DNA of 42,178 bases from NCBI GenBank assembly GCA_007126655.1, contig SLAV01000006.1:1-42178 (forward strand), in the 5' to 3' direction. This DNA is from Haloferula sp. Lineage in GTDB: Bacteria; Verrucomicrobiota; Verrucomicrobiia; Verrucomicrobiales; Akkermansiaceae. Below the pieces are notes generated by a model. It was given only the letters and a program-made list of their open reading frames with translations, was not told the origin of the DNA and did not search any database. The translations under genes were made by a program, and so were the position numbers. Below are positions 1 through 42,178 of the stretch, piece by piece. Within the stretch, counting starts at the first letter, position 1. The number at the start of each line of letters is the position of its first letter.

Positions 1-3
1 ACC

Positions 4-106
4 CGACTTCCTTCGGCGGTATTAACCGCATCAGGTTCCAAGGGTCCTTCCGGGTGGAAGTCTCAGCGGATCGCCACGTGTCGCGCGACGAAACGCTCCC
101 CTGTCG
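4..106 (-). ncRNA. TPP riboswitch (THI element)
   Basis: Read on the minus strand this stretch carries the conserved thi-box pieces in order: CTGAGA, then ACCCTTGGAACCTGATG, then GGTTAATACCGCCGAAGGAA, closed by an outer CGAC/GTCG helix (103-106 with 4-7). This matches the thiamin pyrophosphate aptamer, and the closing helix sits as in the E. coli thiM element. The regulated gene must lie beyond position 1, so it cannot be identified; thiC or another thiamin biosynthesis or transport gene is the usual target. A good promoter lies just upstream at 120-148. Confidence 0.94.
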
Positions 107-119
107 AGGATGCGGGAGA

Positions 120-148
120 GGCATACGGACGCCGCGCTCGTGATGCAA
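120..148 (-). promoter_or_regulatory. Sigma-70-type promoter for the TPP riboswitch transcript
   Basis: On the minus strand, TTGCAT (143-148) and TATGCC (120-125) are separated by exactly 17 bases. The predicted transcript would begin near 113, a few bases before the riboswitch aptamer. The placement makes this a credible promoter although neither hexamer is perfect. It overlaps the possible upstream start codons of the divergent plus-strand gene, which favours a later start for that gene. Confidence 0.55.
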
Positions 149-217
149 GAGGGAATTTTCCAGCTGCGGTTCCGCCATGATTCTTGCCATCGCCGGGCTG
201 TCCGGGCAGATTGCGGC

Positions 218-1435
218 GTGCCAGATGTCCAGGAAAGCACCCGCCGTTGGAGAGGATTTGTATGTCCGGATTGCCGGTTTGTGTTCAGGGTGCCGCGTGA
301 GCACGACGGGCGTGGCGTCGTCTGCCCGAGCTGCCGCCGGCTGTTGAAGCTGCCCGCTCCCGGGGACAATGTGCCGCCGCTGCTGGCCGCGCCAATGCCG
401 GACGAAGCCACCGCCTCGACCACACCGGGAGACACCGGCAGCCCCGATTCTGGAAAGCAACAGGTCAGGATGAAACGGAAGCGGCGCAAACACCGGGACG
501 AGGCACCCGACTGGGAAAACGAAGCGCAGGCTCGCCCGCGAGGAAAACGCACCCGGCGGCGCGATGAGAAAAGTGGCGGGATCACCCCGGCGGGCAAGCT
601 GGCGATGGCCTCCGGCCTGATGCTGCTCGCCACCATCATGATTGTGGTGATCTTCCTCGTACGGATGGACGGCGGGACGGACGGAGCGGCAGCCACCACC
701 GAGCTGCCCGCCACCGGGCAGGTCCTTACCGTGCCGGAAGCCGCCGAGCCTCCGGAAGCTGATGAGCCGCATACACCGCGCCGGACCCTGAATCAATTTG
801 TCACGGAGGCACGCTCCGTCGTCACCACCTTCCTTTACGCGACCACCGTGGAGGAAATCCTGGAGGTGGTGGCGCGACCCGGGCGTGTTGAGGAAAAGAT
901 CCGCCGCCACCATCCGGATGGCATGATCGATCCTCCGGGACTGGCGGATTACAGCCAGTTCACCCAAATGGAGACCACCGAGGCCTTCGTCACCGTGCAA
1001 TTGCACACGGCCAACCACATCGCGCGGTTGATGACATTCGTGGAAGGGCGGGACGGACTCAAGGTGGACTGGGAGAGCTGGGTCGGCTGGGCGGACCCGC
1101 CGATGGAGGATTACATTGAACAACGCCCATCCGGCCGTCACGTTTTCCGGATCCGGCTCGGCTCGGTCGATTACTACAATTTCGGCTTCGCCGACGACCT
1201 CGTCTGGCAATCGTTCCGGCTGAGATCGCCCGACGGCGAGCACTCGCTGTTCGGCTACGCGGAACGTGGCACCCCCACGCACATCCGGGTGCGCGAAGCC
1301 CTCGACTCGGAGATAGAAAAGATCATGGTCGAGGTGGAATTTCCCGGCAGCGAGGATCCATCCGGACGCCAAGTGCTCGTCACCGACGTGATCTCGCAGA
1401 ACTGGACCCACCCCGACATGATCGCCAGGCCATGA
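218..1435 (+). CDS. Zinc-ribbon, single-pass membrane protein of unknown function
   Basis: A protein of about 405 residues if it starts at the GTG at 218. The N-terminus holds a zinc ribbon, CPDC followed by CPSC about 20 residues later (residues 16-40). A long Lys/Arg-rich linker and one hydrophobic segment (about residues 128-149) follow, then a roughly 250-residue C-terminal domain likely outside the membrane. Ribbon, basic linker, one TM segment and exported domain is a frequent plan for uncharacterised Verrucomicrobiota proteins. In-frame ATGs at 110 and 143-146 exist, but the residues they add look non-coding and would overlap the divergent riboswitch promoter; no start has a clear ribosome-binding site. 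The stop overlaps the next gene's ATG (ATGA at 1432-1435), so the two are probably co-translated. Function unknown. Confidence 0.75.
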   Translation: MPDVQESTRRWRGFVCPDCRFVFRVPREHDGRGVVCPSCRRLLKLPAPGDNVPPLLAAPMPDEATASTTPGDTGSPDSGKQQVRMKRKRRKHRDEAPDWENEAQARPRGKRTRRRDEKSGGITPAGKLAMASGLMLLATIMIVVIFLVRMDGGTDGAAATTELPATGQVLTVPEAAEPPEADEPHTPRRTLNQFVTEARSVVTTFLYATTVEEILEVVARPGRVEEKIRRHHPDGMIDPPGLADYSQFTQMETTEAFVTVQLHTANHIARLMTFVEGRDGLKVDWESWVGWADPPMEDYIEQRPSGRHVFRIRLGSVDYYNFGFADDLVWQSFRLRSPDGEHSLFGYAERGTPTHIRVREALDSEIEKIMVEVEFPGSEDPSGRQVLVTDVISQNWTHPDMIARP

Positions 1436-2832
1436 CCCCCACCACATACGACAAGGCGCTCGAACTCAACCTCGACAGGCGCATATACGGCACCTTCGCC
1501 GAAATCGGTGCCGGCCAGGAAACCGCGAACCACTTCTTCCGGGCTTCCGGTACGGCGGGACTCGTTGCCAAATCGATCTCCGCATACGACATGACGGTCA
1601 GCGACAGCATCTACGGCCACACGGATCGCTATGTGTCACCCGCACGCCTGGATGCCATGCTCGATCACGAATATGGCACGCTCATCCAACGCCTCGGCCC
1701 GGAACGCGGTGCGGACACCACGTTTTTCAGTTACTGCAACACGGTGCGCGCCCGGGGTTGGCAGGACGAGGGCGAGTGCCACGGCTGGCTAGGCATCCGC
1801 TTCCAGATGAAACCAGGCGCCCCGCCATCCGAGATCGTCCTCCATGCCCGGCTGCTTGATCACGAGGCGATCGACCAGATGGAGGCGCTCGGCGTTCTCG
1901 GCACCAACCTGATCCATGCCGCCTACCGCCACCGTGGCCACCTGCGCCGTTTCACCGAATCTCTGGTGGACAACCTTGCGGGCGGCAGGGTGGAGGTGGA
2001 TCTGCTGAAATTTTCCGGCGAAGGGTACGGGTTTTTCGACAACCGGCTCTGTGCCTTGCAACTGGTTGAAAGCGGGCTGACCGACGCGGCGATGTTCCTG
2101 CCCGACGGCGAGGTCGTCCAACCTGCGGAAACACTCTATCGCAGGCCGGTGCTTTTGCTTCGGGGCAGCTTCGACCCGGTGATGAGGCTGCACCTGGACA
2201 TGTTGGAAAACGCGCGCACCGGTTTCCGCGAAATGGTGTCCCCTGATGACGAAAGCCGGCTCATGGAGATCTGCGAGATTTCGCTGCACAACCTGCTGCG
2301 TGGTGATGGCGTCGGGCCGGTGGATTTTCTCGACCGGGCCAACGCGCTGCAGGCGCTCGGCAAAACCGTGTTGATTTCGCGTTGTCCGGAATTCCACCGC
2401 ATCGCGGCCTTTCTGAGTCGTTGCACCGACAAGCGGGTGGGCATCATCCTCAGCATCGGCCTTCTCAACGAGTTGTTCAAACCCAAGTGGTCGGAGAATC
2501 TCGCGGGGGGGATCCTCGAATCCTTCGGGCGGCTCTTCAAGCAGGGTGTTACCCTGCACGTGTTCCCTTGGAAAAATCGTGCCAGCGGTGAAATCGTCAC
2601 GGCGGATACGTTTCGCGCGCCCGACGATAGCGTCCACCTCTACCGACATTTCCTGGAAAACCGAAGGATTATCCCGGTGGAATTCCCGCATGAGGCGATT
2701 CCCACATGCACCGGGCGGGATGTCTGCAGAATGATACTGCGTGGCGACGAATCCTGGCGTGATCTGGTCCCCGAGGCGGCATGGAAGATGGCGGATCGCC
2801 ACGCGCGGCTGGAAATTCCCTCGCCATCCTGA
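1432..2832 (+). CDS. Conserved uncharacterised protein (466 aa)
   Basis: A full-length soluble protein that begins on the ATGA overlapping the previous stop. I recognise it as a widespread, well-conserved bacterial family with the hallmark stretches YGTFAEIGAGQE near the N-terminus, SAYDMTVSDSIYG, ECHGWLGIRFQ, LLRGSFDPVMRLHLDML and GGILESFGRLFK. Members are often annotated with doubtful names such as TonB-dependent receptor or nicotinate-nucleotide adenylyltransferase. There is no signal peptide, beta-barrel or convincing HxGH nucleotidyltransferase motif here, so I do not adopt either name. Pairing with a zinc-ribbon membrane protein offers no clear functional clue. Confidence is high that it is a gene and low for any function. 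Confidence 0.85.
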   Translation: MTPTTYDKALELNLDRRIYGTFAEIGAGQETANHFFRASGTAGLVAKSISAYDMTVSDSIYGHTDRYVSPARLDAMLDHEYGTLIQRLGPERGADTTFFSYCNTVRARGWQDEGECHGWLGIRFQMKPGAPPSEIVLHARLLDHEAIDQMEALGVLGTNLIHAAYRHRGHLRRFTESLVDNLAGGRVEVDLLKFSGEGYGFFDNRLCALQLVESGLTDAAMFLPDGEVVQPAETLYRRPVLLLRGSFDPVMRLHLDMLENARTGFREMVSPDDESRLMEICEISLHNLLRGDGVGPVDFLDRANALQALGKTVLISRCPEFHRIAAFLSRCTDKRVGIILSIGLLNELFKPKWSENLAGGILESFGRLFKQGVTLHVFPWKNRASGEIVTADTFRAPDDSVHLYRHFLENRRIIPVEFPHEAIPTCTGRDVCRMILRGDESWRDLVPEAAWKMADRHARLEIPSPS

Positions 2833-2864
2833 CGTGGGGACCGCTCAATCTCCCAATGCCATGC

Positions 2865-2882
2865 CGTCGGCGAGGGCCGACG
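2865..2882. terminator. Possible bidirectional hairpin between convergent genes
   Basis: CGTCGGC (2865-2871) and GCCGACG (2876-2882) form a perfect 7-bp stem with a 4-base loop in the 88-base gap between converging genes. There is no T-tract on either side, so termination is inferred from position only. Confidence 0.35.
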
Positions 2883-2920
2883 CTCGTAAATGGGAGGCGG
2901 CATGCTCCATCCGGTCCGTG

Positions 2921-3838
2921 TCACATGCGTGGCACGTCGACGCGTTTGGAATACTGGAATGAATTGCGCGTGATGAAATCCTGGCTGACGTTCTGGTTGT
3001 TCCGGACGGCGTTCATCGCGTGGTCGGTCAGCACGGTCAGTGAGATTTCCACTGCTGTGATCCGGCTGTTGGTCCCGATTTCGGCATTGGCCGGTGTGGA
3101 TTGCATGCCGTTTCCACGCAAACGCATTTCGGTGGTATGACCTTGTGCCAGTGTGAACGGTCTGGACCGCTTGATGACAGTCGGAGGGCCGCCTCTGCTG
3201 GAGGGAGGGCCGGCCTCGTCGTATTCAATGTGGAAGGTGACGGAGAACTGGTGGACATTTTCACAGACGAAATTCGCCATGTTGTCGAGGTTGGCCTGAT
3301 AGGGGGAAAATGCCGACTGGAGGTTTTCCTGGCCAAGCAGGTTGCGGAAAGTTTCATCCGGATTCACCAGTTGCCGATACAGCACAAAAGTCGGGTATTG
3401 GGTGGCTCCGGCACCGGTTCCGGCCATCGGATCCTGGAACCGTAGCGAATAGCCGACTGTCGAAATGTCCCCGCCAAGATCATTCGCGGTGCCGATGGCG
3501 CCATCGTATCGATCCGTCGCCGCGGTAAAGAAGATCAAATCCGCCGAATTTGGCGATTGGGCGACTCCCGAGCCCACGCTGCCGCCGTTGCTTGCGACAA
3601 ACCATTCGAAGTTGTTGCCGGGGCGGGTCACCATTGACTCGAAGTCGCGAGCCATGGCCTCGGTCATCGCCTGGGCCTGGCGAGCGGCCCGCACTTCGGC
3701 CCGTCCGCGGTTCCAGCTGTCGAGCGCCATGGCGGTGATCGATATGAGGAGAGTCACCATGATCGTGGTGATGGCCATGGCGACCATGAGTTCGACAAGT
3801 GTGAAACCATGGTGGCGGCGGGTGGCAGGGGTTTTCAT
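2921..3838 (-). CDS. Verru_Chthon cassette protein C (GspJ-like pseudopilin), copy 1
   Basis: 305 residues from the ATG at 3838, chosen because it puts a short basic leader (MKTPATRRHHG) in front of the type IV prepilin motif GFTLVELMVAM. Cleavage after Gly11 would leave Phe at +1 and the conserved Glu at +5, followed by a hydrophobic helix of about 20 residues. The next stretch, WNRGRAEVRAARQAQAMTEA, resembles the W..REAR..FE pattern of cassette protein C and of GspJ. The rest is a globular exported domain. It is last in a D-B-C minus-strand series, 27 bases after B. No cassette A gene follows; the gene instead ends against a convergent operon. It probably acts as a minor pseudopilin in a periplasmic pseudopilus, inferred from family. 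Confidence 0.85.
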   Translation of the reverse strand: MKTPATRRHHGFTLVELMVAMAITTIMVTLLISITAMALDSWNRGRAEVRAARQAQAMTEAMARDFESMVTRPGNNFEWFVASNGGSVGSGVAQSPNSADLIFFTAATDRYDGAIGTANDLGGDISTVGYSLRFQDPMAGTGAGATQYPTFVLYRQLVNPDETFRNLLGQENLQSAFSPYQANLDNMANFVCENVHQFSVTFHIEYDEAGPPSSRGGPPTVIKRSRPFTLAQGHTTEMRLRGNGMQSTPANAEIGTNSRITAVEISLTVLTDHAMNAVRNNQNVSQDFITRNSFQYSKRVDVPRM

Positions 3839-3866
3839 CGGAATCGGTGTGTTGGGATATTTTGGC

Positions 3867-4592
3867 TCAGCGTCTGACGGCAAGATTGCGGGTGAACATC
3901 GGCCGGTTCGTTCGTTCGTTGAAGAAGCGGTCGAAGCCCGCGCCCGAGAGGAATTGCGGGTCACGATTCGGCAGGTTGAAGAATTCCGCCGAGAACGCGA
4001 GCACCGCGTCATCGTAATTGCGCGCGGCAGCGGCGGCCGAGCCATTGGCCCCGGAATTCAAGATACTGCCGGCGGTGCCGCGCACAAGATTGCCATTGCT
4101 GTCCTTGACGAGTTGGACGCATCGGACGACGAACGCGCGACCTTCAAGCGCCGCGAGATCCTCATTGATCCGGGCATCCGACTTGCGACGGACCATCGGG
4201 ACCGTGATGAAGTCACGTCCCGCGACACCGCCGGTCTGGGTGTACGGGCGGGGCGTTTCATCCTCGCGGTTTGAGCCAATCACGCCGCGGTATTGGTAAA
4301 TCAACAGCGCTTGTCCGGCCTGGTCGGAGTCCCGGATCCACTCGAATGCCTTCTCGAAGCCCGTGGCCGCACCGGTCGGTTGCTGGCCTTGCCGTAGGGT
4401 GACGAGTTCCCGTTCGAGTGTGGAAGCCAGCCGGTTTGCCTCTTCAATGGAAATGGACCTGCGAATACCGTCCACCGCGGGAGCAAACACCGCAATGAAC
4501 CCGGTGACCAACACGGCGATGACGCCGATGGCGATCACCGTTTCCATCAGGGTGAAGGCGCTTTTTTTCGTGGGATGTGGATGGCTGTTCAT
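3867..4592 (-). CDS. Verru_Chthon cassette protein B (GspI-like pseudopilin), copy 1
   Basis: 241 residues, starting at the ATG 2 bases after the stop of the D gene. The N-terminus has a basic leader and the prepilin segment AFTLMETVIAIGVIAVL. Residue -1 is Ala rather than the usual Gly (the leader ends KKSA), while Glu at +5 is kept. The LMETVIAIGV form is typical of protein B and of GspI. Asp and Gly-rich loops and a conserved-looking IEEANRLASTLERELVTLRQ stretch follow the helix. The copy in the second cassette is much shorter (169 residues). Likely a minor pseudopilin; no partner beyond C and D is encoded next to it. Confidence 0.85.
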   Translation of the reverse strand: MNSHPHPTKKSAFTLMETVIAIGVIAVLVTGFIAVFAPAVDGIRRSISIEEANRLASTLERELVTLRQGQQPTGAATGFEKAFEWIRDSDQAGQALLIYQYRGVIGSNREDETPRPYTQTGGVAGRDFITVPMVRRKSDARINEDLAALEGRAFVVRCVQLVKDSNGNLVRGTAGSILNSGANGSAAAAARNYDDAVLAFSAEFFNLPNRDPQFLSGAGFDRFFNERTNRPMFTRNLAVRR

Positions 4593-4594
4593 GA

Positions 4595-5257
4595 TCAGAA
4601 TGTGGTGACGGTGGTCGGAAGGTTGGGAATCTGCGATGGGCTCCGGTAGAGCGAGGTGCGGCCGTTGCGCCAGACGACGAACCCGGCGAAGTCACGCTCT
4701 CCCGCGCGGCGCACCCGGGGTTCGGGTTGGTTTGGCGGCCAGACGCCGGACCCGACGACAAATCCGGCACCCGGTATCGCCGAGACGCCCTCGGAATTGA
4801 ATTCGTAGTAGAAATATTCGCCCTGGAAGGCACGTGGCAGATCCGACATGACCTCATATGGAATGGGGCCGCTGTTGTGTCGGCTGAACTGCTGGCTGAA
4901 AAACACGTCGCTTGGAAGGATTTCACCGCGGTCGCTGAGTTGCCATGTGCCGTTGTCGGGGTCGCGATGAACCACAAGCAGCCGCCTGAGGTCGTCAGTA
5001 TGGCGTTCGCGACCGCGCGATTTCGACACAAGCACCCGCGATTGTGTGTTGTTTGCGACCGCGACCTGGCGCGCGTAATTGAAAATCGCCTCAGACTGGG
5101 TGACCGCGCTGGTGGTGCTGTTGCCACCTGACAAATTGTTGATGCCGATGGCGCCGGCAGTTATCAGCACCGAGATCACGGCAATGACGGTGAGTAGCTC
5201 GACCAGTGTGAAGCCGCGCCGGCGGTTTTGACACCGCGTCGTTGGATGTGTTTGCAT
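4595..5257 (-). CDS. Verru_Chthon cassette protein D (GspH-like pseudopilin), copy 1
   Basis: 220 residues. The leader MQTHPTTRCQNRRRG precedes the classic prepilin motif FTLVELLTVIAVISVLITAG, with Gly at -1 and Glu at +5. The ARQVAVANNTQSRVLVSK region after the helix matches the GspH-like pattern of a helix followed by the first strands of a beta domain. It is the first gene of a minus-strand D-B-C group and begins 72 bases after galE, with a possible promoter in the spacer. In type II secretion GspH-like subunits sit at the pseudopilus tip; an equivalent role here is inference. Confidence 0.86.
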   Translation of the reverse strand: MQTHPTTRCQNRRRGFTLVELLTVIAVISVLITAGAIGINNLSGGNSTTSAVTQSEAIFNYARQVAVANNTQSRVLVSKSRGRERHTDDLRRLLVVHRDPDNGTWQLSDRGEILPSDVFFSQQFSRHNSGPIPYEVMSDLPRAFQGEYFYYEFNSEGVSAIPGAGFVVGSGVWPPNQPEPRVRRAGERDFAGFVVWRNGRTSLYRSPSQIPNLPTTVTTF

Positions 5258-5271
5258 GGTGTTTTTGATTT

Positions 5272-5300
5272 CTATTAAAGAACCGCCGCGAAGGCGTCAA
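5272..5300 (-). promoter_or_regulatory. Possible promoter for the D-B-C cassette
   Basis: On the minus strand TTGACG (5295-5300) is followed after 17 bases by TAATAG (5272-5277), or after 15 bases by TTTAAT (5274-5279), just ahead of the ATG at 5257. It lies in the only intergenic gap between galE and the cassette. There is no sigma-54-type site here, unlike the second cassette. Confidence 0.4.
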
Positions 5301-5329
5301 GGCAAGTAAGAAATGTCAATACATCGCAA

Positions 5330-6358
5330 TTACCGGACTTGCGGATGGACGTTTGGTGGAAAACGGCCGCCCGAGGGTCCGTTCACCCAGGCCCATGCGG
5401 AGCGGACCATGTCGCGCACGTCGAGGCGGCGCGCCTTCCAACCGAGCACTTCGGCGGCCAGGGCGGGGTCCGCGACGAGCGAGGGAGGATCTCCCTCGCG
5501 CCTGGGGCCATGGCGCAGGGGGACGGATTTTCCTGTGACCTCTTCGACGGCGTCGATGATTTCGCGGACTGAGACGCCGACGCCGGTTCCGAGGTTGCAC
5601 CTCAAGGATGCACCGCCGGAGAGCAGCTTTTCCAGTGCGAGGGCGTGTGCTTCCGCGAGGTCATCGACATGGATGTAATCACGGATGCAGGTGCCATCCG
5701 GAGTGTCGTAATCCGTGCCAAAGACCTCGATGTGCTCGATTTCACCGATCAGGGCCATCAGGACGCGGGGGATGAGATGGGTTTCGGGATTGTGATCCTC
5801 ACCGATGCGACCGTCTTCGGAGCAACCACTTGCGTTGAAATACCTCAGGCAGGCGCTGCGCAGCCCCCAGGCCCGGTCGCAATCCTCAAGCATCCATTCC
5901 ACCATCAGCTTGCTCCGTCCGTAGGGATTGATCGGGTTTTGCGGATTGGTTTCGCGGATCGGGAGGTTCTCGGGCACTCCGTATGTGGCGCAGGTGGACG
6001 AAAACACGAACACCTTGCAACCGGTGCGTTGCATCACTTCCAGCAATGCCAGTGGCTCCGCGGTGTTGTTGCGGTAGTATTTCAGCGGGTTGGTGACCGA
6101 CTCTCCCACGTAGGCGAATGCGGCGAAGTGCACGACGGCGTCGAACGCATGTTTCTCGAACAATCCCGAAACGAGTTCGCGGTCACCGGTGTCCCCGACG
6201 ACCAGCTCGACCTCCGGATCCACGATCGCCAACTCGTGGCCGAACACCAGATTGTCCAGAACCACGACCTTGTAGCCTTGCGAAGCGAGCAATCGGACGG
6301 TGTGGGAGCCGATATAGCCCGCACCTCCGGTGACGAGAATGCTGTGCGTGTTGCGCAT
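5330..6358 (-). CDS. galE: UDP-glucose 4-epimerase
   Basis: 342 residues, the normal length for GalE, which interconverts UDP-glucose and UDP-galactose with bound NAD+. The start at 6358 places the NAD-binding GGAGYIGS loop at residues 11-18; an open frame reaches further upstream, but the extension does not look like GalE. The catalytic set of extended short-chain dehydrogenases is present: FSST around 119-122 and YGRSK with Tyr146 and Lys150. Other family blocks are VHFAA, RYFNASG and CIRDYIHVDDLA. It acts in the cytoplasm and supplies UDP-galactose for surface glycans or the Leloir pathway. It is divergent from a lipoprotein gene and upstream of the D-B-C cassette. Confidence 0.96.
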   Translation of the reverse strand: MRNTHSILVTGGAGYIGSHTVRLLASQGYKVVVLDNLVFGHELAIVDPEVELVVGDTGDRELVSGLFEKHAFDAVVHFAAFAYVGESVTNPLKYYRNNTAEPLALLEVMQRTGCKVFVFSSTCATYGVPENLPIRETNPQNPINPYGRSKLMVEWMLEDCDRAWGLRSACLRYFNASGCSEDGRIGEDHNPETHLIPRVLMALIGEIEHIEVFGTDYDTPDGTCIRDYIHVDDLAEAHALALEKLLSGGASLRCNLGTGVGVSVREIIDAVEEVTGKSVPLRHGPRREGDPPSLVADPALAAEVLGWKARRLDVRDMVRSAWAWVNGPSGGRFPPNVHPQVR

Positions 6359-6476
6359 GACGATGCCGCCATCAAACCGGGAATTGGCATGGAGTGTCAA
6401 CTCCCGTGGCCGCAACGGAATGAATACCCGTGGAAAAACCTTGAATGAACCGGCGGCCCGGCGAGTCTCAAGGGTC

Positions 6477-7523
6477 ATGAGCAGAAAATCCATCACTTTG
6501 GCGGGTGTGGCCGCGATCACGCTCGGAATCGGTGCCTGTGCCCATGATCCATTTCCATCCGCGAGCCACAGCCGCACCGCGGTGAGCGTCGGCTACGGCT
6601 ACGGCCACGGTTATGGTGGCAGTTCGTTCAGCACCTCATTCTTCTGGAGCACGGGCGATCCGCGCTGGGGATATGACCCGCATGTGCGCGCGTATTTCGA
6701 TTTCAACCGCCGTGCATATTACGATCCGTGGCTGCATGGGTATTACCCCGTGGGATACCGCCCGCCGATTCTCGTCGGAGTGCCCCACCCGATTGGTTAC
6801 CGCCGTGGATGGTGCCCGCCTCCCCGTCGGGTCACGAACGTCACGGTGGTGAACTATCGCGACCGCAAATCCGCCTACCGGCGGACCAACCACCAGTGGG
6901 CACGCAACGTCCGCTACGATGGCAACCGCAACCGCCAAGCCTCGAACACCCGGTCGCGCGGACGCGACGACTCAATCCACCGGGACGGACGCGGTGGATC
7001 CGCAGAGAGATCCACAACCCGCACGACGCGCAACACGACTTCCTTGCGCGGATCGACCGCCCTCGACAACCGCAACCGAAGCAACGTGCGTGGCTCTTCA
7101 GCCACATCACCGACCCGTCAGTCCGCACAGTCGCGCAGCACATCGCCGTCCCGCCAACCTGCGGCAGCCAGCCAGCAACGAGGTGGACGGCAGGCAACAC
7201 GCGGCACACCGCAAACCCGCCTTCAATCGACATCCGCACCCGCGCGCCAACGCCCGGCAGCCACATCGAGCGGGAACCGCCAGTCCGCGTCGGCGGCATC
7301 GAACCGGAGCGCGGCACCCGCCCAGCGCGCCGCCGCACCACAACCCCGTAGCCGGCAAGATGCCTCGCGGCCGCCGCAACGCGGTGCCTCGGCCCAGAGC
7401 CGGCCCGCTCCACAAAGCCGGCCGACACCCGGGCCCCGCACGTCGCGATCATCCGGCGGCATGCAACGCGGCGGTGGCGGCGACGGTTCGCGGGGGGGAA
7501 GTCGCGGTGGCCGCGGCCGTTGA
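6477..7523 (+). CDS. Low-complexity lipoprotein rich in Arg, Ser, Gln and Gly
   Basis: 348 residues from the ATG at 6477, which gives a clean lipoprotein signal: MSRK, a hydrophobic stretch, then a lipobox ending LGIGAC with Cys21 as the expected lipidation site. The mature protein starts with a Gly/Tyr-rich stretch (GYGYGHGYGG), then a Tyr/Pro/Arg-rich section including FDFNRRAYYDPWLHGYYPVG. Its last 200 residues are Arg/Ser/Gln/Ala-rich with little sequence complexity, ending RGGSRGGRGR. The very basic tail would suit binding of acidic polymers such as nucleic acid, peptidoglycan or anionic polysaccharide, but that is a guess. In-frame ATGs further upstream would bury the signal peptide. 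Function unknown. Confidence 0.75.
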   Translation: MSRKSITLAGVAAITLGIGACAHDPFPSASHSRTAVSVGYGYGHGYGGSSFSTSFFWSTGDPRWGYDPHVRAYFDFNRRAYYDPWLHGYYPVGYRPPILVGVPHPIGYRRGWCPPPRRVTNVTVVNYRDRKSAYRRTNHQWARNVRYDGNRNRQASNTRSRGRDDSIHRDGRGGSAERSTTRTTRNTTSLRGSTALDNRNRSNVRGSSATSPTRQSAQSRSTSPSRQPAAASQQRGGRQATRGTPQTRLQSTSAPARQRPAATSSGNRQSASAASNRSAAPAQRAAAPQPRSRQDASRPPQRGASAQSRPAPQSRPTPGPRTSRSSGGMQRGGGGDGSRGGSRGGRGR

Positions 7524-7551
7524 AGATCGAGACCCGCCTCGGCGCAGTCGA

Positions 7552-8286
7552 TCACATTCCGGCCTCCCTGCGCTCCCGGGCGCGGCGGAGGCTTTTCAAC
7601 GTGACCCTCGCCCGCAGCAACCAGCGCCCGTAAAGCCAGCCGGCAACACCACCGCCAAAGTGGCAGGCGTGCGCGATGTCGAACCACGAGGCCCCGCCGT
7701 TTTGCGCGATCCACAATCCGATGCGGGACACCAGCGGCAGCCCGAGCGACGGATCAATGAGCGCGAGGAATCCCTCGGCGATCAGAACCCCAAGGCCGAT
7801 CGAGCGACCGCTCAGCGGCAGCGGCAACATGCGGGATTCCGGCGAAAGCGTGGTCAGCACCAGCAGCAGCGCCATCATCGCCCCGGAAAACCCCACCAGG
7901 ATCGGCGCGCCCGCCCCGCTGGCCGCCCCCAGCAAATGCGCCGCCGCGCCGCCGAGGATGCCGAGCAGGCAGACCCGGAGAAATCCGCGCGATCCGAGGA
8001 TGTGCTCGACGCGCGATCCCAAAAGCACGATCCCCAGCGCATTCACCCCCAGGTGGAATCCGCCGCCGTGGAGCAGCGCGTATGTCCACACCTGCCACAC
8101 CCACCCTTTCTTGAAATTCTGCCAGTGCAGCCCGAGGAAATCATAGACCGCGTATAATTTGTCCGGCGTGCCGCTCAAAAGCACAATCAACGCATGGATC
8201 ACCACCAGCCCCAGCACCACGGCGACCGGCGCCCGCGTTCGCGACAGCGACGTGAAATTGTATCTCAGGTCGCCGGATTTCATCAC
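7552..8286 (-). CDS. Rhomboid-family intramembrane serine protease
   Basis: 244 residues with several membrane segments and the full rhomboid catalytic set. HGGGFHLGVNALG carries the oxyanion-side His78 and Asn82, GFSGA has the nucleophile Ser134, and CHFGGGVAGWLYG contains the catalytic His209. These proteases cut single-pass membrane proteins within or near the bilayer. The gene lies 18 bases after nuoC and reads in the same direction, so it is probably transcribed with nuoB-nuoC. The substrate cannot be predicted. Two ATGs in a row at the start (8286 and 8283) make the first residue uncertain by one. Confidence 0.92.
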   Translation of the reverse strand: MMKSGDLRYNFTSLSRTRAPVAVVLGLVVIHALIVLLSGTPDKLYAVYDFLGLHWQNFKKGWVWQVWTYALLHGGGFHLGVNALGIVLLGSRVEHILGSRGFLRVCLLGILGGAAAHLLGAASGAGAPILVGFSGAMMALLLVLTTLSPESRMLPLPLSGRSIGLGVLIAEGFLALIDPSLGLPLVSRIGLWIAQNGGASWFDIAHACHFGGGVAGWLYGRWLLRARVTLKSLRRARERREAGM

Positions 8287-8304
8287 GCCTTCGGATTGGC
8301 GCGG

Positions 8305-8874
8305 TCATTTGACCACGTGCGCGCGGGGTTCGCGCCGGGCGATATCGGTCTCACCCGAACTGGTAACAAAAGGCCCACCCTCGAGCGGGGCCACATCGGT
8401 CGATGCCACGTCCGGCATTTCGCTCGGCCGTCCGGCCAGCGGGAAGTCCTTGCGCAGCGGGAAATACGGATATCCCTCCCACATCAGGATGCGCCTCAGG
8501 TCGGGGTGGCCGGCGAAGCGGATGCCCATCATGTCCCACACCTCGCGCTCGTGCCAGTCGGCCGCCTTCCAGATGTCGGTTGCGGTGGGGACTTCCTCGT
8601 CCTCCCCGATCCGGCACTTCACGCGGAGGTGGTGGGAATCGTTCACAGTGGCGAGTTCGTAAACCACCTCGAACCGCGGATCATCGCCGAAGTGGTCCAC
8701 ACTCGATACGTCCAGGAGCATGTCGTAGGCGAGATCGGTTTTGCATTGTTTCAGCAAGGCGTGCAGGCCGGTGGGTTTGACGGTCACGGTGATTTCGCCA
8801 CGGAATTCGCCGATGTCGAGCACGGCGTCGGGATGGGATTCCCTCAGGGTGGCGGCGTCTTTGGATGCGGACAT
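8305..8874 (-). CDS. nuoC: NADH-quinone oxidoreductase subunit C
   Basis: 189 residues matching the 30-kDa subunit of complex I. The family signature is clear toward the C-terminus: ADWHEREVWDMMGIRFAGHP followed by LRRILMWEGYPYFPLRKDFP. It forms part of the peripheral arm that carries electrons from NADH toward quinone, next to NuoB and NuoD. nuoB ends 42 bases upstream on the same strand. nuoD is not the next gene, as it would be in a full nuo operon; a rhomboid protease gene is there instead. Confidence 0.95.
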   Translation of the reverse strand: MSASKDAATLRESHPDAVLDIGEFRGEITVTVKPTGLHALLKQCKTDLAYDMLLDVSSVDHFGDDPRFEVVYELATVNDSHHLRVKCRIGEDEEVPTATDIWKAADWHEREVWDMMGIRFAGHPDLRRILMWEGYPYFPLRKDFPLAGRPSEMPDVASTDVAPLEGGPFVTSSGETDIARREPRAHVVK

Positions 8875-8916
8875 GGTTGTCGGGGAAATGGGTTGGCGGG
8901 CGGATGCCGCTCGGAG

Positions 8917-9462
8917 TCAGATCGCGTTTTCAAAGAACGCGCGTTTCTGGTCGGCCGTGGCCTTCTCGGTTTCGATCTTTTTCTGCACCTTGAGCAACCC
9001 GTCGATCAATGCCTCGGGACGCGGCGGGCAGCCGGAAACATAGACGTCCACCGGGATCAGGCGGTCGATCCCCTGCAACACCGCGTAGCTGCGGTACATC
9101 CCGCCGCTCGACGCGCACGCGCCCATGGCGATGCAGTATTTCGGCTCGGGCATCTGGTCCCAGATGCGCTTGACCGCAAGCGCCATCTTGTAGGTCACCG
9201 TGCCGGCCACGATCATCACATCGCTCTGCCGGGGCGAAAACCGCATCACCTCCATGCCGAAGCGCGATACGTCGAACCGGCTCGAAGCCGTTGCCATCAA
9301 CTCGATCGCACAGCACGCCAGGCCCATTGGCATCGGCCACAGCGAGTTTTTTCGCATCCAGTTCATCGCGGCATCGACGCGGGTGAAGACCACATTGCCC
9401 TCGACTCTCGAGTCATAGGCGGCGTGGATCGGCGATAAGGTGGAGGTGTTGGAATCGGCCAT
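8917..9462 (-). CDS. nuoB: NADH-quinone oxidoreductase subunit B
   Basis: 181 residues from the ATG at 9462 ([10 protein letters not shown]); upstream in-frame codons do not resemble NuoB. The ligands of the terminal 4Fe-4S cluster N2 are all present: the tandem Cys50-Cys51 in GLACCAIEL, Cys116 in GACASSGG and Cys145 in SGCPPRPE, at the same spacing as in E. coli NuoB. This subunit passes electrons to quinone. nuoA is expected immediately upstream, but about 330 bases without a gene and then an aminotransferase gene lie there, so the nuo genes of this genome are split. Confidence 0.96.
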
Positions 9463-9796
9463 GGCTTGCTGGAAAGGGATTGGTGTGATCTGTGGCGGAC
9501 GCAACAGATGGTGCTTCCGCGTGAACTTGGCCCCGACCCCGCCGACCCACAAGCGGGAATTTCCGCGGAAGAATCCCGCGTAAAATGCGGTTGGCTTGAA
9601 ATTCGACCGATCTTGCAACGATTGAGGAAAATTCGGGCCAACCATGGGGTGGAACAGTCATGCCCACGTGGTGTGCCCGGGTCTGGCAACTCCGGGCTTG
9701 CTTTCAGACTTGCTTCGCCCTCACGTCCGGGTCGTGGTTGCCCGCTGACAGCGGCTCATTTTTCAATCGGGCCGGGAGTCGGACGCTTCCAGGATT
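9463..9796. other. Gap without a recognised gene, upstream of nuoB
   Basis: I see no credible coding region in these 334 bases. Two imperfect hairpins can be drawn. GCCCGG/CCGGGC with an 11-base loop lies about 100 bases past the aminotransferase stop on the minus strand, and GCGGGA/TCCCGC around a CCGCGG core lies about 80-110 bases ahead of nuoB. The stretch must contain the nuoB promoter, but no good -35/-10 pair could be picked. Confidence 0.5.
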
Positions 9797-10861
9797 TCAG
9801 AGGACATCGTCCATGGCGCTGATGAGTTGTTGCATCGTTTCGGGAGTTTCGTTGCCCATGTTCGAGATGCGGAAGGTGAAGCCCTTGATTTTTCCGTAGC
9901 CGCCGTTGATGGCAAAGCGGTGCTGGGTTTTGAGGGCCTTGATGAAGGTGGGGAGGTCGAAACCATCCGGGTTTTTGAAGCAGTTGAGGGCGAACGAGCG
10001 GCGGCCTTCGGGGGCGAGGAGTTCGAAGCCGTGGCGGGCGCCCCATCCGCGGATCATGGCGTTGGTCTCGCGGTGGCGGTCGATGCGGTTTTGGAAGCCT
10101 TCGGCGGCGATGCCTTCGAGGATGTGGCGGAGGCCGTGGAGGAGCGGGATGCAGGGGGTGGAGGGGGTGTTGTTTTTTTGGTGGTTTTTGGAGAATTCGA
10201 GGAAATCGAAGTAGTAGCCGCGGTCGGGGGTGGCTTTGGCGCGTTCGAGGGCGGCCTCCGAGGTGGCGAAGAGTGCGAGGCCGGGGGGCAGGGCGAGGGC
10301 TTTCTGGACGCCGGCGAGCATCACGTCGATGCCGAGGCGGTCCATGTCGATGGGGACGGTGGAGAGGGAGGAGACGGTGTCGACAATGAACATGGTGTCG
10401 GGGAAGGATTTGACGACGGCGGCGACGCCTTCGAGGTCGTTGAGGACGCCGGTGGAGGTCTCGGAGTGGATGAAGGTGACGGTGTCGAAACCGCCTTCGG
10501 CGAGTTTGGCGCGGACGGCTTCCGGGTCGATGGCCCGGCCCCATTCGACCTGGACGGAGTCGGACTCGTAGCCGCATTTGCGGGCGACATCGAGCCATTT
10601 GTCGGAGAACGCGCCGCAGCAGAGGCAGAGGACTTTTTTGCGGACGAGGTTGCGCAGCGCGCCTTCCATGACGCCCCATGCGGACGAGGTGGAGAGGAAA
10701 ACGGGGCGGGTGGTGCCGAAGATTTCGCGCAGGCCGGGCTGGAGGGCGGCGTAGAGTTCCTCGAATTCGGCTCCGCGGTGGCCGATCATGGTCTTGGCCA
10801 TGGCGGCGAAGGTTTCGGGCGAGACGTGGACGGGACCTGGGCTGAAGAGTTTGGGATACAT
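9797..10861 (-). CDS. Class V PLP-dependent aminotransferase (alanine-glyoxylate/serine-pyruvate type)
   Basis: 354 residues of fold-type I aminotransferase. The start MYPKLFSPGPVHVSPE resembles the substrate-loop opening of alanine-glyoxylate and serine-pyruvate aminotransferases. PLP-site features are HSETSTG (131-137), VDTVSS with Asp161 that contacts the pyridine nitrogen, and AGVQKALALPPG with Lys187 as the likely Schiff-base lysine. It may act on alanine, serine or phosphoserine, as related enzymes serve in serine synthesis or breakdown; substrate cannot be settled by eye. It follows dapA by 46 bases on the same strand. Its family differs from the class I LL-diaminopimelate aminotransferase, so a lysine-pathway role is not implied. 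Confidence 0.88.
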   Translation of the reverse strand: MYPKLFSPGPVHVSPETFAAMAKTMIGHRGAEFEELYAALQPGLREIFGTTRPVFLSTSSAWGVMEGALRNLVRKKVLCLCCGAFSDKWLDVARKCGYESDSVQVEWGRAIDPEAVRAKLAEGGFDTVTFIHSETSTGVLNDLEGVAAVVKSFPDTMFIVDTVSSLSTVPIDMDRLGIDVMLAGVQKALALPPGLALFATSEAALERAKATPDRGYYFDFLEFSKNHQKNNTPSTPCIPLLHGLRHILEGIAAEGFQNRIDRHRETNAMIRGWGARHGFELLAPEGRRSFALNCFKNPDGFDLPTFIKALKTQHRFAINGGYGKIKGFTFRISNMGNETPETMQQLISAMDDVL

Positions 10862-10869
10862 CTGGTGGA

Positions 10870-10905
10870 GTTGAGATTTGAAATTAGAGATTTGAGATTT
10901 GAGAT
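10870..10905. repeat. Short degenerate tandem repeat (GAGATTT units)
   Basis: The dapA-aminotransferase spacer is built largely from imperfect copies of the 7-mer GAGATTT (gagatttga, agagatttga, gatttgagat). It is AT-rich against the GC-rich surroundings. A replication-slippage microrepeat is the simplest reading; any regulatory meaning is unproven. Confidence 0.6.
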
Positions 10906-10907
10906 CC

Positions 10908-11792
10908 TCAAGGGAGGAGGTTTTGTTGGTTGAGGGCGTCGGTGATGGCCTGGCGCACTTCCGCGCCGGGGGGGACGAGGGGGAGGCGGAATTCGTCGGT
11001 GCAGTGGCCGAGAAGGGCGGCGGCGGTTTTGACGGGGACGGGGTTGACGTCGAGCGTCATCAGGGCGCGGAAGAGCGGGTAGTGGAGTTTTTGAAGTTCG
11101 AGCGCTTCGTCGAACGAACCGTTGAGGCAGGCGCGGACGAGGCGGGCCATGACGTCGGGGACGATGTTGGAGGCGACGGAGACGAGGCCGTTGGCGCCGC
11201 AGGCGATGAAGGGTAGGGTGAGGGGGTCGTCGCCGCAGAGGATGCCGAAGTCGGCGGGGAGGGCCTGGACGAGTTGGTTGATGCGATCGACGGAGCCGCC
11301 GGCTTCCTTGATAGCGGTGATGTTTTCGCAATCGGCGGCGAGGCGGGCGGCGGTTTCGACGGCGATTTCGACGCCGGCGCGGCCGGGGACGCTGTAGAGC
11401 ATGACGGGCAGGCCGGTGGCTTCGGCGATGGTGCGGTAGTGTTGGTAGATGCCTTCCCGGGACGGTTTGTTGTAGTAGGGGCAGACCTGGAGGGTGGCGT
11501 CGGCTCCGGCTTTTTCGGCGGCCCGGGTGAGTTCGATGGCTTCGGCGGTGGCGTTGGCTCCGGTGCCGGCGATGACGAGGCAGCGTCCGGCGGCGGTTTC
11601 GACGGCGAGGCGGATGACCTCGATGTGTTCGTCCATGCTCAGGGTGGGGGACTCGCCAGTGGTGCCGACGGGGACGATTCCATCAACGCCGCCGGCGATC
11701 TGTCGTTCGATCAGGGATTTGAATGCATCGGCGTCGATGCGGCCGTCACGAAACGGGGTGATGAGTGCGGTGTGGGTGCCGGTGAAGCGCAT
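10908..11792 (-). CDS. dapA: 4-hydroxy-tetrahydrodipicolinate synthase
   Basis: 294 residues, collinear with E. coli DapA. The enzyme condenses pyruvate with aspartate semialdehyde, the first committed step to diaminopimelate and lysine. Visible active-site residues are Thr44-Thr45 in GTTGES, Tyr107 in CPYYNKP, Tyr133 and Arg138 in LYSVPGRAG, and the Schiff-base Lys162 in AIKEAGG. It is a cytoplasmic TIM-barrel enzyme. It is the first gene of a probable two-gene minus-strand operon with the aminotransferase. No typical ribosome-binding site is seen ahead of the ATG. Confidence 0.96.
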   Translation of the reverse strand: MRFTGTHTALITPFRDGRIDADAFKSLIERQIAGGVDGIVPVGTTGESPTLSMDEHIEVIRLAVETAAGRCLVIAGTGANATAEAIELTRAAEKAGADATLQVCPYYNKPSREGIYQHYRTIAEATGLPVMLYSVPGRAGVEIAVETAARLAADCENITAIKEAGGSVDRINQLVQALPADFGILCGDDPLTLPFIACGANGLVSVASNIVPDVMARLVRACLNGSFDEALELQKLHYPLFRALMTLDVNPVPVKTAAALLGHCTDEFRLPLVPPGAEVRQAITDALNQQNLLP

Positions 11793-12017
11793 GGGGCGGG
11801 AAGCATGAACGAATCGAGCGCGGCGTCAAAGCCGGATCGGCGGCGCGGATGTGAATCCAACGCCGTGGTCCGGAGCCCGAGGTTCCGGTTTGATCGGGTG
11901 CCGGCGAAGCGCGGCGTGCCGGAGATGCGTGCTTGCCGTAGGGTTGCCGCGGGTTATCCTTATGCTGTGAGCAGAAGCGAGAGACGACGGGCTTCCAAAG
12001 GGGGCAGGGGCAGCTGG

Positions 12018-13505
12018 ATGATCCGGCTGGCTGTTGCGGGCCTGGTGTTGTTGATTGGTGGCACGGTGGCGGGCTACGGATTGATCCGGAATTACCTGCA
12101 CAGCGACGGATTCCGCACGCTGCTGTCGAACCAGGTTTCCGAGGCATTGGAAGTGGAGGGGGCCTTTGGTCCGTTGAGTTGGGACGGACTGGCGGCACGG
12201 ACGCCGAAGTTCGAAGGGGTGGGAGACGGCCCGCTGCTTGCGATCCAGGCGAACGACGTGCGCACGGAGATCGGGCTCGGCGGACTGCGGGATGGTTATT
12301 GGCTGCTGCAGGGGTCCTCGGTGCGCCGGCTGGAGGTGGAGTATGACGCGCGGGCGGACGATGAGGCGGAATTCGAACCGGAGCTGGAGGTCTCGCCACC
12401 GTCGCCGCCGCCAGCCGAACCCGTTGAGGTCGAGCGGGAAAAGCGTGGTTGGCTGCCGAGCGAACTGCGCTACGACGCCGTGGACGTCACGGATTTCTCG
12501 GCACGGGTGGTGCTCGACGATGGCGAGCTGCATCTGAAAAACCACCGGGTGCGGCTGCGGGAGGTGCGCGGGGGCGACGCCCAGGATCTGGAAGCCCACG
12601 GAGGAACCATTACCACGCCTCTGGAATGGCTGCCCGAGCTGCGCCTGGAGGAGTTGGCGGGGCGTTACCGTGACGATTCGTTTTTTCTCACCGGTGCCAG
12701 ATTCGGGGTGTTCGAGCGCGGGGTGATCGACGCGGCCGGCGAGTGGGACGGCGAGTCGGGTGGATATGCGTTCCAGGGATCGGTTTCGGGCGTGCGTTGT
12801 TCGGATCTACTGGACGAGGACTGGTCGCGCCGCCTCAGCGGGCAGGTCGTGGCGGATTACGTGGTGCGCGACGACGGCGAGGGACCGCGGGCACACGGTA
12901 CCCTTGAGATTCGCGACGGGGTGCTCACCGCACTGCCGCTGCTTGATTCGCTGACGGCCTACGCCGACACCCGGCGATTCCGTGAGCTGACACTCCACGA
13001 CGCGAGCTGCCGCTGGGAATGGCATGACGGGCGGCTGGCTTTGCGCGACCTGCGGTTCGGCAGCGAGGGGCTGGCGAGGCTGGAGGGCGGGTTGACGATC
13101 GGGGAAAACGGCGAACTGGACGGCGCGTTCCGGCTCGGGCTGGCACCCGGCACATTGTCGAGGATCCCCGGTGCGGAGACGGTGGTGTTCCGTCAGGGCG
13201 AGGAAGGGTTGCTATGGGTGTCGTTCCGGGTGACGGGCGACCTCGAGAACCCGCGCGAGGATTTGACCAGCCGGCTGATTGCAGCGGCCGGCGAGCGGAT
13301 GTTCGAGGTGCTGCCCGAAACTGGCGAACGGGTGCTGCGCCATACCCGCACCCTGATCAGCGACCTGCCGCGGGATTCATTCGAGCAGGCGCGCCGGGTC
13401 ATCGACGACACGGCGGACACCGGGAGGCGGATCCTCAGGGAGGCGGGTGGTGTCATCGAGGGGTTGTTCGGCGGGGGGGAGCGGCGGGAGGATGCTTCGG
13501 ATTAA
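12018..13505 (+). CDS. AsmA-like single-pass membrane protein
   Basis: 495 residues from the ATG at 12018, chosen because AGGGG lies 7 bases ahead; an in-frame GTG at 11967 would add a basic N-terminal tail. The N-terminal hydrophobic segment (about 1-22) is followed by a long repetitive beta-strand domain with an acidic/proline spacer near residues 115-140. The later part (RDGVLTALPLLDSLTAYADT, then LRDLRFGSEGLARLEGGLTI) resembles the AsmA-like C-terminal region of envelope proteins involved in lipid transport or outer-membrane assembly. The last 80 residues are helical and charged. It is a stand-alone gene with an intrinsic terminator about 60 bases after the stop. Exact role unknown. Confidence 0.75.
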   Translation: MIRLAVAGLVLLIGGTVAGYGLIRNYLHSDGFRTLLSNQVSEALEVEGAFGPLSWDGLAARTPKFEGVGDGPLLAIQANDVRTEIGLGGLRDGYWLLQGSSVRRLEVEYDARADDEAEFEPELEVSPPSPPPAEPVEVEREKRGWLPSELRYDAVDVTDFSARVVLDDGELHLKNHRVRLREVRGGDAQDLEAHGGTITTPLEWLPELRLEELAGRYRDDSFFLTGARFGVFERGVIDAAGEWDGESGGYAFQGSVSGVRCSDLLDEDWSRRLSGQVVADYVVRDDGEGPRAHGTLEIRDGVLTALPLLDSLTAYADTRRFRELTLHDASCRWEWHDGRLALRDLRFGSEGLARLEGGLTIGENGELDGAFRLGLAPGTLSRIPGAETVVFRQGEEGLLWVSFRVTGDLENPREDLTSRLIAAAGERMFEVLPETGERVLRHTRTLISDLPRDSFEQARRVIDDTADTGRRILREAGGVIEGLFGGGERREDASD

Positions 13506-13566
13506 TCCACATGAAACGCACGCCCTTCATCGTTCCGTGAAAGCTTTGTCACACGCCGTCGTTTGC

Positions 13567-13590
13567 ATCCGGGGGAAAATCCCGGATTTT
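13567..13590 (+). terminator. Intrinsic terminator after the AsmA-like gene
   Basis: ATCCGGG (13567-13573) and CCCGGAT (13581-13587) form a 7-bp GC-rich stem with a 7-base loop, followed directly by further T residues (TTTT at 13587-13590). It separates the AsmA-like gene from the cassette promoter at 13612. Confidence 0.6.
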
Positions 13591-13611
13591 GGCCCCGCGA
13601 TGTCCATTGAT

Positions 13612-13627
13612 TGGCATGACACTTGCA
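13612..13627 (+). promoter_or_regulatory. Sigma-54-type (-24/-12) promoter of the complete cassette
   Basis: TGGCATGACACTTGCA matches the RpoN consensus TGGCAC-N5-TTGC closely. The invariant GG (13613-13614) and GC (13625-13626) are separated by exactly 10 bases. Transcription would start near 13638, leaving a leader of about 25 bases before the ATG at 13663. The site lies between a terminator and the first cassette gene, so it is well placed to drive the D-B-C-A-E operon. RpoN promoters need an activator ATPase, which is not encoded in this window. Confidence 0.7.
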
Positions 13628-13662
13628 GTCCAACGGACGCACCGCCGACCCATCGACGTTCC

Positions 13663-14328
13663 ATGAATCACCCATCCCGCCACCATTTCCGCGCCGCAGG
13701 TTTCACTCTGGTGGAATTGCTGGCGGTCATCGCGGTGGCCGGGATTCTGATTGCGGTGGGCGTCGGCATGCTTGGCGGCACTCCGGCCCAGGCCCGCAAG
13801 GCCGGGATCGATCTTCTGCAAAGCTCGATCGAGCAGGCGCGCACTCACGCGATCACCCGTCGCACCCACACCGTGCTGGCCATCGAGGAACCGGGCAACG
13901 ATTCAAGCGGCGGCACGCGCGGCCAGCGCATCGGACTTTTTGAAGTGAACGGGTGGCCGGAAGACGACGTGACGGCGATCAGCGCGCTGGATGTGAGCCA
14001 GGTCGGGCGCTGGCGCTCGTTCGAACCCGGGGTGATCCTGATTGGTGGCGAAGGACCGGCGGGTCTCGCCAACCCGTTGGATGCGCCGCCCATCCGGTTG
14101 TCACTGGCGGGCGGTGGTTTCACGCGCGAAATCGAGGCGAGGGTGCTTGTGTTCCACCCGCGCGGCGGCATCAGGCTGCCGGTGGGTTCCGAGCCGGTGA
14201 CGCTGCGCCTCGCCGAAGGCAGGTTCCACGAGGGTGGGGCGGTGCCTGTGAGGCGGGACGGGCAGATCGCGGAAAGCACGCTGCGGGTGGGCCGCATCAT
14301 AGCAAGACCCTATCGAAACGACGGATGA
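13663..14328 (+). CDS. Verru_Chthon cassette protein D (GspH-like pseudopilin), copy 2
   Basis: 221 residues. The leader MNHPSRHHFRAAG precedes the prepilin motif FTLVELLAVIAVAGILIAVG, with Gly at -1 and Glu at +5. The sequence after the helix (LLQSSIEQARTHAITRRTHT) has the GspH-type pattern, and a beta-rich domain follows. It opens the five-gene cassette under the sigma-54-type promoter. Its last codons overlap the start of B (ATGA at 14325-14328), which indicates translational coupling. In an assembled pseudopilus it would be a minor subunit, by analogy with GspH. No clear ribosome-binding site precedes the ATG. Confidence 0.88.
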   Translation: MNHPSRHHFRAAGFTLVELLAVIAVAGILIAVGVGMLGGTPAQARKAGIDLLQSSIEQARTHAITRRTHTVLAIEEPGNDSSGGTRGQRIGLFEVNGWPEDDVTAISALDVSQVGRWRSFEPGVILIGGEGPAGLANPLDAPPIRLSLAGGGFTREIEARVLVFHPRGGIRLPVGSEPVTLRLAEGRFHEGGAVPVRRDGQIAESTLRVGRIIARPYRNDG

Positions 14329-14834
14329 GAACCAGAGCAGGCATGCGGAAATGGCGGGGAGTGACCTTGATGGAATCCGTCATCAGCATTGGTGTGCTCG
14401 CGGTGACGGTGCCGCTGATTCTCGCGGCGATCGGCGAATCCGGGCGTACCGGCGAGGCCTCCGGCGCCGAGACCCGCGCGCCATGGATCGCGGCGGCCTG
14501 TTTCGACGAATTGAGGGCGGCCTCGCACGGGCGGTCTGCGTATTTCAGCGCGGATGAAGACGGGCGGGTGAGTCCGCCGGAGGGTGGGTTGTGGGCGCTG
14601 GGGTTCACGCGCGGTGGCGCGATGGTTGGGACGGTTTCCCCCGATCAATACGCGTCCGGCACCCGAGAATCGGATGGCCGGGAGATCCGTTTCATTGCGA
14701 GGGTGCATCCCGCGCCCCCGGTCGCCGGCGAGGCGGCAGCCTCCGTGCCGGCGATGCGCGTGACGGTCGAATACCCGGCGGGCGCCCCCGAGGAGCGCCG
14801 CAGAACCCTGGATTTCCACGCCCACATCCGATGA
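14325..14834 (+). CDS. Verru_Chthon cassette protein B (GspI-like pseudopilin), copy 2
   Basis: 169 residues starting on the ATGA overlap with D. The leader MRTRAGMRKWRG ends in Gly, followed by VTLMESVISIGVLAVTVPLI with Val at +1 and Glu at +5. The LMESVISIGV signature is that of protein B and GspI. A short exported domain follows, with YFSADEDGR and RVTVEYPAGAPEERRR near the end, so this copy is much smaller than B of the first set (241 residues). It overlaps the next gene by another ATGA (14831-14834). Confidence 0.85.
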   Translation: MRTRAGMRKWRGVTLMESVISIGVLAVTVPLILAAIGESGRTGEASGAETRAPWIAAACFDELRAASHGRSAYFSADEDGRVSPPEGGLWALGFTRGGAMVGTVSPDQYASGTRESDGREIRFIARVHPAPPVAGEAAASVPAMRVTVEYPAGAPEERRRTLDFHAHIR

Positions 14835-15562
14835 CCACCCGCATGAGACATTCCCGGCGATCCGGTTTCACGCTGGTGGAAATGGTTGTCTCCATGGCGG
14901 TGGCCACAATCGTGCTGCTTGCCGCGGCGGTTTTCCTGGGCAGCACGGGTCAGAGTTATGACCGCGTCGGCGGCAGTGTGGCGGCCGAGCGCGAGGCGCG
15001 CGCGGTGGTGGGCCAGTTGCGGCTGGACATGGAATCCGCCCTGCATCACCCGGACGCCCCATTTTCCCACAGTGGCGGGGTGCTGGCGTTTCTCTCGCTC
15101 CAGCCGGCCGGCGCGCAGACGGACGAGGGACGGATCGGCGACCTGTGCGCGGTGAACTACCGGCTGGCGGACCTGCCGGCCGGAAGCCGGGTGACGCGCG
15201 CGCTGACCCGGGGATTCCGCGAAAGCGCGGAGACGTTCGATGCGCTCGGCTCCGGCTCAGTTTCGGGGTTGTTCGACCCGCGGGATCCTCTGGACGAGCC
15301 GGTGGCCTTCGGCGTGCTCTCATTCGATGCCAACCCGGTGAGCCGCGACGGTTCCGGCGAATGGCGCGCGTGGTCGCCCGCGGCGTCCGACGCGCCGGAA
15401 GCGGTGGAGCTGCGGCTGGTGCTGGCGCGCCGCGAGGCGCTCGGCCGTCTGCGCACATCCGCCGACTGGGACGCCGCCGCGAGCCGTGCCGCCAACGCCG
15501 AAAACGAGCGCGACCTGGAAGTTTACGAAACCCGCATCCGCTTCGGCCACGAAGACGGGTGA
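14831..15562 (+). CDS. Verru_Chthon cassette protein C (GspJ-like pseudopilin), copy 2
   Basis: 243 residues starting on the ATGA overlap with B. The leader MTTRMRHSRRSG is followed by FTLVEMVVSMAVATIVLLAA, with Gly at -1 and Glu at +5. After the helix, REARAVVGQLRLDMESALHH resembles the GspJ/protein C helix-to-domain region. The stop overlaps the A start by one base (TGATG at 15560-15564). Family knowledge suggests a minor pseudopilin; the continuous overlaps suggest matched production with D, B and A. Confidence 0.86.
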   Translation: MTTRMRHSRRSGFTLVEMVVSMAVATIVLLAAAVFLGSTGQSYDRVGGSVAAEREARAVVGQLRLDMESALHHPDAPFSHSGGVLAFLSLQPAGAQTDEGRIGDLCAVNYRLADLPAGSRVTRALTRGFRESAETFDALGSGSVSGLFDPRDPLDEPVAFGVLSFDANPVSRDGSGEWRAWSPAASDAPEAVELRLVLARREALGRLRTSADWDAAASRAANAENERDLEVYETRIRFGHEDG

Positions 15563-18500
15563 TGACGCCCGAGCCATCCCTCACGCGAATTTTGAATCCA
15601 CGCCGACACAACCGACCGCTCCCGCGCGACGCCCGCGACGGGTTTTCCCTGCCCGCGGTGCTGATCATCGTGGTGGGAATGCTGATCCTGGCGGTGGCTT
15701 TGCTGCTGGTGACCGGCATCGAACGCAGCACCGCGCGCTCGTTTGTGGATTTCGAGCGTGCCGGGCTGGCGGTGCGTGCGGGTTTCGAGGAACTGCAGGA
15801 CGTGCTCATCGAGGATGCGATGAACGATCAATTCGTGGTGCTCGGCGCGGAGCGCGGGCAGGCGACCGGGGTGGAGCGGACGCGCGCGCCTTACCTTTTC
15901 ATCGCGCGGCCCCATGACGACGGGCCGGCGGGAGGGATCCGCTACGAGCCGCTCTTCAGCCACCATCGCGCGCCGTCGCCCGGGACCACCTTCGAGACAC
16001 CATCGGCGGAGGCGGCGGTGGACGACGCGCCGGGCGGATCGGTCGAATTCACCACGCTGCCGTATCAGGAGCCGGTGCGCGCGTCGTGGGTTTACCTGAC
16101 GGACGGCAACGGCCGCAACGTCGCCCGCTACGCATACTGGGTGGAGGACATGCAGGGCCGGCTGGACGCGTCGAAGGCGGGCAATGCCGATGGGGAGGGC
16201 GGCACGCACGTCCGCGCCGCGTATCCGTTTCCCGCGCCGGGTGTTCCCGTCGGCGAGGATCCGGACGAACCGTCGCTCGCGGTCGTCGCGCTCTATGCCA
16301 TCGATCCGGAAACCGCGGAGGACGGGCAAGGCGATCTTGCGCAGACGCTGATGGAAAACCGCGACCTGATGATCTCGCCCGGATCGCTGCTGGCGGCGGC
16401 GGGAGGGCGCGCGCCGCTGGATCGTGATCCGCGCACCGGCAGGCTGGCCGATCCGCGCATGCGGGCCGTGGAGGAATCCCTCGCCGCGAACCACATCGCC
16501 TACCTCGAACGCCCGGAAATCCCGTTCGCGCCGGGCATCGACCCGCGCGCCGTGGGCGAACCGAAGATGAACCTGAACGAAATGCTCGGCATGCCTCCCG
16601 GGGACGCCGTCAATGAAATGGCCGGTCACATCCGCCGGGCGCTGCCGGAATTCGACGACCGCAAGGGAGGTTTTCCCGAGGACTACCTCCGAACGCTCGC
16701 GGCCAACGCGCTGGGTTATGCGACCGATTCCGAAGAACCCATCGTGTCGCCGGGTGAATACCGGGGCGTGGGAGCCTATCCGCTGGTCAGCGAATTCCTG
16801 ATGCGCTTCCGCTGGAACGACATTTTCGTTGAAGACGGTCGGAAATACGTCGAGTTGACGGTCACGACGTATGTCGAGTTGTGGAACATGAACCAGATTC
16901 CGGTGTCCGGCACGGCGCGGGTTTCCTATGAGACGGGTTACGCGTTCCCGCTGGGTCCGATTCCCGAGGTGTCGCTGCGCAACGTCGAACCGGCCGGCGA
17001 AGGGGATGATTTCGATGGTCCGGCGGAGACCATTCACGACCTTTCGTTTTTCGACGGCCATTACTGGTTTCCCACCTTCGACGTATCGCTGGAACCCAAC
17101 GAATACCGGGTGATCAACTGCGGGACGGTGACCTACCGCTACGACGTGGGCGGGCCGGACGTGTGGATTCCCAGTCCGCTCATTCTCGAAGGCGAGACAT
17201 TCGGCACGTCGGAGGCGGGCTACCGCCTGCTGTGGAACGGGGTGAAGGTTGACCGCGCGGGCGGCGGGCTTCATCGCAACGATTCCAGTCTCAACTACCC
17301 GTCGGACACGGCGGGCCGGCCGCGGCAGAGGGTCCGGACCACGATTCCGGGCCACAGCCACACGCGCGGCGGCAGTTTCGTCAACAACATGGGTGATCCG
17401 CGCATGGCGTGGTATCTCCAGGCTCCGCAGGACGCCAACGCCTATCCCGGCAACTATTCGCCGAACCGCAGGAACATCCGCCGCGGCAGCGTTTATGATT
17501 CCGACCCGGCGGCCAAGCCGAAGGTTTACGGACGCGTGCTGCCCTCCGAATGGCCGGACGGCGGGCACAACAGCCCGTTTGCGACGGGTAATCCATTCAG
17601 CACGACCGACCAGCGGGTGAATCCCGACGACCCGAGGTGGTTCAACAACCTGCCGGCCCTGGTGCCCGACGATTCCCCGCAGCGTCTTTCCCGGCGCGGC
17701 CGGTTCTTTTCGGCCACCGAGTTGGGTCATGTGTATGACCCGTTGATGTGGCGGCCAACCTATCCCGAGACCGCCGCGACGAACGAGATCCGCCGCGGCT
17801 TCATGCCCACGGGCAAAGACCGCTGGCCGGACGTGCTGGCATCCAGCCCGGCGAGTACCGACCACGGCGGTGGCAACACGCTGCGGGTCGGCCGGCCGGA
17901 GCATCCCGCGTTCGATCAAGCTGGCGACCGTTCCCGGCATGCCGTGCGGCTGCTCGACCTGTTCCATGCGGGCATTCCGCGATCGGACGACCGGGCGGAG
18001 CGCGAGGGGCCGCTGGTGAGGATCGACGGCCACGTGAACCTGAACACCGCCGGGCGCGACGCCCTGCGCGCGCTGGCAGCCGGGCGCATCGAGCAGGACC
18101 CGAGGATCGGACGCCGCCTGAGTCCGAACCATCTGACGACCAACTTTTTCGCCCCGCGCACGGCACCGCTGCAATTGGAGGCTCCGCGGGACGATTCCCT
18201 GGCCGACCGCGTCGCCGACGCCATCATCGCCGCACGGCCGTTCGCGTCGCCCGCCGACGCCGTGTTCGCGCGCACGCCGGACGGGGAATACGTTTTCGGC
18301 AACCGGGCCCAATTCCCGCAGAACGAAACGATCCAATGGTCCGATGCGGCCGCCGAGGAGCTGTTCGCCCGCGTTTACAACAACGCGACGGTCCGCTCCC
18401 GGAACTACCGCGTCTGGGTGGTCGGGCAGGCGCTGGCACCGGTCGCCGCGGCGGCGGGGGAGCCCGAAGTGCTTGCGGAATCGCGCCGGGTCCTCACCAT

Positions 18501-18588
18501 TCACGCCGATCCCGGCGAACGCGGCGCCGACGGCTCCATCATCCGCGGGAATTCACGCATCCGTATCCTCCATGAAAGCGATTTCTAA
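15562..18588 (+). CDS. Verru_Chthon cassette protein A (large GspK-like pseudopilin), copy 2
   Basis: 1008 residues, the largest cassette member. The N-terminus has a basic leader ending DARDG, then FSLPAVLIIVVGMLILAVAL. As in GspK it lacks Glu at +5 (Ala here) though Gly at -1 is kept. A long exported region follows, rich in Tyr, Trp and Asn and probably beta-structured. Near the C-terminus HVNLNTAGRDALRAL (about 821-835) and LADRVADAIIAARPF (about 879-893) match the GspK pattern of NLNTA..vL..L and a second helix-hairpin-helix unit. GspK caps the pseudopilus tip in type II secretion; a similar capping role here is inference. The frame overlaps the next gene by 17 bases. Confidence 0.85.
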   Translation: MTPEPSLTRILNPRRHNRPLPRDARDGFSLPAVLIIVVGMLILAVALLLVTGIERSTARSFVDFERAGLAVRAGFEELQDVLIEDAMNDQFVVLGAERGQATGVERTRAPYLFIARPHDDGPAGGIRYEPLFSHHRAPSPGTTFETPSAEAAVDDAPGGSVEFTTLPYQEPVRASWVYLTDGNGRNVARYAYWVEDMQGRLDASKAGNADGEGGTHVRAAYPFPAPGVPVGEDPDEPSLAVVALYAIDPETAEDGQGDLAQTLMENRDLMISPGSLLAAAGGRAPLDRDPRTGRLADPRMRAVEESLAANHIAYLERPEIPFAPGIDPRAVGEPKMNLNEMLGMPPGDAVNEMAGHIRRALPEFDDRKGGFPEDYLRTLAANALGYATDSEEPIVSPGEYRGVGAYPLVSEFLMRFRWNDIFVEDGRKYVELTVTTYVELWNMNQIPVSGTARVSYETGYAFPLGPIPEVSLRNVEPAGEGDDFDGPAETIHDLSFFDGHYWFPTFDVSLEPNEYRVINCGTVTYRYDVGGPDVWIPSPLILEGETFGTSEAGYRLLWNGVKVDRAGGGLHRNDSSLNYPSDTAGRPRQRVRTTIPGHSHTRGGSFVNNMGDPRMAWYLQAPQDANAYPGNYSPNRRNIRRGSVYDSDPAAKPKVYGRVLPSEWPDGGHNSPFATGNPFSTTDQRVNPDDPRWFNNLPALVPDDSPQRLSRRGRFFSATELGHVYDPLMWRPTYPETAATNEIRRGFMPTGKDRWPDVLASSPASTDHGGGNTLRVGRPEHPAFDQAGDRSRHAVRLLDLFHAGIPRSDDRAEREGPLVRIDGHVNLNTAGRDALRALAAGRIEQDPRIGRRLSPNHLTTNFFAPRTAPLQLEAPRDDSLADRVADAIIAARPFASPADAVFARTPDGEYVFGNRAQFPQNETIQWSDAAAEELFARVYNNATVRSRNYRVWVVGQALAPVAAAAGEPEVLAESRRVLTIHADPGERGADGSIIRGNSRIRILHESDF

Positions 18589-19261
18589 CATTATTGTCCT
18601 GTTCCTGCTCGCCGTGTGCCTGCCAACCACCGCCGCCGCGCAGGGCGGCGGGCCGGAAGTCGGCTTCATCCGCATCGTCAACGCGGTGGCGCCCGGCGAG
18701 GGCAACACCACCGTGAAATTGAACGGTGACAACATCCACCAGCGCGGTTACCGGCTAGGCCAGCGCACCGGCGGCATCGGCCTGCGCGCGGGCAGCCACG
18801 AGATCCGCATTGAGAAGGAGGGCGTCGAGGCCGGGAGCACGCGGATCAACATCGAGACCGGCGAGACGCTCTCGCTCATCGCCTTCGCCGAGCTGCTGCC
18901 GGCCGAAAACGACGACGACCCGCCGCAGTGGGCCATCCGCATCCTGCGCCTCCGGCAGAGCGACGTCGAACGCGGATACCGCGCATCGTTCGTCTCGGTG
19001 TGCGACATCCCCGAGATCCGCGTCGAGGCCGCGGCACAGGGTTTGCAGAGGATCGAGGAGCTGACCGTCTCCCGCCTCAACATGAGCACGCTTGAACTCG
19101 GCGAGAACCGCGGCGAGGTGCTGGTGCGCGTCGGTGAGGAAGTCATCACCACGATCTCGCCGGACAGCCCCGGGAACTACGTGGTCATCCTCTATCAGGA
19201 CGAGGAGGGCGAGGTGAAGGGGCTTTCGTTTTACGATCCCCGATTCGTCATCGCGGGGTAG
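18572..19261 (+). CDS. Small secreted cassette-linked protein E (DUF4397-like), copy 2
   Basis: 229 residues beginning inside the end of A, so probably translationally coupled. A signal peptide is clear (MKAISN, hydrophobic core, TTAAAQ cleavage region). The first half reads FIRIVNAVAPGEGNTTVKLN, then GIGLRAGSHEIRIEKEGVEA and INIETGETLSLIAFAE. This resembles the DUF4397 beta-sandwich pattern (hexapeptide RVVNA, short strands, AG.h.v). The C-terminus NYVVILYQDEEGEVKGLSFY is similar to the ends of the two small proteins flanking the orphan A gene. I propose it as a fifth cassette component; no function is known. Confidence 0.7.
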   Translation: MKAISNIIVLFLLAVCLPTTAAAQGGGPEVGFIRIVNAVAPGEGNTTVKLNGDNIHQRGYRLGQRTGGIGLRAGSHEIRIEKEGVEAGSTRINIETGETLSLIAFAELLPAENDDDPPQWAIRILRLRQSDVERGYRASFVSVCDIPEIRVEAAAQGLQRIEELTVSRLNMSTLELGENRGEVLVRVGEEVITTISPDSPGNYVVILYQDEEGEVKGLSFYDPRFVIAG

Positions 19262-19332
19262 CGGCGTGCGGTCCGTCAGATCACAAATGCAGCCACGGCT
19301 TTGTTTCCGGCAATGCCTGCGGGAATGACGGG

Positions 19333-19348
19333 ATCCGTGAACGGATTT
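19333..19348 (+). terminator. Weak hairpin after the five-gene cassette
   Basis: ATCCG (19333-19337) and CGGAT (19342-19346) enclose a TGAA loop and are followed by TT. The stem is short, so it is only a candidate. It lies in the 160-base gap between two converging operons. Confidence 0.25.
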
Positions 19349-19422
19349 GCGATTCAAAGTGCGGTTGCGGTTTTGGATGGCGACATTGCGACTGTTTGCC
19401 CGGCCCATCGTGCACACGTCGC

Positions 19423-20130
19423 CTATTCCTCCCCGCCGGATGGTTGCCGAAGGTGGCTGCGGTCCGGGATGCTGCGGAGGTTCAGCCTTCCGGTCCGCGC
19501 GTCCTGATAGATGCAGACGAGCCAGCGGCGGTCGTCGCGTATGGCGCTGCGGGTTTCGGTGAGGAGGTTCCAGCGGTCATTCTCGTAATACTCGAAGCGC
19601 ACGGGGACGGTGGTGCCCGGTTCGCCTTCCGGTTCCAGGTTCGCGATGTCACCGGGCTTCGCCTCGATGATGCTTCTGGCCATGGCGCCGCGCACCGGAA
19701 ACGGCGAGGCATTGATCATGCGATAGACTCCGAGGGGAAAGTCCGCGGCCGCATGATCGAGCACAAGGCAGTTGTATGCATGCCTGTGGCTCTCGGGAGC
19801 CGGGAATACGACAACGAGCGCGTTGATGATTTGATCCGGAATCCTGGCGGCGGCCACCACGGGACGCGTGACCTCGTCCCCGGTTTCGACGGGAGCGCCG
19901 TGGAGGGTGAGGTTGCCATCCACCAGCACGGCCTCGATGGGTCCGACGATGTTGGCTTTGGACAGGGTGATCTCTTCAAAAGCCTGTCCGGCGACCATGA
20001 TGGAAACCTCCTGCAGCCCGGGGGCGTAGTCGAATGCGTAGAAGCTTGCGGTGACGGTGGGCGGGGTGTCTTGTGCGCCCAGGGAAGCCGCGAGGCCGAG
20101 GGCGAGGGTGATTGCGAGGGTTGTCTTCAT
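19423..20130 (-). CDS. Small secreted protein E, copy 1 (downstream of orphan A)
   Basis: 235 residues from the ATG at 20130; an earlier in-frame ATG would put extra residues before the signal peptide. MKTTLAITLALGLAASLGAQ is a clear secretion signal. The C-terminal half (FPLGVYRMINASPFPVRG, then RFEYYENDRWNLLTETR and DDRRWLVCIYQDARTGRLNL) is plainly paralogous to the protein encoded at 23645-24418, with matching blocks in the same order. The gene follows the orphan A gene by 16 bases and ends the sulfatase-E'-A-E operon. Function unknown; probably a periplasmic or surface beta-rich protein. Confidence 0.78.
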   Translation of the reverse strand: MKTTLAITLALGLAASLGAQDTPPTVTASFYAFDYAPGLQEVSIMVAGQAFEEITLSKANIVGPIEAVLVDGNLTLHGAPVETGDEVTRPVVAAARIPDQIINALVVVFPAPESHRHAYNCLVLDHAAADFPLGVYRMINASPFPVRGAMARSIIEAKPGDIANLEPEGEPGTTVPVRFEYYENDRWNLLTETRSAIRDDRRWLVCIYQDARTGRLNLRSIPDRSHLRQPSGGEE

Positions 20131-20146
20131 GGCGTGGGTTTTTTGA

Positions 20147-23100
20147 TCAAATCTCATCGGCAGACAACCAGCGGAAGCCGATCATCTCGTAGCGTCTGCC
20201 GAAGCGCTGGTTGGCGGGCCGTGTGGGGGCAAGCCACGGTTCGTCGCCTGGATCGAGATATTCGGGGACGCGCTGGACCACGGCCTCGCACCACACCTTG
20301 ACCTTTCGCCCGTTTGATGGTCCGGCTTCGCCGTAGGCGCGGATGATGAAGGTATCGCCCCTGGCCCTGAGGATGGGGGCGATCGCGGTGAGGATGTCCG
20401 CCTGGGTGAGGATGCCGGGCGAACCGTCCGCCGTATTGCCGTTTTCCACGGCATTGGCGGGGTTGGTCGTGTCGCTGTTGATGCCGGACCGCTCGATCGC
20501 CGCCTGCAATGCGCCGGCCTGCGCGAGCGGACCGCTGCCCGGCCGCCGGTTGACGAACTCGGAAACCGATTGGAATGGGCCGCGTTCGCGGACTTCGACG
20601 ACGATTTCCTCGGCGAGGCGGCGCACCTGTTCGGGCGTGAGGCGCCGGTGCCCGTTCCATTTCGCGAGGTCGCGGGCGATCGGGGTCTCGGCATTTTCGA
20701 AGGAACCGCCATTACCGGGCAGGTGGCGGCTGAATGCGGCGTCATCCCCTGTGGAGGAACTGAAGCCGGACGCCTCAAGGAGCGGAACTTCGGCGCCAAG
20801 GGTGCTGTTCAGGATGGCCTCCCAGACATCGACGCGGGTGCAGTTCACATTGAATGGCGAGTCGATGAGGAGGTGGGCGGCGCTCTTCAGGTGACCGTCT
20901 GGCGCGGTAAGCTCAGCGGCAATCTCTTGCGCGCTTTTTCCGCGATGGTATGGAAGGAGGCGCGGGTTGGCCAGCGGGGTGCCATTGTCAAAAAAGTTCC
21001 GGACCGCGTTTTCGGGAGTGACGTTGCGGCCGAGCGGACCGCCGGGACTGCTGATGCCGGAGAAGAAATATCCGTCGAACAGGGCCGCGTTTGCGAGATA
21101 CGAGTGATCGAGGAGCGTCCTCTCGCCCGAGGTGGCGCGGACGGCGGAGGAATCGATAAGCGGCGGTGCGAAGGAGTTGGCGACGACTTGCGAAGTGAGG
21201 GGGAGCTGGCCTCCGGTGTTGAGAGGCGCGTGCCGGAGTTGCGCGAGGGACAGCGCCGGCGCGGTGGGGATGCCGCTGTGGGTCGCGAATTCCACCCCGG
21301 ATTGGGCGTAGATGCCGGAGCCTCCGTAGCCGCGGTTGTTGGTGTTGCTGATCTCGATCGTCGGACTGGATGGCGGCCAGTCGGTCATGACCTCCCACTG
21401 CAACTCATACTGGTGGTGTTGCCAGGGTTCCTGCTGGTCGAGGCCTGCCGAAGCGTAGAGGTTCACCGGAGAATTATCGAGCCAACCCCGCGAGGGGAAT
21501 TTCGAGTCCCTCTCCGTCTTCGCCTGGAATGTCGAGATCAGGAAGGGCTCCTTGAAGCGCACGACGGGCGGAGGATTCTGCCCTTGATAATCGTCGGCAT
21601 TGCGTCCGCGCGGGATCTGGTCGCTAACGACGAAGGCCGGCAGATCGTTGATGGAATAGGGTGGCAGGAACTCGGGCTCCTGGTCGCCATAATCAAGCTC
21701 GATGCCGCCGACGAGGGTCGGGTCCGATGGGTCGCCGATGTAGTATCTCAGAAAACCCGACACTTCCCTGCCGCCCGTCTCGGCGGGGGTGTCCACCGCG
21801 GCCCGCCCTTGTTGGACTTCCACCTGGATCACATCGCCGGGCTTGACCGCAATGGTGCGGACGGTCCTGCCGTAGTCCCTGCCGTTGCTGACACCGGTGG
21901 GCGACACGCAGAGGTTCAATGTGGAAACGCCGCCCACCCGCGGGTTGCTGGCGTTGCCGGCCGGCGGGTTGAAGCCCGGCCGCAGGTTGAGGCCCACGCT
22001 GGAAAACTCATTGTTGAAGGTCTTGACGTGGTTGAATGCGGTGAAAACAAGGTGCTCGCCAGGCGCCATGATGATTTCGCCCTGATTTTCTTCGGGAAGC
22101 AGGTTCAGCCGGTAGAAGGTATTGCTGCGGTTGGCGAATTGGTTTTCGAGGAAGGTGTTGGCGAGGTGGGTGAATTCCTCGTTGATCAGCGTGCCGTTCT
22201 TGTAGAACCGGAAACCGAGGGGCACGCGGTAAAGGTCGATCCTCCCGGATGGGAAGCGCAAGTTCACGTTGTAGGGGTTCCAAAGGGTGATGACCGGATC
22301 GATTACCAGCCAGGTGAGGTAGAAATCCTTGTCGGGGTGGTCGTCGGGCAGCGCCGCGTTGCCAGGCCTGGCGGAATCGGGCAGGGCCTGGTGCGAACCG
22401 AAGCTGACGCTGAAAACAAACTGCGCCTTGGCAATCACCGGGGTGATCTGTTGGTTGCTGAAGTAGGGGTGTTGGAGCAGTGCGTCGCCCGCAAGGCCGG
22501 GGGCGGGCCTGGCGATGGCATTCGTGGAAATGGTTGGCGCCTGCCCGCCGGCCAACTCGTTGTAGAGGCGGTAATGGGAGCGCAGGAGGCTCCAGGCGGG
22601 ATCGGGGCTGGGAAAGGGATTGGCGCCTTCGAAACGGTTTGGCGGCGGGGCGAGCGGCGTGTTGGCGCCGGAGTAAAGATGGCGATTCCGGTAATCGGAT
22701 GGCAGACCATCGGGGTCATCGAAGAGGCGCGAGAGATCCACGACCAGCCCGCCATCGGCCACATCGGCAATGACCCCGGCACTCCGCGACGTGAGATCAT
22801 GAAAGCCGCGATCCGCTGCGGCGAGGCCGGCCAGCACGGCCTGGTTGGTGCTGATGAGCTTGATGCGCTCATTGGCCAACTGTCCAAGCGGTTCCCAATC
22901 ACGCGCCGTGGCGGCATTGTATCCCGGAAGGGGCGCGGCGGCCATCTGCTCAAGTTCCTGCGAAAAGGAATTTGCCTCCACATCCGGCAGCGAAATCGGC
23001 AGCTTGGTGGATTGATCGAAAATGGCCCAGGCCATGCCGTTGTCACTTTGGCCGGTTGACCCCGGGACCGACACAATCTGTGCCTCCACCTGATCGCGGA

Positions 23101-23632
23101 AGGAAACATCCCGGCTACCGCGCACCAGGGTGACCACCTCGCCGGGCGGGCTTTGCCTTGCGAAACCGACGTTTTGGACGTCCTGCGGATCACGGCCGGA
23201 GACGAGCCAGCGGAGGAATCCGGATTCTTTCCTCGCGTCGAAATCCGGATTGCCGTCGCCATCCCATTTCCAGCCCTCCCAAACGCCGGTGAGGTGGGGT
23301 TGGGGGCCGTCCGCGCCGAGGATGTCCGCCGGTGCGGTGATGCGCTGGTCGGGGCCGGTGGCGCGTTGCAGTTCGCCGATCGCCACCATGAGCGCCAGGC
23401 GGGCGTTTTGCCTGGCTTCGTGAGTGAGTTGATCGGCGTAGGAAGTGCGGAGGGTAATGCTCGAAAGACCCAGCAAGCCCACCGCGACGATGACCAGCAG
23501 GACCATGACCGTCAGCGATGCGACCAGTGCGAAACCCGGAGGAAATGATGGTCGTGTGCCAAGGCGTGCCGGCTTTTTCATTGGAGATTCAATTGGATTC
23601 CGCATTTCACATCTTGTTGGCGCGTTTGCCAT
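20147..23632 (-). CDS. Verru_Chthon cassette protein A (large GspK-like pseudopilin), orphan copy
   Basis: 1161 residues if the ATG at 23632 is used; AAGG about 8 bases ahead supports it, but ATGs at 23605 and 23581 give a more usual short leader. The prepilin segment is PGFALVASLTVMVLLVIVAV, with Gly at -1 and Ala instead of Glu at +5, as in GspK. ADQLTHEARQNARLALMVAI after it is typical of protein A. Near the C-terminus, FNVNCTRVDVWEAIL (about 925) and AEEIVVEVRERGPFQSVSEF (about 1015) correspond to the GspK-like helix-hairpin-helix parts of the other A protein. No B, C or D gene is adjacent; it lies between two small E-type genes in a sulfatase operon. Confidence 0.86.
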   Translation of the reverse strand: MANAPTRCEMRNPIESPMKKPARLGTRPSFPPGFALVASLTVMVLLVIVAVGLLGLSSITLRTSYADQLTHEARQNARLALMVAIGELQRATGPDQRITAPADILGADGPQPHLTGVWEGWKWDGDGNPDFDARKESGFLRWLVSGRDPQDVQNVGFARQSPPGEVVTLVRGSRDVSFRDQVEAQIVSVPGSTGQSDNGMAWAIFDQSTKLPISLPDVEANSFSQELEQMAAAPLPGYNAATARDWEPLGQLANERIKLISTNQAVLAGLAAADRGFHDLTSRSAGVIADVADGGLVVDLSRLFDDPDGLPSDYRNRHLYSGANTPLAPPPNRFEGANPFPSPDPAWSLLRSHYRLYNELAGGQAPTISTNAIARPAPGLAGDALLQHPYFSNQQITPVIAKAQFVFSVSFGSHQALPDSARPGNAALPDDHPDKDFYLTWLVIDPVITLWNPYNVNLRFPSGRIDLYRVPLGFRFYKNGTLINEEFTHLANTFLENQFANRSNTFYRLNLLPEENQGEIIMAPGEHLVFTAFNHVKTFNNEFSSVGLNLRPGFNPPAGNASNPRVGGVSTLNLCVSPTGVSNGRDYGRTVRTIAVKPGDVIQVEVQQGRAAVDTPAETGGREVSGFLRYYIGDPSDPTLVGGIELDYGDQEPEFLPPYSINDLPAFVVSDQIPRGRNADDYQGQNPPPVVRFKEPFLISTFQAKTERDSKFPSRGWLDNSPVNLYASAGLDQQEPWQHHQYELQWEVMTDWPPSSPTIEISNTNNRGYGGSGIYAQSGVEFATHSGIPTAPALSLAQLRHAPLNTGGQLPLTSQVVANSFAPPLIDSSAVRATSGERTLLDHSYLANAALFDGYFFSGISSPGGPLGRNVTPENAVRNFFDNGTPLANPRLLPYHRGKSAQEIAAELTAPDGHLKSAAHLLIDSPFNVNCTRVDVWEAILNSTLGAEVPLLEASGFSSSTGDDAAFSRHLPGNGGSFENAETPIARDLAKWNGHRRLTPEQVRRLAEEIVVEVRERGPFQSVSEFVNRRPGSGPLAQAGALQAAIERSGINSDTTNPANAVENGNTADGSPGILTQADILTAIAPILRARGDTFIIRAYGEAGPSNGRKVKVWCEAVVQRVPEYLDPGDEPWLAPTRPANQRFGRRYEMIGFRWLSADEI

Positions 23633-23644
23633 TGGCCGGACCTT

Positions 23645-24418
23645 TTACCTTCCGGGGGTTTCCCTGAGCGGGACGCTGCGAATGTTCATGCGTTCGGAAC
23701 GGGCATCGCGCAGGATGCAGACCAGTGTGCGGCGGTCGTTGCGGGCGACCCAGGTCGAGCTGCTGATCAGGGTCCAATTGTCATCGATCTCGTATTTCAC
23801 CCGGATGCCGAAGGGGGTGCCGGCGGCGTTGGCGGGTTGGAAGTTATGGGAGCCGCCGCTTTGCATTTCGGTGACTTCCGCCTCATCCTTGTTGAAGCGG
23901 ACCGCATAGGGGGAAAGATTGACGAGTTGGAAGCTCGCGAGCGGAAACGCCCGGGTATCAGCGCTGATTGTGACAGCCTGGTAGGCCGTTGGGTCTTCCG
24001 GTCCGGAAGGATGCAGGATGACAAGCGGGTTCCCGATCGAACCGATGTCGGCCACGGCCGCGATGGTGTGCAGGCCGTCCGCCCCGGCGGGTCCGAAGAA
24101 AGTGATTCTCCCCTCTTCGACGGGTGGGGATGGCAACTCGATCACGTTGGCGAGGGACAGCGTCACGCTCCGGTATGTGTTTTCGTCGATTTCCAAATAG
24201 ACGGTTCTCACATTCCGGGAGTAGGCCGGGCAATAGAGGAGGACGGAAGAGGGCGATCCCGCATGGGCAAACTGAACTCCAAGAAACACCGCCACGGGAA
24301 AGTTGAGGAACATTCGCGCCAATGACGGCGGACGGCCACCTGTGGCAGATGTGTTTTTTGATGGGTTTGTGATTCTCATGATGTTGGGTTTGTCGGTGGA
24401 GTCATGCTGATTTGTCAT
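23645..24418 (-). CDS. Small secreted protein E' (upstream of orphan A)
   Basis: 257 residues if it starts at the ATG at 24418, which overlaps the sulfatase stop (ATGA, 24415-24418); an ATG at 24379 is an alternative. A signal peptide with core FLNFPVAVFLGVQFAHAG follows a polar tail. The C-terminal half (FPLASFQLVNLSPYAVRF, then RVKYEIDDNWTLISSSTW and NDRRTLVCILRDARSERMNI) aligns block for block with the protein at 19423-20130, so the two arose by duplication around the A gene. It ends 12 bases before A. Unknown function, probably exported together with A. Confidence 0.78.
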   Translation of the reverse strand: MTNQHDSTDKPNIMRITNPSKNTSATGGRPPSLARMFLNFPVAVFLGVQFAHAGSPSSVLLYCPAYSRNVRTVYLEIDENTYRSVTLSLANVIELPSPPVEEGRITFFGPAGADGLHTIAAVADIGSIGNPLVILHPSGPEDPTAYQAVTISADTRAFPLASFQLVNLSPYAVRFNKDEAEVTEMQSGGSHNFQPANAAGTPFGIRVKYEIDDNWTLISSSTWVARNDRRTLVCILRDARSERMNIRSVPLRETPGR

Positions 24419-27400
24419 GGCTCGGCCACTTTCAAACGCATGAAGCCGCGGTCTTCGATTGATTCGGGGGGAATCGCGGTGACCTGATCGAAGCCGGCGA
24501 GGTCCGGGTGCGGCACCGCGCTGTTGACGTGAAGCTCCGTCCACGATCCGACTTCCAGGGTGGTGGAGAACTCGACGACGTAGGCCGAGGCAGGCAGCCC
24601 GGATTGCCGGCGATTGAAGACGAAATCACCCCCGGGGGTCAAAAAGGGCGCGATCTCCCGGGACGGGACCGTCGGATTGCCGCCGAGCGCGAATTCCAGC
24701 AACGCATTGAAACCGTCGCCATTGGCATCGACCCGCCAATCGGCGGAACCGGGAAGATCATTGCCCGTGTGGCGGTAGTGCCAGGCGTTGGCGAGCGCAC
24801 GGTCGGGCGTGAGGGAGGCGAGCGCGGCGATTTCGGCGGCGGTGAGCGCACGGTTGTAAATGCGGACGTCGTCGATGACGCCGCGGAACTGGCGGCTGTC
24901 GTTCGAGGTCCAGTTGCCGATGTTGATGTCGTTGGCCGGGCTGGTGTTGATGGCGGTGCCACCGGAGCCTTCAGGGGAAATCTGCGGCGTGGCCGGCACA
25001 CCATCGATGTAGCCGAGGATTTGGGAAACCGTGGCGCCTTCCGGGATCACGATCGCGCAGTGGACCCAGCCCGCGCCGCGCAAGTCGGAACGCCCGGGTG
25101 TGGTGAAGTTCACGCCGCTGGCGTTGAATTCCCCGCGCAGCTGGTAATCGTCCGAGTGGTTCAGATTGATGTCGAACCGGTCGCCGGAGGTGGCGGTGCT
25201 GTTGTTGGCACCCCAGGAGAGGATGGTGGATCGCACACCGCCCTGGTCGGCATCGGCATGGATCCAGAAACTGACGGTGCGCGCGGCGGTGCCGGTGACG
25301 CCCGGGTTGCCGAAGAGGATGACCCGGTTCGCGCTGCCGTCGCCGGAAAAACGCAAGGCTCCATCAAGCCGGCCGGGCACCCAATCCGGGGTGGAGAAGC
25401 CAACCAGCGTGCCCAGCGGGCGGCCGAGCGCGTCGTGTGCGGTGGTGCCGGAGGTTTCGTCGAAGGGCAGCCAGATCGTCGATGTTTCCGGAATGACATC
25501 CACGCTGACGGTGGCGCTGTCCGTTCCCGTGCCATTCGAGAGGGTGTAGGTGAACGAGTCCGTCCCGGCGAATCCGGGATTCGAGGTGTAGGTCACGCTC
25601 GTGCCGCCGCTGGTGATGGCCGCGCTGCCCCTCATCGGCTGGGTGATGCTAATGATGGCGAGCGGATCGGGTCCGAATCCCGGGTCGTCGTTGGCAAGCA
25701 CGGCAATTTCGGTGGGCACGCCGGAAATGGCGGAAGTTTCATTGTCGTTGGCACCCGGCGGTGCGGGGGCCGGCTCGATTTCGAGAAAGAAATTCCCGAC
25801 CGGCACCGGCTGCTTCGCGATCCCCGGCCCCTGCCACTGCAGATCCAGCGAATGGCCGCCGGCATCGCCATGGCGGTAGTGGATGCGGATCGGGTGCAGT
25901 CCGGCTTCAAGCGGTATAGTGCCGGACGAGCGTTCGCCGCCGCCCGGATAGTCGAAATCGGCGTCGATGAGCTGCGCGTCGTGGATCCTCACAAATGCCC
26001 CGGTGTCCGTGGTCAGGAAAAAGATGTAGTTGCCGGAGACGGGAACCTGGAGCAATCCCTCGAAGGCGATGCCGATGTCCTCGTCGCGGGTGCGCACCGA
26101 AAGGTCGGGGCCGCTTGTTTTCCCATCGGCGACGGGTGTCTCCGTGGCGAAATCCGGCACCCAGGGGAAATCCCCTTCGTATGCGGCATACTCGAGACCG
26201 GGTTCCACGGAAGAGGGCACCTCGCCGCCGACGCTGGGTGCTTCCAGCGAGATGGAATTGAGCGCGATGTTGTTGCCACCGGTGGGAGCGGGCGAGCTGA
26301 CGGTGAGGGTGATGGTGTAGGTAGTGCCGCCTTCGAGCGTGGTGCCGGTAAAATCGATCGGCAGGGAAAGCGCGCCATTGCCGCCCGGATCGTCGCCGGT
26401 GGCATGAGCGGAGACATCGAGCGAACCGCCCTCGATATCGACATCCCAGCGTATGTTCTTGCTGTTGCCCTGGTGCCCGCCGCTGGCGTTGATGGCATAA
26501 CAGATGACTTCCACCACCGCCAGCTCACGGGTGGCCGCGGGGGTGAATTGGAAGCTGGTGCTCCAGGGGCCCACGGTCTCGACATTGCCTGCCACGGGGA
26601 TCGGCGCTCCCGGGGGATTGAGCGCGCCGCTGTTGATGCCGTAGCCGCTGATGAAGCCGGTGGCGCTGCCGGTGAATTCCAGGGTTGTGGTGGCGTTGTC
26701 CTGCTCGTCGAGATCCGACGTCCACGAAAATCCCGACGCGGTGGTGCCGGCTAGATCGCGTCCCCCGAAATCGGTGTGGAGAATGGTGAATGAGGATTCC
26801 TCAATGGGGATGACGGCCGGGATTCGCACCGAATCAAACACCCGGGAAACCCCGCCGCCCGCGCGGCGGATGCGGGCGGCACGCGCCTCGAAGTCCGCCT
26901 GGGTGGGAACCCCCGGCTGGCCGGCCAGGTTGTTGGTTTCCTGCGGATCGTTGGCGACATCATAGACGCGGAACGGCGTGCCGACCGAGTTGATGTTGTA
27001 TCGCACGCCTTTGAAGCCGTTGAGGAAGACCGCCTGCATCAGATTGCGGGTCGTTCCGCGATGTGACGGGTGGAAGTCGCCGTAATTCGGGGTGTTATTC
27101 TGCGCCCTGTTTCCGTTAGTGAGAAGCGTATCGTATTCCACATAAACCACTCCCGCGCGCTGGGTGCCGGTGCCGGTGAGGTCGGGAACAAGGGAAACGC
27201 CGTCGGAGCGGAACGGCAGCGGCAGACCGGCGACCTCGGCGAACGTGGGCAACCAGTCGTGAAACTGCGAGGGATGTGTGCTGACGCGCCCGGCGGGGAT
27301 GCCGCCTGGCCAGCGCGCCAGCGTCGGCACGCGGATGCCGCCTTCCCAAAGGTCGCGCTTGATGCCGTCGAGCGGCCCGTAGCTACGGAAGAAGCGCGGG

Positions 27401-28440
27401 TCCTGCGCACCGATGCTTCCGCCGCCGATTCCCTGCTCATTGTGCGGGCCGTTGTCGGAGGTGAAGATGACCAAGGTGTTGTCGTCGATGTCGAGGTCGG
27501 CGAGGAGTTGGAAAATGTCGGTCATGCCATCGTCGAGCCGCCGCATCATGGTGGCGTGGCGGCGCGCGGTGCTGGGCCATGCCACTTCCGGCGTCTCCGG
27601 ATCATTGTCATGGTCCCAGGTGGCCTCGGCGTAGTCGGGATGGATCCATGAGTCGATGGTGCCGTTGGCGGTGTTGATCATGTTGCCGGGCGTGCCGATC
27701 CATTGGACACCGCCGTTGAGCCCGAAACCCTCCGGATAGGGCCCGGTGGGCACATTGAGCCGGGCGTGCGGGGCGGCGTAGGCAAGGTAGATGAAGAAAG
27801 GCTCTTCCGGATTTTCATCCACGTGATCGACGATCCATTTTTTCGTCTTTGCGGTGGCAAGGTCGGTCGAATAGCATTTGTCCAGATCATCGGCGACGTT
27901 GGTGAAATTCTCGTAGTAAGGGCGTCCCTGCTCCTTTGGGTAATGGTGGTGGGCGTCACCATGACCCATGTATCCATGGAAATAATCGAATCCGCGGTTC
28001 AGTGGGTGGCCGGGGAATTCCGGCCCGCCCGGCAATCCCCATTTGCCGATCACGGCGGTCGCATAGCCGGCCTCTTTGAGCACGGTGGCCACCGTGTGGT
28101 TGTCCGCGATGGCCGCGGAGAACTGGTTGTCGCGCACGTTTGCATGCCCTTGGTGGACGCCCAGCAGGAAGGATGCACGTGCTGGCGCGCACACTGGCGC
28201 GGGGGTGTAATGGTGGTCCATCCGCACGCCCTGCGCCGCCATCGCATCGAGCCCCGGAGTCGAGAAGGCCGGAAGATTCCGGTTGTTGGCGAAATCGCGG
28301 GAATTCTGGAAATACACGCCGAGGTCGCCAAAACCGGTGTCGTCGGTGAGGACGAAGATGATGTTCGGGCGCGGGGCGTCGGCCATGGCGCTGGTCGCCA
28401 GGGTGGCGGCCGTAAGGGTTGCGGTGAGAGTGCGGATCAT
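24415..28440 (-). CDS. Large secreted sulfatase with PA14, Ig-like and LamG domains
   Basis: 1341 residues. Signal peptide 1-20; the sulfatase domain (about 22-520) has metal-binding Asp33-Asp34 (VLTDDTGFGDLG) and the formylglycine site Cys84 in CAPARAS, the C-x-P-x-R type that a sulfatase maturase must modify. It hydrolyses sulfate esters; substrate is unknown. A PA14-like domain follows (about 770-905), then an Ig/cadherin-like repeat with VLANDDPG, SFTYTLSNGTGTDSATV (about 915-1000). A LamG domain comes next (WLPFDETSGTTAHDALGR to GVIDDVRIYNRALTAAEIAA, about 1005-1220). The end is the DxNGDG..ALEFALG plus FMRLKVAEP module found on other proteins here. It is first in an operon with E', orphan A and E, and is probably displayed on the cell surface. 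Confidence 0.92.
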   Translation of the reverse strand: MIRTLTATLTAATLATSAMADAPRPNIIFVLTDDTGFGDLGVYFQNSRDFANNRNLPAFSTPGLDAMAAQGVRMDHHYTPAPVCAPARASFLLGVHQGHANVRDNQFSAAIADNHTVATVLKEAGYATAVIGKWGLPGGPEFPGHPLNRGFDYFHGYMGHGDAHHHYPKEQGRPYYENFTNVADDLDKCYSTDLATAKTKKWIVDHVDENPEEPFFIYLAYAAPHARLNVPTGPYPEGFGLNGGVQWIGTPGNMINTANGTIDSWIHPDYAEATWDHDNDPETPEVAWPSTARRHATMMRRLDDGMTDIFQLLADLDIDDNTLVIFTSDNGPHNEQGIGGGSIGAQDPRFFRSYGPLDGIKRDLWEGGIRVPTLARWPGGIPAGRVSTHPSQFHDWLPTFAEVAGLPLPFRSDGVSLVPDLTGTGTQRAGVVYVEYDTLLTNGNRAQNNTPNYGDFHPSHRGTTRNLMQAVFLNGFKGVRYNINSVGTPFRVYDVANDPQETNNLAGQPGVPTQADFEARAARIRRAGGGVSRVFDSVRIPAVIPIEESSFTILHTDFGGRDLAGTTASGFSWTSDLDEQDNATTTLEFTGSATGFISGYGINSGALNPPGAPIPVAGNVETVGPWSTSFQFTPAATRELAVVEVICYAINASGGHQGNSKNIRWDVDIEGGSLDVSAHATGDDPGGNGALSLPIDFTGTTLEGGTTYTITLTVSSPAPTGGNNIALNSISLEAPSVGGEVPSSVEPGLEYAAYEGDFPWVPDFATETPVADGKTSGPDLSVRTRDEDIGIAFEGLLQVPVSGNYIFFLTTDTGAFVRIHDAQLIDADFDYPGGGERSSGTIPLEAGLHPIRIHYRHGDAGGHSLDLQWQGPGIAKQPVPVGNFFLEIEPAPAPPGANDNETSAISGVPTEIAVLANDDPGFGPDPLAIISITQPMRGSAAITSGGTSVTYTSNPGFAGTDSFTYTLSNGTGTDSATVSVDVIPETSTIWLPFDETSGTTAHDALGRPLGTLVGFSTPDWVPGRLDGALRFSGDGSANRVILFGNPGVTGTAARTVSFWIHADADQGGVRSTILSWGANNSTATSGDRFDINLNHSDDYQLRGEFNASGVNFTTPGRSDLRGAGWVHCAIVIPEGATVSQILGYIDGVPATPQISPEGSGGTAINTSPANDINIGNWTSNDSRQFRGVIDDVRIYNRALTAAEIAALASLTPDRALANAWHYRHTGNDLPGSADWRVDANGDGFNALLEFALGGNPTVPSREIAPFLTPGGDFVFNRRQSGLPASAYVVEFSTTLEVGSWTELHVNSAVPHPDLAGFDQVTAIPPESIEDRGFMRLKVAEP

Positions 28441-28488
28441 GTCGGATGAGTGCGGAATATGAATGCCGCGCGGGATAGGTTACAGAAC

Positions 28489-28518
28489 ACCCGGTGGCGG
28501 AACCATCCGCCACCGGGT
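28489..28518 (-). terminator. Perfect 12-bp hairpin between the PEP-CTERM gene and the sulfatase gene
   Basis: ACCCGGTGGCGG (28489-28500) and CCGCCACCGGGT (28507-28518) are exact inverted copies with a 6-base loop. The hairpin lies 26 bases past the PEP-CTERM stop and 48 bases before the sulfatase ATG on the same strand. No strong T-tract follows, so it may end transcription, cap the 3' end of the upstream message or lower read-through into the sulfatase operon. Confidence 0.7.
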
Positions 28519-28543
28519 TGATTGGGTTAGTCGGATTCGGGTA

Positions 28544-29449
28544 TCAGCGCCTGCGGCGAAGCAGCCCGAGAAGCCCGAGCGCGCCTAGCAAGGCGGCCGC
28601 GGGCTCGGGGATGGCGATGATGTTGTCGATGTAGGCACCCTTGAAATTGGAGCCGGAGTAAAACAGCTCGAAGCGGTCGATGGAGGCGACCCCGGCATCG
28701 CGGGCGCCGATCGGTTCGTTGAAGGTGTCCCAAGTGCCATTTCCATTCCAATCGATGGAAACCAACGCGCCACCGGGAGCAGCGACGGTGGTTTGGCCGA
28801 GCACATCGATGCGAACCCGACTCGGGTTCCCATCGGCCCAGTCCCATGTCTGATAGTTGTCAACCGCGGCATTTTGGAAGCCGACATCTGCCCGGGAACT
28901 GATGGAGAACTGGTCATTGGTCGTGGATAGCCACCGGAATTCCTTGTCATCGCCGCCCGCGCTTTGGTTGAAGATCAGCAAATAGGCCCGGCTGCCTCCC
29001 GCGGTGCCACCGGAGTCGGTGAGGGCAAGGCGGACCTGCCGACCGTTATCCGGCGCACCCTGGCGGGAGGCGAAAATGTCGAACTCGAACCTGAGTGTAT
29101 CGCCACTGGAGAGGTCCACCGTGGAAGTGAACAAACCCGTGGCACGGCGGTTGTCACCACCGGAAATTCCCTGGTCAAAGACAAAGGCGTTTTGGGTGTT
29201 GGAGGGGTTGCTCACGATGGCTCCGCGTGGATCCGAGAGGTTGCCTCCGGTGAACGCCCAGGAGCCCGCCTGGGTGCCGGCGTTCAGATTGGTAATGGTT
29301 GCATTGGGGACCAATCCGGTGGTGGCGTCGATCGCCGTCGAGTTATTGAAGTCAGCCTGGAAATAGACCACACCAGAGGCATGTGTTGAAAAAGCAAGGC
29401 TGGCGAGTAGTGCGGTGGCCGCGAGTGCGGGTTTTGTTTTTCGTTTCAT
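28544..29449 (-). CDS. PEP-CTERM sorting domain protein
   Basis: 301 residues. A basic start and hydrophobic signal peptide (MKRKTKPALAATALLASLAF) lead into a secreted domain of about 250 residues (QADFNNSTAIDATTGLVPNA to YSGSNFKGAYIDNIIA), then IPEPAAALLGALGLLGLLRRRR. The last is a textbook PEP-CTERM signal: Pro-Glu-Pro, a transmembrane helix and a poly-Arg end. An exosortase is expected to recognise and cut it during surface display; none is in the window. The gene is 25 bases after its tandem paralogue, which lacks this tail. The secreted domain is lectin-like in appearance but I cannot assign a ligand. Confidence 0.9.
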   Translation of the reverse strand: MKRKTKPALAATALLASLAFSTHASGVVYFQADFNNSTAIDATTGLVPNATITNLNAGTQAGSWAFTGGNLSDPRGAIVSNPSNTQNAFVFDQGISGGDNRRATGLFTSTVDLSSGDTLRFEFDIFASRQGAPDNGRQVRLALTDSGGTAGGSRAYLLIFNQSAGGDDKEFRWLSTTNDQFSISSRADVGFQNAAVDNYQTWDWADGNPSRVRIDVLGQTTVAAPGGALVSIDWNGNGTWDTFNEPIGARDAGVASIDRFELFYSGSNFKGAYIDNIIAIPEPAAALLGALGLLGLLRRRR

Positions 29450-29474
29450 ATGGTTGATTGGGTTTTATGTGAAA

Positions 29475-30728
29475 TCACTCGGCTCTGAGACGGGTGAAAA
29501 GTCTGCCTCCGGCTGGGGCGGGGATGGTTGCGGTAACGATGTCGAAGGCACCGGCATCGGTGATGGTGAAAATGCCCTCCGTGGCTGCGGGGACGCTGAC
29601 GGACGTCCAATCCGTGAGGTTTTCGCTGTATTCGAAGGCGAGGGACACATTCCCAATCGTGTTTTTGTCACGTTCGAAAGTGAACACGAAATCGTCTCCG
29701 ACGCGTTCGGCTTCGAACCCTTCATCGGACCGTCCAGGAACGAGAGGGTCGGTCCCGAACACCCATTCAAGGACGTTGGCGATGCCGTCGCCATCCTTGT
29801 CGTCGAAACGCCCGTCGTTGGGCGGGGTCAGGCCGACGCTGGTCGCCCATACCTCATAGGGGTCGTCATCCGCCAGGTCCGCGGTGGCAATGATATTGTC
29901 GAGGTAGGCCCCCTTTGGCGTGGATTCAAATCCGCTGTAGAACAACTCAAAGCGGTCGATGAGGGTCACACCGACATCGCGCCCGCCGATTGGAAAATCT
30001 TCCGTTTCCCAGGTGCCGTCGCCGTTCCAATCAATGGAGACCAGCGCGCGACCGGGAGTCGTGATGGTAGCCATGCCGAGCACGTCGATGCGCACGCGGA
30101 TTGGATTCCCGTCGGCCCAGTCCCATGTTTGGTAGTTGTCCACATCGGCATTCTGGAAGCCGACGCCTTCCTGGATGGAGATGGAGTTCTGATCATTGCC
30201 CGAAGACAGCCAGAGAAATTCCTTGTCCGCCCCCTGTGCGCTCATATTGAAAATCAGCAGGTAGGCCCGGCTGCCACCGGTGGTGCCCTCGGAGTCGGTC
30301 AGCGCAAGGCGGACCTGGCGGTTTCCCTCGGCGCCCTGCCGGGTGGGGAAGATGTCAAATTCGAACCTGAGGGTATCGCCATTGTCGATGTTCACCGGCT
30401 GGCTGAAAAGGCCTGTGGCACGGCGGGGCGTGGCGCCTGAAATACCATCGTCAAAGACAAAGGCATTTTCGGAGCGGTCCGGATTGCTGACGATGGCACC
30501 ACGGGGTATGGATGGATCGGCCGCACCGGTGAAAGCCCAGGAACCCACTGCGGTACCGGCGTTCAGATTGTCGAGATCCGCGTTGGCTACCAATCCGCTT
30601 TCTTCATCCACGGCGGTCGAGGCATTGAAGTCAGCTTGGAAAACGGTCTCACCGAAGGTATGAGCCGCAAAACCCAGGGAGGCGAGGAGTGCGGTGGTGG
30701 CGAGGACGGATTTTGTTTTTCGTCTCAT
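29475..30728 (-). CDS. Tandem paralogue of the PEP-CTERM protein with a different C-terminal module
   Basis: 417 residues from the ATG at 30728, which matches the MKRKTK start of its neighbour (MRRKTKSVLATTALLASLGF). The first 275 residues are clearly paralogous to the downstream gene, up to GAYLDNIIA. Similarity ends there. Instead of PEP-CTERM it has a region with an acidic DDKDGDGIANVLEWVFGTDP (calcium-binding-like DxDGDG), then a beta-strand region with FEYSENLTDWTSV and the terminus RLFTRLRAE. This module is also seen at the ends of the sulfatase, the beta-helix protein and the decayed gene. Probably secreted and held at the surface by another route. Confidence 0.85.
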   Translation of the reverse strand: MRRKTKSVLATTALLASLGFAAHTFGETVFQADFNASTAVDEESGLVANADLDNLNAGTAVGSWAFTGAADPSIPRGAIVSNPDRSENAFVFDDGISGATPRRATGLFSQPVNIDNGDTLRFEFDIFPTRQGAEGNRQVRLALTDSEGTTGGSRAYLLIFNMSAQGADKEFLWLSSGNDQNSISIQEGVGFQNADVDNYQTWDWADGNPIRVRIDVLGMATITTPGRALVSIDWNGDGTWETEDFPIGGRDVGVTLIDRFELFYSGFESTPKGAYLDNIIATADLADDDPYEVWATSVGLTPPNDGRFDDKDGDGIANVLEWVFGTDPLVPGRSDEGFEAERVGDDFVFTFERDKNTIGNVSLAFEYSENLTDWTSVSVPAATEGIFTITDAGAFDIVTATIPAPAGGRLFTRLRAE

Positions 30729-31475
30729 AATGTGTGTCATGGTTTTTGGGGAATTTTCCGGCTCTGATTTTGTGGGGAAATGGAAGTTGGCGCGGCTTCG
30801 ACTGCGTATTGTCAATTTTTCAGACTGTATTGCCAAATTGTTTTTTGGTTTTTTTGATGAAGTAACTGTTTCCGAAAAAGTTGCAGATATTCCGGCTGGG
30901 AGATCAAGTGGACCCGATGGCCAGAATTCGCCGTTTTTCCATTGGTTTGCGGCTGCATCCGGTGGAATCGCCGCACCGCAGGCTGATGAATAGCGAGTAT
31001 GCCTTCGCGGAATTCGTGGGTTTGTGGGTTTTGTGGTTTGGTGGGTTTGGTGGGTTTGTTTGTGCTTTTGATGCTCGCGGAATCTGCGGAAATTGATTCA
31101 GGTGATGTGCGGCGGTGATATGGAACCCAGGCCCTGCCAACCTTGTGCGCATTTGAGGAGTGCAAGCTGGACTGCTCTTGTGGTAATCAGCAAACCGGGC
31201 CGTGAATTACTCCGCCCGGCCGTTGGGAATAATGGAAATATGGGCTTTTGATTACGAGACACGAGCTAGTCGCTCGGTTTATTGGGTTCATAGCGGAAAT
31301 TTCCAACTGGTGAGGGTCGTTCTGGAATTTTCCGGAATTTTTGTTCACGGCAAGGACTGCAACCGTTTATTTTGATTGTGGAAATTCGTGGCGTGGGACT
31401 GATGGAGGCCATAGCGAATGGCCTTTGGCAACGAACACATCGGCACCGGGGGGGGGAGCCGGGGTTCGTTTGGAG
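30729..31475. other. Long stretch without a recognised gene
   Basis: About 750 bases separate the paralogue pair from the FecR gene. I find no convincing gene here on either strand. The stretch is visibly less GC-rich than its neighbours, with A/T runs near 30835-30860, a GT-rich minisatellite at 31016-31064 and a G9 run at 31448-31456. It must include the promoter for the paralogue pair. It may be a decayed or inserted segment. Confidence 0.6.
31016..31064. repeat. GT-rich minisatellite (degenerate GTGGGTTT units)
   Basis: About six imperfect copies of an 8-base unit of the form GTGGGTTT or GTGGTTTG run without interruption (gtgggtttgtgggttttgtg at its start). It stands out from the flanks. 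The units vary in length and there are no spacers, so it is not a CRISPR array. Confidence 0.75.
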
Positions 31476-33086
31476 TCAGCGCGCGGCCAATCCAACGACT
31501 TGGGAGGGAAGCAGGGCTGTTTCGAAGACGCGTACATCATCCAGTGTGCCATGAAAATAAAAGAATGACTCGCGATTGTCCCAAGTCCCCAGGTAGCGGC
31601 CAAGGACAAGCGGTCTTGCAGATTCCGACGTGGTGTCCGTGGCGACGATTTGTTGACGGCGACCGCTGCTTTTCTCGAGGCGTCCATCGACGTAAATCCT
31701 GACGTGCGTTGAAACGTCGGTGTTTCTCCCGCCGAGGAAAACCACGGCGATATGGTGCCAGCGGCCGTTACGTAAATCCGTGGAGCCGATCAGGTAGCCG
31801 TTTCCGAGTTCGACACGCGGTGCCCCTACTGTTCCCTCGAAGCTTCGGGTATTCCATGAAATCTGCCACTTGCGCGATTGTTGGGGGCTGCCCCATGCAA
31901 GGATGCCGTTCGGGTTGCTCTGGTCGCCGGGCACGTCCGGGTCGAGCTTGATCCAGAACGAAACGGTCCGGGCGGAGGCGCCGCCGACGCCGGGATAGTT
32001 CGAAATGGCGGAGAGGCCGTCGCCGTCGAAAGCGAGGGCGTTGCCGAAGGGGCCGTCCACCAAAGTCGGCTCGGCGGTGCGTTCGTGACGGAAGATTTCG
32101 AGTTCATGGGGTCCTGTGAGGCTGTGAGACCGATTGCCGTCCCAGGACTCGAAGTTCCAATGGACTGCCGGGACCGGCTGCGTTGGTTCCGGTATTGGCA
32201 CTGAAAGAGTGGTCAGGTCGAATTCGATGGTCCTGATTTCCTGCGGGTAAAGCCGCACGGCTTCATTGGCACGCACCAGAAGCGGCTGGAACGAACCGCC
32301 GCCGGCTGGCATTGCCTCCACCAATCCATCGAGCACGTGGAGGTCCGTGGCTTCGTCATCAAGGACGCGCACCGAGAAGGTGGTTCCAAGATCACGCAGG
32401 AATGAGGACGGGGTGAGGATCTCGAACCCGTGGGCGGGTTCAGGCACCTTGGCGGTCAGTGATCCGGATAGCAATGTGGCCCGGATCTCGGACTCGACGC
32501 GCAGGGAAGCGGGGCCTTGGACTTTGACGATGGCGCCCGAGTCGAATGTGATGTCGATCGATCCATCCTGGCATTCGATCAGGCCGGTTTCGAGGCGCTG
32601 TCCGAGCGTGGCAGCAGTCCCCTCGAAGGTGGCGGTGTGCGTGTCCAGCCTGGTGATTTTCGCGGCTGAGACTGCGACGGACGGCCCGAAGTCCAGATCA
32701 TCGAAGGCAAAATCCGCCTCGAAGGCAAAATCCGCCATTGGCCCGTCTTGACCTGGATCCGCGCGGGAACCGGCTGCAAGCCACCATGCCGTGAGCGAAA
32801 CCAGCAATAGCGCCGCGATCCCGGCTCCGATGCGCCAGGCTCCGGAAGCATTGCCGTTTTGGCGCGCTCCCGTCCAATCCGGAAGGTCGACCGCCGGGAA
32901 CTCGGACACGATCATGGCCTCGGTCTCGATCAGAGCGAGGTAGCGGGCGCGGAATTCCGGGTCGTGTTTGAGGGCCTTCTGGATCAGGCGCAGATCGTCG
33001 TTGCCAGCGCTCCCGTCCAGGAGGGCTTTCAGCGCGTCTTCGAGGGGATCGTGGGGAGGGCACGCGGATGAATCGGTGCGTTTCAT
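31476..33086 (-). CDS. FecR-type sigma regulator fused to a LamG domain
   Basis: 536 residues. The cytoplasmic part (about 1-85) resembles the anti-sigma N-terminus of FecR-like proteins (DPLEDALKALLDGSAGNDDL, then EFRARYLALIETEAMI). One transmembrane helix covers about 86-106. The periplasmic FecR domain (about 170-260) includes FDSGAIVKVQGPASLRVESE and LHVLDGLVEA. The C-terminal LamG/concanavalin-like domain (about 305-530) runs from VHWNFESWDG to DDVRVFETALLPSQVVGL. It likely senses an extracellular ligand and controls the ECF sigma factor encoded 17 bases upstream. An 18-base tandem duplication falls after the TM segment. The LamG fusion is a variation known among planctomycetes and Verrucomicrobiota. 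Confidence 0.88.
   Translation of the reverse strand: MKRTDSSACPPHDPLEDALKALLDGSAGNDDLRLIQKALKHDPEFRARYLALIETEAMIVSEFPAVDLPDWTGARQNGNASGAWRIGAGIAALLLVSLTAWWLAAGSRADPGQDGPMADFAFEADFAFDDLDFGPSVAVSAAKITRLDTHTATFEGTAATLGQRLETGLIECQDGSIDITFDSGAIVKVQGPASLRVESEIRATLLSGSLTAKVPEPAHGFEILTPSSFLRDLGTTFSVRVLDDEATDLHVLDGLVEAMPAGGGSFQPLLVRANEAVRLYPQEIRTIEFDLTTLSVPIPEPTQPVPAVHWNFESWDGNRSHSLTGPHELEIFRHERTAEPTLVDGPFGNALAFDGDGLSAISNYPGVGGASARTVSFWIKLDPDVPGDQSNPNGILAWGSPQQSRKWQISWNTRSFEGTVGAPRVELGNGYLIGSTDLRNGRWHHIAVVFLGGRNTDVSTHVRIYVDGRLEKSSGRRQQIVATDTTSESARPLVLGRYLGTWDNRESFFYFHGTLDDVRVFETALLPSQVVGLAAR
32701..32736. repeat. Perfect 18-base tandem duplication inside the FecR-LamG gene
   Basis: The unit TCGAAGGCAAAATCCGCC occurs twice in a row, adding six residues to the reading frame and giving the protein segment ADFAFEADFAFDD. 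Being in frame it does not disrupt the gene. It is located in the linker just outside the membrane segment. Confidence 0.9.
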
Positions 33087-33103
33087 TGGTTCGGTATGGA
33101 AAT

Positions 33104-33631
33104 TCAGGAGGCGGGCAATTCCGCGAGCCGTCGCTCAATGCATCGGCGGAGTTGCTTGCGGATGCGCATCAGCACTTGTTTGATCGCGTCGCGGGTGCGG
33201 CCGAGCCTGCCGGCGATCACCGCGGCAGGTTCATTGCGTTGATAGTGTGCCTGGAGTATCGCGGCATCCCCGGTTGGCAGCCGCTCGATGCAGACGCGCA
33301 GCGCGTTGTGGCGTTCGTCGAAGCCATCCAGAGATTCTATGGCTGACTCGCTGAGCAGATCCATGATTTCGGGGTCGAATGCGGTCAGGCGCGACCGCTT
33401 GACTTTTTTGAGATATGCTTTGGTTTGCCAGTAGGCAACTCGATACGCCCATGCCGCGAAGTTGGTTCCTTTTTCGAAGTCATCAAGCTTCTTCCACATC
33501 AGCAGCACGGTTTCCTGCAGCACGTCCTGTGCTGCGAAGCGATCAGGCATGATGGTCAGGATGTAGGCGTAGATTCCTGACTGGTGGCGGCTGACCATCA
33601 ATCCGAATTCTTGATGTGAGAGTCTTTTCAT
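33104..33631 (-). CDS. ECF-type RNA polymerase sigma factor (Verrucomicrobiota/Planctomycetes type)
   Basis: 175 residues from the ATG at 33631; an in-frame TTG three codons earlier is less likely. Region 2 is visible as FAAQDVLQETVLLMWKKLDDF with FAAWAYRVAYWQTKAYLKK. The region 4 helix-turn-helix is near residues 115-160 (LPTGDAAILQAHYQRNEPAA, then GRLGRTRDAIKQVLMRIRKQ). Such factors direct transcription of exported-function genes and are controlled by a FecR-like membrane protein, here encoded next. Its target promoters could include the polysaccharide-degradation genes in the window; that is inferred from location only. Confidence 0.93.
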   Translation of the reverse strand: MKRLSHQEFGLMVSRHQSGIYAYILTIMPDRFAAQDVLQETVLLMWKKLDDFEKGTNFAAWAYRVAYWQTKAYLKKVKRSRLTAFDPEIMDLLSESAIESLDGFDERHNALRVCIERLPTGDAAILQAHYQRNEPAAVIAGRLGRTRDAIKQVLMRIRKQLRRCIERRLAELPAS

Positions 33632-33846
33632 CGCCAACAATCATAGCCCGAAACCGGGCACCGTGAGGAAAAATCGAGCTCGCCGTCGAAAATACTGGCG
33701 GAACATCCACCCGTGTCGGACCACCATCCTTACCATTCGCCGGTTTCGGCTATTCAACATGTAGTTCCATCAACCGCATTTTAGCCAGTGCAGGATGCGT
33801 ATTGGAGCTTGTACATCAAAACCCTTTGCCGAAAAGCTCCGCAACC

Positions 33847-34578
33847 ATGAATACCCGCCGTCTTATGCAAACCCTGCCCAATCACCGCGGTTTCACCCTG
33901 GTGGAAATACTCGTCGTCGTCATGATCATCGCCGTGCTTGCGGTGATCGTGTCCGCCATCAGCATGAGAATCAGGGGCAGCGCCGAATCGGCGGTCCGGC
34001 TGTCAAACATGCGGCAGTGCGGCATCGTGCTGACGACCATTGCCTCAGACAACAACGGGCGCCATTCATACTTTGCGGGGGGAAATGGCAATTTCCGGTT
34101 TCGCCCATACATCATGGTTCGCGACCATCTTGGCAACCACAACCAGGGCGTCGTTGAAATGATGCACTGGGACGTCAAAAAACAACCACCGACGGGTAAT
34201 CCGCACTGGAATTGCCGGGCGGTCAACTTCATGGACGTAACGTATCCGGACGGAACCTCGACACGTTGGGGCGATACAAACGTGGTGGACCCCGCCGGCA
34301 GGTCAGCCACCTTGAAATCGCTCACCATCGCCGCGATCGCCAGGCCCAATTCCCATCCCTTGCTCATCGATTCCTCACAACCTAACGGTGCGGAGATCTT
34401 CCGCATTGATGAGGGCAGGGGAAACCTTGTCGGGCTCCGCGAAGCCGAGGGCACGAAGGCCAGCGCATTCATGTTCGACGGCTCCGCCCGGCAGATGGAC
34501 AGATCCGACCTGCGCGAGGCCGGCTTCACAAGGGCGGTTGACACCAGCGCTTCGCCTCCTGAAGCGACCGACCTCTAG
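33847..34578 (+). CDS. Type II secretion/prepilin-like protein (stand-alone)
   Basis: 243 residues from the ATG at 33847, chosen so the leader MNTRRLMQTLPNHRG ends in Gly just before FTLVEILVVVMIIAVLAVIV with Glu at +5. After the helix comes MRIRGSAESAVRLSNMRQCG, a pattern of the large Verrucomicrobiota/Planctomycetes prepilin-like family, and a C-terminal ASAFMFDGSARQMDRSDLR that resembles the H/M-x-DG-x-a end of DUF1559-type proteins. It differs from the cassette D, B and C proteins and has no cassette partner nearby. Divergent from the ECF sigma gene across a 215-base gap. Role unknown; probably secreted by the pseudopilin route. Confidence 0.85.
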   Translation: MNTRRLMQTLPNHRGFTLVEILVVVMIIAVLAVIVSAISMRIRGSAESAVRLSNMRQCGIVLTTIASDNNGRHSYFAGGNGNFRFRPYIMVRDHLGNHNQGVVEMMHWDVKKQPPTGNPHWNCRAVNFMDVTYPDGTSTRWGDTNVVDPAGRSATLKSLTIAAIARPNSHPLLIDSSQPNGAEIFRIDEGRGNLVGLREAEGTKASAFMFDGSARQMDRSDLREAGFTRAVDTSASPPEATDL

Positions 34579-34664
34579 AGGCTGCCGGGACAATGTGGAT
34601 TCAGGTCGGAAGCCCGATTCCCATGACAGCCGGGACGGCGATCCTCCATTTTGAGACAGCCTCT
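34577..34664. repeat. Inverted repeat flanking the gap between convergent genes
   Basis: AGAGGCTG (34577-34584) and CAGCCTCT (34657-34664) are exact 8-base inverted copies with 72 bases between them, each touching a stop codon region of the convergent prepilin-like and beta-helix genes. The first arm overlaps the palindrome CCTCTAGAGG. It could form the base of a 3'-end structure; the distance is long, so this is weak. Confidence 0.3.
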
Positions 34665-37600
34665 CAGTTCTCCGTGGCCACCACGCGGACAAAGAACCTT
34701 GTCCCGGGGATTTCCGCGGGAATCCTGACGGTGACCGACTCGACCGGGTTCCCGCCGCTCGCGGATTTGCTGGCCGGTGTGAAATCCGTCCAGTCGGTGA
34801 GATCGTCCGACCACTGGTAGGTGTAGTCGATGCCGGTCAGCGATTGCAGGCGACGGGTGTAGCTGAAAAGCCCGGTGGCGGGATCGGGCAGCGAAGTAAT
34901 CGGCGTGACCGAGGCTCCGCTGGTGGGATCGAGCCCCCAGATGCGTTCCTCGTTGTTGGTGAGTCCGTCGCCGTCGAAGTCGGCATCCGGGTCGGAGAGA
35001 TCGGCATCGGGGAATCCGGCGGCCCAGAGCGCGTAGTCGTCGGCGGGCAGCGTGGTAAGGATGAGCGTGCCCGAGGTTCCGTTGTCGGTCAGTTCGAGGT
35101 ATCTCTCGTCGATGGCGTGGGATGGCCCGAGGCCGGATGCCGTCGTGCCGTCGATCTTGAAAAACCCGCTGCTTGCCTTGCCCTCCAGGTAGGACGTCAG
35201 GTTTCCGCCGGTGAAGTTGTCCAGCTCGATGGTGCCGCCGGGATGGGTGAAGTCGAAACCACCGCCATTGAGGCCGTTGGTGGCGCGCAGCGGATCGGCC
35301 TGCGCGCCCGAGACTCGCAGCGTGCCGCCGTCGATCACGATGCTGGAGCCGGTGCCGCTGCTCCGGTAGTTTGTGTTGAAGAAATTCGACGCTTGCACCA
35401 GCCCACCTGAACGGACCGTCAATGTGGCACCGTTGTTCATGCGGAAGCCATTGCCGGCCTGGTGGTTGTAAAGCAACGAACCGTTCACAACTTCGAGCGA
35501 CGACGCGATCAACGTGAGGGACGCTGTATTGGCGATGAATGTCCCGTCGTTGATGAGCAAGGAAGAACCGTTGACGAGGTCGAAGTGGTAGGAGCTGGTC
35601 GGGTTGAGGCGGAAATGCGCGCCGAAGTTCAAGGTCATCGAGGCGCCGTTGTCGAATGTAAGGCCGTTGTTTCTCTGGATTCCGCCGGCCAGGATGGTGG
35701 CATGGTTTCCGGCCGCCATGTCCGGCGGTGACGGGCGCGCCCAATGGGTTGGCAGGTTGTTGCTGCCCGGTTGGTTCCAAAAAACCGGTGCCGCCTCGCT
35801 GCCCGCCCCGCCCCAGATCAAGGATGGAAGGGAAAACATTTCGTCACGCACCTCGTCGAGCGCGACGAGGTCGAGTGCGGCATCAAAGACCCGGACGTCG
35901 TCAAGCAGGCCGGACCAGGCCAAGGACTCGGCGGGAGTGCCGACCCCGAGGCCGATCTCGTCGCGCGGAGGGTCGCCCGTCGCCCGGGTGTTGATCAACC
36001 GGTTTCCCGTGCTCGTTGGGTTCACCAGCGCGCCGTTGATGTAGAATTTGACGGAGTTGACGTTGTCACCCTCATCGATGACCACCCCCACCATGTGCCA
36101 CTCGCCGTCGTTGAGTGCGAGATTGTCATAACGGGCGAACCCGCTGGAGACTTCGAAGCGCAGCTTGCCGCCATCGTGGAGGCCGAGCCGCAGGTTCTCA
36201 CCCGGACCGCCACCTCCATGTGGCGACCATCCGAAAAACATGCCGTAGAAGTCCTCCGTGGTGTTGATCCAGGCGGTGATCGTCTTGGCGCCCGAGCCAT
36301 CGATTCCGAGATCCCGGGCGTCCAGATTGGTGCCGACATAGCCCACGTTGCTCCCCGGAAAGTCCAGCGAGGCGGTGGAGCCGATTCCCGCGGTGTCGGT
36401 GGACCACGCAATACCGGTGCCGAAGTCATCCGAGATGGTTCCGGTGGTGGCCGTGGTGGTGGTGCCGCCGCCCTCCTCGAATGGCCAGCGGGCCACGCCG
36501 TCGGGCCTGGGCGGGGCCACCGTGATGGTCACCTGTGCGCTGTTGGACAGGTCGCCATCCACGGCGGAGATTTCAAAGACGTATGCGCCGTTCTCCAGCA
36601 GGTCCACGCTGGTGTCCGGGGAGGCCGGGTCGGCAATGGAGGCGGGCGGGCCGCCCAGTTGCGTCCATTGATAGCTGATCGGGCCGCTGCCGTAGGTGTA
36701 GCCCGAGGCGACGAGTGGAACATTGGCTGTGGGAGGAATGAACGCGCCATCACTCACAAACAGCACAATACCCTGCGCACGCCGGGCGAGCTGGTCGAGG
36801 TAGAGCGATTGTGGCTCCATGGCGGCACCCATGCCGACGCCTTCGACGTGATCGGGCGGGGCGGTGCCGCCACCGGTTGGAATCGACACGGACGAGCGGG
36901 ATCCGCTGGTGCCGATGACGTATCCATAGCGGGCTTGCTCACTGCGGACGAGAGACCCGAGTTCACCGCGGTTTCCACTGCCACTGGTATTCCAATACAC
37001 GCCGTGCGCCGAGGTGAGCGCGTGAGGCGTGGTTCCGCCGAAGAATTGGCGATGGTGTGCGGTGAAGTAGCTGTTGTGGGCATGGCACATGTCGAACAAG
37101 TTCGAGTGGCTGAAATGCTGGTGGTGATCGCTGCCTTCACCGTTGGTGGTGTAACCAAACATGCTGGAACCGGTCGAGCGTTTGGTTTCGATGTCTTCAC
37201 AGCGGAGGAAAACATTGCCGGAGCTGCCGGCATGGGAGATGACGAATCCATGACGGGAGAAGTCCGCAATGCTGTCCATGATCAGGTTTTCATTGCTGTC
37301 CTGGATGCGGAACATGTAGCCATTGCCGCCGCCACCACCGTATTGTGAGCGGCGCATTCCGCAGTTTGCCACCGTGATGCGGAAGGAGCGAATCAATCGA
37401 ATGCCATTGGATAGCATGTGACTTGTTGAGGCGTTTCCGGGTGGTTGGTAGCTGTGCACATTGGTGATCCATGAATCGAAAGTTTGGCTCACATTGATCA
37501 ACCTGCTGTTATTCACGTCCCAGGCGGAGCTTCCCTCAACCGACCAATCCTCTTCTCCCCATTGGTTTCCGGGATGCTGCACGTTGCCGATGGAAAAATC

Positions 37601-38437
37601 CTCCAACCCGATGCCGCTGAGCTGGCCGTTCACCTTCCGCACCCGGGCGTCGTCGCGGGTTCTCATGGTGTATCGGGTGGGAATGTCGATTTCGATCCAG
37701 CCTTCAACCGGGTTGCTCGCGGTGATTTCCCTGTGGTAGGTGGCGCGATTGGGAGCATTTCCCACGCTCCACCAATTGCCTTGGTTGTGCTCGTCGATCC
37801 AGCCTTGGGTGAACGCCCATTCCAGGCGCACGATATCACCGACTTGGAATGCGGAGGCATTCGCAACCGGGATGCGGCGGGTCGGGTTGTCGAGATCGGT
37901 GGTAATGGCCACTTCAGGTCCAAAGGTTGCGGCAGGCTGCGGGGCGACGCGGACTACCTCCTTGTTACGCATTTGAAACGAAGTATTGAGGATGAAGGTC
38001 TCCCCCACTCCGGCTCCGCGCAGGACGATGTCCGAGTGCTGGATCCAGAGGGCGAAATTGCTATTGCCCTGAGGCTCGACGCGGTATGTGCCTGCCGGGA
38101 GAAACACCACGCCGCCACCCTCTGCGGTCGCCGCATCGATCGCCGCCTGGATCGCAATGGTGCTGTCGTTGGTGCCGGTGGGGTCCGCATTGTAGGGCGC
38201 GGTGGTCACATCAAACGCCGGCCCCGCGATTTGCGGAATTGGTTCCTCGCCACGCCGATATCCCGCGTAGGAGAAATCCTGGATCAATTTGTCGGTGGTG
38301 AAAGACGCGTCATCCGGTGGTGTCCAGTCCACGGGGTAGAGCGATGGCCGCCATGCATGTGACGAAAGCAGGCCGGCACAATTGATTGCGAGCAGGGTGA
38401 GAAGGAATGAGTGGGTTTTCGAATGATTCGGATACAT
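34664..38437 (-). CDS. Pectate-lyase-superfamily beta-helix protein with Ig-like, LamG and C-terminal module
   Basis: 1257 residues. After a signal peptide (1-28), FDVTTAPYNADPTGTNDSTI and GGGVVFLPAGTYRVEP (about 75-125) match the opening of the pectate lyase 3 family, which folds as a right-handed parallel beta-helix and acts on polysaccharides; the helix probably runs to about residue 590. An Ig/PKD-like segment follows (ISYQWTQLGGPPASI, about 610-680), then a LamG domain (WPFEEGGGTTTTATTGTISD to LDDVRVFDAALDLVAL, about 690-890). Repetitive serine/asparagine-rich strands, like autotransporter-type repeats, come next. The end has DPDADFDGDGLTNNEERIWG, a Trp-rich YQWSDDLTDWTDF and RFFVRVVATEN. 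It may be a lyase or an adhesin; catalytic residues could not be identified. Confidence 0.86.
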   Translation of the reverse strand: MYPNHSKTHSFLLTLLAINCAGLLSSHAWRPSLYPVDWTPPDDASFTTDKLIQDFSYAGYRRGEEPIPQIAGPAFDVTTAPYNADPTGTNDSTIAIQAAIDAATAEGGGVVFLPAGTYRVEPQGNSNFALWIQHSDIVLRGAGVGETFILNTSFQMRNKEVVRVAPQPAATFGPEVAITTDLDNPTRRIPVANASAFQVGDIVRLEWAFTQGWIDEHNQGNWWSVGNAPNRATYHREITASNPVEGWIEIDIPTRYTMRTRDDARVRKVNGQLSGIGLEDFSIGNVQHPGNQWGEEDWSVEGSSAWDVNNSRLINVSQTFDSWITNVHSYQPPGNASTSHMLSNGIRLIRSFRITVANCGMRRSQYGGGGGNGYMFRIQDSNENLIMDSIADFSRHGFVISHAGSSGNVFLRCEDIETKRSTGSSMFGYTTNGEGSDHHQHFSHSNLFDMCHAHNSYFTAHHRQFFGGTTPHALTSAHGVYWNTSGSGNRGELGSLVRSEQARYGYVIGTSGSRSSVSIPTGGGTAPPDHVEGVGMGAAMEPQSLYLDQLARRAQGIVLFVSDGAFIPPTANVPLVASGYTYGSGPISYQWTQLGGPPASIADPASPDTSVDLLENGAYVFEISAVDGDLSNSAQVTITVAPPRPDGVARWPFEEGGGTTTTATTGTISDDFGTGIAWSTDTAGIGSTASLDFPGSNVGYVGTNLDARDLGIDGSGAKTITAWINTTEDFYGMFFGWSPHGGGGPGENLRLGLHDGGKLRFEVSSGFARYDNLALNDGEWHMVGVVIDEGDNVNSVKFYINGALVNPTSTGNRLINTRATGDPPRDEIGLGVGTPAESLAWSGLLDDVRVFDAALDLVALDEVRDEMFSLPSLIWGGAGSEAAPVFWNQPGSNNLPTHWARPSPPDMAAGNHATILAGGIQRNNGLTFDNGASMTLNFGAHFRLNPTSSYHFDLVNGSSLLINDGTFIANTASLTLIASSLEVVNGSLLYNHQAGNGFRMNNGATLTVRSGGLVQASNFFNTNYRSSGTGSSIVIDGGTLRVSGAQADPLRATNGLNGGGFDFTHPGGTIELDNFTGGNLTSYLEGKASSGFFKIDGTTASGLGPSHAIDERYLELTDNGTSGTLILTTLPADDYALWAAGFPDADLSDPDADFDGDGLTNNEERIWGLDPTSGASVTPITSLPDPATGLFSYTRRLQSLTGIDYTYQWSDDLTDWTDFTPASKSASGGNPVESVTVRIPAEIPGTRFFVRVVATEN

Positions 38438-38599
38438 CTAGTTGGGACAGAAAAGCTCACTCGAAAATGAAGGCAAAGCAAGATGAACGGCAACATTTTT
38501 TCATTGAACCGGCGGGCTGCAAAACCATAGTCAATATCATGAAAAACACATAGGAGCTTTTCAATCACACCACATTCCGACGCGAAGCGGTGATTTGCC

Positions 38600-39859
38600 G
38601 TGACGAAACTCCACGAACTGGCGCACCGAAGCAAAACCCCCATCCCCTGTCCCCGGGCAACCCCGGTTTCCACGCCGCAGGACCGGATGGCGTCCATCAC
38701 CCCCGATGGCGAATTCCCGGCTGGCGATAATCAGAAGCCGGGCGCAACCCACAGGTTTGCCAAAATCCTGTCGGTGGCGATCGGATCGATCCTCTGCCTC
38801 CACACGGCCCAGGCGCACGGTGCCGATGGCCCGGGATCCGATCCTGCCGATCAGGCCGTCGAAAACACGTTCGTGCCCAACGGCATGGAATTTGACGGCA
38901 ATGTGCACATCGAGATGGATCCCCCGGTAACCACCGATGTGTTCACCGTCGAGATGTGGGTCAAGCTGCCGGAAGCGGGCTAAGACGATGACGGCACGAT
39001 GATCACCCCGCTCACCAACACCGGAAGCTTCAACAGCCATATCCTCGTCTGGACACGGGATGGCAGGGCGGTCGCGGAGATACGCGACGGAGGAGGCACG
39101 GGGGGGCGTCTCTTCTCGGACTCATTCATCAACGACGGAGAATGGCATCACCTCGCGGTGGTTTTTCGTGACGAACCGATCCAGACCCCTGGCGAAGATG
39201 ACGGCATCATCATTTTCATCAACGGAGAGGAGGACGCGAGGACCGCGCACAGCGACAGCTTTCCCACATCCAATCCGGGCGCGGCGATGGCACGCCGCGA
39301 GCGCAACGATCCCAGCCACTATTTCGAGGGCACTCTGAGCGAGGTTCATGTCTGGGACCGTGCTCTGGATGAAGCGGAAATCCAGGAAAGCATGGAGTTC
39401 GAGCCGGCATCCATCGTTTCCGCCGGGAGGAAGTGATCAGCGCGTTCATGGTGGAAAACGAGATCGACAACGTGATCATGATCGCGGGCGACGCACACAT
39501 GCTCGGCGCGGGCGACGGGGTGTCGAACTTGTTCAAATACGCGTTCGGACTCGATCCAAAGACACCCGCCCGGCAAAGCGATTATCCCATGAAGGAGTTT
39601 ACGCCCGATGACAGCCGCTTCCGCATGCAATTCGATGCTCGGCAGGACCCCCGGGACATCGAATATGTGGCCGAAATCTCCCATGACCTCGATGAATGGA
39701 ACCCGGCGGACGTCGTTGAAGTGTAAGCGGGAGCCTTCCCACGAAACTCCGGGATTCGACCGGGTGAGCCTGGAGTCAGCGCCCATGGATAACGAGACCG
39801 AGCGTGCCTTCATGCGCATCCGAATCAATGAAACCACGCCGCCCGCCCCCGCCGACTAG
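38600..39859 (+). pseudogene. Decayed gene: LamG domain plus PhoD-like fragment and C-terminal module
   Basis: One reading frame from 38600 encodes a signal-like segment and the start of a LamG domain (NGMEFDGNVHIEMDPPVTTD). It stops at an in-frame TAA at 38981-38983 and then continues in the same frame with DGEWHHLAVVFRDEP and SEVHVWDRALDEAEIQES. At about 39421 it switches frame to NVIMIAGDAHMLGAGDG, a motif resembling the end of PhoD/phosphodiesterase-type domains. The start of the shared C-terminal module (GVSNLFKYAFGLDP) then follows directly, so most of a catalytic domain is missing. Another frame change at about 39722 leads into RAFMRIRINE. Nonsense codon, internal deletion and frameshift together indicate a pseudogene. 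Frame errors in the sequence could explain part of this. Confidence 0.75.
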
Positions 39860-39866
39860 CATCCCG

Positions 39867-39920
39867 TCAATGATCGAACCAATCGCGCCATGCGGCCTTG
39901 AGTGCGTCGAGCCGGTCGGG
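39867..39920 (-). other. In-frame remnant of the arylsulfatase C-terminus
   Basis: Continuing the sulfatase frame past the TAG gives 17 codons with the Ala-Trp...Trp pattern normal at sulfatase C-termini (ALKAAWRDWFD) and then a TGA. The codons show no decay apart from the single TAG, so the change looks recent or is a sequence error. Confidence 0.65.
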
Positions 39921-41393
39921 CTATTCGGTCGCGAGGTCGGTGGTTTCCGTCGGGTCAACGGATAGATCGAAGAGCTGCCATGGCGGGTTGTCCGACCGGA
40001 CGGCGCGCCAGTGGCCGCGGCGGACGGCCTTGTTGTCCAGGTGTTTCCAGAAGAAATCGCGGGCCGGAGGCTTGGCATCGCCGCGGAAGAAGGGCGCGAG
40101 GCTTTGACCCTGCATCGGAGTGATGGTGTTGCCGGCGAAGTTTTCAGGGTAGGTGGCTCCGGAGATTTCGATGAAAGTGGGCATCAGGTCGATGATGTGC
40201 CCGGGCTGGCGGCGGATTTCGCCTCTGGCCTCGATGCCGTCCGGCCAATGCGCGATGAACGGGGTGGCGGTGCCGCCCTGGAAGGTGGAGATCTTGAATT
40301 TGCGGAAGGGGGTGTTGGAAACATTTGCCCATTCGAGGCCGGCGCTGGCGTAGGAAAGGGCGGTGCCGAGGGGCGCGCCTTCCTCACCACGGTTGAAGCC
40401 GCCGGGGCCGCCTTCGGCGGAGCAGCCGTTGTCGGAGAGAAAGACGATCAAGGTGTTCTTAAACCGGCCGAGTTCCTTGAGCCTGGCAACGAGCTTGCCG
40501 ACATTGCGATCCAGGGCATCCACCTGCGCGGTGTAAATTTCCATGCGGTGCGCGAGGTCGGCGCGTTGTTTCTCTGTTTTTTCCTCCCAGGGCTTGGCCT
40601 GGGGATCGCGCTCGCTGAGGGCGGAGTGGGCGGGGATGATGCCGAGTTCTTTCTGATTGGCGAAGCGGCGTTGCCGTTCCACATCCCAGCCGTGATCGAA
40701 GTGGCCCTCGAAGCGTGCGATTTCCTCCGGCTTGGCTTGCAGCGGCCAATGGGGGGCAATGTGGGCAATGAAGAGGAAGAAGGGTTTTTTCGTTTCCGTC
40801 ACGGCTTCGGTCACAAAGTCGATGGCGTGGTCGGTAAAGTCGTCGGTCACATAGAGGTCGTCCGGCGGGTCGATTTTTTCGCGGTTGAAGTAAATCTCGC
40901 GGTCAAGCCTGAGCATCGCGTCCTTGAAGTAAAAGCCGCCGCCACGGGGCGAGCCCCAGTAGCGGTCGAACCCGCGGTCCGGCGGGTGGTGGCCCTCGTC
41001 ATCGCCGACGTGCCATTTGCCAGTCATCAGGGTGGTGTAACCCGCTGCCCTGAGGACTTCCGCGATGGTCACGCAGTTTTCGTTGAGAGTGTTGTTGGAT
41101 CGGCGTGGCCGGGCATGCCTGTCGATGAGGCCGACACCGGCCTGGTGCGGGTGTAGTCCGGTGAGTAGCGCGGCGCGTGACGGGACACAGCGGGGGATAT
41201 TGTGAACGTCGGTGAAGCGCAGGCCGTTGGCGGCCAGTGCGTCGAGGTGAGGCGTGGGCACCGTGGAACCGTAGCAACCCAGGTCGGAGAAACCGAGATC
41301 ATCGGCGAGGATGACGACGATGTTGGGTCGGGGATCGGCTGCCGCGAAGGGGATAAGGCAGAGCGTGCAAAGCAGATGGATCAGATGTCTCAT
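39921..41393 (-). CDS. Arylsulfatase (S1 family), C-terminus cut short by a late stop
   Basis: 490 residues from the ATG at 41393, which gives a proper signal peptide (MRHLIHLLCTLCLIPFAAAD). Asp31-Asp32 in ILADDLGFSDLG bind the metal, and Cys69 in RCVPSRAALLTG is the formylglycine position of C-x-P-S-R sulfatases. TGKWHVG, HIAPHWPL and SDNGCS are further family marks. It hydrolyses sulfate esters of a polysaccharide, probably outside the cytoplasm. The frame closes at a TAG (39921-39923), but the following 17 codons, read in the same frame, encode PDRLDALKAAWRDWFDH and a TGA at 39867-39869. That tail matches the usual sulfatase end, so TAG is likely a recent nonsense change. It follows the GH31 gene by 57 bases. 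Confidence 0.93.
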   Translation of the reverse strand: MRHLIHLLCTLCLIPFAAADPRPNIVVILADDLGFSDLGCYGSTVPTPHLDALAANGLRFTDVHNIPRCVPSRAALLTGLHPHQAGVGLIDRHARPRRSNNTLNENCVTIAEVLRAAGYTTLMTGKWHVGDDEGHHPPDRGFDRYWGSPRGGGFYFKDAMLRLDREIYFNREKIDPPDDLYVTDDFTDHAIDFVTEAVTETKKPFFLFIAHIAPHWPLQAKPEEIARFEGHFDHGWDVERQRRFANQKELGIIPAHSALSERDPQAKPWEEKTEKQRADLAHRMEIYTAQVDALDRNVGKLVARLKELGRFKNTLIVFLSDNGCSAEGGPGGFNRGEEGAPLGTALSYASAGLEWANVSNTPFRKFKISTFQGGTATPFIAHWPDGIEARGEIRRQPGHIIDLMPTFIEISGATYPENFAGNTITPMQGQSLAPFFRGDAKPPARDFFWKHLDNKAVRRGHWRAVRSDNPPWQLFDLSVDPTETTDLATE

Positions 41394-41450
41394 AAAGCTA
41401 TTCTGTGGATTTCGGGCTGGTTGCAAGGCGGTCATGCCGACTACTCGCGT

Positions 41451-42178
41451 TCAGCGGACGAGGTAGTCATGACCTTCCTCCAGGCGGAACTGGTGGGCGT
41501 GGCGGACTTTTTCGGTGGGGATGGTCGTGCCGGTCTTGCGGTCGATGACGACGGGGTTGTCCCAGTCGGGATTTTGGATGGTGAGGGTCGAGGCAGTTTC
41601 GCCATCGCGGGCGAAGAAGGTGGTCTCCGCATTCTGGGCGACCGGATAGATGCGGGCCATGAGTTCGCCGTCGATCTCCTCGATGACGATGCCGGTGCCG
41701 CCCACGAAGAGCGGGGTCTTGGTGACGGGCAGCTCGAAATCCTCCAGCATCACGGGGCCGGTGTGGCGGGTGCCTTCATCATAATCGATCCACTCGCCGG
41801 CGGGAAGATAGACGTCGCGGGTGGTCGCGGTTTCGTAGTCTTCGCCGTAGAGCGGGGTGGCCATGAGGGCGTCGCCGATCATCCACTGGAAGCCGCGCAC
41901 GCTGCTGTTTTCCCGGCCGTGGACGCGCGGGTCGTCGGGGAAGGTGATCGGCAGCGGGGTCATGGTGTGCGGGTAACCGTCGTGGAAAAACTTGATCGCG
42001 TTGCTGTGGATGTACGGGTGGAGGCGGGCGTGGAGTCTGGCGCATTCCAATAAGACATTGGAAACCAGTGCGTCGTTGTAATGCCAGGGACCCTTGCCCA
42101 TGGAGATCGAGCTGTGGAGCGAGGCGGTGCGTGCGTTGCGCATGAGATAGGTCTTGATGCGGTCGGACACTTCGCCGT
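41451..42178 (-). CDS. Glycoside hydrolase family 31 (C-terminal part)
   Basis: The open frame runs off the right edge, so only the C-terminal 242 or so residues are seen. The GH31 hallmarks are ARLHARLHPYIHS, FQWMIGDALMATPLYGEDYE, DVYLPAGEWIDYDEGTRHTG and TKTPLFVGG, corresponding to the end of the catalytic barrel and the C-terminal beta domains of alpha-glucosidases and alpha-xylosidases. The catalytic nucleophile lies outside the window. It is probably a two-gene operon with the arylsulfatase that follows after 57 bases. Its presence adds to the picture of polysaccharide breakdown. Confidence 0.88.
   Translation of the reverse strand, partial: GEVSDRIKTYLMRNARTASLHSSISMGKGPWHYNDALVSNVLLECARLHARLHPYIHSNAIKFFHDGYPHTMTPLPITFPDDPRVHGRENSSVRGFQWMIGDALMATPLYGEDYETATTRDVYLPAGEWIDYDEGTRHTGPVMLEDFELPVTKTPLFVGGTGIVIEEIDGELMARIYPVAQNAETTFFARDGETASTLTIQNPDWDNPVVIDRKTGTTIPTEKVRHAHQFRLEEGHDYLVR

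Follow-up and report, generated by a model that had tools for sequence, protein, structure and literature searches.

A folded C-terminal module that alternates with PEP-CTERM on related exported proteins of Verrucomicrobiota

Why do two neighbouring and clearly related genes encode proteins that end in different C-terminal tails? This question is raised by a contig of Haloferula sp. (GCA_007126655.1, SLAV01000006.1), the 42,178 nt of which constitute the window analyzed here, in a genome (G000) of 4.1 Mb. Two paralogues, P0001 (29475-30728; 417 aa, an exported-type protein identified by its ORF, translation, and alignment) and P0002 (28544-29449; 301 aa), lie in tandem on the minus strand with a gap of 25 bp. 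P0002 carries a PEP-CTERM tail, while P0001 ends in an unnamed module. The way in which Verrucomicrobiota place polysaccharide-degrading enzymes outside their cells is poorly known; in Bacteroidota, the type IX secretion system (T9SS) is the usual answer. In some genomes, exported proteins that terminate in the module number in the tens, and it provides a concrete and testable handle on enzyme placement.

P0001 starts with a putative signal peptide at about residues 1-26 (MRRKTKSVLATTALLASLGFAAHTFG; 30651-30728, minus strand), as judged from its composition and not by SignalP. Alignment and profile search place the body domain at about residues 28-281 (29886-30647), and a search locates its counterpart in P0002 at 28613-29371, both on the minus strand. 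The two bodies are 69% identical in the joint alignment and 71-73% by blastp/search, the DNA identity is 72% across 853 bp, and the similarity ends where the tails start. This outcome confirms the claim of an earlier note on this DNA that the bodies match up to GAY(I/L)DNIIA and then part, P0002 toward PEP-CTERM and P0001 toward the module. To say that the pair "differs only" in its tail is nevertheless too strong, as the bodies are unlike at ~28% of positions. Beyond the split P0002 runs on as IPEPAAALLGALGLLGLLRRRR, that is, a PEP motif followed by a hydrophobic helix and a basic cluster, and this sorting signal (28547-28615, minus strand) matches PF07589 with 22.9 bits, above the cut-off (18.2 bits by hmmscan). 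P0001 instead has ~132 residues with DDKDGDGIANVLEWVFGTDP, the last of which are GGRLFTRLRAE; Pfam and NCBIfam gave no PEP-CTERM match at this C-terminus. Profile, alignment, and predicted fold delimit the module to residues 286-417 (29478-29873, minus strand). Directly 3′ of P0002 is a 13-pair hairpin (28489-28518, minus strand; -29.8 kcal/mol, z -4.0) lacking a T run. No canonical terminator was found at this site, and the hairpin may mark the end of a joint P0001-P0002 transcript, if the two genes share one. Bodies of the P0001/P0002 type also occur in three other genomes, in proteins of 1594-1744 aa that always end in the module; on the basis of these four genomes, the module may be older than PEP-CTERM as the tail of this body family.

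What kind of domain is the module? It comprises ~130 residues, with a DxDGDGxxNxxE loop followed by a predicted FN3/Ig-like beta sandwich ending FxRLxV (AlphaFold2 and alignment). In P0001 the loop, DKDGDGIANVLE (29766-29801), is calcium-loop-like (TSP3_bac/EF-like) in the alignment, and the predicted sandwich extends over 29481-29717 with RLFTRLRA as its last strand (both minus strand). The AlphaFold2 model of the module (pLDDT 90, pTM 0.78) has two helices around the loop and then seven strands. In the model of full-length P0001 the body is poor (mean pLDDT 61) and the module is good again, with a confident domain from about residue 290, a few residues past the point where the paralogues part. 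Together, these models predict an independently folding domain. In an alignment of 71 members (A4), W9, W89, F126, R128, and N33 are near-invariant, and these residues look structural. The fold-search neighbours are FN3/Ig-like and all borderline. They include FN3 domains (VIA Z 8.3, reached with a cytokine-receptor domain, on which 76 residues superpose with an rmsd of 2.2) and the starch/glycogen-binding CBM21 (VIA Z 5.9, Foldseek E 2e-3); the best Foldseek E is 2e-3. No solved structure shows a convincing sequence relationship.

The module has no model in Pfam or NCBIfam, and the P0001 tail matches none of their families. The DxDGDGxxNxxE loop is shared with TSP3_bac (PF18884), which gives a weak match there in 7 of the 71 members (best E 3e-5) and none in P0001. 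Unlike TSP3_bac, which forms repeat arrays, the module has just one such unit, a degenerate one that is joined to a beta sandwich, and most members are unmatched. The Amuc_1099 family was rejected as a relative since its match covers the loop half only. By the measure of Pfam, NCBIfam, and the literature searched, the module is an undescribed domain. A swappable C-terminal tail as such is a known kind of thing: the choice-of-anchor domains of NCBIfam are body families with differing C-terminal anchoring tails. The bodies of P0001/P0002, and of the pair L105/L130 discussed below, behave alike. However, the choice-of-anchor models match neither P0001 nor P0002, and one of the alternative tails is here an undescribed domain.

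The module is not peculiar to the P0001/P0002 pair. Two more window proteins, both on the minus strand and assigned by Pfam and search, end in it: a sulfatase with PA14, Big_9, and LamG domains (24415-28440; module 24421-24786) and a pectate-lyase-like protein with LamG (34664-38437; module 34670-35047). A profile built from the same genome, which delimits these two copies, finds the window copies at E 1e-26 to 1e-37, and the P0001 module alone retrieves some 30 relatives at E < 1e-3, so chance is excluded for the window copies. In the 4.1 Mb, profile searches and retrieved stretches yield 67 matches at E ≤ 0.01, some of them to the calcium loop only, and about 48 ORFs with a substantial module copy. 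A decayed carrier is also present in the window on the plus strand (38903-39732), where a LamG domain (38903-39385) and a module fragment (39508-39732) are interrupted by in-frame TAA stops.

A module that was mostly internal, or present on cytoplasmic proteins, would have spoken against the idea of the earlier note that it acts in surface retention or export, and this was not what was found. In its own genome the module is terminal in 42 of 48 ORFs (at most 28 residues from module to ORF end), while 6 continue. Elsewhere, the best copy is terminal in all of 29 other genomes, as are 21/21 further copies. A GTDB scan returned 80 named loci, in which 91 of 93 ORFs reach their stop 0-10 residues past the module (mode 1); its query was a three-sequence alignment with the pattern in the calcium loop, which misses loop-less tails such as the one in G349 (see below). 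As a control, LamG is terminal in only 6/18 cases in the same genome (Fisher 4e-5 versus the module). Signal peptides are called on 20/21 carriers, on 47/50 under a lax rule, and on 39/54 under a strict rule compared with 74/234 background ORFs, where the rules are home-made and not SignalP. The bodies vary widely and include sulfatase, pectate lyase, GH18, PATR repeats, and LamG. A sorting tail is expected to sit at the very C-terminal end of exported proteins, on many unrelated ones within a single genome, and the module shows this pattern. On these counts the module occurs across the phylum and, with few exceptions, as the C-terminal domain of proteins with predicted export.

The exceptions are informative with respect to the end motif. 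Among the internal copies, three are followed by a ~170-residue jelly-roll-like domain and the others by beta-helix or BNR-like domains (all named by eye). All six retain F-x-R-(L/I/V/M), so the motif belongs to a strand of the structure and is not a signal that depends on a free end; recognition cannot require a free C-terminus in those copies. The three copies before the jelly-roll-like domain belong to paralogues (L149, L151, and L152 on contigs C300, C303, and C266), of which L149 and L152 end GVY(L/I)D(N/D)V while the end of L151 is outside view. L228 and L234 of G272 resemble this architecture, and the jelly-roll-like domain is possibly a further type of terminal domain. PATR (passenger-associated-transport repeats) are known from autotransporters; in PATR-bearing module proteins such as L149 the repeats occur with the module, or with PEP-CTERM in related bodies, and not with an autotransporter barrel.

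Does the swap recur? The earlier note had proposed a search for the same exchange in other Verrucomicrobiota, and a genome-wide comparison of PEP-CTERM bodies with module bodies did reveal swaps beyond P0001/P0002. L105 (PEP-CTERM) and L130 (module), in the same genome, are 74% identical over 264 aa and part at DEIRMGTS(F/Y)xAV(T/V)P. When the L105 body was searched across the class, it turned up with PEP-CTERM in G329 and with the module in G276 and G272. This search also revealed, in G349 of another genus, a tandem pair (L229/L235; contig C41, about 118-120 kb) that is 57% identical over 300 aa. One of these proteins ends in PEP-CTERM and the other in the beta-sandwich half alone, without the calcium loop, which suggests that the sandwich is the essential half of the module. 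The clean swap pairs are thus three, in two genera. Three further cases are embedded ones. L143/L112 (76% over 360 aa) and L144/L106 (72% over 243 aa) are each neighbours on one contig, C214 and C222, respectively, and the module of the latter pair is internal; the third case is L148/L119 (59% over 195 aa). By a crude estimate to which tandem duplicates contribute, 4 of 40 PEP-CTERM genes have a module gene no more than 600 bp away, compared with 0.6 expected. The repeated exchange of PEP-CTERM and module on related proteins suggests that the module may also place proteins at the cell surface.

With a broader profile the module is found in 71/145 Verrucomicrobiota genomes, and the GTDB loci are nearly all from Verrucomicrobiota or the PVC group, apart from one Oligoflexales MAG. 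An exosortase is present in 69 of the 71 module genomes versus 34 of the 74 others (p 7e-13, kinship ignored), and the Haloferula genome has 3 matches to PF09721 (exosortase). The two exceptions are G071, where the module match is marginal, and G113, which gave no PF09721 match at E 1e-5 and nothing in 220 kb searched by tblastn with a sister exosortase. We do not count G113 as proof of independence from exosortase because it appears to match Akkermansia muciniphila ATCC BAA-835, a strain credited with EpsH (Amuc_1470) and 21 PEP-CTERM proteins (PMC3048395). The gap would reflect either a divergent exosortase or the search itself. The module proteins of G113 combine sulfatase, PA14, and BACON domains and LamG, GH18, and BACON domains (loci L347, 809-5230, plus strand, and L348, 789-4619, minus strand). 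By domain content they fit Amuc_0953 and Amuc_2164, in which BACON is reported at the C-terminus (van Passel et al. 2011, PMC3048395). If this identification holds, the same two proteins bear the module as a separate domain after BACON, a domain that the consulted portion of PMC3048395 does not mention, and the module sits on two known mucin-directed enzymes of A. muciniphila.

Taken together, we favour the reading that the module, as a folded C-terminal domain, serves to target and retain exported Verrucomicrobiota proteins and is able to replace PEP-CTERM, and we put the probability of this reading at roughly 0.45. The carrier would leave by Sec via its N-terminal signal peptide. The calcium-loop-like segment would connect it rigidly to the body, and the terminal sandwich, of predicted fold, would fold in the periplasm. 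A putative partner would then hold the carrier at, or hand it to, the outer surface or the exopolysaccharide, and any recognition would be of the folded domain. By sequence, small single-domain bodies mostly have PEP-CTERM and large multidomain enzymes mostly the module, and tail exchange of the kind seen in the swap pairs has moved bodies between the two.

The PEP-CTERM/exosortase (EpsH) system is the closest parallel, as both tails are found on many unrelated signal-peptide proteins, with shared bodies and in the same genomes. In contrast, PEP-CTERM has about 24 residues with a PEP motif, a transmembrane helix, and a basic cluster, whereas the module is a ~130-residue fold without these elements. 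For PEP-CTERM, too, the sorting role was deduced from evidence of this type (Haft et al. 2006, PMC1569441). The suggestion that the second tail does the same job as PEP-CTERM is consistent with the recurring swaps, the terminal position, and the signal peptides of the carriers. Equivalence as such is plausible, and so is the idea that the module retains proteins at the surface or exports them by a different route, with a close rival in binding to glycan or matrix. Several points count against targeting, i.e., the lack of a partner machinery among the profiles run (see below), the six internal copies, the loop-less tail in G349, and an exosortase association blind to kinship. Moreover, there is little support for the localization of PEP-CTERM proteins in Verrucomicrobiota; in the work of Ottman et al. 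(PMC4960237), the intracellular fraction contained more PEP-CTERM protein than the outer-membrane one.

A more specific version would make the module a second class of folded sorting domain with machinery of its own for outer-membrane or matrix attachment, tied to exosortase genomes and interchangeable with PEP-CTERM. We regard this version as doubtful. No partner machinery was identified among the exosortase, SprA_N, and Verru_Chthon_A profiles. A Verru_Chthon cassette, which adjoins these genes in the window, was considered as a partner and rejected: it is scattered and is absent from a module-bearing genus (g2).

The main rival to targeting and retention sees in the module an end domain that binds glycan, exopolysaccharide, or matrix, or associates with itself, and would in this way retain its carrier by affinity without a sorting step. 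Its C-terminal place would then be a matter of architecture, as with many binding domains that are appended to other proteins. This explanation may fit nearly as well, and we consider it quite possible. CBM21 and FN3 are among the borderline fold neighbours, many carriers are polysaccharide-active, the A. muciniphila copies come after BACON, and internal copies occur. Presence in genomes that have exosortase, and hence are EPS-associated, would likewise suit matrix binding. On the other hand, the module is far more strictly terminal than LamG of the same genome, and it is also found on small bodies without a recognizable enzyme, such as P0001. Nor was a conserved carbohydrate-binding site identified in the alignment, the conserved residues of which look structural.

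Ordinary domain shuffling offers another explanation, in which tails were traded since both are common and the module has no role in localization, being for example a stabilizing end cap. Encounters are indeed likely with about 43 PEP-CTERM and about 48 module ORFs in 4.1 Mb, and PATR and LamG bodies are widely shared. The split by size, in which PEP-CTERM proteins are small and module proteins mostly large, agrees with it as well. Yet the exchange is exactly C-terminal in the three clean pairs from two genera, and no protein among the GTDB loci has both tails on one ORF. We hold shuffling alone to be improbable.

In Bacteroidota, the type IX secretion C-terminal domain is a folded beta sandwich that forms the very end of exported proteins, which are often active on polysaccharides, and the module shares this position. 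The idea that Verrucomicrobiota have their own version of this domain in the module, serving a diverged T9SS, follows a like logic for Sec-exported proteins and is hardly credible. In Pfam and NCBIfam, neither Por_Secre_tail nor any other model of a T9SS tail is among the matches of the 71 members, even at E ≤ 1; SprA_N is found in 0/145 genomes (a search in which no positive control gave a match); and the module differs in its calcium-loop-like front half and its tolerance of internal placement. No T9SS tail structure is present in the fold-search lists, which excludes nothing.

The window contains further genes that deserve mention. Two large pseudopilin-like proteins are encoded at 20147-23632 (minus strand) and 15145-18588 (plus strand), the former with a weak Verru_Chthon_A/GspK match at its N-terminus. 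It is adjoined by genes for two small proteins that resemble each other and have no Pfam match (19423-20157 and 23645-24544, both minus strand). At 31476-33086 (minus strand), a FecR domain is fused to a terminal LamG without an export tail.
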